From IMG/VR virus record IMGVR_UViG_3300047094_002040, positions 1 through 47,563 of that record: a stretch of 47,563 bases of DNA, one strand, 5' to 3'. Positions 1-47,563 of this stretch are shown here, piece after piece; the stretch's first letter is position 1, and every line of letters starts with the position of its first letter. Position numbers and translations under genes: made by a program. The DNA is from a virus. The notes under the pieces are model-generated. The model was not told the DNA's origin. It searched no databases and saw only the letters and a list, made by a program, of their open reading frames with translations.

Positions 1-102
1 TACCTCGCGGACACCGGAAACAAGCGCCGCATTGAAACCACCTTCGCCCACATCCTCCAGGACTACGCCCCTGGCTCCGGCTTCTACGAGGACGAGTACT
101 AA
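1..102 (+). CDS. 3' end of an unidentified gene (partial)
   Basis: The reading frame is open from the first base to a TAA at 100-102 and encodes the last 33 residues of a protein. It ends in an acidic, aromatic tail (FYEDEY). The next gene begins 4 bases after the stop, so it belongs to the same operon of small early genes. The fragment is too short to assign a function, and its start lies outside the window. Confidence 0.6.
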   Translation, partial: YLADTGNKRRIETTFAHILQDYAPGSGFYEDEY

Positions 103-106
103 CCCC

Positions 107-307
107 ATGACCACCCGCTACATCCGCCTCCTTTATCGCTACGACGGCACCTGGCACAACCGCATCTACGCCACTGACGACCCCGAATGGCGAAGCGCAT
201 TTACCAGTCTCAGCGGCTCCCGATACAACGTCCGTATCGAATACCTGCATGAGCCCCCCGCCCATGACAGCTCCATTACCTCCATCCACAACAACCAAAC
301 GGCCTGA
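107..307 (+). CDS. Small hypothetical early protein, 66 aa
   Basis: The chosen ATG sits 4 bases after the preceding stop. An upstream in-frame start at 32 would overlap the partial gene and give a Pro/Ser/Thr-rich leader that looks like a shadow translation. The N-terminal half (TRYIRLLYRYDGTWHNRIY) alternates aromatic and charged residues and looks like a beta-rich fold. The C-terminus is low complexity. No family is recognised. Packing suggests it belongs to the early accessory operon. Confidence 0.5.
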   Translation: MTTRYIRLLYRYDGTWHNRIYATDDPEWRSAFTSLSGSRYNVRIEYLHEPPAHDSSITSIHNNQTA

Positions 308-315
308 CCCACGCA

Positions 316-573
316 ATGAACCTGACTTCGACACCTGGACCTACGGAACTGAGCCCATTCCCGGCGACCACACCTGGACAACGCCCCGAGCCCTACGCCC
401 GCACCCGCTGGCAAGCCGGCTGGACGCATGAGTCCGGAATCTGGATCGCCCCCGATGGAACTTCTGAATCCGCCTGGCGCCTGGGCGAACACCCTCTCCC
501 CGAGGACGACGGTTACGCCGCGTGGGCCGACGCCTTCTGGCATTACGACCACCTCGACAACACCGAACCATGA
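316..573 (+). CDS. Small hypothetical protein, 85 aa, possibly frame-disrupted at its 5' end
   Basis: The ORF overlaps the next start by four bases (ATGA at 570-573). Residues after about position 24 look like genuine protein (Trp-rich: WQAGW, WIAPDG, FWHYDHL) and have C/G third positions. The first 24 residues are Thr/Pro-rich with poor codon bias. In the frame one base over (from 264), the stretch up to about 383 instead shows good bias and Asp/Trp-rich protein text. A single-base slip near 380-385 would join the two into one protein of about 100 aa. This could be a real frameshift, a decayed gene or a sequence error. Confidence 0.45.
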   Translation: MNLTSTPGPTELSPFPATTPGQRPEPYARTRWQAGWTHESGIWIAPDGTSESAWRLGEHPLPEDDGYAAWADAFWHYDHLDNTEP

Positions 574-740
574 TCCGACTCGACTACATGAAGCGCTGCA
601 GCCAGCGCATCACGATCACCCTCCCCTACGCCGTCCATGAACGGCTACTCGGCGTCTCCGACACCCAAGGCCGCTCCGCCTCAAACCTCGGAGCCTTCCT
701 CATCGAGCGCGCCCTGGCCACGTTCTACGCCGAGCCCTAA
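570..740 (+). CDS. Ribbon-helix-helix (CopG/Arc-like) DNA-binding protein, 56 aa
   Basis: Residues 13-20 form the alternating strand expected of the DNA-contacting ribbon (QRITITLP). Two helices follow, separated by a Gly/Ser turn (VHERLLGVSDTQG, then SNLGAFLIERAL). At 56 residues it has the size of a minimal RHH dimer subunit, which normally acts as a transcriptional regulator binding an operator near its own promoter. The ATG overlaps the upstream stop, indicating translational coupling. A promoter-like sequence lies immediately downstream, so it could act on the 884 gene; that is inference. Confidence 0.65.
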   Translation: MIRLDYMKRCSQRITITLPYAVHERLLGVSDTQGRSASNLGAFLIERALATFYAEP

Positions 741-755
741 CCCAACCCAGATAGG

Positions 756-784
756 TTGACCCTCCAGCTCATCCCGTCTACGCT
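756..784 (+). promoter_or_regulatory. Candidate sigma70-type promoter before the DUF932 gene
   Basis: TTGACC at 756-761 and TACGCT at 779-784 are separated by 17 bases in the 143-base gap before the gene at 884. TACGCT keeps the TA...T positions of a -10 hexamer. The same TACGCT occurs upstream of the terminase small subunit gene (6453-6458). The prediction is by eye only. Confidence 0.3.
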
Positions 785-852
785 ATACAGACAGGGCCGA
801 AACTTTGTCCTCCCGAGGGGTGCGTCTCGGTCACCAACGCACCCATCCACAC

Positions 853-867
853 CAGCGCTTCGCGCTG
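853..867 (+). promoter_or_regulatory. Tight hairpin in the leader of the DUF932 gene
   Basis: CAGCGC (853-858) and GCGCTG (862-867) form a perfect 6-bp stem around a 3-nt loop, 16 bases before the ATG at 884. It has no T-run, so it is not an intrinsic terminator. It could stabilise the mRNA 5' end or affect initiation. Confidence 0.35.
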
Positions 868-883
868 TACCTCTCTCAACCCC

Positions 884-1966
884 ATGCAACTAACCACCCT
901 GACGAATCGCGTCACCACCGCCTACTCCGCCGACGGCACCGGCCCGATGGTCTACGGCCGCTACCGCGACCGGGGCTATCAGGTCAACCCATTGATCGGC
1001 CGCGTGGGCACGATGGTCCCCGAGAACGTCTCGGCCACCGAAGCCTTCGCCATCGCCGGCCTCGACTGGACCGCCGACAAGCGCCCCGCTTTCTTCATGG
1101 GCCCCGACGGCCCGCTCGAATCCCGCGAGCACTGCTCCATCGTCCGCAGCGACACCAACCAACTCCTGGGCATCCACGGCTCGGGCTACACCCCGGTCCA
1201 GAACAACGCTCTGATCAACCTCCTCGACTACCTGCGCGAGGACATCGAGATCGAGAACGTCCTCTCCATCCGCGACGGCCGCAAAGTCTTCGCCACCGCC
1301 TCCATCAAGGCCGAGGGCGAAGTCCTACCCGGCGACCGCGTCCGCCGCTACATCCACGCCTTCAACTCCTTCGACGGCTCCAGCGGCTTCGGTGTCTTCT
1401 TCTCCGACGTCCGCCTGCGATGCGCCAACCAACTCAGCTATCTGACCGGCAAAGCCGCCTCCACCGCGAGCCGCGAGGGCAGCGGCCTGCGCATGAAGCA
1501 CACCGCCTCGGTCACCCGCTTCGCCGAGAACCTGCCCCGGCTGATCGACCTGGAGCGCCGCTCCTTCGCCAAGTCTCTCGACGAGCTCCGCGACCTCACC
1601 AAGCTCACCCTCACCCCCGAGCTCGCCCGCCGCATCCTCGAAGCCACCTACGCCGACAAGCTGTCCATCCCCATCAAGGACAAGCAAACCGGCGACAAGC
1701 GCGACCGCACCCTGAACGACCTGCCCGAGGTCGGCATCATCCGCGGCCACTACACCGGTGACACGGGCCTGGGCATCCGCGACCTCCCCGGTTGCTTCGG
1801 TTCGGCCTACGGCCTGTTCAACGCCATCACCCAGTTCGAGACCCACGACGCCGGCCGCGCCAAGGACGAAACCGAGCGCGCCCGCACCCGCCTCGAATCC
1901 CTCTGGGGTGGCGAAGCCTCACGCCGCATTACCCGCGCCCGCGAAGCCTGCCTCGCCCTGGTGTGA
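884..1966 (+). CDS. DUF932 / phage-plasmid-like protein (TIGR03299 type), 360 aa
   Basis: Length and layout match the DUF932 family found in phage and plasmid early regions. The N-terminal part discusses itself as a compact domain ending in the sequence HGSGYTPVQN, a hallmark-like G-x-Y-x-P/V-Q-N motif. It is followed by a central alpha/beta region (GVFFSDVRLRCANQL) that often carries R-C-x-N, and by a helical C-terminus. The molecular function of the family is not established; a role in phage DNA metabolism or copy control has been guessed. It has its own candidate promoter and hairpin leader and is the largest gene of the early block. ATG 884 is preferred because the longer frame upstream is in a different register. 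Confidence 0.75.
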   Translation: MQLTTLTNRVTTAYSADGTGPMVYGRYRDRGYQVNPLIGRVGTMVPENVSATEAFAIAGLDWTADKRPAFFMGPDGPLESREHCSIVRSDTNQLLGIHGSGYTPVQNNALINLLDYLREDIEIENVLSIRDGRKVFATASIKAEGEVLPGDRVRRYIHAFNSFDGSSGFGVFFSDVRLRCANQLSYLTGKAASTASREGSGLRMKHTASVTRFAENLPRLIDLERRSFAKSLDELRDLTKLTLTPELARRILEATYADKLSIPIKDKQTGDKRDRTLNDLPEVGIIRGHYTGDTGLGIRDLPGCFGSAYGLFNAITQFETHDAGRAKDETERARTRLESLWGGEASRRITRAREACLALV

Positions 1967-2025
1967 GGCCCCACATGGGGGCCCCGCGCCCCTATGCACA
2001 ACTTGCATAACGCATCCCCAGTTTT

Positions 2026-2316
2026 ATGTCCGACGCGCTCATCGTCACCAAGAACGAATCCCTGATCGCATGGCTTCACGACAAGGGCATCAATGCCCCT
2101 GTCTTGGAGTACGCAACCCCCTCGGATGTAGTCCACAAGCACGTTTACGGGATCGTCCCCTACTGGATGGCGGCCTACGCCGACGTCGTCAGCGAGGTCA
2201 CGATGCCTCACCTTGATCGTCCCGACCGTGACCGTTTCAACCGCGGCCTGCTCACCATCCAAGAGATGGACCAAGCCGGTGCTGAACTAGTTACTTACCG
2301 CGTGCGCAAGGTGTAA
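2026..2316 (+). CDS. Csx16-like (VVA1548 family) small protein, 96 aa; candidate viral ring nuclease
   Basis: The protein follows, from memory, the plan of CRISPR-associated Csx16. A strand ends in V-T-(K/R)-(N/H) at residues 7-10 (IVTKN), followed by a helix with AWL...KGI. A second strand leads to a G-x-(L/V)-P motif (YGIVPYWMAA, about 42-51). Then come MPHLDRPDRDR and an LT..EM...GAEL segment, ending in a Y-R-V strand. Csx16 accompanies type III CRISPR loci and has been proposed to be a ring nuclease that removes cyclic oligoadenylate. A phage copy would be expected to blunt type III defence. Here it stands 59 bases after the DUF932 gene with no cas genes nearby. The family call is by pattern, not by search. 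Confidence 0.5.
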   Translation: MSDALIVTKNESLIAWLHDKGINAPVLEYATPSDVVHKHVYGIVPYWMAAYADVVSEVTMPHLDRPDRDRFNRGLLTIQEMDQAGAELVTYRVRKV

Positions 2317-2320
2317 CCGA

Positions 2321-2509
2321 ATGTCGCTGACAACCGCCCTCGAATTGACCGAGGACGAACTCCTGATCATTTACGACGCTCTAGACCGTCTCCTCAGCAG
2401 CCCCGAGCCCGGCAACCTCGCCTTCCTTGCTGAGACGAACATCGGCGGCCACTCCTTCCGCCGACGAGCTGAGCTCACCCGAGCGCGTGTCGCAGAACAT
2501 CTGCTCTAG
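2321..2509 (+). CDS. Small helical hypothetical protein, 62 aa
   Basis: It begins 4 bases after the Csx16-like gene and is probably co-transcribed with it. It is acidic in the N-terminal half (LTEDELLIIYDALDRLL) and Arg-rich in the C-terminal half, and is predicted to be two or three helices. No known domain is visible. Its tight linkage makes it a candidate partner or fellow accessory gene; that is inference from position only. Confidence 0.5.
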   Translation: MSLTTALELTEDELLIIYDALDRLLSSPEPGNLAFLAETNIGGHSFRRRAELTRARVAEHLL

Positions 2510-2522
2510 ACGCCTTGCCATG

Positions 2523-2551
2523 AAAAAGCCCTGGGCTCTCACCCCCAGGGC
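2523..2551 (-). terminator. Intrinsic terminator in reverse orientation
   Basis: A perfect 8-bp stem, GCCCTGGG (2528-2535) with CCCAGGGC (2544-2551) and an 8-nt loop, is preceded on the + strand by AAAAA (2523-2527). Read on the minus strand this is a GC-rich hairpin followed by five U residues, a standard Rho-independent terminator. No minus-strand gene feeds it in this region. Confidence 0.55.
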
Positions 2552-2664
2552 ACATCATCCACACGGTCAGCGCTGTGCAACCAACCATGCACCACCCATC
2601 ATCCCACGGCCCGCCAGATCTGCCCAGTCCTGCCTCCCTAGGCTGGGACAGCCGGGCCAGCCCG

Positions 2665-3075
2665 ATGCAGATCCCCGACTCGCCCGAAGCCCTGTTCGAG
2701 GCACTCGCCGAACCCTCGCTGCGGGAGCTCTACCCCCGCTTCGACGAGCTCGAGCCACGCAATCAGAAACTGATTCGCCTGCTTCACACCGAACTCACCA
2801 AAGGCGAGCTCTCGGACCGCACCTTTCAGCAGTTCGTGGGCTTCATCTTGGTCCTCTGGCGCAGCTTCAACAACTCAGTCCTGATTGCCAACGCCCTCCG
2901 CCTCGAAACTGAGGACGAGATCGACAGCGACTGGGTCGATAACGCATCCCACCTGGCCCGCATGGACCAGTACCTCGTGGGTCTGCTCACCACACTCGAA
3001 CCGCTTCCGGGTTACGACCCTGACGGTGAAAAAGGTCCCTGCGACCTTCACTACCTGTTGAACGACCGCCACTAA
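2665..3075 (+). CDS. Hypothetical acidic helical protein, 136 aa
   Basis: The ATG at 2665 is preferred over one at 2575, because the intervening 30 residues are Pro/Ser/His-rich and look non-coding. The protein is rich in Glu, Leu and Phe and appears all-helical, with a hydrophobic segment FVGFILVLWRSF around residue 60. That segment is too polar on its flanks to be a clear membrane span. No family is recognised. It stands alone between two hairpins (2528-2551 and 3088-3102), so it may be a separately regulated unit. Confidence 0.5.
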   Translation: MQIPDSPEALFEALAEPSLRELYPRFDELEPRNQKLIRLLHTELTKGELSDRTFQQFVGFILVLWRSFNNSVLIANALRLETEDEIDSDWVDNASHLARMDQYLVGLLTTLEPLPGYDPDGEKGPCDLHYLLNDRH

Positions 3076-3087
3076 GCACCGAGGTCG

Positions 3088-3102
3088 GCCCCCTATCGGG
3101 GC
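3088..3102 (+). promoter_or_regulatory. Short GC-rich hairpin downstream of the 2665 gene
   Basis: GCCCC (3088-3092) and GGGGC (3098-3102) flank a 5-nt loop 12 bases after the stop of the preceding gene. There is no T-run, so it is at best a weak or Rho-assisted terminator or an mRNA-end stabiliser. The rest of the 115-base gap shows nothing clear. Confidence 0.3.
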
Positions 3103-3190
3103 TCGTCAAACTGGATACGGCCGATCCCCTCACGCTGGGGAGCGCCGCTCTTTCCCAACCCCGACCGCGCCGCACGGCAGCCGTTTCGAC

Positions 3191-3382
3191 ATGGACATCT
3201 CCATGGGAGGTTTTGCTGCGTATGAACTCATGCAAATCGAAACCGGCATAGCGCTGTACACCACCTACGCCACCACCCAAGAGATCCTCAAAGCCAACAC
3301 CAACCTGCGCGACCGCGGCTTCAGCTTCCGCTTCGTCCCTGCAGGCACGTTCTCAACCCCCAACCTCCATGACCCGCCCTGA
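3191..3382 (+). CDS. Small hypothetical protein, 63 aa
   Basis: The core from residue 14 on (MQIETGIALYTTYATTQEI, then RDRGFSFRFVPAGTF) looks like a compact alpha/beta fold with strand-helix-strand character. The start is uncertain: ATG at 3191, 3203 or 3230 are all possible, and a GGGAGG at about 3206 lies upstream of the last. The C-terminus overlaps the next gene by 14 bases. No family is recognised. Confidence 0.45.
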   Translation: MDISMGGFAAYELMQIETGIALYTTYATTQEILKANTNLRDRGFSFRFVPAGTFSTPNLHDPP

Positions 3383-3536
3383 TCCCCTCCGCCTCACCGA
3401 GACCTACAGCTTCGCCCTGGCCCCCGTCATCGGCCCCTTCCTCGAAGCCCTCGGCAACCTCGCCCAAAGCCTTGCTCACGCCGGTGACTCCGTCCGCCTC
3501 GAGCGCGTTGCCCTGGACGAGGCCGACGCCGAGTGA
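3369..3536 (+). CDS. Small hypothetical protein, 55 aa
   Basis: A frame from ATG 3369 to TGA 3534-3536 encodes a Leu/Ala-rich helical peptide containing FALAPVIGPFLEALGNLAQ and an acidic C-terminal helix. It has strong C/G third positions and overlaps the preceding gene, which supports it being real. No family is recognised. Confidence 0.45.
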   Translation: MTRPDPLRLTETYSFALAPVIGPFLEALGNLAQSLAHAGDSVRLERVALDEADAE

Positions 3537-3556
3537 GCCCCGTTCACACCAACCCC

Positions 3557-3790
3557 ATGGATCTCGACGACGGCGCCTTCCTGGCGAAGGCCCGTCAGAT
3601 CTGCCCCACCAAAGCCGCCTACACCTCCCGCGCCGAGGCCGTTGCCCTTACCAAACGCGCTGGCCTTTCAGCCACGCCTTACCTCTGTCCCTGGTGCAAC
3701 CACTACCACCTGACCAGCTACGACCGAGCGCGTGCCAAGGCATTCAACCGCCGCCTCAAACGCCTCCTACGTGTCCAAACAGCTTGCTGA
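3557..3790 (+). CDS. Small zinc-knuckle-like protein, 77 aa
   Basis: The protein contains a central C-P-x-C-N-H-Y-H-L-T-S motif (about residues 48-58) preceded by SRAEAVALTKRAG and followed by a basic helix. This arrangement resembles small phage proteins in which CxxC plus HxH could bind one zinc ion. The ATG at 3557 is preferred over a GTG at 3533, which would add eight residues and overlap the previous stop. A role in nucleic-acid binding is an inference from the basic C-terminus (RRLKRLLR). Confidence 0.55.
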   Translation: MDLDDGAFLAKARQICPTKAAYTSRAEAVALTKRAGLSATPYLCPWCNHYHLTSYDRARAKAFNRRLKRLLRVQTAC

Positions 3791-3836
3791 CACCCCGGCC
3801 CTGACCCCTTAGCCTTTGCGCCCAGCTAACCAATTC

Positions 3837-4037
3837 ATGAACAAGACAAGCACCCAACCCCAACGCTTCATGCCCGGCTGCAATCCCCTGATCCAACAAG
3901 CCCGGCAGGACCGCCTCGACGCGCTCTACGAGCAAGACGGGCGCCACGACCCCGCGCACCCAGCGCACCAGACCTACACCGGCCTCTGGGCCAAGTACGG
4001 CAACGAGCCCTGCACGGACGAGGCGCCGCTGCCATGA
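3837..4037 (+). CDS. Small hypothetical protein, 66 aa
   Basis: The ATG at 3837 is chosen; a TTG seven codons upstream is less likely. The protein has a central helix (IQQARQDRLDALYEQDGR) and a His/Pro-rich segment followed by YTGLWAKYG. It overlaps the start of the next gene by four bases (ATGA), indicating coupling. No domain is recognised. Confidence 0.5.
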   Translation: MNKTSTQPQRFMPGCNPLIQQARQDRLDALYEQDGRHDPAHPAHQTYTGLWAKYGNEPCTDEAPLP

Positions 4038-4372
4038 CCTACGCCCCGACCGCCGACTTTCTCGGCACCGAGCCCGACCGCATCGAGCGCGACTTCTGGG
4101 CCTTCCATGTCTCCAACCCTCGCGTCTACGAAGAGCTCCGGAACCACGCCCTTGAACTCCGCCGCCGAGGCCGCAGCCATTACGGCATCAAAGCCCTGTT
4201 CGAGGTCGTCCGCTTCCACCGCGCCCTGGACACCACCGACAAATGCGCCGAGTGGAAGTTGAACAACAACTACACCGCGCTCTACGCCCGGATGCTCATG
4301 GCCAACGAGCCCGAGCTCGGTGACTTCTTCCGCACCCGCATCCGCCGCGCACCCTGCGCTCCCCTGCGATGA
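4034..4372 (+). CDS. Conserved phage hypothetical protein, 112 aa
   Basis: The sequence has the feel of a widespread phage/prophage small-protein family: an F-x(6)-NP-x-VY motif near residues 24-33, a central GIKALFEVVR helix, a K-LNNNY turn and an ARMLM...EPEL..FF.TR end. I recognise the pattern but know no established function. Start and stop overlap the neighbours by four bases on both sides, so it is translated as part of a chain of coupled genes. Confidence 0.6.
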   Translation: MTYAPTADFLGTEPDRIERDFWAFHVSNPRVYEELRNHALELRRRGRSHYGIKALFEVVRFHRALDTTDKCAEWKLNNNYTALYARMLMANEPELGDFFRTRIRRAPCAPLR

Positions 4373-4545
4373 GCCCCGACGACCTCTCCGTCGAGTACTA
4401 CGTCGACTCCCACGGCCACGACTGCTACCGGATCTGCCTGCCGAAAGACGGGCCCTGCTCAACCGTCAGTTCCGCCCATCTGATCGACGAGCGCAAGACC
4501 CAGCTGCTGCGCTGGAACCACCTTCTCCACGAGCCCGGCCCCTAG
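4369..4545 (+). CDS. Small hypothetical protein, 58 aa
   Basis: An ATG overlapping the preceding TGA opens a 58-codon frame ending at TAG 4543-4545. The product starts with an acidic strand (DDLSVEYYVDSHGHDCYRI) and ends in a helix with Trp and His. Codon bias matches its neighbours. No family is recognised. Confidence 0.5.
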   Translation: MSPDDLSVEYYVDSHGHDCYRICLPKDGPCSTVSSAHLIDERKTQLLRWNHLLHEPGP

Positions 4546-4547
4546 CC

Positions 4548-4625
4548 ATGCCACCCGTTGTCGTCTTCGGCCTGACCTGGCTGGTGGGAATGCTCGCCGC
4601 CACCATCTACCTCACTCAGTTCTGA
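4548..4625 (+). CDS. Membrane micropeptide, 25 aa
   Basis: ATG 4548 opens a 25-codon frame that is almost entirely one hydrophobic segment (VVVFGLTWLVGMLAATIYL). It lies 2 bases after one stop and overlaps the next start (TGATG at 4623-4627), so it sits naturally in the coupled chain. It would make a single-span inner or thylakoid membrane peptide. The role is unknown; micropeptides of this kind in phages can modulate host membrane proteins or defence, which is speculation here. Confidence 0.45.
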   Translation: MPPVVVFGLTWLVGMLAATIYLTQF

Positions 4626-4744
4626 TGAAACGCACCCTGCTCCTTTTGGCCCTGGGCCTCGCCCTCGGCGCCGCCAGCCGCTGGGCCACCAGCCCCCTGG
4701 CCCCGACCGCCTCGCCCTACGCCCCTGACGTCTGGCACGAGTAA
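4625..4744 (+). CDS. Small secreted or membrane-anchored peptide, 39 aa
   Basis: The frame opens with a signal-like N-terminus: KR followed by a Leu/Ala run (TLLLLALGLALGAA) and a short polar tail. It could be a signal-anchor peptide or a short exported peptide with a tail of about 22 residues. It overlaps the genes on both sides (TGATG upstream, TAATG downstream). It forms a pair with the preceding membrane micropeptide. No function is assigned. Confidence 0.45.
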   Translation: MKRTLLLLALGLALGAASRWATSPLAPTASPYAPDVWHE

Positions 4745-4992
4745 TGGCCGTCAACCGCATCGGTCCTCCCTGCCCCGAGTGCGGCTGCCTCGTGACCGAC
4801 GTCACCCGCACCAACCGCACCGCCGAAGGGCACTTCTGCCGCCGCCGCGACTGCCCCAGCTGCGGCCACCACTTTCAGACCGTGCAGCACGCCGAGATCG
4901 TCGCCCCCACCGGCACCGTCACTTGGCGCTACCGCACCGTCCACATCAAGTGGGCCCACTTCCGCAAACACCTCGCCAAGCTCGTTGCCTAG
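4744..4992 (+). CDS. Zinc-ribbon protein (NrdR/Ogr-like ribbon), 82 aa
   Basis: Two CxxC pairs, CPEC near residues 10-13 and CPSC near 38-41, flank a basic hairpin (CRRRDCPSCGHHFQTVQ). This is the zinc-ribbon layout also seen at the N-terminus of NrdR and in Ogr/Delta-type phage activators. The C-terminal half is basic and aromatic (WRYRTVHIKW) and could bind nucleic acid. No ATP-cone is present, so it is not a complete NrdR. A role as a small transcription regulator is inferred. The start overlaps the previous stop. Confidence 0.6.
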   Translation: MAVNRIGPPCPECGCLVTDVTRTNRTAEGHFCRRRDCPSCGHHFQTVQHAEIVAPTGTVTWRYRTVHIKWAHFRKHLAKLVA

Positions 4993-4996
4993 CCCC

Positions 4997-5356
4997 ATGC
5001 GCGATTACCGAGCCACCCCCGATCAATGGGCCTACCAGGAGCACTGGGCAGCCGAGGACGGCGACGCCGCCTGCATGCTCGAGCTGCGCACCAGGGTCGA
5101 GAGGCTGGAGCTGGGCGCCGGCATCCATGACGCCGTGGCCAAGGAGCTGCGGCGCAGCTATCCGGCCAAAACAGATAGTTCGCTGGTGGAAAGGGTGCAG
5201 CAGGCCATCAACACCGAGTACGAGGAGTCGCTCGGCACTGGCTCCATGGAAGCCCGCGCCGCAATCCGCGAAGTGGCGGCGTGGCTGCGCGAGCAGCCAG
5301 GAGATGTACGTCTCTTCAATGCTGGGCTTGCGCTCGACAAGGAGGCCGAGCGATGA
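4997..5356 (+). CDS. Hypothetical protein of cyanobacterial/cyanophage type, 119 aa
   Basis: The N-terminus (RDYRATPDQWAYQEHW) followed by a short helix ending ELRTRVERLE resembles small proteins I associate with Synechococcus-group genomes and their phages. The second half (SLVERVQQAINTEY, then EARAAIREVAAWL) is helical. No enzymatic motif is visible. ATG 4997 is chosen over a TTG at 4985. It overlaps the next gene by four bases. The codon bias is slightly less extreme than upstream, perhaps a sign of recent exchange. Confidence 0.55.
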   Translation: MRDYRATPDQWAYQEHWAAEDGDAACMLELRTRVERLELGAGIHDAVAKELRRSYPAKTDSSLVERVQQAINTEYEESLGTGSMEARAAIREVAAWLREQPGDVRLFNAGLALDKEAER

Positions 5357-5715
5357 CCCACCCCATCACCCCACCGCCGGAGCTGGTGCAGCAGTGGGCG
5401 TCCGAGTGGATGCAGCTTAGAAACGTTAACCGCGACAACTTTATGGCCACCCGCGCTGCCCAATGGGGCGCGGATCAGGCCGTGCCGGAGGATGCACACG
5501 GCTATATCGCTTGGATGCTATTTGAAGGTGGCGGCGAGCTACGTCCAGAGGCACGCGAGGTTTTGACAGCCAGTGGAATCATCCCGTCCGCCCGCCGCCC
5601 CAAGCCGCCGAGCTTGAAGGAGCAGGCGCTGGCTGAACTAGCTGAATGGGAGAACGTTATGGACATTGCACCCGATAGCCCCATCCGCCGCGCACTGGAG
5701 CAACTCGATGACTGA
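5353..5715 (+). CDS. Hypothetical protein, 120 aa
   Basis: The ATG at 5353 overlaps the preceding TGA; upstream in-frame residues are a shadow translation. The N-terminal segment (PPPELVQQWASEW) is a short motif found at the start of many small cyanobacterial proteins. The rest is helical, with W- and E-rich stretches. It overlaps the next start by 8 bases. No domain with known function is seen. Confidence 0.5.
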   Translation: MTHPITPPPELVQQWASEWMQLRNVNRDNFMATRAAQWGADQAVPEDAHGYIAWMLFEGGGELRPEAREVLTASGIIPSARRPKPPSLKEQALAELAEWENVMDIAPDSPIRRALEQLDD

Positions 5716-5899
5716 CCTCTCCCCCGCCGCGCAGGCAATCTTGAATGCATGGGAAAACGAATGGAGTAAAGCAAGTCTTTGCCACGATCAACGCTCCATT
5801 GCAGCCGTTCTTCGAGCTGCTGCAGATCAACTTGATCATCCAACCTCAGCTCATACCCTCTATGCCTTTGCTGATGAGCTGGAGGCCACTGCCCTCTGA
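5708..5899 (+). CDS. Small helical hypothetical protein, 63 aa
   Basis: The product begins LSPAAQAILNAWENEW and continues as helices containing IAAVLRAAADQL and LYAFADELEA. It resembles small proteins that recur in multiple copies in cyanobacterial and cyanophage genomes. No catalytic residues are visible. It overlaps the upstream gene by eight bases and is part of the same operon. Confidence 0.55.
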   Translation: MTDLSPAAQAILNAWENEWSKASLCHDQRSIAAVLRAAADQLDHPTSAHTLYAFADELEATAL

Positions 5900-5922
5900 C
5901 CACCACCCCATCCCACCATCCA

Positions 5923-6195
5923 ATGGCCGCACCGCGCACCGAAGTCAAGGTCTACCTGAGCCCCGAAGAACGCGATCGGCTGGACCGCGAAGCCAGCCAG
6001 CTCAACAGCACCCGTGGCCAACTGATCCGAGAACGCGCCCTGGGATTGTCTGGCTCGGTGGCGATCAGCCCCGCGGCCTACGCCGCTGCTGTCCACCAAG
6101 CCGCCCGCGTCGTCTCCGGCGTCCCGCGCCCGCACCTTGAAGCGATCGTCGCCTCCGTGATCACCACGATCTCCAAGGGCAATGCCGCCGATTGA
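5923..6195 (+). CDS. Ribbon-helix-helix protein, 90 aa (mobilization-protein-like)
   Basis: The N-terminus forms the RHH ribbon (EVKVYLSPEERDRL), with helices EASQLNSTRGQLIRERAL. This arrangement is shared with MobC-like and CopG-like DNA-binding proteins. A C-terminal helical extension of about 40 residues could be a tetramerisation or ligand region. It could be a transcriptional regulator of the packaging or early operon just upstream of the terminase. Start ATG 5923 follows a 23-base gap. It overlaps the next gene by 14 bases. Confidence 0.6.
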   Translation: MAAPRTEVKVYLSPEERDRLDREASQLNSTRGQLIRERALGLSGSVAISPAAYAAAVHQAARVVSGVPRPHLEAIVASVITTISKGNAAD

Positions 6196-6424
6196 GCCGC
6201 GCTACGACCTCGACGCGCTGGTGGACACCTTCACCCGTGCGACCCACGCCACCGGCGCGCACCCCTCCCCCGAGCACGCCGGCATCAGCGCAGTGATCAC
6301 CGCCATCACCGAGGCCGCCCGCTACGCCATCGCCCGCGACATCGACCGCTACGACCACCGCTCCCTGTACGAGTTCGCCGCCGCCCTGGACTACGCCACC
6401 AAGCCCCCGAGCCCCAATCCTTAG
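6182..6424 (+). CDS. Small hypothetical protein, 80 aa
   Basis: The ATG at 6182 overlaps the RHH gene by 14 bases. The product is helical (ISAVITAITEAARYAIARDI, then SLYEFAAALDYAT) with a Pro-rich tail. The overlap suggests it is translated together with the RHH protein and may be its partner. No family is recognised. It is the last gene before the terminase. Confidence 0.5.
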   Translation: MPPIEPRYDLDALVDTFTRATHATGAHPSPEHAGISAVITAITEAARYAIARDIDRYDHRSLYEFAAALDYATKPPSPNP

Positions 6425-6505
6425 GCCCATTTCCAACCTGTCCTGTACTGGTTACGCTGTGCCCAGAAGCGGTAAATACCCGTTTCCACCAGTAACGATC
6501 CGGCC
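6425..6505 (+). promoter_or_regulatory. Leader of the terminase operon; possible promoter
   Basis: This 81-base gap separates the early genes from the terminase genes. It contains TACGCT at 6453-6458, the same putative -10 hexamer as upstream of the DUF932 gene, with only a weak -35 candidate 17 bases before it. A TTTCCA-containing segment occurs twice (about 6430 and 6482). The promoter call is tentative. Confidence 0.25.
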
Positions 6506-6976
6506 ATGGTCGCGCGCAATCCCAACATCGTTGACGGCCTCCGCGAGAACGAGCGCCTCGCCGCCGACCTCCTAGCCCGAGGCAAGACCTGCCGCGAGGT
6601 CGCCCGCGCCCTCGGCATCGCCGAAAAGACGCTCTACAACTGGCGCAAGCGGCCCGCCGTCCAGCGCGCCATCTACAACATGCAGCAGGAGTTGATCGAC
6701 AGCTCCGAGTCGCGCAACGTCGCCCTGATGCCCGAGGCGATCGCGACATTGACGTCGATCATGAACGACGAGAACGCCCGCGCCAGCGACCGCATCGCCG
6801 CCTCCCGCGCCCTGCTCAACGGCGCCGCCGCCTACCAAGAGCGCAAGCTCCTCGAGCGCACCGTCGCCGACCTGGAGCACCAGATCTACGGCCTGATGCA
6901 GATCCCCGCCGAGACGGTGCCCGACGACAACGACGACCTGGACCTCCTGAAATCCGCTGACCCCGAGGACGAGTGA
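6506..6976 (+). CDS. terS: Terminase small subunit, 156 aa
   Basis: An N-terminal helix-turn-helix (CREVARALGIAEKTLYNWRKR, shown here as two parts joined at LGIAEKT) is typical of small terminase subunits that recognise the packaging site. It is followed by a helical region (ASRALLNGAAAYQERKLLERT) suited to oligomerisation and an acidic C-terminal tail that would contact the large subunit. It lies directly before the large subunit and overlaps it by four bases (GTGA). The assignment rests on HTH plus position. The packaging strategy cannot be read from it. Confidence 0.75.
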   Translation: MVARNPNIVDGLRENERLAADLLARGKTCREVARALGIAEKTLYNWRKRPAVQRAIYNMQQELIDSSESRNVALMPEAIATLTSIMNDENARASDRIAASRALLNGAAAYQERKLLERTVADLEHQIYGLMQIPAETVPDDNDDLDLLKSADPEDE

Positions 6977-8454
6977 CCGCCTCCCTCGCCCAACTCCAGC
7001 GCCGCGCCGAAAAGCTCCGCCTCGAGCTGGCCAAGCGCAAAGCCCGCTCCGCCAACTTCGACCCGGGCCAGCGCGTCACCAAGCTGCCCGGCGTCGAGGA
7101 CTGGCCGTCGTTCGCACGACGCACCTGGATCCGCACCGGCGGCACCGTCGCCCCCTTCGACCCCTACCCCTACCAAGTCGAGCTCGTGCGGTCGATCAAC
7201 GAGCACCCGAACACGATCATCAACAAGTCCCGCCAGATGGGCGCCTCCGAAACGGTGTGCTCCTACCTGCTGTGCCGGGCCCTCACCGAACGCGGCTTCG
7301 CAGCCGTGATCTTCTCCAAGACCCAGCAGGACGCCTCCGAGCTCGGCCGCCGCGTCCGCGCCATGGCCAACAGCATCGAGGGCGAATCCATCCGCTACCT
7401 GACGGACAGCAACACCCAGATCGCCATCGAGGGGCGCGGCACGCTCTACTTCCTACCCGCTTCGCCGCGCGCAGCGCGGGGCATCCCCAGCTGCTCAGTC
7501 CTATTCATGGACGAGGGCGCCTTCCTCGACGGCGCAGCCGAGATCTACCGGGGCGCCATGCCCACCTTGTCCATGGTGGGCGACAAGGCCAAGGTGATCG
7601 TCACCTCAACCCCTGACACCGAGCTCGACTGGTTCGGCCAGCTCTGGCACCAGGGCACGCCAGCCGACTGGTACGAGTACGTCCGCCGCCGGCGGGTCAA
7701 CGAACTCAACGCCCGCCTCGCCCAGGTCAACGACTCCTGGAACCGCGTCGCGATCCACTACAGCCAGCACCCGATCTACGGCCACGACCCCGACTGGGCG
7801 CGCAGCACCCGCGAGTCGCGCCGGATGACCCAGGCCGCATGGGACTCCGAGTACGAGCTGGCCTTTGGCGCCACCGACACGCAAGTGTTCCCCTCGGATC
7901 TGGTGCGCCGCGCCGCCCGCGGCCACTGGCGCGAGTGCGGTTCCGTGGGCCGCTCCTACGTGATTGGCATTGACCCCAACGCCGGCGGCAACGACTACTT
8001 CACAGCGGTCGTGCTGGACATCACCGAAAAGCCCTACGAGGTCGTGGGCATGTACCGCGAGAACGGACGCAGCACCGAGTACAGCTTGAAACACGTCAAA
8101 AGCCTCATCGAGGATTACCTTCCGGAGCGGGTAATCGTGGAGAAGCAGGCGATGGGCGCTGTAATCGCAGAAGCGCTATCCAACATCCTGCCTAACTACG
8201 CTATCGAAACTTTCAATACCAGCCGCGCCAGCAAGACCGTGGCGACGGATCGGATCCTGTTCCTGATGGAGCACGACGAGCTGATCTTCCCCGAGGGCGT
8301 GATCAGCGACGAGCTCCGAGCCTTCCAGCAAAAGGAATCCGGCCAACGCGAGGCCGCCTCCGGCGCCCACGACGACACGGTGATGGCCTTAGCGTTCGCC
8401 TGCCACCTCATCCCTGAAGTGCCCAACACCGCTGGCTTCTTCGCACACATCTGA
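6973..8454 (+). CDS. terL: Terminase large subunit, 493 aa
   Basis: This is the DNA-packaging ATPase and nuclease. Visible motifs include a Walker-A-like NKSRQMGAS (about residues 77-85), Walker B followed by the catalytic Glu (VLFMDEGAFLD, about 176-186), a coupling motif VTSTPD (about 212-217), and RNase-H-fold nuclease acidic residues at GIDPN (about 332-336), VIVEKQ and GAHDDTVMALA (about 468-478). The length is normal. It starts with GTG overlapping the terS stop. The C-terminal third loses some of the strong codon bias. An AP2-domain gene follows after one base. Confidence 0.93.
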   Translation: MTASLAQLQRRAEKLRLELAKRKARSANFDPGQRVTKLPGVEDWPSFARRTWIRTGGTVAPFDPYPYQVELVRSINEHPNTIINKSRQMGASETVCSYLLCRALTERGFAAVIFSKTQQDASELGRRVRAMANSIEGESIRYLTDSNTQIAIEGRGTLYFLPASPRAARGIPSCSVLFMDEGAFLDGAAEIYRGAMPTLSMVGDKAKVIVTSTPDTELDWFGQLWHQGTPADWYEYVRRRRVNELNARLAQVNDSWNRVAIHYSQHPIYGHDPDWARSTRESRRMTQAAWDSEYELAFGATDTQVFPSDLVRRAARGHWRECGSVGRSYVIGIDPNAGGNDYFTAVVLDITEKPYEVVGMYRENGRSTEYSLKHVKSLIEDYLPERVIVEKQAMGAVIAEALSNILPNYAIETFNTSRASKTVATDRILFLMEHDELIFPEGVISDELRAFQQKESGQREAASGAHDDTVMALAFACHLIPEVPNTAGFFAHI

Positions 8455-8455
8455 G

Positions 8456-8728
8456 ATGGCGAGCTATTACCGCAAGCGCCTCTCAGACCGCGACTTCTAC
8501 CTGTCCCAAGCCAGCCGTCCGCTTCGCCCGGGCAAGTTCTCCCGGTTCCGCGGTGTCACCAAGGGCACGCCAACCCACCCCTACCGCGTCTGCCTGACCC
8601 ACAAGGGACAGCGCTACTACCTCGGCAACTTCGCCACCGAGCTCGAAGCCGCCCGCGTCTACAACGAAGCGGCGCTCCGCATCATCGGGGACTACGCCCT
8701 GCTCAATGACCTAAGCACTGAGGGGTAG
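8456..8728 (+). CDS. Stand-alone AP2-domain protein, 90 aa
   Basis: Residues 28-85 form an AP2/ERF DNA-binding domain: FRGVTKG, then KGQRYYLGNFATELEAARV and YNEAALRIIGDYALLN. In phages and bacteria AP2 domains usually sit in homing endonucleases or integrase arm-binding domains; here no nuclease domain is attached. It starts one base after the terL stop and its end overlaps the antisense HNH gene by 18 bases. It is probably part of a selfish-gene cluster, perhaps a separated DNA-recognition module. Confidence 0.75.
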   Translation: MASYYRKRLSDRDFYLSQASRPLRPGKFSRFRGVTKGTPTHPYRVCLTHKGQRYYLGNFATELEAARVYNEAALRIIGDYALLNDLSTEG

Positions 8729-9046
8729 ATCGAGCGGACCCTGCGTCCACCACCAGATCTGTTGCTCCCGGTGGCTGTCCCAGAACACCTGGCTGCGGAA
8801 CCAAATCGTCCACTCCTCCGAGCCTTTAGCCCGGTTACAACCAGCGCACGCCGCGACGAGATTCCGCTGCACGGAAGCGCCCCCGCGCCGCCGAGCTCGG
8901 ACATGATCCAACGTCCCAGCCGGGGCGCCGCAGTACGCGCACGCCCCACCCCAAGAGTCCAGGATCCCCTGTCGAAATCTCAGCTTGGCCGTGCGCTTTG
9001 AGCAAAGAAGGGATCCATCAATGTGATGGTCCAACATGCCGCACAA
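8711..9046 (-). CDS. HNH endonuclease, antisense, 111 aa
   Basis: The motif CAYCG...LDHVRARRRGGA...RNLVAACAGCNRAKG (CxxC, DHV, N and CxxC pieces) is a standard HNH nuclease with structural zinc. The Trp-rich C-terminus (WFRSQVFW) also occurs in this family. The gene is opposite to the whole structural operon and so needs its own promoter. It overlaps the AP2 gene tail to tail. Starts at 9046 or 9037 are both possible. This is a homing-type selfish gene rather than the packaging HNH, which normally lies beside terS. Confidence 0.85.
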   Translation of the reverse strand: MCGMLDHHIDGSLLCSKRTAKLRFRQGILDSWGGACAYCGAPAGTLDHVRARRRGGASVQRNLVAACAGCNRAKGSEEWTIWFRSQVFWDSHREQQIWWWTQGPLDLPLSA

Positions 9047-9157
9047 GGCTGCTGTCCCAGGCTACGAACCCCCGAGCGCTGTTTACGACCTACTTATGAT
9101 TGGGGTGCGACAGCGAGCAGCAACTCCTGTCGCGTGACCAACCTGGGTAGCAGGTCG

Positions 9158-9514
9158 ATGGTGGCATCGTATTTGTCTGTTCGTCGCAAATCAACTTCCG
9201 CGATCGATTTGGCGCACAGGGCAATCTGGCAGAACATGTTGCAGCGGTGCAACAATCCGCGCAACCCCGGTTACCACAACTATGGGGGTCGCGGAGTGAC
9301 TGTCTGTGACCGGTGGGATCCGGCCAAAGGTGGTTCTTTTCATAACTTTCTTCAGGACATGGGTTACCGCCCCAGCGTGTTTCACCAGCTTGACAAGGAA
9401 GCCGTCTCCAGACACAACCTGATTTATGGACCTGAGTACTGTCGATGGGTTCCACGCGCCGAGAATCAAGCGTCGGATCGCAAACGAGCGCGCAATCCGA
9501 AGCATTCCTCATAA
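9158..9514 (+). CDS. Homing-endonuclease-like protein, 118 aa
   Basis: The region WQNMLQRCNNPRNPGYHNYG, then GVTVCDRWD, FLQDMGYRP, LDKEAVSRHN and CRWVPRAENQ matches a common phage selfish-gene family (I-W-x-M-x-x-R-C, N-Y-G-G-R-G-I, L-D-R-x-D-N, C-R-W). Its core resembles an HNH/His-Me fold and it is often annotated as a homing or DNA-binding endonuclease. The start is uncertain (9158 chosen; the frame is open to 9023 but upstream residues look unstructured). The codon bias is weaker and GC lower than in the phage structural genes. Confidence 0.65.
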   Translation: MVASYLSVRRKSTSAIDLAHRAIWQNMLQRCNNPRNPGYHNYGGRGVTVCDRWDPAKGGSFHNFLQDMGYRPSVFHQLDKEAVSRHNLIYGPEYCRWVPRAENQASDRKRARNPKHSS

Positions 9515-9679
9515 AGTTGTAAGCGAAATGCTGAGTTTTCGCGCTTAATTCTGAGTTTCACGAGCTGAGCACCAAAACTACGCTTTGAAAGTGCAAATCT
9601 TGTCGTCTTAACCTTAAACTTTTTCATTAGCCCGCGCAGCTCGATAAAATCTGAACTGAACTCCCAACCTTTCACCGTC
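9515..9679 (+). other. AT-rich non-coding tract before the portal gene
   Basis: This 165-base gap has clearly lower GC than the flanking genes and no credible ORF. It contains a weak imperfect hairpin (AAGCG at about 9523 with CGCTT at about 9541). The lower GC continues into the first 45 or so codons of the portal gene (to about 9820) and then returns abruptly to the local norm. It looks like the distal flank of the inserted selfish-gene cluster. Confidence 0.5.
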
Positions 9680-11509
9680 GTGGCCACCTCCGCTACTGAA
9701 GAGTTCCGGAACGACGGGGCACTCGTAAACATTCTCACTGGAATGGGAGTTCCTTCGAGAGATAAGACAGTTTCTACGTCTGTAGGCGCAAAGTCTTTCC
9801 TTGGAGAAGCAGAACTTGAAGCCCTCTACAGCCACGGAATCCCCCGTCGCTACGTCGACGCGATCAGCGACGAGATCCTCCGCCACCGCACCACCATCAC
9901 CATCGGCGGCGACGACGAAGCCCAATCCAACGACCTGATCACCGGGTTCGAGGAATACCTGAAGGACACCCAGTTCCACCAGGCGCTCGCCGAGGTCGTC
10001 AAACTCCAGCGTCTCTACGGCGGCGCTGGCCTCGTCCTGCTCATCGATGACGGCCTCGATCCAGCTGAGCCAGTCGACCCCAACCGCATCCGTGCCCTGC
10101 GCGGCTACGTGCCCCTGTCCCGCTGGGAGCTGATCCCCGAGGACTTCACGATCACCGACTACTCCAAGCCCTCGCACTACCGGATCACCACCAGCCAGCG
10201 CCTGACCCCCGACCAGCAGGGCAGCTACATCAATCTCCGCATCCACTCCAGCCGCATCGCCCGCTTCGACGGCCTCTACCTGCCCTGGAACGTCCGCGTC
10301 CGCAACACCGGCTGGGGTCAGTCCGTCCTGCAGCTGATCTGGGAGTCCTACAAGCGCTACGAGAGCGCCATGGCTGGCCTCGAGTCGATGACGACCGACG
10401 CCGATCTCTTCGTTCACAAGATCCCCGGCCTGTTCCAGCGCATCGCATCCGGCAACGAGAGCGATCTGCGCAAGCGCTTGGAGGCCAACAGCCTCAGCCG
10501 CAGCGTCTACGGCGGCATGGTCGTCGACACCGAAGAGGACCTGAGCTTTCTCAACCGCGCTCTGAGCAACATCGCCAGCGCCACCGACCCCTTCATCAAG
10601 GACCTCCAAGCCGCCACCGGCTGGCCCGCCTCGATCCTGATGGGCGATAGCCCCGGCGGCCTGGGCAAAGAAGGCCGTTTCGAGGAGCGCATCTGGGCCG
10701 CCCTGGTCGAGCAGTGGCAGGAGGTCTACTGCCGCACCGCGATTACCGAGGTCTTCGACTACATCTTCCAATCCAAGGAGGGGCCAACCCGCGGCCGCGC
10801 CCCGCGCTCCTGGTCCGTCCACTTCCCGAGCGTGTTTACGGAGACGGAATCCGAGGCCGCCGCCCTGCGTCTGCAGATGGCCCAGGTCGACGCGCAGTAC
10901 ATCAACCTCGGCGTGCTCAACCCCCTGGAAGTGCGCGAAGCCCGCTTCGGCGGCACCGAATACAGCATCGAAACGACGCTCAACCCGGCAGTCACCGAGC
11001 AACTGCTCGCGACGACGGACGCCCAGTTCCAAAGCCAGATGCTGGGCTACGAGGCGCAACAGCAGGCCGCTCTCGCCCCCGCTGCTGAACCTCCTGAGAC
11101 CGAGGACCCCGAAGAGCCCGAGGACGAATCCCCGCAGCCGAGCGCGGACACCAAGTCCGATGCCTTCGACCGCTACGAAGCCCAGGGCTTACGTATCCAA
11201 GTCACGCACCGCAGCGGCGACATCCGCGCCGGTTACCTCGTCGGTCCCGACGGCCAGCGCACCGACGCCAGCAGCGCAGCCCCGCTGATGATCTTCGGAC
11301 CCAATCGCACCCGGGCCTACAAGCTCTACCGCGCCCGTTTCGCTTGCGATGGCGCCCTTAACGACGGCCCCTACGCCACTGGGTTCGCTTCGATGCGCGC
11401 CGCCCGCAGCGCGGTGTCCGCTTTCTTCCCTCGGCAGACTGTGGCGGGGCTCTCCCCAGTTCCCGAGGGCGAACTCGAAGCCCTTCGTGCCGGTTGGGAG
11501 GCGTACTGA
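9680..11509 (+). CDS. Portal protein, DUF1073 family, 609 aa
   Basis: It forms the dodecameric portal ring at the capsid vertex. The body matches the DUF1073 portal type: GGAGLVLLIDDG near residue 114, LIPEDFTITDYSKP, the helix-forming GWGQSVLQLIWESYKRYE, then TGWPASILMGDSPGGLG and an FTETESEAAALRLQMAQVD stretch. A C-terminal extension of about 120 residues follows an acidic Pro/Glu linker (about 475-500) and ends in FASMRAARSAVSAFFP; I do not recognise it. The start is GTG 9680. The first 45 codons are AT-richer than the rest. The end overlaps the next ATG by one base. Confidence 0.9.
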   Translation: MATSATEEFRNDGALVNILTGMGVPSRDKTVSTSVGAKSFLGEAELEALYSHGIPRRYVDAISDEILRHRTTITIGGDDEAQSNDLITGFEEYLKDTQFHQALAEVVKLQRLYGGAGLVLLIDDGLDPAEPVDPNRIRALRGYVPLSRWELIPEDFTITDYSKPSHYRITTSQRLTPDQQGSYINLRIHSSRIARFDGLYLPWNVRVRNTGWGQSVLQLIWESYKRYESAMAGLESMTTDADLFVHKIPGLFQRIASGNESDLRKRLEANSLSRSVYGGMVVDTEEDLSFLNRALSNIASATDPFIKDLQAATGWPASILMGDSPGGLGKEGRFEERIWAALVEQWQEVYCRTAITEVFDYIFQSKEGPTRGRAPRSWSVHFPSVFTETESEAAALRLQMAQVDAQYINLGVLNPLEVREARFGGTEYSIETTLNPAVTEQLLATTDAQFQSQMLGYEAQQQAALAPAAEPPETEDPEEPEDESPQPSADTKSDAFDRYEAQGLRIQVTHRSGDIRAGYLVGPDGQRTDASSAAPLMIFGPNRTRAYKLYRARFACDGALNDGPYATGFASMRAARSAVSAFFPRQTVAGLSPVPEGELEALRAGWEAY

Positions 11510-13452
11510 TGGACAGCCAAGAGCAAGCCACCATCCGCACCGCGACCTACCTGGCCGCGCAGCAGCGCACTGACCTGCGAGGCCCCCGCGCCACCCGCAC
11601 CGGCAAGACCCGCGGCGTCGACTGCAACCCGCCCAACGTCAAATGCGGGGGGCGCTGCATCCCCCCGAACTGGGACTGCCGCCTGAAGGGCCAAGGCACC
11701 AACTCAGAGCTCCAAGCCCACCGCACCGATCCGCTGGCCGGCATCGCCTCGATCCAACGCGGTGCCAAGGACCTCGCCCGCGGGGTCGTCACCCTCAACC
11801 CTTCCCGTGTCCAGCGAGGGCGCAACTCCCTGATCCGGGGCGCCGTCAAGCTGACGCCCGGCGACAACCTGGAGCAGAAGAAACAGCTCAAGCGCCAGCT
11901 CACCGCTGCCAGCACGCCCGTGATGGCCGTGCTCGGGGTGACGTTGGTGGGCCTCGGCGCCCACGCCGGCCTGAAACGCGGCTTCCCCAGCTACCGCAAC
12001 GGCGTCGGCGCCCAGCTCGATAGCGCAGCCACCCGCGCCGTGGATTCCGTTCTCGACCGGGTCCCTGGCATCTCCGCAGTCCGTGCCTCCCGCCGCGCCG
12101 CTGCTGCGGGCACCACTGCCGAGATCGCAACGGCGGTCACCCGCGGCTCCCGTATCCAAGCAACGCAGACCGCTGCAGCCGGCAACCTCGGGCGGATCGG
12201 CCCGCTGAGCTTCCGCCCCAACGCCGCCGACTACGAAGCCAGCAACCTGCGCGCCAGCTTGGACACGCTGCAAGGCCGCGCCCGCTCCGGTGGCCTCAGC
12301 TACGACACCTGGAAGCAAGAAGCTGTCCAAGCCCTCTACGGCGCCAAGAGCCCCGGCACCCGTGCCGGCAGCCAGCGAGGCAGCATCTTCTCCGAGCACG
12401 CTGCCAACGAATTCCTGGTCTCGCAGTTCGGCCTGCGCGGCACCGGAGCTGTTGGCAGCCAGGGCCAGTTCTCCACCGCTGCGCGCAACGCTCTGGTGGA
12501 CACGCAGCTGGCCGAGCGCCTCTCCGGCTGGGGCGAGACCCTGCGCCAGGACATGCGCCTGCGTCGCTTCGTCGGCCCTGACGGTGGCATCCGCACCGAG
12601 GACGTCAACCGCTACATCCGCGAGGTCGGCGACAGCACGCTGAGCTCCCGCTTTGCTGGTCTCTCCGCCGGGCAGCGCAACCAAGCCCGCGTCGAAGCCC
12701 ACCGCCTGATGCGCTCGGCCATCAACGGCAACAACATGACCAGTGAGGCCCGCAGCCTGCGCCGCTCGCTGGTGTCCCAGTTCGACACCTACTTCGAGGG
12801 CGTCGCCCAAGGCATGCGCCGCAACGCCGCCGCCTCGGATTCACCCTTCGGCGATGGCATGACCGGTCTGGCCCGCTACGTCGGCCGCACCACCAACCAG
12901 CCGACGCAGATCCTGAGCCGTGACCACGCCGATCTGCTGCTGCGCAACCACTACCACACCCGTGTGATGCGCCTGAACAACGACTTCACCATCGGCGAGG
13001 GCACCGCCCGCCGCGTAGCGCAACAGATCAGCCGCAGCACCGAGCTGCCCGATGCAGATTCCGCATACCGCATCCTCAACGAGAACGGCTTCCCCCGCCT
13101 CAGCCGCCGCGCCCCCGCCACCGGCCGCGCTCCAGAGCGCCTGCGCAACCTGAGCGAGCTGACCCGTGACATCCTGGGCCGACCCGGTAACGAAGGCATG
13201 TCCCGCGCCGCCGCCCAACGCGAGGCCCGCCGCCTGATCGAGCGCCGTGGGCAGCGGGGCGGAACTCCCCGGTCAAATGCACCGCTTGTGGAGCAGATCG
13301 AGAATGAAACACAAGAGCAGTTCGCACAACGAGTTCGGCCACTCGGAGAAGAGCAAATAAAGCGGAACTTCTCGCGGGGTGACGCCTCCCCCGAGCCCGG
13401 CACCATCCGCACCGCGACCTATCTCGCCGCCCGAGCCCGTGGAGCTGATTGA
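11509..13452 (+). CDS. Large virion-type protein with N-terminal Cys motif, 647 aa
   Basis: No known enzyme is recognised. Residues 38-58 contain a four-Cys motif (CNPPNVKCGGRCIPPNWDC, 19 residues). A basic region and one clearly hydrophobic helix (VMAVLGVTLVGLGAHAGL, about 138-155) follow, and the remainder is long, Ala/Arg-rich and helical. The segment TIRTATYLAA occurs both near the N-terminus (8-17) and at the extreme C-terminus, encoded by a 29-base near-identical repeat. Placement between portal and the gp7-like minor head protein suggests an internal or ejected virion protein. ATG 11509 overlaps the portal stop. Membrane insertion is an inference. Confidence 0.6.
   Translation: MDSQEQATIRTATYLAAQQRTDLRGPRATRTGKTRGVDCNPPNVKCGGRCIPPNWDCRLKGQGTNSELQAHRTDPLAGIASIQRGAKDLARGVVTLNPSRVQRGRNSLIRGAVKLTPGDNLEQKKQLKRQLTAASTPVMAVLGVTLVGLGAHAGLKRGFPSYRNGVGAQLDSAATRAVDSVLDRVPGISAVRASRRAAAAGTTAEIATAVTRGSRIQATQTAAAGNLGRIGPLSFRPNAADYEASNLRASLDTLQGRARSGGLSYDTWKQEAVQALYGAKSPGTRAGSQRGSIFSEHAANEFLVSQFGLRGTGAVGSQGQFSTAARNALVDTQLAERLSGWGETLRQDMRLRRFVGPDGGIRTEDVNRYIREVGDSTLSSRFAGLSAGQRNQARVEAHRLMRSAINGNNMTSEARSLRRSLVSQFDTYFEGVAQGMRRNAAASDSPFGDGMTGLARYVGRTTNQPTQILSRDHADLLLRNHYHTRVMRLNNDFTIGEGTARRVAQQISRSTELPDADSAYRILNENGFPRLSRRAPATGRAPERLRNLSELTRDILGRPGNEGMSRAAAQREARRLIERRGQRGGTPRSNAPLVEQIENETQEQFAQRVRPLGEEQIKRNFSRGDASPEPGTIRTATYLAARARGAD
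11530..11558 (+). repeat. Direct repeat copy 1 (encodes TIRTATYLAA), partner at 13402-13430
   Basis: The 29 bases here match 13402-13430 at 27 positions; the two differences are silent third-position changes. The copies lie at the two ends of the same gene. The silent differences suggest that the peptide is what is conserved rather than a fresh DNA duplication. Confidence 0.7.
13402..13430 (+). repeat. Direct repeat copy 2 (encodes TIRTATYLAA), partner at 11530-11558
   Basis: This copy encodes the last residues of the 11509-13452 product, before the ending RARGAD. It lies within the upstream-open part of the next gene's frame. That is one reason to think the next gene starts after it rather than at GTG 13379. 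Confidence 0.7.
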
Positions 13453-14311
13453 GCGCTACAACCAGCTCCTCCGCACCACCGAGGACGGCACGCTGCGGCT
13501 GCTGAACCGCGTCCTCGATCAATCTTTCAACCGCCTGGTGCGCCGCTCTCGCATCTTGATGAGCGCCGGCTATGCAGATCCTGCATCGCGCAACCTCGCC
13601 TTGCTCCAAGAGTTCCGGCAACTGATCCCCGCGTACCGCCCGGACCGCGTCGACGCCTACGACCGCGTGCTTCGCACCCTGCTTGGAGAAGCCAGCACCC
13701 GTGGCATCGAGGTCGCTGACGAGCTCACCGGCCAGATGGCCCCTGAGCGCCCGCGCCTCGATGTCTCCATCCCGCTGCAGGCCACGGTGGCCGCCGCTGC
13801 TCAAGCCAAGGGCTACCTGCGCAAACACGGTGAGCGCTTCGCCGAAACCTCAGCCGAGGTCGTCGCCTCCGGCATCGCCGAGGGCCGCGCCACCGACGCC
13901 ATCGTCCAGGACATGCGCCTGCGCCTGGGCGTGGTCAAGTCCCGCGCCGACGTCATCGTCCGCACCGAAGCCCTGCGCGCCTACAACGACGCCTCGAACA
14001 CGTACTACGCCGCGCAGGGCATCGATCTGGTGCTCTACTACGCCACCGCAGACGACCGCGCCTGCCCGATCTGCGCACCGAGGGCGGGCAACATCTACCG
14101 CCGCCCGGACATCAGGGTCCCCCTGCACCCGCGCTGCCGCTGTTACCTGGCCCCCTGGGATGCGGACCTAGCCGCCATGGACAAGGACTACGCCGCCAGC
14201 CGAGGCCGGCACGCCCGCGAAGTCCAACAAGCCCTCCAGCGCTCCCGCATCGAAGGCATCGACCTCAACAAGGCCGCTGTCTTCGAGCAGATCGCGCCGG
14301 TCCCGCTCTAA
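13439..14311 (+). CDS. Minor head protein, SPP1 gp7 / Mu F-like, 290 aa
   Basis: The C-terminal half shows the family signature: VIVRTEALRAYNDAS, then YYATADDRACPICAPRAG (CxxC) and VPLHPRCRCYLAPW with its His and Cys pair. These proteins bind the portal, are present in few copies and affect head assembly and DNA ejection. The N-terminal half is helical. GTG 13439 is preferred; a GTG at 13379 would add 20 mostly Pro/Ser residues translated from the end of the previous gene. The overlap with that gene is 14 bases. Confidence 0.85.
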   Translation: MELIERYNQLLRTTEDGTLRLLNRVLDQSFNRLVRRSRILMSAGYADPASRNLALLQEFRQLIPAYRPDRVDAYDRVLRTLLGEASTRGIEVADELTGQMAPERPRLDVSIPLQATVAAAAQAKGYLRKHGERFAETSAEVVASGIAEGRATDAIVQDMRLRLGVVKSRADVIVRTEALRAYNDASNTYYAAQGIDLVLYYATADDRACPICAPRAGNIYRRPDIRVPLHPRCRCYLAPWDADLAAMDKDYAASRGRHAREVQQALQRSRIEGIDLNKAAVFEQIAPVPL

Positions 14312-14315
14312 CCGT

Positions 14316-14328
14316 CCTCCGTAGCCTG
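14316..14328 (+). promoter_or_regulatory. Conserved 13-bp motif upstream of the 14364 gene
   Basis: CCTCCGTAGCCTG occurs here and again at 40344-40356, in both cases in a short gap 35-50 bases before a start codon. TAGCCT could serve as a -10 hexamer (TA...T). Immediately after it is a small GGCT/AGCC hairpin around TATAC. Function is unproven. Confidence 0.3.
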
Positions 14329-14363
14329 GCTTATACAGCCTGGGCGGACGCGCCCTGCCTGCC

Positions 14364-15386
14364 ATGCCCGCCACCAAGAAGTCCGCCGCTTACGAGAAGG
14401 GTCTGCGCGAAGGCCGCGCCGACAAGAACAAGCCCTCCATCGAGATCGAAATCAACCCCGAGGGCGAGGAAGAAGAGGAGATGGGCACCGAAGAAATGGA
14501 TGCGATCAAACCCCACTCCCGCAAGCGCAGCTCCAAGAACGCCAAACACACCACCCCGGCAGCTGACGGCTACGGCCTGAAGCAGCCCATGGACGCCGAG
14601 TGCGGCTGCGAAGGCAAAGGCCGCAAGGGCAAAGCCTCCTGCGACGGCAACTGCGGTGGCTACGCCAAGAAGATGGACGCCCTGAGCCCCCAGGAGTACT
14701 TGGCCGCCTGCGACCTGGGCATCCAGCACCGCTCCCGCGCCTACATCCGCGCTCGGTTGGACGCCGCGGAGCGCCTGGACCTCAAGTGCGGAGCTGGCTC
14801 GATCTCCGAGGGCGAAAAATGCACCAAGGGGGCTGCACAGAAAGCATCAAATAACAAGCCATCATTTGGTCAGCGCGCAAAAGCTGCAGGTAGTCTTCTT
14901 GCATTAGGCGCGGGCGTGACCGGCCAAGCTGCTTTTACCGGTGCTGCTATTGGCGCGGGACTCGCTGGTAACACCCAGGCTGCAGGTCGGTTTACCCAAG
15001 CAGCCGCAGGCTTTGGTGCTATTAAAGGGCTCGGACTGGCTGGGCTGGGAGCCAAGTCTGCCGCCCGGAAAGAGTTGGCAGGAGCGGCTCTCGGTGTTGC
15101 AACCGGCAGCTACTTGGCGGGGGATCTAAAAAAGGGAGCAAACGCAGTCGGACGCGCGCGCAAAGAGGGCGCAGCTATGACCTTCAAGCGCCTGCGTTAT
15201 GCCCGCGCCAATGCTCAAGGTACTCAGCGAATTGCTGCGTTGCGCAATGCACAACTGCCGCAGGCTGAAACTATGTACGGGCGGATTACAAATCCTTGGG
15301 CACCAAGTGTGCAGCGTCCCAAAAGCCGCCGCGACTCCGTCTACGCCGCCGGCTTCTCCCCCGAGCTCGATCAACTGGCGATCTAA
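14364..15386 (+). CDS. Cys-motif / hydrophobic-helix virion-type protein, 340 aa
   Basis: The N-terminus is charged (an EEEEE run near residue 37) with a Cys-rich cluster (ECGCEGKG, then SCDGNCGG, about 80-98). A helix (SPQEYLAACDLGIQHRSRAY) leads to the Cys motif KCGAGSISEGEKCTKG (about 140-155), shared with neighbouring genes. After it lies a long Ala/Gly-rich hydrophobic stretch (about 170-255) that could form several membrane-active helices. From about 14830 to 15300 the codons are markedly AT-richer than on either side. A structural or ejection protein is inferred from position. Confidence 0.6.
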   Translation: MPATKKSAAYEKGLREGRADKNKPSIEIEINPEGEEEEEMGTEEMDAIKPHSRKRSSKNAKHTTPAADGYGLKQPMDAECGCEGKGRKGKASCDGNCGGYAKKMDALSPQEYLAACDLGIQHRSRAYIRARLDAAERLDLKCGAGSISEGEKCTKGAAQKASNNKPSFGQRAKAAGSLLALGAGVTGQAAFTGAAIGAGLAGNTQAAGRFTQAAAGFGAIKGLGLAGLGAKSAARKELAGAALGVATGSYLAGDLKKGANAVGRARKEGAAMTFKRLRYARANAQGTQRIAALRNAQLPQAETMYGRITNPWAPSVQRPKSRRDSVYAAGFSPELDQLAI

Positions 15387-15389
15387 GCC

Positions 15390-16262
15390 ATGGCCCTGAC
15401 CCCAGCCACCGTCCGCCTCGACGCCTGCTGGAAGGGCTATGTCCAGGTCGGGATGAAGCGCAAGGGCAAACGTGAAGTGCCCAACTGCGTTCCTGCCTCC
15501 TCCGGCGTGGCCAAGCCTCGCGCTCAGAAGGACACCGAGGACGACAAGAAGTACACGAAAGTCGTCACCAACCCCGAGACCGGCCGCAAAAACCGCATCC
15601 GCTACGGCGCCAAGGGCTACCGCATCGCCCCCGGCACCGACAAAGGCGACCGCTACTGCGCCCGCTCCTTCGGTGACATGAAATCCGAGGGCTACGACTG
15701 CTCCGGCGCCGAGAAGAACACCCCGCTCTGCCTGTCCCGGGCCAAGTGGAAGTGCTCCGGCAAGACCAGCCGCCGCGATGCCGATGGCATGGCCTGCGGC
15801 CAGGGCCACATCGCCCGGGGCAAGAAATGCCACAAGCGTGGCGCCTTCCCCACCGGCAAAGCCATCGCCGCGGGCCTGACCGCCGGTGCGGTCGCCGCTT
15901 TGACGCTGAAGGGCAGCCGCAAGGCGATCCTCGGCAGCCCTGCAGCACTGCGCCGCACTGCGCAGCGCGCTGTCACCACGGCCGTCCACCAAGCCACCGC
16001 CCCCGATCCCTCAATGCGCCTGACCCCGAGGGCGTTCAACGAGGCCAAGCGTGCGCTGAAACGCTCTGGTGTCCAAGGTGGGCTGCGCCGCCACAACCTG
16101 GCCCTCGAAGCCCTGCGCCGCCGCACCGAGCCCGGCTACCGCAAACCCCGCTTCCCCGAGCGCAAAGACGGCGCCGTACCGCAGTTCATCCCGTCGGCCC
16201 ACATCGACCCTGCCCGTCAGCGCCGTGACGCTGCGCTCACGCCGGGAAAGTCGCCCGCCTAG
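15390..16262 (+). CDS. Cys-rich virion-type protein; upstream partner of a predicted -1 frameshift, 290 aa
   Basis: The N-terminal half resembles a cyanophage domain (DUF6321-like by memory): YTKVVTNPETGRKNRIRYG, then DKGDRYCARSFGDM, GYDCSGAEKNTPLCLSRAK and WKCSGK. A Cys motif ACGQGHIARGKKCHKRG (about residues 131-147) follows, then a hydrophobic helix (AIAAGLTAGAVAALTL). The C-terminal part is basic. The frame ends at TAG 16260, 12 bases after a G_GGA_AAG slippery heptamer at 16244-16250. A -1 shift there would continue into the kinase-like frame for a 730-residue product. Confidence 0.65.
   Translation: MALTPATVRLDACWKGYVQVGMKRKGKREVPNCVPASSGVAKPRAQKDTEDDKKYTKVVTNPETGRKNRIRYGAKGYRIAPGTDKGDRYCARSFGDMKSEGYDCSGAEKNTPLCLSRAKWKCSGKTSRRDADGMACGQGHIARGKKCHKRGAFPTGKAIAAGLTAGAVAALTLKGSRKAILGSPAALRRTAQRAVTTAVHQATAPDPSMRLTPRAFNEAKRALKRSGVQGGLRRHNLALEALRRRTEPGYRKPRFPERKDGAVPQFIPSAHIDPARQRRDAALTPGKSPA
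16244..16250 (+). promoter_or_regulatory. Predicted -1 ribosomal frameshift site GGGAAAG
   Basis: In the 15390 frame the codons are CCG GGA AAG, so the heptamer is correctly phased X_XXY_YYZ and can re-pair as GGG AAA. GGGAAAG is the heptamer used in the lambda G/T frameshift, and it recurs in phase in this phage's own tail chaperone gene (24742-24748). The 0-frame stop is 10 bases on. The -1 frame is then open for 443 codons and contains no ATG, GTG or TTG before 16442. Confidence 0.7.
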
Positions 16263-17581
16263 CGCGCACCGACGCCCCCGAGGGCGCCTCGGGTAAGCCC
16301 TGCGGCGCTTCGCACATCCCCAAGTCCCACAAGTGCAGCAAATCCGCTGCAGTCCGGGGTGGATCCGCCCTGCGCACCGCTGCCAAGATTGCCCTCGCCG
16401 CCGGTGCCATCGCAGGAGGGGCCGCCATCGCCAAGAAATTCATGTCCATGGAGGAGTGGCGCCGCCACCCCGACAACCCCCGCAACACCCCAAAGATCTC
16501 TCCCGAGGAGAACCAGCGCCTCCTCGATGAGGCCCTGGCCACGGGCCAGAAATGGGACGTCCAGGAGCGCATCAACGCCCGCCGCCTAGCCGACCTCAAC
16601 GCCGAGTGCGGAGGTGGCCTGGGAAAGATCCAAGCCCCGGCGAAATTTGACGCGGCGATCCCCAATCCGCGTTGCCAAGCCGGGGCCGGTGCATTCGGCA
16701 CCTACTTTGTCCACACCTCCGAGAAGCACGGCTTCAAGGTCTTCCGCAACGAAGACGAAGACGCCGATCCAGGCTGGGAGTTTGACCGCCTGGGCAAGGC
16801 GCACGCCGCTGGTGTCAACGTCCCCGAGCCCCTGGCCATCAACTACACCAAGGACGGCACCCACACCCTCACCCTTCGCCACATGAAGGGCTACCGCGAG
16901 ATCGCCGACGTCTACGGCGGGTCCGGCGACCTGAGCAGAGCCCCGCTGATCATCCGTCTCAAGCTCGCCCGTGAATTCCGCAAGCTCCACACCGAAGGAA
17001 TCGCCCACGGCGACATCCACGGCGGCAACTTCATGGTCAACGAGAAGTCCAAGCGCGTCGCCCTCGTGGACTTCGGCTTCTCCACCCAGATTGATGACGC
17101 GCCGCACCGCATCCACAACAAGGACGGCGTAGAAAACTTGATGGCCGACCTCGTGCGGCTACCCGAGTACTTCGGTCTGCGCTCCTTCACCCGGGACTAC
17201 CAAGGCGTCCTGTCGAACATCTCAACCCAAGCCAAGGACTACAACCGCTCCTGGGACAACTACGAGCTCGCCATCAAGCGCTACTACGACGTGCTCGAAG
17301 CTGAACTGCTCGATGCGGACCGCCGCCCCCGTTCTCGCTTCGTCAGTGGCGCCGACCAACCGCGCATCCCTGGCATCACACGCGCCGTGCTCACCGCCAA
17401 CGCCAACACCTTCCAACGGGGCGTGATGGAGCAAGTCGCCCAACAGCAACCGAGCCTGTTTAAGCAGGGCGCCAAGAACCTCGGCCTCAAGCCCGCGCAG
17501 CTGCATCGCGCCCTGGCCCCCGAGCGCGCCGCCCGCAAAGCCGCCCTGCGCCAGCGCCCCTTCGGAACACCGCTGGGCTGA
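16250..17581 (+). CDS. Protein-kinase-like domain protein reached by -1 frameshift, 443 aa in the -1 frame
   Basis: The -1 frame starts with a Cys motif (PCGASHIPKSHKCSKS, 16308-16355) and a hydrophobic helix, then the first ATG (16442). A kinase-like fold follows: Gly-rich loop GAGAFG (about 16684-16701), a Lys in FKVFRN (about 16736), the catalytic loop HGDIHGGN (17006-17029) and VDFGFS (17066-17083). HGDxHxxN is closest to ABC1/RIO/aminoglycoside-type kinases. Because the shared Cys motif lies upstream of every usable start, synthesis as a fusion with the 15390 product is more likely than initiation at 16442. Its location implies a low-copy virion protein possibly ejected into the host; substrate unknown. 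Confidence 0.65.
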   Translation, partial: VARLARTDAPEGASGKPCGASHIPKSHKCSKSAAVRGGSALRTAAKIALAAGAIAGGAAIAKKFMSMEEWRRHPDNPRNTPKISPEENQRLLDEALATGQKWDVQERINARRLADLNAECGGGLGKIQAPAKFDAAIPNPRCQAGAGAFGTYFVHTSEKHGFKVFRNEDEDADPGWEFDRLGKAHAAGVNVPEPLAINYTKDGTHTLTLRHMKGYREIADVYGGSGDLSRAPLIIRLKLAREFRKLHTEGIAHGDIHGGNFMVNEKSKRVALVDFGFSTQIDDAPHRIHNKDGVENLMADLVRLPEYFGLRSFTRDYQGVLSNISTQAKDYNRSWDNYELAIKRYYDVLEAELLDADRRPRSRFVSGADQPRIPGITRAVLTANANTFQRGVMEQVAQQQPSLFKQGAKNLGLKPAQLHRALAPERAARKAALRQRPFGTPLG

Positions 17582-17591
17582 CCTCCACACA

Positions 17592-17795
17592 ATGAGCTCA
17601 GTTCCCCGAGCTCGTGTGCAGGACAGCGACGTGAAACCGGCCAAGCTGCCCGAGCACGCTCACACTCGAATCTGGTTCTGGAACAACGCCGGCGCCCAAA
17701 CGCTGCTGTGTCCAGCCCACGAAGCCGCCGACATTCGCCAGCGTCTGGTCGCCGAGGGCGCGATCGTCTGGCACACCGAGGTTTACAACGCCTAG
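17592..17795 (+). CDS. Small hypothetical protein, 67 aa
   Basis: ATG 17592 opens a 67-codon frame 10 bases after the kinase stop. The core (TRIWFWNNAGAQTLLCPAHE, then ADIRQRLVAEGAIVWHTEVY) is alpha/beta with conserved-looking aromatics and one Cys-x-x-His. The 3' end overlaps the antisense XRE gene by four bases. No family is recognised. Confidence 0.5.
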   Translation: MSSVPRARVQDSDVKPAKLPEHAHTRIWFWNNAGAQTLLCPAHEAADIRQRLVAEGAIVWHTEVYNA

Positions 17796-18007
17796 ATCCC
17801 TTCCACCAAAACGTGCAGGGAAATCCCATAAAGCTCACTCAAAGTGAAAAGCTTTGAGAGTGCAATCTCAACTTCTCCCTTTTCCAACCTGCTGTAGGCC
17901 GCCTGACTCACACAAAGCTGCTCTGCAACTTCACTCTGTGTGAGCCCAGCCTGCTCCCTTAAACAGCGAATGCGCCGACACAGCACTAATTGCCTGTGTA
18001 TCGCCAC
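17792..18007 (-). CDS. XRE-family helix-turn-helix regulator, antisense, 71 aa
   Basis: The whole protein is an HTH_3 domain: RIRCLREQAGLTQSEVAEQL, then VSQAAYSRLEKGEVEIALSKLFTLSELYGI. Such single-domain XRE proteins repress their own and neighbouring promoters. It starts with GTG 18007 and is opposite to the late operon, with lower GC than its neighbours. A repressor in the middle of a head module is unusual. It could be a moron, an antitoxin-like regulator or, less likely, the lysogeny repressor. Confidence 0.8.
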   Translation of the reverse strand: MAIHRQLVLCRRIRCLREQAGLTQSEVAEQLCVSQAAYSRLEKGEVEIALSKLFTLSELYGISLHVLVEGI

Positions 18008-18069
18008 TGAGCTCTATCCGCTTACCGTTTAAGCCTACCCATTACACACAAAGCCCGTAATCTGGTGCC
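18008..18069 (+). promoter_or_regulatory. Divergent intergenic region between XRE regulator and protease gene
   Basis: This 62-base, relatively AT-rich gap separates the minus-strand XRE gene from the plus-strand protease-scaffold gene. TAATCT at 18058-18063 could be a plus-strand -10 but lies very close to the ATG at 18070. TATAGAG-like sequence on the minus strand could serve the XRE gene. It is the natural place for an XRE operator. No clear dyad was found by eye. Confidence 0.3.
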
Positions 18070-19368
18070 ATGGAAACATCTGTTTCTCGCTACGACTTCG
18101 CTCCCATTACAGGTAGCGAAACCACCGAGGAGGGTTACCTCCGCGTGTGGTGTCGAGCAGCGCGCACGGGCACTCAGCTCTACCGCCGAGCAGATGGATC
18201 CCAAGTCCGCGAATACCGTCCTCCCGAAGAGGTCAGCAATCCGGACTCCCTATCCACGTTCGGGATGAAACCCGCAACGTGGGGTCACCCACCTGTTCTT
18301 CTCGATTCCGCCAACACCAAGCAGTACCAAGTCGGCTACTCCGGTAGCCAAGTTCGGTACAACGACGGTTTTGTCGAGGTCGCCCTGGTCATCACGGACC
18401 AAGACGCCATCGAAAAGATCAAGCGCAAGGACGCCACCGAGGTGTCCGCCGGCTACAAGGTCGATTTCGACCCCACCCCCGGGCACAGCCCCGAGGGCGA
18501 GGAGTACGCCGGTGTGCAGCGCAACATCCGGGTGAACCACATCGCCATCGTGCCCCGAGGCCGGGCTGGCCCCGAGGTACGCCTGCTCATGGATCGCATG
18601 GACGCGGCTGACGCCATCTCCTTCGATCCTGACTTGATCCGTGAAAACGGATCGGCGCTCCAGCCCTGTCCACCTGCATCTCCCGTTATGGCAACCGTCA
18701 AGCTCGACGGCCTGGAGATCGATCTGCCCGCTGACTCAGCTAGCGCGGTCCAGTCCTTCGCACGGGACATGGAGCGCCAACTCAAAGCTGTTGCCACCGA
18801 GCGCGACGAGCTGACTTCCAAGCTCGACTCGCTGCAGTCAGATTTCGATTCCCTCGCCTACGAGAAAGAGGCCGCTGAAGGTCGTGCTGATGCCCTCGAA
18901 GAGCGCATCACCGAACTCGAGGCTGGGTCCTCCCGAATCGACACCGCTGAGCTGGACAAGCTCGTCGCGGCTCGCCTCTCCACCCTGCAAAAGCTGGCCC
19001 CCGCCTTTGCCGAGGACTTCAAGTTCGACGGCATCGACGACCAAGCTCTCTACCTCCAAGCCTTCGAGAACCTGACCGGTTCCGCCGCCCGCGAAGACGC
19101 CCAGCCCGCCTACATCCAAGGCGTGGTTGACGGCATCCTCGCTGCTCGTTCCGACGAAGAAGGCGACGAAGCTGAAGGTGAAGAAGCTGAGGAAAGCGAA
19201 GAAGCCCCCGAGGCCGAGGCCAAAGAGGATTCCGCCGACCGCGCCGACAGCACCGCCACTCTGCGCGATGCCCTCAAGGGCGCCGGCCGTGGCACCGCCT
19301 CCCCGGTAGACACCTACCGCTCGCGGATGGCGGATGCCTGGAAGCGTCCCCTCACCGCCACCAAGTAA
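18070..19368 (+). CDS. Prohead protease (DUF2213) fused to scaffold, 432 aa
   Basis: Residues 1-180 match the DUF2213 protease type: HPPVLLDSANTKQYQVGYSG, VALVITDQDAIEKIK, TEVSAGYKVDF and NHIAIVPRGRAGPEVRL. The second half is scaffold-like: a coiled coil (about 245-290, ERQLKAVATERDELTSKLDS), a long Glu/Ala acidic run (about 360-390) and a basic C-terminal helix that would bind capsid protein. An internal ATG at 18687 opens the scaffold part and could give a separate scaffold product, as with lambda C/Nu3. The neighbours downstream are decoration and capsid genes, as expected. Confidence 0.85.
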   Translation: METSVSRYDFAPITGSETTEEGYLRVWCRAARTGTQLYRRADGSQVREYRPPEEVSNPDSLSTFGMKPATWGHPPVLLDSANTKQYQVGYSGSQVRYNDGFVEVALVITDQDAIEKIKRKDATEVSAGYKVDFDPTPGHSPEGEEYAGVQRNIRVNHIAIVPRGRAGPEVRLLMDRMDAADAISFDPDLIRENGSALQPCPPASPVMATVKLDGLEIDLPADSASAVQSFARDMERQLKAVATERDELTSKLDSLQSDFDSLAYEKEAAEGRADALEERITELEAGSSRIDTAELDKLVAARLSTLQKLAPAFAEDFKFDGIDDQALYLQAFENLTGSAAREDAQPAYIQGVVDGILAARSDEEGDEAEGEEAEESEEAPEAEAKEDSADRADSTATLRDALKGAGRGTASPVDTYRSRMADAWKRPLTATK

Positions 19369-19380
19369 GGAGCTCCTTCC

Positions 19381-19995
19381 ATGGCCGTTACTTTCACCGC
19401 CACCACTGTCGCGAACCCCTCCGGGGCTCAAGGCAGCTATCCCCTCTCCCTGGTCAAGGGTCACGAGGGCATGCTCGCTGATCTGCAGGCTTACGTCTGC
19501 CGCAGCTACCGCAACCAATCCGGCGCCGCCCTCCCCTACGGCGTGCTGGTTGCCACCGACAACACCCCCTCCACCAACGACCCCCTGGCCGTTGAGATCG
19601 CGACCGGCACCACCCTGATCCAGGGCATGGCCGTGAGCTCTCAAGTGCTCGAGGGCGCCAGCCTCGGCTCCAGCTACACCCCGGTTCCCACCCCGGTGTA
19701 CAGCGACGGCCGTTACGGCTACCCCGACAAAGAGACCGTCAACGTGGTCTCCAAAGGTGTGGTGTGGGTGTACTCCACCGCCGCCATCGCCCTGGGCGAT
19801 GCCGTGCGTTTCTTCAAAGCTGACCACAGCGGCACCGTCGCCGGCGCCTTCCTGGGTCGCTTCACCAAAACCGCCGTTGCCACCAAGACCGTCGAGATCA
19901 CCGCAGGTGCTCGCTGGCTGTCTGAAACCTCGGCTGCCGGCCTGGTCCTGCTGGAGATTGACATCCCCGGCATGACCTACTCCGCCGACGCTTGA
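19381..19995 (+). CDS. Head decoration / capsid cement-like protein, 204 aa
   Basis: A beta-rich protein in the standard place between scaffold and major capsid protein. It contains YRNQSGAALPYGVLVATDN and WVYSTAAIALGDAVRF, features of the structural cement proteins (gp24-like) that sit beside DUF2184 capsids. AAGGAG stands 9 bases before the ATG, one of the few clear Shine-Dalgarno sites in the window, fitting high expression. The exact family is assigned from memory and position. Confidence 0.7.
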   Translation: MAVTFTATTVANPSGAQGSYPLSLVKGHEGMLADLQAYVCRSYRNQSGAALPYGVLVATDNTPSTNDPLAVEIATGTTLIQGMAVSSQVLEGASLGSSYTPVPTPVYSDGRYGYPDKETVNVVSKGVVWVYSTAAIALGDAVRFFKADHSGTVAGAFLGRFTKTAVATKTVEITAGARWLSETSAAGLVLLEIDIPGMTYSADA

Positions 19996-20012
19996 TCACG
20001 GAGCTTCCTGCC

Positions 20013-20930
20013 ATGACCACTGAAATCCGTAACGACGAGGTCGGCGTTTTCCTCGCCCGCGAGCTGGAAACGATCCTGGCTCGCACCTTCGAGGTCGAGT
20101 ACGCCGACATCAAGTACAGCCAGCTGATCCCCCTCTCCTCCGAGGTCGGGAACGGCGCTGACTCCTTCACCTATCGCGTCTTCGACAAGCAAGGCTCGAT
20201 GAAGGTGATTGGTGACAAAGCCCAAGACCTGCCCCGCGCTGACGTGCTCCGCAAGGAAGTCACCCTGCCGGTCCGCAGCATCGGCGGCTCCTTCGCCTAC
20301 ACCATCCAGGAAACCCGTGCCGCCGCCATGGTGCCCGGCATGAACCTGGAGCAGCGCCGGGCTAACGCCGTGCGCCGCGCCTACGAGGAGAAGGTGCAAG
20401 AGATCGCCTACTTCGGCGACTCTGCCTCCGGCATGAAGGGCTTCTTCAACAACGATCAGGTCGACAAGACCGTGCCGAACAAATGGTTCGACACGGCTGG
20501 CGTGACCACCGACGAAATGCTGGAGCTCCTGAACGAAGCGCCCACCCGCCTCGTGCAGAACTCCAACATGAAGGAGATGCCCAACACGATGCTGGTGCCC
20601 TACAACGTGTACCGCATCATCTCCACCACCGCCCGTTCGAGCACCTCGGACACCACGGTGATGGAGTTCTTCCTGCGCACCAACCCGATGATCAGCTCCA
20701 TCGAGCCGATCAACGAGCTGGAAGCCAGCAAGTCCGGCGGCGCCCTGTCCAAGGACCGCGTGGTGGTGTACGACCGCAGCCCCGACAAGCTGCAGCTGCA
20801 CATCCCCCAGCCCCTGGAGTTCCTGCCCCCGCTCCGCCAAGCCCTCGAGTTCAGCGTGGCCGCCCACGCCCGAATCGGTGGCCTCGCGCTCTACTACCCC
20901 AAGAGCGCCATGGTGCTGGAAAAGGCGTAA
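20013..20930 (+). CDS. Major capsid protein, DUF2184 family, 305 aa
   Basis: HK97-fold shell protein. Motifs of the DUF2184 group are visible: RELETILARTFEVEYADIKY, then FTYRVFDKQGSMKVIG, DLPRADVLRKEVTLPVRSIG, the helical AYEEKVQEIAYFGDSASGMKG and SKDRVVVYDRSPDKLQLHIP, ending FLPPLRQALEFSVAAHARIG. GGAG precedes the ATG at 20013. The longer frame from 19992 is not needed. A hairpin follows the stop. Confidence 0.92.
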   Translation: MTTEIRNDEVGVFLARELETILARTFEVEYADIKYSQLIPLSSEVGNGADSFTYRVFDKQGSMKVIGDKAQDLPRADVLRKEVTLPVRSIGGSFAYTIQETRAAAMVPGMNLEQRRANAVRRAYEEKVQEIAYFGDSASGMKGFFNNDQVDKTVPNKWFDTAGVTTDEMLELLNEAPTRLVQNSNMKEMPNTMLVPYNVYRIISTTARSSTSDTTVMEFFLRTNPMISSIEPINELEASKSGGALSKDRVVVYDRSPDKLQLHIPQPLEFLPPLRQALEFSVAAHARIGGLALYYPKSAMVLEKA

Positions 20931-20946
20931 TCTTTGCGCCTTTTCT

Positions 20947-20965
20947 AACCCAGTCAGAATGGGTT
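20947..20965 (+). terminator. Hairpin after the major capsid gene (weak or processing signal)
   Basis: AACCCA (20947-20952) and TGGGTT (20960-20965) form a perfect 6-bp stem with a 7-nt loop, 16 bases after the capsid stop. There is no T-run, so it is more likely an mRNA-end stabiliser or partial attenuator that keeps capsid mRNA abundant than a full terminator. Confidence 0.35.
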
Positions 20966-20987
20966 GGCACACTCTCTTCACCCAGTC

Positions 20988-21401
20988 ATGATCATCGTTT
21001 ACCGCCCCGAGCTCGAAAACCCCCCGATGGACAAGGAGTGTTCCATCGGCTTCTCGTTCGTTGGTGGCGGCGGTCTCTCCGATCACATCCAGCTCGCCTC
21101 GGGCGTCACCCGTGACTTCCCCGAGACCGTCTGGGACCAGATCAAGGACTACGACGTGGTCAAAAACCTCCTCAGCCTCGGCGCCCTGCGCATCGAGACC
21201 GAGGACCCGACGGAAACCAAGGCTGCTCCTGCCGACGCCAGCGACTCCATCGCGGCCCTGCCCATCACCCAGGCCCTGAGCCTGGTGGAGGACAGCTTCG
21301 ATCTGGAGCAGCTCCGCCGGTGGGACGCCAAGGAATCCCGCATCCGGGTGAAGAACGCCATCGCTAAGCGCATCAGCGCCATCACTGAAGGCAACGGCTA
21401 A
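20988..21401 (+). CDS. Hypothetical head-tail region protein, 137 aa
   Basis: The N-terminus is beta-like (IIVYRPEL, IGFSFVGGG) and the middle reads like a small domain that marks residues required to be met (DFPETVWDQIKDYDVVKNLLSLGAL). The C-terminus is helical and charged (LEQLRRWDAKESRIRVKNAI). It corresponds by position to small proteins between capsid and connector genes in Mu-like and DUF2184 phages. ATG 20988 is preferred over one at 20964. It overlaps the next gene by one base. Confidence 0.6.
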   Translation: MIIVYRPELENPPMDKECSIGFSFVGGGGLSDHIQLASGVTRDFPETVWDQIKDYDVVKNLLSLGALRIETEDPTETKAAPADASDSIAALPITQALSLVEDSFDLEQLRRWDAKESRIRVKNAIAKRISAITEGNG

Positions 21402-21709
21402 TGGCTGTCCCCTCCACCAACGCCTTCCTGCTCCGCTTCCCCGAGTTCGGCGAGCAATCGCTCTCGGTCGTGGACGGGGCGTTGGCGGAGGCGGGCCGCT
21501 CCACCCCAGCTGACCGCTGGGGCGCCACCCACACCGAAGCCGTCAGCTACCTCGCTGCCCATCTCTTAGCGACCCGCACCATCCAAATCGGCCTGCAAGT
21601 CGACGCCAAAGCCGGCACGCCCCTGGGCTCCGGCTTCGCGTCCACGCTCTACGGCCAGGAGTACGAGCGGCTGCTCAGCAGCCTGCCCATCAGCGGATTC
21701 GCCTGGTAA
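21401..21709 (+). CDS. Head-tail connector (DUF4054 / gp6-like adaptor), 102 aa
   Basis: A small helical protein with the DUF4054 pattern: F-L-x-x-F-P-E-F at the N-terminus, a helix leading to DRWGATHTEAVSYLAAHLLA, and a C-terminal SGFASTLYGQEYERL. Proteins of this type form the ring that joins the portal to the stopper. It follows the usual order capsid, small protein, adaptor. The start overlaps the preceding stop by one base. Confidence 0.8.
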   Translation: MAVPSTNAFLLRFPEFGEQSLSVVDGALAEAGRSTPADRWGATHTEAVSYLAAHLLATRTIQIGLQVDAKAGTPLGSGFASTLYGQEYERLLSSLPISGFAW

Positions 21710-21712
21710 TCG

Positions 21713-22111
21713 ATGGCAATTCCGGCCGCCACCCTCGCCTCCTACGCCCCCTGGGGTAACGCCCAACTGGCGTTCGAGGTCGGCACCGGCTTCGCCACGA
21801 CAGACGCTGCCACCGGCAACGCTGTCCAAGCAACGGAAACCCTCGAATACCTCGCCGCCCTCACCCTCCAAGCCCCGTCCTGGAAACCCGAGAGCGGCGT
21901 CGACTCCACCACCTACTCCTGCCGAGGCCGGCTGCTCAGCCCTGCCACCCTCGACGCCCGCATCACCAACGGCGCCCAAGCCGACTGTGTGATCAACGGC
22001 TACCGAGGCCGGTTCGAGCTGGTCTTCGACCTGGCCATGGACAGCGCCCACCGGCGTGACCTGCGCCAATCCATCGAAGGCATCTTCCGCGTTGTGGGAG
22101 GACCGACCTAA
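21713..22111 (+). CDS. Probable head-closure / stopper protein, 132 aa
   Basis: It lies between the adaptor and the tail-completion gene, where head-closure proteins normally are. The sequence is beta-rich with few charged residues (LEYLAALTLQAPSW, TYSCRGRLLSPATL, INGYRGRFELVFDLAM). I do not recognise the family directly, so the call rests on gene order. It ends in the overlapping TAATG of the next gene. Confidence 0.5.
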   Translation: MAIPAATLASYAPWGNAQLAFEVGTGFATTDAATGNAVQATETLEYLAALTLQAPSWKPESGVDSTTYSCRGRLLSPATLDARITNGAQADCVINGYRGRFELVFDLAMDSAHRRDLRQSIEGIFRVVGGPT

Positions 22112-22485
22112 TGGCCCGCCAACAACCCGACTTCAGCCAAGCCCTCCAAACCGCCAAGGCGCAGGCCATGCGCCAACTGGCCACTTGGCTGGACACCCGC
22201 TTCACCGAGGAAATCTCCGCCGTGAAGTGGGAGTACCCCACCCCGCCCCAAGTGCGGGACATCGTGGACACCGGCCGTCTCCGCGCCAGCCAGACGCGCA
22301 CCGTCAACTCCGACGGCTCCGTCACCTTCACCTGGCCCGTCGACTACGCCCAACAAGTCCACGAGGGCGGCGTTGCCACCACCGGCATGCGCTTCCCCGG
22401 CCGCCCCTGGACCAAAGCCCCCCTCGAGGAGGCCCCCGCCCAGTTCGGCCAACTGCTGCGTACCGCATTGGAGGGCCAGCAGTGA
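22111..22485 (+). CDS. Tail-completion / HK97 gp10-like protein, 124 aa
   Basis: An N-terminal helix (QALQTAKAQAMRQLATWLDT) is followed by TGRLRASQTRT and a strand GSVTFTWPVDYAQQVHEGG. The latter matches the common D-T-G-x-L-R-x-S and Y-A-x-x-V-H-x-G signatures of gp10-like neck proteins. The C-terminus has RPWTKAPLEEAP, matching the usual R-P-W motif. It overlaps the next start by four bases (GTGA). Confidence 0.75.
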   Translation: MARQQPDFSQALQTAKAQAMRQLATWLDTRFTEEISAVKWEYPTPPQVRDIVDTGRLRASQTRTVNSDGSVTFTWPVDYAQQVHEGGVATTGMRFPGRPWTKAPLEEAPAQFGQLLRTALEGQQ

Positions 22486-22955
22486 CGATCTCGACCGCCT
22501 TCCCACCGGTGATCGCTCTGCGGAGCACCCTTGAGCGCCACATTCTCGATCTCTACGAGAGCGACGGCTCCACCCTCAAGGCGTACACCAGCTGGCCTGG
22601 CTACTACACGCTCCCCGACACCAGCCGCGTCCCCGCGGTCTACGTCACCGGTGCCTCGATGGTTCCCTCCACCTGGGCCATCACCGGCATCGAGTGCGTC
22701 ATCGAGGACGTCCCCGAGATCAACAGCCCCGGTTCTGTCAACGGCGTCATCTCATTCGAGCTCTGGAACGTCCGCTTCACGAACTACGGCACACGGGAAG
22801 GCACGCGGATGCCGACTTCGCTGCTGGACATCAGCCGCCGTCTCGCCCGCGCCTTCCCCAGGGACCAAGTCACGTACATGGCCCGGACCGAGGCCACTTT
22901 TGAGGCCCTCACGGCACGCATCCGCGGAGCCGTCTTGAACCCCCCGATCCCTTAA
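22482..22955 (+). CDS. Tail terminator-like protein, 157 aa
   Basis: A GTG overlapping the previous TGA starts this frame. It lies between the neck protein and the major tail protein, as tail terminators do. The sequence is alpha/beta (LRSTLERHILDLYESDGSTL, RVPAVYVTGASMVPSTW, FELWNVRFTNYGTREG). The sequence family is not recognised, so this is assigned by position. Confidence 0.6.
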   Translation: MTISTAFPPVIALRSTLERHILDLYESDGSTLKAYTSWPGYYTLPDTSRVPAVYVTGASMVPSTWAITGIECVIEDVPEINSPGSVNGVISFELWNVRFTNYGTREGTRMPTSLLDISRRLARAFPRDQVTYMARTEATFEALTARIRGAVLNPPIP

Positions 22956-22967
22956 GGAGTCACCACC

Positions 22968-23972
22968 ATGGCCGACTACGCCATCGGGCTGTCGTTCCAC
23001 AAGGCAAACCGGACCGTTGTCCGTGCCGTGGACCTGACGCCACCCGCCCGCTACTTCGCCACCCGCGACAGTGCCGGCATGATCACCCTGCCCACCCTCG
23101 AAACCGGCAAGTCCTACATCGAGCTGCAGGGCATCACCCAAACCAGCTTCCAGATCAACGACAACAACCAGGAGTTCCGCCTGCTGGGCGACGACGGCTG
23201 GATGGACAGCGTGATCACCGGGTCCTCGGTGCAAGCGTCTGTGACCGCCTACTTCCTAAAGGACGCCGAAATCCCCGCCGGCTCGGTCGACCCCGTCTTC
23301 CGCGGCAACTACAACGAGGGCTTCGACCTCATCCAGCGCGCCCGCTACAACAAGGACTTCGAGATCTACATCGAATTCCTCAAGGAACTGGGCCAGGCCA
23401 ACGGCTCCTCCGGTAACTACATCTATGACTTCACTGGCTTCAACGCCGTGATTCAGAACTACCAGGAGAACATCACCGCCGAGGGCCTCACCGAGGTGTC
23501 CTTCGACCTGATGTCCCGCGCCCGCCCTGTGTTCGGTCGCTACGACGCCGGCTCGACCTCCATCGCCACCGGCGGTGTCCAATCCAGCCTCCTGTTCCTC
23601 GTGAACGGCACCCGCCAGGCCGCAGTGGTCCCCGCCGACAACGCCTCGGCTGTGGTGGTCGGCAACGACATCACCGTGACCTACACCACCAACGGCACCG
23701 TGGCCCTGACCCAACTGGCCCTCGGCCAGAGCGATGGCTCCGGCTTCCGCCTGGAAGTGGCCTCCACCGGCGCCAAAGTGCCCGCCGCTGTGTCCCTGGC
23801 CAGCAACGTGGTGACCATCAACCCGAGCGCGGACCTCGCTGCCGGCACCATCTACCGCCTGCGTGTCGCCGACGGCGCCATCACCCAGGCAGTGGACGCC
23901 AACGGCGCCGCCTCGGCCTCGGGCATCAAGCGCCCGATCCAAGGTCTCACCACCACCTTCCGCACCGCTTGA
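22968..23972 (+). CDS. Major tail protein with C-terminal Ig-like domain, 334 aa
   Basis: The N-terminal two thirds form a tail-tube domain (YIELQGITQTSFQINDNNQE, VTAYFLKDAEIPAGSVDPVF, then EGLTEVSFDLMSRARPVFG). Residues from about 215 on look like a Big_5/SbsA-type Ig domain (DNASAVVVGNDITVTYTTNG, then LAAGTIYRLRVADGAITQAV). Such extra domains decorate the tube surface and may bind cell-surface sugars. AAGGAG precedes the ATG, consistent with strong expression. An intrinsic terminator follows. Confidence 0.85.
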   Translation: MADYAIGLSFHKANRTVVRAVDLTPPARYFATRDSAGMITLPTLETGKSYIELQGITQTSFQINDNNQEFRLLGDDGWMDSVITGSSVQASVTAYFLKDAEIPAGSVDPVFRGNYNEGFDLIQRARYNKDFEIYIEFLKELGQANGSSGNYIYDFTGFNAVIQNYQENITAEGLTEVSFDLMSRARPVFGRYDAGSTSIATGGVQSSLLFLVNGTRQAAVVPADNASAVVVGNDITVTYTTNGTVALTQLALGQSDGSGFRLEVASTGAKVPAAVSLASNVVTINPSADLAAGTIYRLRVADGAITQAVDANGAASASGIKRPIQGLTTTFRTA

Positions 23973-23994
23973 TCTCCCGAGCGCGTCACCAACG

Positions 23995-24018
23995 GGCCCC
24001 ATCATTGGGGCCTTTTTT
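23995..24018 (+). terminator. Rho-independent terminator after the major tail protein
   Basis: GGCCCC (23995-24000) and GGGGCC (24007-24012) pair perfectly across a 6-nt loop and are followed by six T (24013-24018). It lies 22 bases after the tail-protein stop and separates head/tube genes from the tail-assembly genes. Confidence 0.9.
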
Positions 24019-24027
24019 CATGCCTTT

Positions 24028-24261
24028 ATGGAACACGACCTACTCATCGACGGCTTGTACACCGTGTACGCCGTGAACTGCCGAGAGGAAGGCTCCACGC
24101 TCCACTGTGGAGCCCTCTACCTCGAACCCCTGATCCAATCCCAGTGTATACGCCTAGCGTATGAGGCCGCTACTATTGAGGTTGAACTTCCGCCCGAGCT
24201 GTTAAACCAACCAAGCCCACAACGGGCCTGGGAGGTTGAGCTCCCCATCCGAGATGAGTAA
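24028..24261 (+). CDS. Small hypothetical protein, 77 aa
   Basis: ATG 24028 lies 9 bases after the terminator T-run. The product is acidic with three Cys (VNCREEGSTLHCGALYLEP and SQCIRLAYEA). Two perfect inverted repeats occur inside the gene. Its 3' end overlaps the G-like chaperone start by 8 bases. No family is recognised. A promoter for the downstream tail genes may lie inside it (TACTAT at 24170-24175). Confidence 0.5.
   Translation: MEHDLLIDGLYTVYAVNCREEGSTLHCGALYLEPLIQSQCIRLAYEAATIEVELPPELLNQPSPQRAWEVELPIRDE
24091..24162 (+). repeat. Two perfect inverted repeats inside the 24028 gene
   Basis: GGCTCCAC (24091-24098) pairs with GTGGAGCC (24107-24114). ATACGC (24148-24153) pairs with GCGTAT (24157-24162) across 3 bases. 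Both are perfect. They follow a terminator and precede the tail operon, so an operator or regulatory role is possible. Confidence 0.45.
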
Positions 24262-24793
24262 GTACGCGAGCCTCCTCTTCGCCCCTGAGAAGTACCACGA
24301 GATCGGCCCGTTCCGCTTCCCCATCTACAACGACCTCGTCCCCGGCGAATCCCGCGGCATTGAGGCCATCTCCCGCAAACAATCCCGCTCCACCTTCGCC
24401 TCCATCAAGCTCGCCCAACGCATCGCGAAGGACAAGGGCATTTCCACCAAAGACGCTGTCGAACTGCTGAGCAACACCACAGAAGAGAACCAGGATCTGC
24501 TCTACGACTACGCCGGCGAACTCGAAGAGCTGCAGCGCAACAGTGTCGGCGCTGTCGAACAACAGGTGGCCTTCGTCACCCTGTTCATGCAGTACCGCGC
24601 CGAAGTGAAACTGCCCAAATCCAAGGACTGGGAGCGGGTCGAGGACTGGAGCGAGGCCGACACCGAAGCCATGCCCACCAAGCTGATGGAGGACGTCTTC
24701 CGCCTGATCAGCTGGGAGCGCGACGGCTGGCCTGAAACCACGGGAAAGGCCGAGGACGAGCAAGTCTTCAACCCACCCCCGAAGAACTCCTAA
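24254..24793 (+). CDS. Tail assembly chaperone, lambda G-like, 179 aa
   Basis: It precedes the tape-measure gene and carries a correctly phased GGGAAAG at 24742-24748 near its 3' end, as lambda G does. The product is helical and acidic toward the C-terminus (FVTLFMQYRAEVKLPKSKDW, LMEDVFRLISWERDGW). It should coat the tape measure during tail assembly. ATG 24254 is preferred over one at 24236. The 0-frame product ends at TAA 24791-24793. Confidence 0.85.
   Translation: MSKYASLLFAPEKYHEIGPFRFPIYNDLVPGESRGIEAISRKQSRSTFASIKLAQRIAKDKGISTKDAVELLSNTTEENQDLLYDYAGELEELQRNSVGAVEQQVAFVTLFMQYRAEVKLPKSKDWERVEDWSEADTEAMPTKLMEDVFRLISWERDGWPETTGKAEDEQVFNPPPKNS
24742..24748 (+). promoter_or_regulatory. -1 ribosomal frameshift site GGGAAAG (G/GT)
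   Basis: The codons ACG GGA AAG give a phased X_XXY_YYZ heptamer identical to the lambda G/T slippery site. The -1 frame is open from here to 25224. The arrangement (chaperone, frameshift, then tape measure) is conserved among long-tailed phages. Confidence 0.85.
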
Positions 24794-25224
24794 AAAGCTG
24801 CGAGGACTACCTCCGTAGCCCCGAGACCGACTGGGACGTGATCTATGTCCGCATCCGAACCTCCGCGCTCGGGGCTGACTTCCCAGCGGACCGCTTTCTG
24901 CGTACCCCCATCAGCACACTGCGCTGGCTGCTGCGCGTCATCGACGACCGCGAAAAAGGCCAAGCAAATCTCGAGGCCGTCCCTGTTGCTCGCCTAACCC
25001 AGATCCTCATCCAGATCGCCCATGGGTTCTCCGGCTCAAAACGTGCAGCACCCAAGGTCAGCGCCAAAGACTTCCTGCCCTACCCCGATTGGCGCCCGGC
25101 TTCAAGCCAAGCTGATGGCCCCAGCAACCCAACCAAGTTCATCCTCGCCTCACTCGGACGCAAGCGACTTCTGCCGCCCCACGTCCTCGCTGCGCTGATG
25201 ACCCCAGTCGAGCGGCGGCCGTAG
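24748..25224 (+). CDS. Tail chaperone frameshift extension, lambda T-like, 158 aa in the -1 frame
   Basis: Read only after a -1 shift at 24742-24748, this yields a GT fusion of about 323 residues. The new part has PEELLKSCEDYLRSPETDWD, FLRTPISTLRWLLRVIDDRE, ARLTQILIQIAHGF and LPYPDWRP. The last part (LPYPDW..) is common in T-like proteins, followed by SLGRKRLLPPHVLAAL. Independent initiation at GTG 24838 is possible but would remove the first 30 residues, which are protein-like. It lies 26 bases before the tape measure. Confidence 0.8.
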   Translation, partial: GRGRASLQPTPEELLKSCEDYLRSPETDWDVIYVRIRTSALGADFPADRFLRTPISTLRWLLRVIDDREKGQANLEAVPVARLTQILIQIAHGFSGSKRAAPKVSAKDFLPYPDWRPASSQADGPSNPTKFILASLGRKRLLPPHVLAALMTPVERRP

Positions 25225-25250
25225 CATACGGATAACGAATACAGCGCGAA

Positions 25251-28200
25251 GTGGCTGATTTTCGGCTCAACGTCACTGCCGATACGCAGCGAGCTGAACG
25301 CGATCTGCGCCAGCTGAATCAGACGGCCGACAGCGCGACCAGGGCCCGTCAGCTAAAAATCGACCTCCCATCGATTAGAGACGTCAACAAGACGTTCTCA
25401 AACCTGGGGAGGGACGTAAACGATGCGGCAAACAATATCAAGACCTTCTACAAAGTCGCAAAGCAGCTGCCCGGCCTGGGTGACAGCATTAAAAGGTATG
25501 AAGGCGCCATAACAGGAACAGCCAAAGCAGCGACAACCCTCGCCAACAACACAAAAGCTGGTGACATTTTAGCTAACAGTTTTAACAAAGCCAGCAGCTC
25601 TGTAGGTGGCTTAGTAAATGGCTTAGCCAAAGTTGGCTTTGCCTTGTTCGGAATCAAAGAGATACTTGGTGTCTTGCAGAACGCTTTTGGCGGATTTTTC
25701 CAGCAGACGATCGGCCGCGAGATCAAGCTCCGCGAGACGATTCTCAAGACCCAGACCACCCTCGCCTCCACCAACAAGGTCTTCCGTAACGGGAAAGAGA
25801 TCACTGACCCCTACGAGAAGATCGTCAGCCTGACCGGCGAGGTCCAAAAGCGCATCGACAGCATCCGAGAGCGCTCCATCGCCCTGGCCGGCGTCACCTC
25901 CAACGAGGTCATCGAAGTCTTCGGCATCGTCGCCTCGCAAGTCGGTCAGATCGGCGGCGGCCTTAAGGAAGCCGAAGACCTGGCGATCAACTTCTCCGCC
26001 GCCCTCGGGACCTTCGGCATCCCCCTGTACCAGGCACGCCAAGAAATCGGTTCGATCCTCCGTGGTGACATCACCATGGATTCGTACCTGGCCAAGGCAC
26101 TCGGAATCACCAACGAGGACGTGGCCCGAGCCAAAACACAAGCTGGCGGCGTCATCAAGTTTCTCGAGGACCGGCTAGCTGCTTCCGTCGCCGGTCAACG
26201 GATTGCGGCGCAGGGCTTTTCAGGCGTCGTCTCCAACATCCGCGATCTCGGTGAGCTGGTGGCCCAACGGTTCGGCGCCGGGCTGTTGGATCCGCTACTG
26301 AACGCTCTGGCCGGGGTTTTTGAGAGGTTGTTCAGGATCAGAGAGCAGCTGTTCTCCCTTGCCGACGCTGCTGGTCAATTCATTGGCAGGTTTGCAGCAA
26401 TCGGCCAGGTGATCCGAGAGCGCAGCGGGTTGATCTCATTGGGAGAGATCGGTTTAAAGGACAACTCAGGTAGCAAGGCCATAAATGATCTGAAGGACGC
26501 TATCCAAGACGTCGTCGTCCTGATCGAATCTGGAATGCAGCGCGCCATTGGCGCTGTAGCTCAAATCATTACCACGTTGCAGCCTGCGGTACTGACCGTT
26601 GCAGATGCCTTTGTCCGACTGGGCAAATCATTCATAGAAATCAAGGTTGATGTATTTGAAACGCTGGCGCGCGCCTTGGCAAACGTCATCAGCTTCTACA
26701 GCAAATTCATCGAACTACTCGCTACAGGCTTTAATCTTTACAGTCAACTTCTTGACTTACCCATAGTTCAGGAGTTTACGAAGCTAGCTGCCACCATGGG
26801 CCTGCTCAAAAGGGCAGGCATGGATTTCATTACCAATGCCCTAATCATTGGCAACACGCTAGTAAGAGTTGTAGTTCCGGCACTCGGCGGAGTAGGAGTA
26901 GCAATCGCAACGCTGCTTGGTGGCATCGCTGTCCTAATAGCCGCGGTGGGCAAACTTGCGATCGTGTTTGGGACACTTGCGGCATCGCTAGTCACACTGC
27001 CCACGATGGCAGCAGGTGTCGCCAAAGCCCTGCAAGAAGTCTCCAATAATCTGATCAAAGCAGGCAATGACGCGGTCAGCACCGGCGGCCGAATTGAAAC
27101 TGTTGCAGGAGGATTCAAAAATCTCGGTGAAACTGTGCGCTTGACCGCAATGAACATGGTCAAGTCGGTAGGGATGATATTCCTGGTACAAGCAGCAATA
27201 ACGGTGCTTGTAAATGCCTTCGGCGAATACCAAAAGAGAGCCGAGGAAACCGCTAAAACGAACCGCGCCGAGCTCGCTTTAGAACGACTTGGAACCGTAT
27301 ATAGAAACGTCGGGGACGACGCAGACTACGCCACCAAGGCCGCTCGGGACTTTGAACGGCAGCTAGCCCAGGCCGAGTACGGCCGGGCCACCGAACGCAT
27401 TGAAGAAATCAGGAAGAAGCTGAATGATCTGCGCTACGAAGGCCAACTCGGCATCCAGACCTGGAGCGAATTTTGGAGACTCTTTGATGTACGCGACACA
27501 GTCACCAGGGCATTAGGCGGCAATGCCGAGCAGCAGCGAGTAGGTGCGCTGATTGGAGAGCAAGCTCGTTTGCGCGAGTACCAAAGAAAGTACGAAGCCG
27601 CACAAAATAAAAAAGACGCACAAGAAAACATAAGATTACAAGCCGATAAAAGAATTTCGCTGGAGAAAGAAATCAATGATATACGCATTCAACAAGAAAA
27701 CGAGCTCTTCCAAAAACGTCAAGAACTAGCCCAAAAAGAAGTCGAGATCTTCCGTGCCGCCGGCGAACTGCGCATCTACCAGATGGAGCAGGCCAACAAG
27801 AAGCTCATCGAGGGCGAGGAAGGCGCTTCGCGCTCCGCGCTCGAGGCGCTAAACAACTACCTATCGACTCGCGAGCGCGGGGAACTCGACATCGAAGCTG
27901 GCAAAAAGCAGCTGGTGATTGAGGCTGCCAACCTCGAACGCCAGATCTCCGACTACCGCCTCGAGAACGAGAAAAAGATCGCTGAGATCCGCAAGCGCGC
28001 GGGCGACTACGAACAAAAGGTGTCGGACTACCGCCGGCAACTGGCCGGCCAGACCCCGGTCGGCGGCGTCACCGGCCTTACCCAGGGCAACACCGGCACC
28101 AGCAGCCGAGGAGATCACTTCCACATCGCTGGCGCCGGCAGCGAAGCCGAAGCCCGCGCCATTTTCGCCGCGAATATCAACAGACAGCTTCAACTCACCG

Positions 28201-29906
28201 ATGTCCCCGGGTCCGCGCGCTCTGGTGGCCGCCGCCATGCCGGCTACGACCTAGCCGGACCGGTCGGAACTCCCCTCAACCTGGCACCGGGCTACACCCT
28301 CCAGAACTTCACCCGCGATCCCAAGGGCCTTGGCGGCAACTACGCCACCATCGCCGGCCCCCGAGGCCAGAGCTACAAAATCATGCACCTGGCCGACCCT
28401 GGTTCGGGGTACAAAGGGCCTGGTAGCACCTCAGTCGCGCCCACTGCACCGACATTCTCTGACATCGGGGCTCCTGCAACTGAGAAATATGCATCCGCAG
28501 TTCGCGCACTGACCTCGGCCATGGAGCGCCTTCGTGTGCTTCAAGCCGCACTGACGGAGGCGAGGACTGCCGCCGCCTTCAACGAGATCGCCAAGGCGAT
28601 GTTCCCGAAGGTGGACATCGAGCAGTACCAAGACAAGCTGGATGAAACACGCTTCGCGCTCACCGAGCTCGGCAAAGCATCCGCCTCAAGCTTCGATCCA
28701 GATCGTGTCGCCCTCACTGCCGAGTACAACGGCGAGCTAAATAGCCGAGCCCGTGAACTGGCCCAACTCCTGGAAACTGCGACCAAGCAGCTGAAACCAG
28801 ACGAGTTCTACAAGCTATGGACTCAGCTCAAGGCATCCAACGACAAGTTCAAACAAGACCTCGCCGCCCAAAACAAGCTCAAAGAGGACCAGCTGCGCCT
28901 GGACAGAGCGCGCAACGCACTGCAGGAATCCCTCAACAGGACCCGCAGCCTCCAGGAATCCACAGCCGACTCCCAGCTCCGGACACGCCTGCGGCTCGAA
29001 GGCATGAGCCCAGAGCTCATCGACGCTGAAGTCCAAAAAGAACAGGCTCGACGCGCACTGGCTGAATCCCTTCAGAACCCAGACACCCGCGCTGGTGCTC
29101 AAGCCACACTTGATGCTCAGTCCGCCGCCATCGACGCAGACGCGCTGGCCAAGCTCGCCGAGAACGATCCCCTTACAGGGCTCCTCGGCAAATGGAAGTC
29201 GGAGCTCAAGGACACCCGCAGCATGGTCGCGAGCCTGGCTCAGACCTTCCAAACGGAAGTGTCCGGAGCTATGAGCACCGCCGTCACCGGCGTGATCAAC
29301 GGCACGACAACCGTCCAAGAGGCTTTTGCCAATCTGTTCCAGAACGTCGCCAAAGCCTTCCTCGACATGGCGATGCAGATCATCGCCAAGCAGATCACGA
29401 TGTTGATCCTGGGAATCTTGCTCAAGGCATTCGGTGTGTCGATGGGTGGTGGCGGTGGTGCCGGTCCAGGCGGCATACCCTCAACCGGTGATGCCGCACT
29501 ACCGAGCATCGACGGGTTCGACACGGGGATGAACGCGAATCTGGCCGGGAACGGAGCGTTCTTCTCCAATGGCATCGCTTCGTTCAAGCGGGGTGGCACC
29601 TTTACCAACAGCGTGATCAGCACCCCCACGCTGTTTAAGTACGCCGATGGCGGCGTCATGGGCCTAGGTCAAATGGGCGAGGCCGGTCCTGAAGCGATCC
29701 TCCCGTTGACCAGGGGACCCGGTGGAAAGTTGGGAGTCAGCACTTATGGCAACTCTGGAGACGTCAATGTCGTCGTAAACGTCGATGCCACCGGATCTAA
29801 AGTAGAAGGCGACGACCAAAAAGCCAACGAGCTCGGTCGCGTTGTCTCCGCTGCTGTCCAACAGGAAATCATCAAGCAGAAACGTCCTGGAGGCTTACTT
29901 GCGTAA
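25251..29906 (+). CDS. Tail tape measure protein with permuted M23-like peptidase motifs, 1551 aa
   Basis: Its length sets the tail length. The start is GTG 25251. The N-terminal 300 residues are helical; a hydrophobic region (about 530-590, e.g. GIAVLIAAVGKLAIVFG) follows, and a coiled coil (about 770-930) comes after. Zinc-peptidase-like motifs appear in permuted order: GNTGTSSRGDHFHI (H956, H958), then RRHAGYDLAGPVGTP (H996, D1000), then IMHLAD (H1046). The C-terminus has the usual GQMGEAGPEAILPLTRG. It would help the tail cross the peptidoglycan. Several AT-richer blocks (about 25330-25680, 26300-27330, 27590-27720) suggest mosaic origin. Confidence 0.9.
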   Translation: MADFRLNVTADTQRAERDLRQLNQTADSATRARQLKIDLPSIRDVNKTFSNLGRDVNDAANNIKTFYKVAKQLPGLGDSIKRYEGAITGTAKAATTLANNTKAGDILANSFNKASSSVGGLVNGLAKVGFALFGIKEILGVLQNAFGGFFQQTIGREIKLRETILKTQTTLASTNKVFRNGKEITDPYEKIVSLTGEVQKRIDSIRERSIALAGVTSNEVIEVFGIVASQVGQIGGGLKEAEDLAINFSAALGTFGIPLYQARQEIGSILRGDITMDSYLAKALGITNEDVARAKTQAGGVIKFLEDRLAASVAGQRIAAQGFSGVVSNIRDLGELVAQRFGAGLLDPLLNALAGVFERLFRIREQLFSLADAAGQFIGRFAAIGQVIRERSGLISLGEIGLKDNSGSKAINDLKDAIQDVVVLIESGMQRAIGAVAQIITTLQPAVLTVADAFVRLGKSFIEIKVDVFETLARALANVISFYSKFIELLATGFNLYSQLLDLPIVQEFTKLAATMGLLKRAGMDFITNALIIGNTLVRVVVPALGGVGVAIATLLGGIAVLIAAVGKLAIVFGTLAASLVTLPTMAAGVAKALQEVSNNLIKAGNDAVSTGGRIETVAGGFKNLGETVRLTAMNMVKSVGMIFLVQAAITVLVNAFGEYQKRAEETAKTNRAELALERLGTVYRNVGDDADYATKAARDFERQLAQAEYGRATERIEEIRKKLNDLRYEGQLGIQTWSEFWRLFDVRDTVTRALGGNAEQQRVGALIGEQARLREYQRKYEAAQNKKDAQENIRLQADKRISLEKEINDIRIQQENELFQKRQELAQKEVEIFRAAGELRIYQMEQANKKLIEGEEGASRSALEALNNYLSTRERGELDIEAGKKQLVIEAANLERQISDYRLENEKKIAEIRKRAGDYEQKVSDYRRQLAGQTPVGGVTGLTQGNTGTSSRGDHFHIAGAGSEAEARAIFAANINRQLQLTDVPGSARSGGRRHAGYDLAGPVGTPLNLAPGYTLQNFTRDPKGLGGNYATIAGPRGQSYKIMHLADPGSGYKGPGSTSVAPTAPTFSDIGAPATEKYASAVRALTSAMERLRVLQAALTEARTAAAFNEIAKAMFPKVDIEQYQDKLDETRFALTELGKASASSFDPDRVALTAEYNGELNSRARELAQLLETATKQLKPDEFYKLWTQLKASNDKFKQDLAAQNKLKEDQLRLDRARNALQESLNRTRSLQESTADSQLRTRLRLEGMSPELIDAEVQKEQARRALAESLQNPDTRAGAQATLDAQSAAIDADALAKLAENDPLTGLLGKWKSELKDTRSMVASLAQTFQTEVSGAMSTAVTGVINGTTTVQEAFANLFQNVAKAFLDMAMQIIAKQITMLILGILLKAFGVSMGGGGGAGPGGIPSTGDAALPSIDGFDTGMNANLAGNGAFFSNGIASFKRGGTFTNSVISTPTLFKYADGGVMGLGQMGEAGPEAILPLTRGPGGKLGVSTYGNSGDVNVVVNVDATGSKVEGDDQKANELGRVVSAAVQQEIIKQKRPGGLLA

Positions 29907-30253
29907 TGGCAACCTTTCCTAACTACGAGCCGGCCTACGCCTTAGCCAAGCGCAGCGAGCCAAAGATGCGCACAACACGCTTTGGAGATGGCTACGAGCA
30001 GCGTGTGACCTTCGGCATCCCAGGGCATATGAACCCCAAGGAGTATGCGCTGACCTTCTATGTCAACGACACGGGCGCCGCGACGATTGAAAGCTTCTTG
30101 GATGCGCGAGCCGCCGACGCCAACAGTTTTGACTGGCAGCCACCAGATGCCAATAGCACGAGCAAATTCGTCTGCTTCGCCTGGAACCGCGAGTTCGTAG
30201 GACCAAATTTCAATTCGATCACAGCGACCTTCCGCCAGGTGTTTGAGCCCTAA
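29906..30253 (+). CDS. Minor tail protein, lambda M-like, 115 aa
   Basis: Phage minor tail family: an N-terminal PNYEPAYALAKRSEPKMRTTRFGDGYEQR, seen here as S-x-P-K-x-R-x-x-x-F-G-D-G-Y-E-Q-R, then ALTFYV and FLDARAADANSFDW. The C-terminus ends FRQVFEP. It lies directly after the tape measure and before L, as in lambda. Start and stop overlap both neighbours by one base. Confidence 0.85.
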   Translation: MATFPNYEPAYALAKRSEPKMRTTRFGDGYEQRVTFGIPGHMNPKEYALTFYVNDTGAATIESFLDARAADANSFDWQPPDANSTSKFVCFAWNREFVGPNFNSITATFRQVFEP

Positions 30254-30933
30254 TGGCCGTACCAATCTCCGAACTCCAAAAAATCGCCCCGAGCTCGGTC
30301 ATCGAGCTGTTTGAGCTCCAGCTGAACACGGCTCAGCACGGGAGTAACGACATCTACAGGTTCCACGCTGGAACCAACCTCAACAGCAACGGAGAAGTCA
30401 TCTGGGCGGGAAACACCTACCTGCGGTTGCCAATCGAGGCCGAAGGCTTCGAGTACACCGGCAAAGGAACGCTGCCCCGCCCTCGGATTCGGGTCAGCAA
30501 CATCCTCGGGACCATCACCATCATCTTGGCTTCCCTACCCAACGGCTTAGAAGGAGCAAAGATCACAAGACTGAGGACTCTGGCCCGGTACATCGACGGC
30601 GCAAACTTCCCAGGTGGCACCAATCCCTACGGAACCCCGGATAGCAGCGCCCTAATGCCACTAGAGATCTACTACGTCGATCGGAAAATCAGCGAAACCC
30701 GGGACGTCGTCGAATTCGAGCTGGCGAGTGCGTTCGATTTGGCCGGCATCCGCGCGCCCAAGAGGCAGTGCATCTCCAACATCTGCCAGTGGGTCTACAA
30801 GTCCGCCGAGTGCAGCTACACCGGCGTCCTCCCGACTTGTGACAAGAGCCTGGATGACTGCAAAGCCCACTTCGGCAGCACCGCTGAGCTGCCGTTCGGC
30901 TCCTTCCCCGGCATCGGCACCTACTTCACATGA
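30253..30933 (+). CDS. Minor tail protein, lambda L-like, 226 aa
   Basis: The central region ([19 protein letters not shown]) and [20 protein letters not shown] match the L family. The C-terminal domain keeps four Cys ([15 protein letters not shown], then [15 protein letters not shown]), as in lambda L where they bind an iron-sulfur cluster at the tail tip. It lies between M and K, and overlaps the next gene by four bases. Confidence 0.88.
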
Positions 30934-31652
30934 CCTGGCGCACCGCAGCACTCGAGCACGCTCAAGCCGATGACCCCCGCGAAGCCTGCGGGTTGTTGGT
31001 GGTGGTCAAGGGGCGCCGCCGCTACTGGCCCTGCAAGAACCTGGCAGCCGGCACCGAGCAGTTCATCCTCGACCCACTGGACTACGCCACCGCCGAAGAC
31101 ACCGGCGAAATCCTCGCTGTCGTCCACAGCCATCCGGTCACCCCGCCGGTGCCGAGCCAGGCCGACCTCGTCGCCCTCGAGCGCAGCGCCCTGCCCTGGT
31201 ACATCGTCAATCCCAAGACCGAGGAATGGAGCCCCAAGCTCCTACCCACCGGCTACACCGCTCCCCTCATCGGCCGTGAGTGGGTCTGGGGCCTGACCGA
31301 CTGCTGGACCCTGGTGCGCGACTGGTATGGCGAGCACGGCCTTGCGCTCCCCGATTGGGACCGTCCATTAACACCCGAGCTGTTTGAACAGCAACCCCTA
31401 TTTGACGGCTACTGGCGTGATGCCGGGTTCTACGAACTCGACGAGGACGAACCGCTGCAGTTGGGTGACGGTTTGTTGATGAGCATCCAAGGCAATGGCC
31501 TAAACCATTGCGCTGTTTACATCGGAGAACAACTCGTGTTGCATCACATCCGCGGCCGGCTGAGCAGCCGTGATCTCTACGGCGGGTGGCTGCAGAAGTG
31601 TACCGGCCGAAAACTGCGGCACTACGATGCGGAGAGGCTCCAGCTGGATTGA
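30930..31652 (+). CDS. Tail assembly protein, lambda K-like (JAMM + NlpC/P60), 240 aa
   Basis: The N-terminal domain has the JAB1/MPN zinc-metalloprotease motif: E18 in REACGLL and HSHP...PSQAD (about residues 66-79). The C-terminal domain is NlpC/P60: [11 protein letters not shown] with the Cys (about 126), then [10 protein letters not shown] and LHHIRG with the His. Proteins of this type are needed for tail-tip assembly and may cleave peptidoglycan at infection. All expected catalytic residues are present. It overlaps both neighbours. Confidence 0.9.
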
Positions 31653-32248
31653 TGTTGCGCACTATCCGCATTTATGGACGCCTAGCAAAGTTCCTCAAAC
31701 GCCGAAAGTTCGAGGCCGAGGTCAGCACTGCTGCAGAGGCTGTCCGTTTTCTGCTGGTCAACTTCCCCCACCTGGAGAAGCACATGGCCGACCAGCACTA
31801 CAAGGTAACTGTCGGGGAGTACAACCTCACGCTGGACGAGCTGCATGACCCTGCTGGCACCCAGGACATCAAGATCGTCCCTGTGGTCAGCGGGGCCGGC
31901 AGCCAAGGACTGGGAATTGGACAGATCCTCCTTGGTGTCGCACTAATTGCGGTCTCGTTATTGGTCCCCGCAGCTGCTGTCGGCGGCATGACTGCCTTAG
32001 GGATCATTGGGGGAGCGCTGGTGCTCGGCGGCGTAGCCACGCTGCTGACTCCTGTACCCACAGTGCAGTCCCCATTGGGCACGACAACTACAGCCGAAAC
32101 AGCCAAAGACCCGCGCAAGTCCTACAGCTTTAGTGGTGTCCAACAAACGAGCCGTCAAGGCATTCCAGTTCCGGTGGTCTACGGCGAAACGCTTGTGGGC
32201 TCTGTCGTGATCTCCGCCGGTGTCGACACCGTGCAGGTAGCAGGATGA
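31652..32248 (+). CDS. Tail assembly protein, lambda I-like, 198 aa
   Basis: The N-terminal ubiquitin-like part (RTIRIYGRLAKFLKRRKFEA, then VRFLLVNFPHLEKHM) and the two hydrophobic helices (IGQILLGVALIAVSLLVPAA and ALGIIGGALVLGGVATLL) are typical of lambda I. It ends with SYSFSGVQQTSRQGIPVPVV, the usual lead-in to J (V-P-V-x-Y-G). It is needed for tail-tip assembly and is not a lasting virion component. It begins by TGATG overlap with K. Confidence 0.88.
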   Translation: MLRTIRIYGRLAKFLKRRKFEAEVSTAAEAVRFLLVNFPHLEKHMADQHYKVTVGEYNLTLDELHDPAGTQDIKIVPVVSGAGSQGLGIGQILLGVALIAVSLLVPAAAVGGMTALGIIGGALVLGGVATLLTPVPTVQSPLGTTTTAETAKDPRKSYSFSGVQQTSRQGIPVPVVYGETLVGSVVISAGVDTVQVAG

Positions 32249-35200
32249 CGTCCCGCATCTCCGGTGCTGGTGGCGGAGGTGGCGGGGGCGGTTGCTTCCT
32301 CGGCCTCACCCTCGTCCGCACCCCCGACGGCCCCCGCGCCATCGAGACGCTGAAACCCGGCGACCTCGTCGTCAGCTTTGACGACGCCGGCACTCTGCAC
32401 CACGCCCCCGTCCTCAAAGTCCACGAGCACGAAAACGAGCGCGTGGTGCGCTACCGCCTGTGGGGCGGCACAGTCCTCGACGCCACCCCCAACCACTGGG
32501 TCCTCAACCAGTTCAACGCCTTCGTCGAGATCGGCAGCCTCGGCTCCGACGATTGCCTCGTTGACGAAAACGGCCACCTGCGCCCCATCGTCGAGCGCAC
32601 CGACCACGGCCGCGGCACCGTCTACAACCTGACAGTCGAAGGTCACCACACCTTCATCGCCGGTGGGGTCCGCGTCCACAACGCTGGCCTCGGTCTCGGT
32701 GTCATCGCTGGCGCAGGCGGCGGTGGTGGCGGAGGCGGTGGCGGAAAAGGCGGTGGAGGCGGGGGCAGCAGCACCCGCACGCCAACCGAAGCTGCAGACA
32801 ACCTCAACTCCACCCAGTACGCCAGCCTGATCGATCTGATCAGCGAGGGCGAAATTGAGGGCCTAAAGGACGGGCACAAGTCCATTTTTATTGACAACAC
32901 GCCTCTCCAAAACGCGGACGGTTCCTACAACTTCCAAAACGTCACTGTCCACACACGAAACGGGACCCAGAATCAAGAGTTCATACCGATCTCGACTGAG
33001 GTCGAGGACGAAAAAGCTGTTGGCGTGATTGTGCGGAACAGCGTCCCAGTTGTCCGTTCAATTACGGACACCAATGTGGATGCCGTAAGGGTCACAATTA
33101 ACGTACCTCAACTACAAAGGTTCACAGACGAAGGCGACATTGTAGGGGCCAGTATCCGACTACAAATCTCAGTGCAATACAACGGTGGTGGCTACTCCAC
33201 CGTAATCGATAACACAATCGAGGGTCGCACTCGCGACCTGTATCAACGTGATTATCTCGTTGAGCTGAATGGAGCCTTTCCGGTCAACATCAAAGTCAGT
33301 CGTGTTACGGCTGATAGCGCCAGCGCGAAACTGATTGACGAATTCAGCTGGTCAAACTACACCGAACTGACCTATGCCAAGCTCCGCTACCCAAACAGTG
33401 CTCTGGTTGGACTGCGTGTTGATGCTGAGCAGTTCAGCAACATCCCTGCCCGAAGCTATCTGGTGCGAGGCATCAAGGTACGCATCCCCAACAACGCGAC
33501 TGTTGACTCCGCAACAGGGAGGCTGGTCTACAGCGGGCTATGGACTGGAACCTTTGGGGCAGCAGCGTGGACAACAGATCCAGCGTGGATCCTATGGGAT
33601 CTACTCACATCAACACGCTACGGATTTGGGGACCACATCAAAGCTGCGCAGCTAGACAAATGGGCGTTTTACGCCGCGAGCCAGTACGCCTCGACACTGG
33701 TCTCCGACGGTTTCGGCGGGCAGGAGCCTCGCTTCTCCTGCAACGTCAACATCCAAACCGCCGAGGACGCCTACAAACTCATCAACGACATGTGCTCGGT
33801 GTTCCGCGCCATGCCGTACTGGAGCACCGGCAGCCTGACCATCACCCAAGATCGTCCCGCTGACCCGGCTTACCTGTTCACCCTCTCCAACGTCACCGAG
33901 GACGGCTTCAGCTATAGCGACAGCAGCCTGAAAAACCGACCTACCGTCGCCGTCGTCAGCTACCTCGACCTGGAACTGCGAGACATCGCCTACGAGGTGG
34001 TCGAAGATCAGGACCTGATAAGTAAGTACGGGGTCGTCACCAGTGAAATTTCAGCCTTCGCCTGCACCTCTCGTGGCCAGGCACACAGGCTCGGAGAATG
34101 GTTGCTCTACTCGGAATGGGAAGAACACGAAGTCATTAGTTTCACCGCTTCCATCGAGGCTGGTGTTGTGTGCCGCCCGGGGCAAATCATCGAAGTGTCA
34201 GACCCTGTCCGCGCTGGTTATCGCCGCGGAGGACGCATCAATGCAGCGACAACAACCACAATCACAGTCGACGATGCCTCACAACTAACTGCAGGAAACA
34301 ATCGCACACTCTCCGTCATCCTGCCTGACGGCACGGTTCAATCTCGCAATATCTCATCAATCACTGCAAACACAATCACCGTTTTATCACCTTTTACGAC
34401 AGCCCCTAACGCGAACAGTATTTGGATTTATCAAACCGAAGACATTCTATCCTCTCAGTGGCGAGTGATCAGCGTCGCAGAGCAAGATCAATCGCAGTAC
34501 GCCGTCACAGCCCTGAGTTACAACTCCTCCAAATACGCATCCATCGAGCAAGAACAGGCACTGCAACCTCGTGACACGACCAACCTCAATCAACTCCCTG
34601 ACGCGCCAACGAACCTTGTCCTGAGCGAAGCGCTCTATGAGTACCAGAACCAAGTCCGGGCAAAAGTTCTAGCAGCATGGAAACCGGTCATCGGCATCAA
34701 CCAATATCTGGTTAAGTGGCGCAAGGATTCAACCAACTGGGAGACCGCTACTGTCAATGGCCCTGACTTCGAGGTCCTGGACATCACTCCCGGGAGCTTC
34801 GACTTTGAGATCTACTCCATTCAGGCAGCATTCAAACTTTCAACAGCCAAGCTCACTGGCAGCATTAACGCCCTCGGTAAAACTGCACCACCGAGCGACG
34901 TCTCGAGTTTCAACTACGACCCCGATCCCAATCTGGGTGTGCTGTTGACGTGGGATTCAGTACCTGACATAGACATCAGCGAGTATGAAATCCGACGCGG
35001 GTTGAACTGGTCATCCGCCACCCTTGTCACAAGGGTCAAAGCCACTAGCTACAAAATCGGCTATTTAGACGACGGGACCTACACCTATCTCATCAAGGCC
35101 ATTGACACTTCTGGTGTGTACAGCAACAACGCCGCCAGTCGTTCGGTCACGATCACAAGTCCTGGATCTACCGCGATCACGAGCACGATCCAGGGAAGCG

Positions 35201-37146
35201 ACCTTGTTTTGGCATGGACTGCACCTCCTGTCACTTCCTATGCCATTGCTTACTATCGCGTGACCTACGGTGGCAGCTACGCCACTTCCACCGAGCTCGC
35301 CCAAACACAGAGCACAAGTTTCACCGTACCCATCACTTGGATCGGAGCGCGAACATTTTGGGTTGCTCCCGTGGACACGGTCGGCAAGTTTAATGATCCA
35401 CCCGACAGTGAGGTTGTAACCATTTCCGGAGCCCCTGCTCCTAGCATTACTTCCCTCGTTGGCGGTACTACAGCAACGCTTACTTGGACAGCTGTTACGG
35501 GAACCCTCCCAACTGACACCTACGAAATACGCCAGGGAAGCACGTTTAACACCGCTACTGTGCTTGCGACAATTACTGGAACCAGTTACACACTTAAAGC
35601 CACTTGGAGCGGCAATCAAACGTTCTGGGTCGTTGCTCGCGACACAAATGGCAACTACGGCACACAAGGTTCGACTGTAATCACAGTTAATACTGCAGCC
35701 GCCCCAACGCTGAGCTCTAGCTTTGCCGGACAGAACGTAGTCTTTAGCTGGACCGCGATAAAAGGCACCCTCGACACCGCTTTCTACCGCTTAAAACGTG
35801 GCAGTACATGGGCCAGCGCTACCAAGGTTGCCGATGTCGATAGCACCAGCTACACGCTAAAAGCGGATTGGTCAGGAGTCCAAACATTCCTACTGGCTGC
35901 AGTCGACATCAACGGCAACGAGGGGGCCAACAACGCCTTGGCTGTAACTATTACTATCCCGAGCGCGCCATCCATTGTCCAACAGGTAATCGATAACAAC
36001 GTGCTGCTGCGCTGGAACGATGTAACCCAGACACTTCCGATCCTCAGTTACGAGCTGCGCCGCGGCTCAAGTTGGTCAACAGGAACTGTGATCGGTACGA
36101 AGCAGGGCGGTTTCACAACTGTGTTCGAAACAGCTGCAGGGACATATACCTATTGGTTAGCCGGCATTGATTCGGCTGGAAACTACGGCACACCTGGCAG
36201 CGTGACTGCCATCGTCAATCAGCCTCCGGACTATGTATTGCAGCTGGATCAGAACAGCAGCTGGACCGGTGAAGAGACCAACATCATTACTGATCCCGTA
36301 CTTGGTCAGGTCGTCAACGTAAACACCACGGAGACCTGGGAGAGCCACTTCACCAGTCGTGGATACACCAGTCCACAAAACCAGATCGATGCCGGCTTCA
36401 CCTACTACCTGATGCCGTCGACCACTTCGGCCTCCTACGAAGAGGAGTTCGACTACGGCACAGTGCTCGCCGGCACAAAGGTGAGTGCAACCCTGACCAG
36501 TAGCACCATCGCAGGCTCGACCACGGTCACGCCGACCATCCGTGTGCGGGGCACCACGACCACAGCGGCCACATACAGCCAGAGCAGTACGACCATCACG
36601 ATCACCTCCACGGCTCATGGATTGGCTGGGGGCGACTACGTGTACCTGTCCTTCACAACAGGCACAGCGCAGTCGGGCACTTATGTGGTCTCCACGAGCT
36701 CGGCAAACAGTTTCACTGTCACAAGCAGTGCCAGCACCACGACCAGCGGGAACGCCGACTGGGTCAAATGGACGACCTACGGAGGTCTGAGCGAGGTTTT
36801 CGTCACCCAATTCCGCTATTTCAGAGTGCGGTACGACTTCGCAAGCTCAGGGAATAACGACCTGATGGTGCTGTCAAAACTCAACGTCCGACTGGATTCC
36901 AAGCTACGTAACGACGCCGGCAGCGGGACTGCAAACAGTGGTGACAGCGGCGGTACAAACGTCACCTTTAACGTCCCCTTCGTCGATGTGCAGAGCATCG
37001 TTGTCACGCCTTCAGGAACTAGCGCTGTCACGGCTGTCTATGATTTCGTAGATGCTCCAAATCCCACGAGCTTCAAGGTGCTCTTGTTTAACGCTTCCGG
37101 CACACGGGTCAGCGGCGCGTTCAGCTGGACGGCGAGGGGAGTCTGA
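32245..37146 (+). CDS. Host-specificity / central tail-tip protein, lambda J-like, with Hint domain, 1633 aa
   Basis: It follows I with a four-base overlap. Layout: residues 7-16 poly-Gly; 17-146 a Hint/intein-like domain; 147-175 a second Gly-rich tract; about 180-880 the J core (QYASLIDLISEGEIEGLKDG, PQNQ-type turns, WAFYAASQY, LINDMCSVFRAMPYW, then RPGQIIEVSDPVRAG); about 880-1330 five or so fibronectin III-like repeats of about 85-95 residues; then a C-terminal beta region. It should form the tail-tip hub and contact the receptor. Codon bias weakens between about 33000 and 36200, unlike the Hint segment, which has very strong C/G third positions. Confidence 0.9.
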   Translation: MTSRISGAGGGGGGGGCFLGLTLVRTPDGPRAIETLKPGDLVVSFDDAGTLHHAPVLKVHEHENERVVRYRLWGGTVLDATPNHWVLNQFNAFVEIGSLGSDDCLVDENGHLRPIVERTDHGRGTVYNLTVEGHHTFIAGGVRVHNAGLGLGVIAGAGGGGGGGGGGKGGGGGGSSTRTPTEAADNLNSTQYASLIDLISEGEIEGLKDGHKSIFIDNTPLQNADGSYNFQNVTVHTRNGTQNQEFIPISTEVEDEKAVGVIVRNSVPVVRSITDTNVDAVRVTINVPQLQRFTDEGDIVGASIRLQISVQYNGGGYSTVIDNTIEGRTRDLYQRDYLVELNGAFPVNIKVSRVTADSASAKLIDEFSWSNYTELTYAKLRYPNSALVGLRVDAEQFSNIPARSYLVRGIKVRIPNNATVDSATGRLVYSGLWTGTFGAAAWTTDPAWILWDLLTSTRYGFGDHIKAAQLDKWAFYAASQYASTLVSDGFGGQEPRFSCNVNIQTAEDAYKLINDMCSVFRAMPYWSTGSLTITQDRPADPAYLFTLSNVTEDGFSYSDSSLKNRPTVAVVSYLDLELRDIAYEVVEDQDLISKYGVVTSEISAFACTSRGQAHRLGEWLLYSEWEEHEVISFTASIEAGVVCRPGQIIEVSDPVRAGYRRGGRINAATTTTITVDDASQLTAGNNRTLSVILPDGTVQSRNISSITANTITVLSPFTTAPNANSIWIYQTEDILSSQWRVISVAEQDQSQYAVTALSYNSSKYASIEQEQALQPRDTTNLNQLPDAPTNLVLSEALYEYQNQVRAKVLAAWKPVIGINQYLVKWRKDSTNWETATVNGPDFEVLDITPGSFDFEIYSIQAAFKLSTAKLTGSINALGKTAPPSDVSSFNYDPDPNLGVLLTWDSVPDIDISEYEIRRGLNWSSATLVTRVKATSYKIGYLDDGTYTYLIKAIDTSGVYSNNAASRSVTITSPGSTAITSTIQGSDLVLAWTAPPVTSYAIAYYRVTYGGSYATSTELAQTQSTSFTVPITWIGARTFWVAPVDTVGKFNDPPDSEVVTISGAPAPSITSLVGGTTATLTWTAVTGTLPTDTYEIRQGSTFNTATVLATITGTSYTLKATWSGNQTFWVVARDTNGNYGTQGSTVITVNTAAAPTLSSSFAGQNVVFSWTAIKGTLDTAFYRLKRGSTWASATKVADVDSTSYTLKADWSGVQTFLLAAVDINGNEGANNALAVTITIPSAPSIVQQVIDNNVLLRWNDVTQTLPILSYELRRGSSWSTGTVIGTKQGGFTTVFETAAGTYTYWLAGIDSAGNYGTPGSVTAIVNQPPDYVLQLDQNSSWTGEETNIITDPVLGQVVNVNTTETWESHFTSRGYTSPQNQIDAGFTYYLMPSTTSASYEEEFDYGTVLAGTKVSATLTSSTIAGSTTVTPTIRVRGTTTTAATYSQSSTTITITSTAHGLAGGDYVYLSFTTGTAQSGTYVVSTSSANSFTVTSSASTTTSGNADWVKWTTYGGLSEVFVTQFRYFRVRYDFASSGNNDLMVLSKLNVRLDSKLRNDAGSGTANSGDSGGTNVTFNVPFVDVQSIVVTPSGTSAVTAVYDFVDAPNPTSFKVLLFNASGTRVSGAFSWTARGV
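32293..32682 (+). other. Hint (bacterial intein-like) domain inside the J-like protein, 130 aa
   Basis: It starts with Cys (CFLGLTLVRTPDGPRAIETL; then KPGDLVVSFD, block A). Block B is DATPNHWVL (T-x-x-H). Block F is VYNLTVEGHHTFIAGG and block G VRVHN, ending with Asn at 32680-32682. The next residue is Ala, not Cys, Ser or Thr, as in BIL-type domains, so standard splicing is not assured; cleavage or alternative ligation is possible. No homing endonuclease is inserted. It sits precisely between two poly-Gly tracts. Confidence 0.85.
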
Positions 37147-38621
37147 TGGCTAACTGGAGCAACCCCCAACTCACCAGCACCTACACAAACTTCCTCTCGG
37201 AAGTAAAAGACCGGGACGTTGATCTGGCGCTGCAGTTCGACGGCACGACCAGTACCAACCTGACCACCGGGACAATTCGCTGGGACAGCAGCGCCAACCG
37301 CTGGAAGAAATGGTCAGGTAGCGCCTGGGGTGAACTGGCTACGACATATGCCCTGACGGGCCTGAGCACCACCGGGAACGCCAGCATTGGTGGCACGCTC
37401 TCGGTGACAGGCTCGACGGCGCTGGCCACGGCAACGGCAACCACACCTGCTACTGCGGACAACAACACCAACGTCGCGACCACTGCCTTCGTCAAGGCAC
37501 AGAACTACGCCCCCCTAGCGAGTCCGGGCCTGACCGGGACGCCGACTGCCCCCACCGCCGCAGTCGACACCAACACCACACAGATCGCCACTACCGCCTT
37601 CGTCAACGCCGAGATCGCCAACGACGCGGTGCTCAAGTCGGGCGCGACTATGACCGGCGCCCTGACCCTTTCAGGCGATCCAACCGCCGACCTCCACGCC
37701 GTCCCCCGCCGCTGGGTGCAGAGCCTTGCTCCGAAGCAAGCTTGCCGCGTCGCTACCACCAGCAACATCACCCTGAGCGGAACGCAGACGATCGATGGCA
37801 TTGCCCTGTCCATCGGCGACCGCGTCCTGGTCAAGGACCAATCGACAGGAAGTCAAAACGGTATTTACGAGGTCGCTTCTGGTGCTTGGAGCCGCGCACC
37901 CGATGCGGACAGCTGGAATGATCTAGTCGGGGCTCGCACAACAATCGAGCAGGGCACCACGAACGACGACACCTTCTGGATGTGCGAGATCGCCCGTGGG
38001 GGCACGATCGGCACAACCCCTATTACATGGCAGCTGCTTAGCAACGCTCAAGTCGCCGCGCTCGGGAATCTCAGCAGCAGCGGTCTGGTTGCTCGTACAG
38101 CTGCAGACACGATCACAGCGCGCTCGATAGCCGTCTCGGGTACCGGCTTATCGGTCAGCAACGCGGACGGCGTCGCGGGCAACCCAACCGTTAGCAGCAA
38201 CGCCACCAGCGCCAATACAGCCGGGGCAATCGTGGCCCGAGACGGTAGCGGGAACTTCAGCGCAGGCACCCTCACACTGGCCGGCCTGGCTTTGTCAGGC
38301 AACCTCGATAACACCAGCACCGGTTACATCGACCTGCCGGCTGGTACCACCGCACAACGCCCAGGTTCCCCCTCCGCTGGGATGGTGCGTTTTAACACAA
38401 GCCTCAGTCAGTACGAGGGCTACAACGGCAGTGCTTGGTCCTCGATCGGCGGCGGTGCAACAGGCGGTGGATCCGATCAAGTGTTCTTCGAGAACGGTCA
38501 GACTATCACCACTGATTACACTGTCATTGCAACTAAAAACGCTATGAGCGCCGGACCAATCACCATTAACAGTGGTGTGACCGTAACCGTCAACGACGGT
38601 GGCAACTGGGTGGTGGTCTGA
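37146..38621 (+). CDS. Tail fibre protein, 491 aa
   Basis: The ATG overlaps the J stop. The N-terminus should attach to the tail (SNPQLTSTYTNFLSEVKDRD, W-D-S-S-A-N-R-W). Repeats of the type TTAFVKAQNY and ATTAFVNAE (about residues 110-165) are usual in phage fibre shafts. A module (NITLSGTQTIDGIALSIGD, then RVLVKDQS, NGIYEV) is paralogous to one in the 41912 gene. The C-terminus ends AGPITINSGVTVTV..G..W.VV, a tip motif shared with the 43517 fibre. Ser/Thr/Ala/Gly-rich with few aromatics. Confidence 0.85.
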   Translation: MANWSNPQLTSTYTNFLSEVKDRDVDLALQFDGTTSTNLTTGTIRWDSSANRWKKWSGSAWGELATTYALTGLSTTGNASIGGTLSVTGSTALATATATTPATADNNTNVATTAFVKAQNYAPLASPGLTGTPTAPTAAVDTNTTQIATTAFVNAEIANDAVLKSGATMTGALTLSGDPTADLHAVPRRWVQSLAPKQACRVATTSNITLSGTQTIDGIALSIGDRVLVKDQSTGSQNGIYEVASGAWSRAPDADSWNDLVGARTTIEQGTTNDDTFWMCEIARGGTIGTTPITWQLLSNAQVAALGNLSSSGLVARTAADTITARSIAVSGTGLSVSNADGVAGNPTVSSNATSANTAGAIVARDGSGNFSAGTLTLAGLALSGNLDNTSTGYIDLPAGTTAQRPGSPSAGMVRFNTSLSQYEGYNGSAWSSIGGGATGGGSDQVFFENGQTITTDYTVIATKNAMSAGPITINSGVTVTVNDGGNWVVV

Positions 38622-39031
38622 TGAGCACCCTTGTCGTCGCCACCCTGAAGAGCAACAGCAGCTCACCGCCGGCGTTTCAGAACACCAGCGGCACCGAAGT
38701 CGGAACTCTGTGCCGCGCGTGGGTGAACTTCAACGGCACCGGCACGGTTGCTATTCGGGCGCAGTTCAATGTCAGCTCCATTACAGACAATGGAACTGGC
38801 GATTATACGGTGAACTTTGCAACGGCGATGTCGGACGCAAACTATGGCATTTCGTTTGGAGGTCAGCGTGGCGACGGCGCTGGATTTATCAACTTTGGGC
38901 AATCCTGTATTCAAGGAACTTCAAATAACACCCCCTCATTTACGTCTAGCCAAATAAGATTCAACGTTGCCAACTCTAATGGAAGCACTGCTATAGATTG
39001 GCCTGTATTTTGTGTGTCTATCTTCCGCTGA
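38621..39031 (+). CDS. Small fibre-tip paralogue 1, 136 aa
   Basis: First of three tandem paralogues that start MSTL(R/V)V and share a central block (AWVNFNGTGTVAIRAQFNVS, then SITDNGTGDYTVNF). The C-terminal half is different in each copy. All end in the -V/IFR motif. The common block is widespread in phage tail regions and is probably a trimeric receptor-binding or fibre-capping domain. Its ATG overlaps the stop of the preceding fibre. Confidence 0.75.
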   Translation: MSTLVVATLKSNSSSPPAFQNTSGTEVGTLCRAWVNFNGTGTVAIRAQFNVSSITDNGTGDYTVNFATAMSDANYGISFGGQRGDGAGFINFGQSCIQGTSNNTPSFTSSQIRFNVANSNGSTAIDWPVFCVSIFR

Positions 39032-39040
39032 GGTCAACCC

Positions 39041-39436
39041 ATGAGCACCCTTCGCGTTTCCACCATCCAAGACACAGCGGGCAGCAACAGCAGCACGCCT
39101 GCTGCCATTGCTAATGGCATTGCTAAAGCGTGGGTAAACTTTAACGGCACTGGCACTGTGGCTATTCGTGCTCAATACAATGTAAGCAGTATTACGGATA
39201 ATGGCGTGGGGCTTTACGCGATCAATTTCACAAACGCTCTGGCAGATACGAATTACGCGATCTCGGCTACCGCTTCGCCGGTCTATAATGGTGCGGTCAT
39301 AAATACTGGAAACAATAGCACAGGCGACGACAACTATTCAGTATCAACGACAAGCTGCAACGTCTGCGTGCGTGGCAACGGCAGCTCCTTTAACATCTTC
39401 GATCCACTTGCTGCTCACATCGCCATTTTCCGCTGA
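39041..39436 (+). CDS. Small fibre-tip paralogue 2, 131 aa
   Basis: Second copy of the array, 9 bases after the first. The shared block is KAWVNFNGTGTVAIRAQYNV followed by SSITDNG. The C-terminal half (SPVYNGAVINTGNNSTGDDN and on) does not resemble the other copies. The DNA of the shared block differs from copy 1 mainly at silent positions, so the duplication is not recent. The GC is lower than in the large fibres. Confidence 0.75.
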   Translation: MSTLRVSTIQDTAGSNSSTPAAIANGIAKAWVNFNGTGTVAIRAQYNVSSITDNGVGLYAINFTNALADTNYAISATASPVYNGAVINTGNNSTGDDNYSVSTTSCNVCVRGNGSSFNIFDPLAAHIAIFR

Positions 39437-39445
39437 GGCCCGATC

Positions 39446-39799
39446 ATGAGCACCCTTCGCGTCAACAACATCACCGACACCTCCGGCGGCAGCAGCTCGC
39501 TCAGCGTGCCCGGTGCAGCAAAGGCATGGGTCAACTTCAACGGGCAAGGCACCGTTGCGATCCGGGCGCAGCTGAATGTGAGTTCGATTACGGATAACGG
39601 GCAAGGAGACTATACGGTTAATTTTACCAATGCGTTGGCTGATGCGAATTACTCCGCAACTGGCACTGCCCATTTTGTCGGCAATAACATCACGGTTCAA
39701 CCGTTTACTTACACAACAAATTCAGTTCGCATTTACACAATGTTTTACAACGGCAGCTTAGGCGACGGCAGTTTTGTCAACGTTGCCATCTTCCGCTGA
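39446..39799 (+). CDS. Small fibre-tip paralogue 3, 117 aa
   Basis: Third copy, 9 bases after the second. The shared block is KAWVNFNGQGTVAIRAQLNV then SSITDNGQGDYTVNFTNALA. It is the shortest, with a variable end TVQPFTYTTNSVRIYTMFY and a final VAIFR. The short linkers between the copies (GAGG... then ATGAGCACCCT) are themselves conserved, which suggests unequal exchange built the array. Confidence 0.75.
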   Translation: MSTLRVNNITDTSGGSSSLSVPGAAKAWVNFNGQGTVAIRAQLNVSSITDNGQGDYTVNFTNALADANYSATGTAHFVGNNITVQPFTYTTNSVRIYTMFYNGSLGDGSFVNVAIFR

Positions 39800-39808
39800 G
39801 GCAATCCC

Positions 39809-39847
39809 ATGAGCACCCTACGCACCCCCGCCCACCTGGGCACCTAA
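39809..39847 (+). pseudogene. Remnant of a fourth fibre-tip paralogue (12 codons)
   Basis: ATGAGCACCCTACGC at 39809 matches the start of paralogues 2 and 3 (MSTLR). It lies the same 9 bases after the previous stop, but reaches TAA at 39845-39847 after 12 codons. No remaining part of the shared block follows. It looks like the 5' end left by a deletion or an incomplete duplication. Confidence 0.65.
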
Positions 39848-39862
39848 CACCCGGAGTCAACC

Positions 39863-40057
39863 ATGGACCAGCGCATCATCTACCCCAACGACGAAGGCGG
39901 CGTTTCCGTGATCGTGCCCGCACCTGATTGCGGTCTTACGATTAAAGAGATCGCCCGCAAGGACGTGCCTGACGGCAAGCCCTATCAGATCGTCTCGGTT
40001 GCCGACATTCCCGACGACCGCTCCTTCCGCAACGCCTGGACCTACGAGGAGGCTTAA
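39863..40057 (+). CDS. Small tail-region protein, 64 aa
   Basis: It begins DQRIIYPNDEGGVSVIVPAP and continues TIKEIARKDVPDGKPYQIVS, ending in D-D-R-S-F-R-N-A-W. I recognise this as a common small protein beside fibre genes in many phages, with no known function. GGAG lies upstream of the ATG. It is followed after 4 bases by the next gene, with which it usually pairs. Confidence 0.65.
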   Translation: MDQRIIYPNDEGGVSVIVPAPDCGLTIKEIARKDVPDGKPYQIVSVADIPDDRSFRNAWTYEEA

Positions 40058-40061
40058 TCCC

Positions 40062-40319
40062 ATGCCTATCGGACTCAACCTGGCCAAGGCCAAGGACATT
40101 CACAAGGACAACATCCGCGCCGCTCGCCAGCCTCTGCTGGAAAAACTCGACGTCGATTTCGTCCGCACCCTGGAGCAGGGCAAGGACACCGCGCCCATCG
40201 CTGAGCAAAAACAAGCGCTCCGCGATGCCACCGCTGCCCCCGAGATCGAAGCCGCTAAGTCGCCCGACGAACTCAAGGCTGCATGGGACGCCGAGCTGCT
40301 GGGACCTAGCCCCTATTGA
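40062..40319 (+). CDS. Small tail-region protein, 85 aa
   Basis: A helical, charged protein: IGLNLAKAKDIHKDNIRAAR, then LEKLDVDFVRTLEQGKDTA and KQALRDATAAPEIEAAKSPD. It normally accompanies the preceding gene in phage fibre regions and may be a fibre-assembly chaperone; that is inferred from neighbourhood. ATG 40062 is preferred over the longer frame at 39999. Confidence 0.65.
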   Translation: MPIGLNLAKAKDIHKDNIRAARQPLLEKLDVDFVRTLEQGKDTAPIAEQKQALRDATAAPEIEAAKSPDELKAAWDAELLGPSPY

Positions 40320-40343
40320 GGAGCAATGTCCTTGGCTAACCAG

Positions 40344-40356
40344 CCTCCGTAGCCTG
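40344..40356 (+). promoter_or_regulatory. Second copy of the 13-bp motif CCTCCGTAGCCTG
   Basis: It is identical to 14316-14328 and again lies just upstream of a gene (GTG 40379). The surrounding 59-base gap has no other clear element. It may contain a -10 hexamer (TAGCCT). Confidence 0.3.
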
Positions 40357-40378
40357 ACTAGGTAGACCCTCAGACTCA

Positions 40379-40624
40379 GTGGTCGAAGTCGTTGCTGCCG
40401 TTCTCGGTTCAGCCATCACGGTTGGCGCCATGGGCATTGGTGCAAACACGCGGCGTTCATCCGAAGGTCGCGACGCGGTGATCAAACTCACCGCCGCAGT
40501 CGAGAACGTCGCCATCCGCCTCGAAGAACTCCACGTCGACATCAAAGCCGACCGCAAAGAGACCTACCAACGTCTCAACGGCCTCGAACAACGTGTAGCC
40601 AAACTCGAGGCTCTGTCGCCATGA
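40379..40624 (+). CDS. Membrane-anchored coiled-coil protein, 81 aa
   Basis: One N-terminal hydrophobic helix (VVAAVLGSAITVGAMGIGA) is followed by a long amphipathic helix (IKLTAAVENVAIRLEELHVD, then YQRLNGLEQRVAKLEAL) typical of a coiled coil. Small proteins of this plan (XhlA-like) often lie beside holins. The start is GTG 40379 and the end overlaps the next ATG by four bases. Confidence 0.6.
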   Translation: MVEVVAAVLGSAITVGAMGIGANTRRSSEGRDAVIKLTAAVENVAIRLEELHVDIKADRKETYQRLNGLEQRVAKLEALSP

Positions 40625-40884
40625 GCCACCCCGCCGTCGTCGCACTTGTCCTCAAGCTGCTCGTCGGCTGCTACAGCTACATGCTGCTCATGGCTAGCGC
40701 CAACGTCCTGAGCTGCGAACTCCGCCGGCCCGGCCAATGCGGCAACCAGTGGACCCAAGCCTTCACCGTCGCTGGCGGCGCCGCCTCCACCCTCTGGGCC
40801 TACATCACCGACTCCCCGGCGCAGACGCGCAGCACCCCTGACCGAGGACGGTCCCGCAATCCCTTCGGAGGCACCAGCACATGA
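40621..40884 (+). CDS. Possible holin-like membrane protein, 87 aa
   Basis: Two hydrophobic segments (VVALVLKLLVGCYSYMLLMA at about 6-25 and FTVAGGAASTLWAYI at about 48-62) and a polar, basic C-terminal tail give a class II holin outline. It is flanked by a coiled-coil membrane protein and an amphipathic protein. The endolysin is about 4.6 kb away on the other strand, so the lysis role is unproven. Confidence 0.5.
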   Translation: MSHPAVVALVLKLLVGCYSYMLLMASANVLSCELRRPGQCGNQWTQAFTVAGGAASTLWAYITDSPAQTRSTPDRGRSRNPFGGTST

Positions 40885-41147
40885 AATCCTTCCTCATTCG
40901 CTTGGCCAAAGCCCTGCTGAAAGTCGCCCTGGACGAGGGCCTTCGCCACGGGCTCCCCACCGTGTACAAACAGCTCGACGCCGAAGTGCCCCTGCTCCTG
41001 AGCAATAACGCTCCCCCGAGCTCGGTCCAAGGCGCCATCGCAAGCGCCATCTCCAACGCCACAGGACATCGCGCCACCCCTACACAAATCGAGGCCGTGA
41101 TCGGTCTCTACGACCCGGTTAAAGCAGCGATCAACCGCCTGCGCTGA
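40881..41147 (+). CDS. Small amphipathic hypothetical protein, 88 aa
   Basis: The N-terminus is an amphipathic basic helix (SFLIRLAKALLKVALDEGLR). The remainder is helical (VQGAIASAISNATGHRATPT, IEAVIGLYDPVKAAI). It is coupled to the preceding membrane gene by a four-base overlap and may act with it. No family is recognised. Confidence 0.5.
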   Translation: MKSFLIRLAKALLKVALDEGLRHGLPTVYKQLDAEVPLLLSNNAPPSSVQGAIASAISNATGHRATPTQIEAVIGLYDPVKAAINRLR

Positions 41148-41178
41148 CGTCGATACACTGCCTCAGGAGGTCTGAACG

Positions 41179-41520
41179 ATGATCCAGCCTGGGGTCTACA
41201 ACATCAAACTCCAGCGCCGCGCTGACTACAGCGTCCTCCTGGACTTCAAAGATTCAAACAAGGTCGCCATCAACCTGACCGGCTGGACTGTCGCAGCCTC
41301 GGTCTGGGACCAAGGGCGTTCCACGAAATACGCCGACTTCACCGTCGACTACGTCGACCGCTCCCAAGGTCGAGTGCGCCTCCGTCTTGGCTATGCCTCC
41401 ACGACGACCTTCCCCAACGAGACCGTCTACGACGTCTTGCTCATCAACACCAATGGCGAGCGCGAATACTACCTAGAAGGTACAATCCTTGCCACTGAAG
41501 GCTACACAACGGTGCCATGA
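41179..41520 (+). CDS. Structural protein with BppU-N-like beta domain, 113 aa
   Basis: The product is beta-rich: GVYNIKLQRRADYSVLLDFK, then INLTGWTVAASVWDQGRSTK and TVYDVLLINTNGEREYYLEG. This is the pattern of the small baseplate-upper-protein N-terminal domain (the D-x-T-G-W-x-x-x-x-x-I/V type) found in phage tail-fibre attachment proteins. AGGAGG stands before the ATG. It overlaps the collagen-like gene by four bases. Confidence 0.65.
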   Translation: MIQPGVYNIKLQRRADYSVLLDFKDSNKVAINLTGWTVAASVWDQGRSTKYADFTVDYVDRSQGRVRLRLGYASTTTFPNETVYDVLLINTNGEREYYLEGTILATEGYTTVP

Positions 41521-41855
41521 CATACGTAAATGTCACCACAACTCAAGCAGAAGTCGTCATAACCGAAGAAAACGGTGCAATTACCACCGTAACGACAGCA
41601 TCTGCTCCCTCAGTTTTAACCGCAGTCACCGAAGGTCCTCAAGGACCGCAAGGTTTACAAGGTCCTCAAGGTCCCATAGGCCCCCAGGGTCCACAGGGTC
41701 CTTCTGGCTCTACTGGCCCGCTCGGAAGTCTCAGCAATGTCGACACGAGCGCGGTCACAGACGGTTCAGTCTTGTACTTCGACAGCGCCTCATCCCTTTT
41801 CAAAGCCAACACCACCTGGACCACCACATCCCTCTCGGACGGTGGCAACTTCTAA
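41517..41855 (+). CDS. Collagen-like repeat protein, 112 aa
   Basis: Residues about 40-68 are G-x-y triplets (GPQGPQGLQGPQGPIGPQ and on), which should form a collagen-like triple helix. It is flanked by a Val/Thr-rich N-terminal strand region and a short C-terminal domain. It is a trimeric fibre linker. It lies between the BppU-like protein and the fibres, and probably connects them. The repeat may vary in number by slippage. Confidence 0.8.
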   Translation: MTYVNVTTTQAEVVITEENGAITTVTTASAPSVLTAVTEGPQGPQGLQGPQGPIGPQGPQGPSGSTGPLGSLSNVDTSAVTDGSVLYFDSASSLFKANTTWTTTSLSDGGNF

Positions 41856-41911
41856 CGCTAATCACCACTAAATCCCGGCGATAACTTAGGGCACTGCCTT
41901 TCAGCCGGTAG

Positions 41912-43468
41912 ATGGCCAACACCCTCCGCATTAAACGGCGCGCTTCCGGCTCCCCCGGGGCGCCTACATCCCTCGCGAACGCCGAGCTCGCCTACAACGA
42001 GGTTGATGACGTCCTCTACTACGGCAAAGGCACCGGCGGCGCCGGCGGCACCGCAACAACGATCCCGGCCATCGCCGGTTCAGGTGCATTCCTAACCCTG
42101 AGCAGCGCTCAGACAGTCAGCGGCAACAAGACGTTCACCGGCAGCGTTGACCTCACCGGAAGCGCCGCCACCGCTGCGACAGCCACTGCCAGCGACAGCA
42201 GCACCAAGATCGCCACCACCGCCTTCGTCAAGGCGCAGAACTACCTCACCGGGAACCAGACCATCACCTTCTCGGGTGATGCCTCCGGCTCGGGCACCAC
42301 TTCGGTCACCCTGACCCTGGCCAACGCCGGCACCGCCGGCACCTACACCAAGGTCACCACCGACGCCAAAGGTCGCGTCACCTCCGGCACCACGCTCAGC
42401 GCATCGGACATTCCGACGCTGACCGCCTCCAAGATCAGCGACTTCGACACCCAGGTCCGCACCAACCGGCTGGATCAGCTGACCGCCCCCACGGCTTCGG
42501 TCACGCTCAACAGCCAGAAGATCACCAACCTGGCTGACCCCACTGGTGCCCAAGACGCGGCCACCAAGGCATACGTCGACGCCAGCAAGCAGGGCCTCGA
42601 CGTCAAAGACTCCTGCCGCGCTGCCACCACCGCCAACATCACCCTGAGCGGCACTCAGACCATCGACGGCGTCGCCCTCAGCGCCGGCGAGCGCGTGCTG
42701 GTCAAGAACCAAACCACCGGCTCCGAGAACGGCATCTACACCGTCGTCTCCGGCGGCTCCTGGACCCGCGCCAGCGACGCCGACACCTCCGCCAAGGTGA
42801 CCTCGGGGATGTTCACCTTCGTTGAGGAGGGCACCACCAACGCAGACAGCGGCTGGGTCCTCACCACTGACGGCGCCATCGTCCTCGGCACCACCAGCCT
42901 CTCCTTCACACAATTCTCTGGCGCAGGCCAGATCACCGCCGGCGCTGGTCTGACCAAGACCGGCAACACCATCGACGCCGTCGGCACAGCCGACCGGATC
43001 ACGGTCAACGCCGACTCCATCGACATTGCCTCCACCTACGTCGGCCAGACCAGCATCACCACGCTGGGTACCATCGGCACCGGCACCTGGAACGGCAGCG
43101 TCATCGGCGCATCCTTCGGCGGCACGGGCGTCAACAACGGCTCCAGCACCATCACGCTGGGCGGCAGCCTGACCTTCTCCGGTGCGTTCACCACCGCCTT
43201 CACGGTCACCGGCAACACCAGCGTGACCCTGCCGACCACCGGCACCCTGGTCAACTCGGCCGTCACCACGCTCTCGAGCCTGTCGTCGGTCGGCACGATC
43301 ACCACCGGCACCTGGAACGGCACCACCATCTCCGTCGCCAGCGGCGGCACCGGCGCCACCACCCTGACCGGCCTGGTCAAGGGCAACGGCACCAGTGCGT
43401 TCACCGCAGCGGTGGACGGCACCGACTACCTGAGCCCCAACGCAACCATCGACGGCGGCACCTTCTAA
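41912..43468 (+). CDS. Tail fibre protein, 518 aa
   Basis: The N-terminus (TLRIKRRASGSPGAPTSLAN, then AELAYNEVDDVLYYG) is the frequent attachment domain of phage fibres. The shaft contains KIATTAFVKAQNY and AATKAYVDASKQGLDVK, then the module NITLSGTQTIDGVALSAGER with VLVKNQTTGSENGIY that is paralogous to the 37146 gene. Gly/Thr/Ser-rich repeats of the type GTITTGTWNGT follow. The gene has very strong C third positions. It ends IDGGTF. Confidence 0.85.
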   Translation: MANTLRIKRRASGSPGAPTSLANAELAYNEVDDVLYYGKGTGGAGGTATTIPAIAGSGAFLTLSSAQTVSGNKTFTGSVDLTGSAATAATATASDSSTKIATTAFVKAQNYLTGNQTITFSGDASGSGTTSVTLTLANAGTAGTYTKVTTDAKGRVTSGTTLSASDIPTLTASKISDFDTQVRTNRLDQLTAPTASVTLNSQKITNLADPTGAQDAATKAYVDASKQGLDVKDSCRAATTANITLSGTQTIDGVALSAGERVLVKNQTTGSENGIYTVVSGGSWTRASDADTSAKVTSGMFTFVEEGTTNADSGWVLTTDGAIVLGTTSLSFTQFSGAGQITAGAGLTKTGNTIDAVGTADRITVNADSIDIASTYVGQTSITTLGTIGTGTWNGSVIGASFGGTGVNNGSSTITLGGSLTFSGAFTTAFTVTGNTSVTLPTTGTLVNSAVTTLSSLSSVGTITTGTWNGTTISVASGGTGATTLTGLVKGNGTSAFTAAVDGTDYLSPNATIDGGTF

Positions 43469-43516
43469 GGCGCTCCGCTGTCAGTCCCGCCTACATAGGC
43501 ACCACAGGGAAGGCAC

Positions 43517-45196
43517 ATGCCAAACAGAATCCAGATCAAGCGCTCTGCCGTCTCAGGCAAAGTGCCCTCCACCGGTGATCTTCAGTTAGGCGAGCTCGCC
43601 GTCAACACCTTCGACGGCAAGCTCTACACCAAGAAGGACAACGGCACCGCCTCGATCGTCGAGATCGGTGCAGGCGGCGGCGTATCCGACGGCGACAAGG
43701 GCGACATCACGGTCAGCTCGTCTGGCACCGCCTGGACGATCGACAACGATGCCGTCACCTACGCCAAGATCCAAAACGTCAGCGGCACTGACAAACTGCT
43801 CGGCCGCAGCTCCGCAGGCGCTGGCGATGTAGAGGAAATTGCCTGCACGGCGGCCGGTCGTGCCCTACTCGATGACGCCGACGCGGCAGCACAACGCGCC
43901 ACCCTGGGCCTTGGCACGCTTGCAACACAAAGCGGCACGTTCTCAGGCACTAGCAGCGGAACCAACACTGGTGACCAAACGATCACGCTCACTGGTGATG
44001 TAACCGGCTCTGGCACTGGCTCGTTTGCTGCGACGCTGGCCAGCGTCGCCGTAACTCCGGGCAGCTACACCAACGCCAACATCACCGTCGACGCCAAAGG
44101 CCGCGTCACGTCAGCCAGCAACGGCGCTGCCGGTGGCGTCACCTCGTTCAGCGCCGGCACTACCGGCCTGACCCCAAGCACTGGCACTACCGGCGCGATC
44201 ACCCTGGCCGGCACCCTCGCCGTGGCCAACGGCGGCACGGGCGTTACCACCAGCACCGGCTCTGGCAGCAACGTCCTCAGCACCAGCCCAACGCTGGTGA
44301 CCCCACTGCTGGGCACGCCCACCTCCGGCACGCTTACCAACTGCACCGGCTACACCTTCGCCAACATCGCCAGCAAGCCGACAACGCTGGCGGGCTATGG
44401 CATCACGGACGCAGCCACCAGCACGCACGTCCACGGCAACATCACCAACGCCGGCGCGATTGGCAGCACTGCCAACCTGCCGATCATCACCACCACCAGC
44501 GGGGTGCTCACCACTGGTTCGTTCGGCACGACGGCCAACACCTTCTGCCAAGGCAACGACAGCCGCCTTAGCGACACGCGGGCAAACCCCAACGCCGTCA
44601 CCTTCAACAATGGCGGCGCGGGCGGTGCCAGCGGCTCCACCTATACCGGCAGCGCTGCGCTGACCGTCAGCTACAACACTGTCGGCGCCCCCAGCACCAC
44701 CGGCACCAACGCCTCAGGCACCTGGGGCATCAACGTCACAGGAAACAGCGCCACCACCTCCCAGCGCACGTTCTCAAACGTCCGCACTGACGGCATCAAC
44801 CGAGGCAGCTACGGCTCTATTTCGGTCACTGGATCGAGCAATGGCTACTCGGGGATTGATTTCACCGATGAGGCCGTCACGTTGATGATGGACACGACCT
44901 ACCAGGGCGTGTTGGTCAACAACAACGCTTGGCTCTGGTATTGGAACAACGGCACGCTTGAAGCGGGCAGCGTTCCATGGGCGCGTGTCACAAGCCGCCC
45001 CACCACCCTCAGCGGCTATGGCATCACAGATGCCACCTCAAACGCCGCCAACGGCTGCATCACGCTGAACAACCAGACCATCAGCGGCAACTACACCTTC
45101 ACCGCCGGCCAAAACGGCGTCAGCGCAGGACCGATCACAATTTCAGCCGGCGTCACCGTAACGGTCACCTCTGGCTGTGGGTGGGCGATTGTCTAA
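43517..45196 (+). CDS. Tail fibre protein, 559 aa
   Basis: The N-terminal attachment domain (RIQIKRSAVSGKVPSTGDLQ, then LGELAVNTFDGKLYTKKDNG) is similar in plan to that of the 41912 fibre. The shaft repeats include TTLAGYGITDA and TTLSGYGITDA, usual in phage fibres, and IPTTTSGVLTTGSFG-type segments. The C-terminus (SAGPITISAGVTVTVTSG, W, IV) matches that of the 37146 fibre. It is the last gene of the rightward late operon. Confidence 0.85.
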   Translation: MPNRIQIKRSAVSGKVPSTGDLQLGELAVNTFDGKLYTKKDNGTASIVEIGAGGGVSDGDKGDITVSSSGTAWTIDNDAVTYAKIQNVSGTDKLLGRSSAGAGDVEEIACTAAGRALLDDADAAAQRATLGLGTLATQSGTFSGTSSGTNTGDQTITLTGDVTGSGTGSFAATLASVAVTPGSYTNANITVDAKGRVTSASNGAAGGVTSFSAGTTGLTPSTGTTGAITLAGTLAVANGGTGVTTSTGSGSNVLSTSPTLVTPLLGTPTSGTLTNCTGYTFANIASKPTTLAGYGITDAATSTHVHGNITNAGAIGSTANLPIITTTSGVLTTGSFGTTANTFCQGNDSRLSDTRANPNAVTFNNGGAGGASGSTYTGSAALTVSYNTVGAPSTTGTNASGTWGINVTGNSATTSQRTFSNVRTDGINRGSYGSISVTGSSNGYSGIDFTDEAVTLMMDTTYQGVLVNNNAWLWYWNNGTLEAGSVPWARVTSRPTTLSGYGITDATSNAANGCITLNNQTISGNYTFTAGQNGVSAGPITISAGVTVTVTSGCGWAIV

Positions 45197-45262
45197 CTTT
45201 CCCCCTATAGAGATAGCGATAAACTAGCTGGCCTATGACCACGCTTAAAAGTGGCCGTCAAG

Positions 45263-45376
45263 TCAAAAACTGCGCTTGGCAAAATCGAACACCGAGCCCG
45301 GCCCCCTAAGCGAACGCACCAAGGCCAAGGCACCCACTCCAAAGCCAATCACGGCCGCAAACAAAAGCGTGGTCAA
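45263..45376 (-). CDS. Single-span membrane peptide, 37 aa, lysis-module candidate
   Basis: On the minus strand a TTG overlapping the preceding stop opens 37 codons with one hydrophobic helix (LLFAAVIGFGVGALALV) and a short basic tail, ending at 45263. It is the third gene of the unit endolysin, 51-aa protein, membrane peptide. It is a candidate pinholin, holin or regulator. The non-ATG start lowers confidence. Confidence 0.35.
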   Translation of the reverse strand: MTTLLFAAVIGFGVGALALVRSLRGPGSVFDFAKRSF

Positions 45377-45528
45377 GGCTGAAACTTCAGCGGTTTCAAC
45401 CCATCTCCAGGATCACGCCCTGTAGTAATAACCGCCACCGCCCTCGCATAAAAGGTGCTATCGGTCTTCCCTGCCGCTTCCAAAGCAGCCTTGACTTTCA
45501 ACCAATTCTCACGAGTGCGCTCGTCCAT
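45373..45528 (-). CDS. Small hypothetical protein, 51 aa, coupled to the endolysin
   Basis: ATG 45528 (minus strand) shares one base with the endolysin stop. The product (DERTRENWLKVKAALEAAGK, then TFYARAVAVITTGRDPG) is a short helical protein with good codon bias. It is of a kind I associate with cyanobacteria and cyanophages, and no function is known to me. Confidence 0.55.
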   Translation of the reverse strand: MDERTRENWLKVKAALEAAGKTDSTFYARAVAVITTGRDPGDGLKPLKFQP

Positions 45529-46673
45529 CAATAAATCCATTCAGCGGCGGGCCTAACACCAGCCCCTGGCACAAATCCGCCGCCTCCGCGTGTATCCAAA
45601 TGGATGAATCCCCGGTTTCTCCCATCACCTAAACCCCCCGTCCACCGAGTACGAATCCACTGGTAGAAGCTCTCTAAGCTCCGATCCACCGGATAGATGT
45701 CAAATGCCTCCCCGGTGGTGTGCTTCGAGCCCGGCACCCCACCCACCTGCGCATTGATGGGCTCGGGCCTGTAGAAGCTCGTCACCCCGAGCGGCCGGCC
45801 CCACGCCACCCGCACCTTCTCAAACTCCGCTGCAGTCCGCAGCAACCTGCTGCGCACCGATGCACCTTGCTGCGGAACACGGCGCTTATCCCACTGCAGC
45901 ACTTCCCCCACCGTCAGGTGGGGTGTCACCAGCGCGTCAAAGTCGCCCCAATCCACCGAGGCCGGCAGCGCCTCACCGCACCGCTGTGCCTTGGACCAGT
46001 GCGACTCATACAGATACCAAGTTCCCGCGCCTCCGGCCAGCTCGACCTTGGCGTGCCCATCGGCCGGCACCTCCGTGTATGCAACGACGGCATAGTCCTT
46101 GCCCTTGACCACCGCCACCTTCTCCTTATCCCCGAGCTCGCTCGCCTGAACGGGCTTTTTCTTGAGCCAGGTGTCCTGCCGCGCCCCGATCTCAAACAGG
46201 ATCGGCTTGGGAGCTGCCTTCACCACCGCGGGCTCCGCCACCGAGCTCGGTGCCTTCTCATCCATCAGCCGGATCAGCTTCTCGGCGTAGGCCGGATCAG
46301 TGGCGTACCCCTGCTTGACCAGCTCCTTGGCCGCCGCCTCCCGTGTCGCCGCCCGATTGACGCCCTCGTAGCCCTCCCAGTCCTTGTACCAGCGGGTCAC
46401 GAGGTACTGGACACACGCCCCGAGGTCGGGGAAGTCCATGAACTCGGCGTCGACATGCACCCGAGCTCCGTTGATGAACTCAGTCGTCGGCTTGACCGTG
46501 CCCTTGCCCTTGATGCCGAAGTAGTTGTTGCGCCCTGATGGGCTCTTCCCCCATCCGCTCTCCAGGGCCCATTGCGCAGCCACGAGCTCGGGGAACTTGG
46601 CCCCCGCCGCCTTGGCGGCCGCCAGCACCCCATCCCAGCTCGCGGGGTAGGCGGTCTTCTTGCTGCTGGCCAT
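45528..46673 (-). CDS. Two-enzyme endolysin: glucosaminidase (GH73-like) + M15-like peptidase, 381 aa
   Basis: The N-terminal domain has LVAAQWALESGWGKSPSGRN, then NYFGIKGKG and a region with ATREAAAKELVKQGYATDPA, as in FlgJ-type glucosaminidases (catalytic Glu in LESGWG). The middle (about 165-245) may be an SH3-like wall-binding segment. The C-terminal domain has the M15 zinc motif GSKHTTGEAFDIYPVD and GFIHLD (His, Asp and His ligands). It should cut both glycan and peptide bonds. ATG 46673 is preferred over a TTG at 46751, whose extra 26 residues overlap the attachment region. Confidence 0.88.
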   Translation of the reverse strand: MASSKKTAYPASWDGVLAAAKAAGAKFPELVAAQWALESGWGKSPSGRNNYFGIKGKGTVKPTTEFINGARVHVDAEFMDFPDLGACVQYLVTRWYKDWEGYEGVNRAATREAAAKELVKQGYATDPAYAEKLIRLMDEKAPSSVAEPAVVKAAPKPILFEIGARQDTWLKKKPVQASELGDKEKVAVVKGKDYAVVAYTEVPADGHAKVELAGGAGTWYLYESHWSKAQRCGEALPASVDWGDFDALVTPHLTVGEVLQWDKRRVPQQGASVRSRLLRTAAEFEKVRVAWGRPLGVTSFYRPEPINAQVGGVPGSKHTTGEAFDIYPVDRSLESFYQWIRTRWTGGLGDGRNRGFIHLDTRGGGGFVPGAGVRPAAEWIY

Positions 46674-46745
46674 GCGCAACGTGCGTATGAACCAGGCTAT
46701 CGGTCCACAAACGGTCCACACCGTTCGCCTTACACCCCAAAAAGC

Positions 46746-46777
46746 TTTCAAGACTTGCTTTGAACTGGGTCTTGAAA
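46746..46777 (+). repeat. 9-bp inverted repeat at the att core
   Basis: TTTCAAGAC (46746-46754) and GTCTTGAAA (46769-46777) are perfect inverted copies separated by 14 bases. The right arm is the anticodon-loop segment of the tRNA fragment. Such dyads are usual for the core-type sites bound by tyrosine integrases. Confidence 0.65.
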
Positions 46778-46823
46778 ACCGGCGAGGTGAAAGCCTCCGT
46801 GGGTTCGAATCCCACCCCCTCCG
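46768..46823 (+). other. 3' half of tRNA-Ser(UGA): att core
   Basis: From the anticodon loop (CTTGAAA, 46771-46777, anticodon TGA at 46773-46775) the sequence continues with a class II variable arm (GAGG/CCTC), a T-arm (GTGGG, TTCGAAT, CCCAC) and the acceptor strand CCCCTCC plus discriminator G at 46823. No CCA is encoded. There is no matching 5' half upstream (no GGAGGGG or D-arm), so this is not a working tRNA gene but the attachment identity segment. Confidence 0.85.
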
Positions 46824-46964
46824 TTTCAGTTACAGCCTGGAATCCCAGGAATTGCAAGGGGTTTAAGGATCGGTGCTTGGATTAACAAGGCCGCGGCCCC
46901 GAGAGCGATCAAGCCCCTTCTTGCCGTTTCTGGCGGAGAATCGGTCCACAAATGGTCCACGCCC

Positions 46965-47563
46965 GTGCTCGAGCTCGGCCCCCTCAACAACGCCCTCCGA
47001 GAGCGTGGGCTCCGCATGGCAGTGGAGCAGCGCCGCAATGCCCTCACAGTTCGGGGCACATTCCCCGAGCTTGGTGGTCCACCCAGGCGTCGTCGCATTG
47101 CCCTGGACCTCCCAGCCACGGTGGTCAATCTTGTCACCGCCGAGCTGCGCTGTCTCCAGCTCCACGCAGCGATTCAGCAAGGGACGTACCCACCCCTCCT
47201 GCCGTGGTCCACAACGGTCCACGCTGATGCTCCCAGCGCATCCACCCCGCTGACCTGCGGCGCAGCGGTCCACGCCTTTGAAATCCACTACTGGCAGACC
47301 CATCCCCGGACACCTGCCTCCGAGCGCACTTGGGACCGGATTGCCCTGGAGCTCCGGCGTCTCCCAAGTCAGGCGCCCTGCACACTTCCGACTCTTTTAA
47401 CAATCGCGTTATCAACCGCCCCAGGAACTCGCACTCGGCTCGAGTGCTGCAAGGTCTACAAGCGCCTTGCCAAACACCAACGGCTCGAAGGCGACCTCGA
47501 GGAACTGTCCGCGCTCAAAGGGACATACGAACCGGCAGACCGGACCATCCCCGAGGACGCGAC
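46965..47563 (+). CDS. int: Tyrosine integrase, N-terminal part (runs off the window)
   Basis: The frame is open to the end of the window (199 codons). The N-terminus (LRERGLRMAVEQRRNALTVR, then GTFPELGG, RRRRIALDLPATVVNLVTAE) resembles the AP2-like arm-binding domain of cyanobacterial/phage integrases. It is followed by a core-binding SAM-like domain (HAFEIHYWQTHPRTPASERT). The catalytic domain with Arg and Tyr is outside the window. The start is uncertain: GTG 46965 keeps the whole domain, while ATG 47016 would cut it. Position directly beside attP supports the call. Confidence 0.75.
   Translation, partial: MLELGPLNNALRERGLRMAVEQRRNALTVRGTFPELGGPPRRRRIALDLPATVVNLVTAELRCLQLHAAIQQGTYPPLLPWSTTVHADAPSASTPLTCGAAVHAFEIHYWQTHPRTPASERTWDRIALELRRLPSQAPCTLPTLLTIALSTAPGTRTRLECCKVYKRLAKHQRLEGDLEELSALKGTYEPADRTIPEDA

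What the first reader, a model, noticed from the sequence alone, without database searches (positions are those of the whole stretch)
16244..17581. Predicted -1 frameshift fuses a Cys-motif virion-type protein to a kinase-like domain
Seen: the 15390 frame holds a phased G_GGA_AAG at 16244-16250, ten bases before its stop. The -1 frame is open for 443 codons, lacks ATG/GTG/TTG before 16442, and encodes the conserved Cys motif at 16308-16355 upstream of any start. Known: GGGAAAG is the lambda G/T slippery heptamer, and the same heptamer sits in phase in this phage's own tail chaperone gene. Inferred: the phage makes a minority 730-residue fusion, giving a low-copy kinase-like virion protein. Programmed frameshifting in a head-module effector is not something I know to be described.
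Basis: partly seen in the sequence, partly recalled or inferred. Interest (0 to 1): 0.9.

Follow-up and report, generated by a model that had tools for sequence, protein, structure and literature searches.

The report
Frameshift cassette adding enzymes to phage proteins
A group of uncultured phages, probably infecting picocyanobacteria, carries a conserved ribosome-slipping cassette that joins interchangeable host-modifying enzymes (kinase, ADP-ribosyltransferase, probable acetyltransferase) to the end of a head-region protein, apparently so that only a few copies are made.

Summary
A phased G_GGA_AAG (16244-16250) lies just before the stop of ORF 15390-16262. The -1 frame continues to 17581 and has no ATG/GTG/TTG before 16442. 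Relatives strongly support programmed -1 frameshifting. Searches that did not use the heptamer found 97 distinct copies of the Cys module. Each copy either lies in frame behind a start codon or has GGGAAAG exactly 57 nt before its first Cys codon (29 copies, 27 needing a -1 shift). In the window's closest relatives, purifying selection switches from the 0 frame (pN/pS 0.14) to the -1 frame (0.20) at the heptamer, upstream of any start codon. Several relatives have lost the frame break and encode the same fusion in one frame. The cassette is modular: the -1 frame carries protein kinases, ADP-ribosyltransferases or GNAT-like domains, and two relatives share one cassette but carry different enzymes. 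The genes sit among head genes. The best reading is a polyvalent-type, capsid-associated effector whose dose is set by frameshifting. Shift efficiency, presence in virions, injection and enzyme activity are untested. PRF in tailed phages is known for tail chaperones and a few capsid proteins; I found no description of it feeding an effector.

The parts
15390..16262 (+). Gene A, 0-frame carrier protein (290 aa), ends ...LTPGKSPA*
   Evidence: Open frame with ATG; pN/pS 0.14 in the 0 frame among window, L002, L003, L004
15537..15779 (+). Conserved carrier domain (residues 50-130 of A), also found alone in other phages
   Evidence: tblastn to S-TIM5, CRP-212 and Vibrio phages; precedes the cassette in most relatives
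15795..15836 (+). First Cys/His motif CGQGHIARGKKCHK, within A
16244..16250 (+). Slippery heptamer G_GGA_AAG
   Evidence: In phase; invariant in 27 distinct cassettes
16260..16262 (+). 0-frame stop TAG, 5 codons after the slippery Gly codon begins
   Evidence: stop 2-6 codons downstream in all relatives
16229..17581 (+). -1 frame ORF, entered by the frameshift at 16244-16250; 445 residues from GK to its end
   Evidence: pN/pS 0.20 in the -1 frame before any start codon
16265..16276 (+). R-x-D-A motif (RTDA) of the -1 linker, recurring at module boundaries
   Evidence: D and A invariant and R nearly so in the module alignment; also seen at internal module joints of L028 and L174
16273..16286 (+). 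Possible weak hairpin CGCCC(CCGA)GGGCG, 22 nt after the heptamer; role uncertain
   Evidence: All 5 pairs form in 18 of 25 distinct sequences, but no covariation and far for a stimulator
16301..16342 (+). Second Cys/His motif CGASHIPKSHKCSK in the -1 frame, 57 nt after the heptamer starts
16361..16432 (+). Hydrophobic helix after the Cys motif
   Evidence: Helix 40-63 of the predicted model, low confidence there; similar hydrophobic stretch in all homologues
16679..17173 (+). Protein-kinase-like core: Gly loop, HGDIHGGN (17006-17029), DFG (17069-17077)
   Evidence: Pfam Kdo/APH/ABC1 above cut-off; catalytic residues invariant; Foldseek to PDB kinases

Best explanation
16244-17581 is a programmed -1 ribosomal frameshift cassette with its payload. 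Most ribosomes finish gene A at 16262. A minority slip back one base on G_GGA_AAG and continue in the -1 frame, producing a 730-aa fusion of A with an R-x-D-A linker, a Cys/His motif, a hydrophobic helix and a protein-kinase-like enzyme. Across related phages the same cassette is a mobile joint connecting different head-region carriers to different protein-modifying enzymes (kinase, ADP-ribosyltransferase, GNAT-like). I infer that the carrier takes a small dose of effector into the capsid for delivery into the host, in the manner of T4 Alt and polyvalent proteins. Shown by sequence: the conserved cassette, translation of the -1 frame, one-frame fusions, swapping of enzymes. Inferred: efficiency and minority status, capsid packaging, injection, host targets. 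My confidence is about 0.93 for the frameshift itself; the figure below is for the whole statement including capsid delivery.
For: Fixed 57-nt spacing, phase and nearby 0-frame stop in 27 distinct cassettes. Homology-only association: 13 carrier ends with heptamer and -1 Cys ORF, none with the ORF but no heptamer. All 97 Cys modules either have an in-frame start upstream or the heptamer at -57; 12 have no possible start. Frame-specific purifying selection switching at the heptamer. Invariant GCCGGGAAAG and rare Gly codon GGA. One-frame fusion alleles L022, L036, L039, L251, L270. Enzyme swap between L199 and L203 on the same cassette. ART and kinase domains. Head-gene neighbourhood. G_GGA_AAG reported as highly shift-prone in E. 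coli (PMC5009743).
Against: No strong, well-placed RNA stimulator was found. L015 has an ATG in place of the heptamer, so a related -1 module can be expressed alone. No virion proteome, and no isolated phage in the collection holds the cassette. Many cassettes share ancestry, so counts are not independent.
Confidence: 0.65

Rival explanations
1. The frameshift is real, but the fusion is an assembly or regulatory factor (like lambda gpGT) or acts inside the infected cell late in infection, and is not delivered with the virion.
For: The known GGGAAAG site in tailed phages makes tail-assembly chaperones that are absent from mature virions (PMC5009743); no proteome is available here.
Against: The payloads are host-modifying enzymes rather than assembly domains, they vary between phages, and the locus is in the head module rather than before the tape measure.
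Confidence: 0.28
2. The kinase is a separate gene started internally at ATG 16442 or 16448 (or at a non-standard start), and the upstream -1 frame is not translated.
For: ATG 16442 exists and the kinase core lies downstream of it. L015 shows a start codon replacing the cassette for another module.
Against: The -1 frame before 16442 is under purifying selection, pN/pS 0.20. Neither ATG has a Shine-Dalgarno match, and the start is not conserved: L185 and L199 have none until residue 145, and in the ART of L203 the first is at residue 179, inside the domain. The Cys motif is always upstream of it.
Confidence: 0.04
3. Sequencing error, or decay of a single gene into a pseudogene.
For: L022 shows a single frame differing by one G at the same place.
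Against: The same break, phase and spacing recur in 27 distinct cassettes, and both frames are under purifying selection on their own sides of the break.
Confidence: 0.01
4. GGGAAAG is conserved only as a recombination site for module shuffling, not as a slippery site.
For: L251 and L270 look like recombination at GGGAAAG-containing repeats; modules do shuffle.
Against: Recombination alone does not explain the conserved -1 phase, the 0-frame stop 2-6 codons later and the lack of start codons. It may act in addition.
Confidence: 0.02

Closest known systems
Lambda gpG/gpGT-type tail-chaperone -1 frameshift
   Same: Same heptamer G_GGA_AAG, tandem -1 slippage, short and extended product; this phage has that system too at 24742.
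   Different: The gene is in the head module, the carrier is unrelated, and the extension is an interchangeable enzyme rather than a tail-binding domain.
Frameshifted phage capsid proteins (for example Lactobacillus phage A2 major head protein, cited in PMC5009743)
   Same: Head-region gene with a -1 extended form.
   Different: There the extension is structural; here it is a kinase, ART or GNAT-like enzyme, and the cassette moves between genes.
Polyvalent proteins of phages (Iyer et al. 2017, PMC5512222)
   Same: Mosaic multidomain proteins near head genes, carrying ARTs, kinases and GNATs, proposed to be packaged and injected.
   Different: Those are single-frame; that paper does not mention frameshifting.
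MuF polymorphic toxins (PMC5576092) and MuF-VIP2 ART fusions of Microbacterium phages (PMC7302621)
   Same: A head-region carrier fused to variable C-terminal enzymes, including ART.
   Different: The carrier here is not MuF, which is a separate gene at 13379-14311. PRFect (PMC10885494) only raises the possibility that MuF/VIP2 pairs use PRF.
T4 Alt (virion-borne ADP-ribosyltransferase)
   Same: ART payloads in L190 and L203 match PF03496 and PHROG 832, RNA polymerase ADP-ribosylase.
   Different: Alt is a single-frame gene (own knowledge); here ART is one of several payloads placed behind a frameshift.

Membership tests
Programmed -1 ribosomal frameshift site | X_XXY_YYZ heptamer in phase with the 0 frame | tested here: met
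   G_GGA_AAG 16244-16250
Programmed -1 ribosomal frameshift site | Heptamer, phase and spacing conserved while surroundings diverge | tested here: met
   27 distinct cassettes, spacing always 57 nt; peptides 45-73% identical to the reference
Programmed -1 ribosomal frameshift site | -1 frame under coding selection with no start of its own | tested here: met
   pN/pS 0.20 against more than 1 in other frames; no start before 16442
Programmed -1 ribosomal frameshift site | Stimulatory element (structure 5-9 nt downstream or upstream SD) | tested here: inconclusive
   Only a 5-bp hairpin 22 nt downstream
Programmed -1 ribosomal frameshift site | Transframe product observed | not testable with these tools
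   Needs reporter or mass spectrometry
Lambda G/GT tail-chaperone frameshift | Located just before the tape measure gene, extension binds the tail protein | tested here: not met
   The locus is between MuF and the head protease; the tail chaperone pair is elsewhere at 24206-25224
Polyvalent / MuF-type capsid-delivered effectors | Varied effector domains on a shared carrier among head genes | tested here: met
   Kinase, ART and GNAT-like payloads; portal, MuF, protease and capsid nearby
Polyvalent / MuF-type capsid-delivered effectors | MuF domain on the same polypeptide (MuF toxins only) | tested here: not met
   No Pfam or MuF match in A
Polyvalent / MuF-type capsid-delivered effectors | Packaged in and injected from the capsid | not testable with these tools
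   Needs virion proteomics
Protein-kinase-like superfamily | Lys, Glu, HxD...N, DFG residues and kinase fold | tested here: met
   Residues conserved in 14 homologues; PDB kinases E about 1e-7 with a moderate-confidence model
Protein-kinase-like superfamily | Phosphotransfer activity | not testable with these tools
   Needs an in vitro assay
ADP-ribosyltransferase (payload of L190, L203) | PF03496 above the curated cut-off | tested here: met
   28.7 and 26.6 bits against a cut-off of 23.4
GNAT acetyltransferase (payload of L012, L191, L174) | GNAT fold | tested here: inconclusive
   Top PDB matches are GNATs but the best E is 0.015; model pLDDT 62; no Pfam match

The most novel reading that the evidence does not exclude
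A mobile frameshift joint: a cassette of slippery site, R-x-D-A boundary, Cys/His motif and hydrophobic helix that phages use to plug interchangeable enzymes onto capsid-bound carriers at a translationally fixed low dose. The repeated R-x-D-A boundaries might then be cut, perhaps by the head maturation protease, to free the effectors inside the capsid before injection.
Probability: 0.3. Interest if true: 0.9.

Novelty: new variant of a known kind. Interest (0 to 1): 0.78.

Why it matters
Programmed frameshifting in tailed phages is known mostly for building tails, plus a few capsid proteins. Here a conserved site appears to set the dose of host-modifying enzymes and to act as the joint at which they are exchanged. 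It gives a simple answer to how a phage can add a large enzyme to a head-region protein without fusing it to every copy, and it predicts effectors that standard annotation splits or misses because they lack a start codon. The fixed 57-nt spacing makes further cases easy to find.

Tried and rejected
My first contig-wide pattern was one base too short between CG and the His codon and gave essentially chance hits (L053-L172, not used); corrected. A scan of GTDB genomes for the cassette gave only two chance hits, and isolated phages held no match to the cassette module or to the window's -1 product. A stimulatory hairpin was looked for but not convincingly found. Cleavage at R-x-D-A by the protease was considered: the motif recurs at module boundaries, but the window's capsid protein has none, so it stays speculation. 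Considered and rejected: sequencing error, an independent start, stop-codon readthrough (wrong frame) and transcriptional slippage (no long homopolymer). The S-CBS4 head region carries other genes between portal and protease and gave no information.

Full report
Observation. Gene A (15390-16262, 290 aa) ends ...ACG CCG GGA AAG TCG CCC GCC TAG, with G_GGA_AAG at 16244-16250 in the right phase for tandem -1 slippage. The -1 frame is open from 16229 to 17578 and has no ATG, GTG or TTG before 16442; the fusion would be 730 residues. The Cys motif lies at 16301-16342, slightly upstream of the coordinates given. The heptamer is at chance frequency in the window, but no other open frame among 162 on the + strand has it in phase within 8 codons of the stop. 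The tail-chaperone gene uses the same heptamer at 24742.

Context. The window is a 47,563-bp virus record with a siphovirus-like order: portal 9680-11509, MuF 13379-14311, this locus, DUF2213 head protease 18070-19368, capsid 19992-20930, tail chaperones, long ORF 25251-29906 in the tape-measure position. The closest isolate by capsid protein is Synechococcus phage S-CBS4 (56%), and the best listed terminase matches are from cyanophages, so the host is probably a picocyanobacterium. That is inference.

Homologues. Protein searches with A and with the -1 product brought in about 60 viral contigs. Where the downstream Cys-motif protein is in the -1 frame, an in-phase GGGAAAG is found just before the 0-frame stop. 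In the homology-only set, 13 distinct carrier ends have both features, none has the -1 Cys ORF without the heptamer, 18 have neither (three of these are one-frame fusions), and L016 has the heptamer with a different -1 module of basic composition. Fisher's exact p is 4e-8, which ignores relatedness.

The cassette. Pattern scans allowing gaps of 35-65 or 40-60 nt found 27 distinct full cassettes, all with a gap of exactly 50 nt (57 nt from the first G to the Cys codon), while chance hits had scattered gaps. The 0-frame stop comes 2-6 codons after the slip. In L029/L030 and L180 the stop follows the heptamer directly (GGGAAAG TAG). GCCGGGAAAG is invariant, whereas the -1 peptides are 45-73% identical to a reference. 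The 0-frame Gly codon is always GGA, which makes up 10% of Gly codons in this phage. A final search seeded only with the module alignment gave 97 distinct Cys modules: 68 have a start codon in frame upstream, and 29 have GGGAAAG at -57. Two of those 29 (L022, L251) are one-frame fusions, leaving 27 that need the shift. Twelve of the 29 have no possible start codon between the preceding stop and the Cys codon.

Selection. Among the window, L002, L003 and L004, pN/pS is 0.14 in the 0 frame of gene A, then 0.20 in the -1 frame between the 0-frame stop and the first start codon, then 0.15 in the kinase (window, L003, L004). All other frames are above 1. Across 24 diverse cassettes the linker and Cys region gives 0.33 in the -1 frame and 1.4-1.7 in the others. 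The -1 segment is therefore translated, although no standard start codon can reach it in the window.

Natural experiments. L022 has GGGG instead of GGG at the site and one 864-codon open frame. L036 and L039 have lost the heptamer and are fused in frame. L251 lacks the 50-130 domain and enters the cassette in the -1 frame; L270 looks like a deletion joining LTPGK directly to PCGASHIP. The fusion is thus a tolerated and presumably functional product. In L005-L010 the cassette and kinase are absent and A ends with QRPFGTPLG, the kinase's own C-terminal tail. L015 has an ATG where the heptamer would be, so at least one -1 module can also be expressed alone.

Payloads. Twenty-two of the 27 carry a kinase domain related to the window's, with Lys, Glu, HxD...N and DFG conserved in the 14 aligned. 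The window's model is of moderate confidence (mean pLDDT 67, kinase core mostly 70-94) and matches protein kinases in the PDB at E about 1e-7. L190 and L203 carry an ADP-ribosyltransferase (PF03496 above cut-off), and L028 carries an L203-like domain and a kinase in tandem. L012, L191 and the first half of L174 share a domain whose best, weak, fold matches are GNAT acetyltransferases (probability 0.97 for the top hit, E 0.015). L199 and L203 have the same cassette and the same carrier end but a kinase and an ART respectively. L194 is cut off before its payload. Upstream of the cassette, relatives' carriers contain further modules: kinase-like, lipase-like and DUF5872 domains.

Mechanism. The supported chain is: translation of A, then -1 slippage at G_GGA_AAG, then an A-Cys-kinase fusion. 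The size of the minority is not known; G_GGA_AAG is reported as highly shift-prone in E. coli (PMC5009743). A 5-bp hairpin 22 nt downstream is mostly conserved but distant for a classical stimulator, and shows no covariation. From gene position and enzyme type I infer delivery with the particle, as proposed for polyvalent proteins (PMC5512222). The carrier's 50-130 domain also occurs in a small protein near the terminase genes of Roseobacter phage CRP-212 and close to structural genes in cyanophage S-TIM5, consistent with a packaging-related role but not proof.

Known or new. Frameshifting at this heptamer, capsid-gene frameshifts and capsid-delivered effectors are each known. Their combination was not found in the papers searched. 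The polyvalent and MuF-toxin papers contain no mention of frameshifting, and PRFect only remarks that MuF/VIP2 pairs might use it. The library searched is open-access only, so a description elsewhere cannot be excluded. I rate it a new variant of a known kind.

Noticed in passing
window 24206-25224: Tail-chaperone pair with its own in-phase GGGAAAG at 24742-24748, just before the long ORF in the tape-measure position.
   Followed up: partly
window 15390-16262; L028, L174, L191, L232: The motif R-x-D-A recurs at module boundaries of these mosaic proteins; a possible processing site.
   Followed up: partly
window 11494-13452 and 14364-15386: Two further Cys-motif proteins without database matches flank MuF: CNPPNVKCGGRCIPPNWDC, and KCGAGSISEGEKC preceded by RARLDA.
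   Followed up: no
L028 5164-6954, L029 4327-6294, L232 740-3415: Carriers in relatives are mosaics of up to several enzyme-like modules (kinase-like, lipase-like, DUF5872) ahead of the cassette.
   Followed up: partly
L006 5998-6855: Relatives lacking the kinase end in the kinase's own C-terminal tail QRPFGTPLG, as if by deletion at a short repeat.
   Followed up: no
L015 near 3970: The cassette position holds ATGACC with an overlapping stop/start, so the basic module is probably translated by coupling.
   Followed up: no
L222 near 9318 and L234 near 4316: The 0 frame before the heptamer is open for only 54 and 42 codons; in L234 it reads a shifted version of the usual domain, so a second frame break or an assembly error lies upstream.
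   Followed up: no
L320 2998-3243 (Roseobacter phage CRP-212): The carrier's 50-130 domain exists as a small stand-alone protein a few genes from the terminase small subunit.
   Followed up: no
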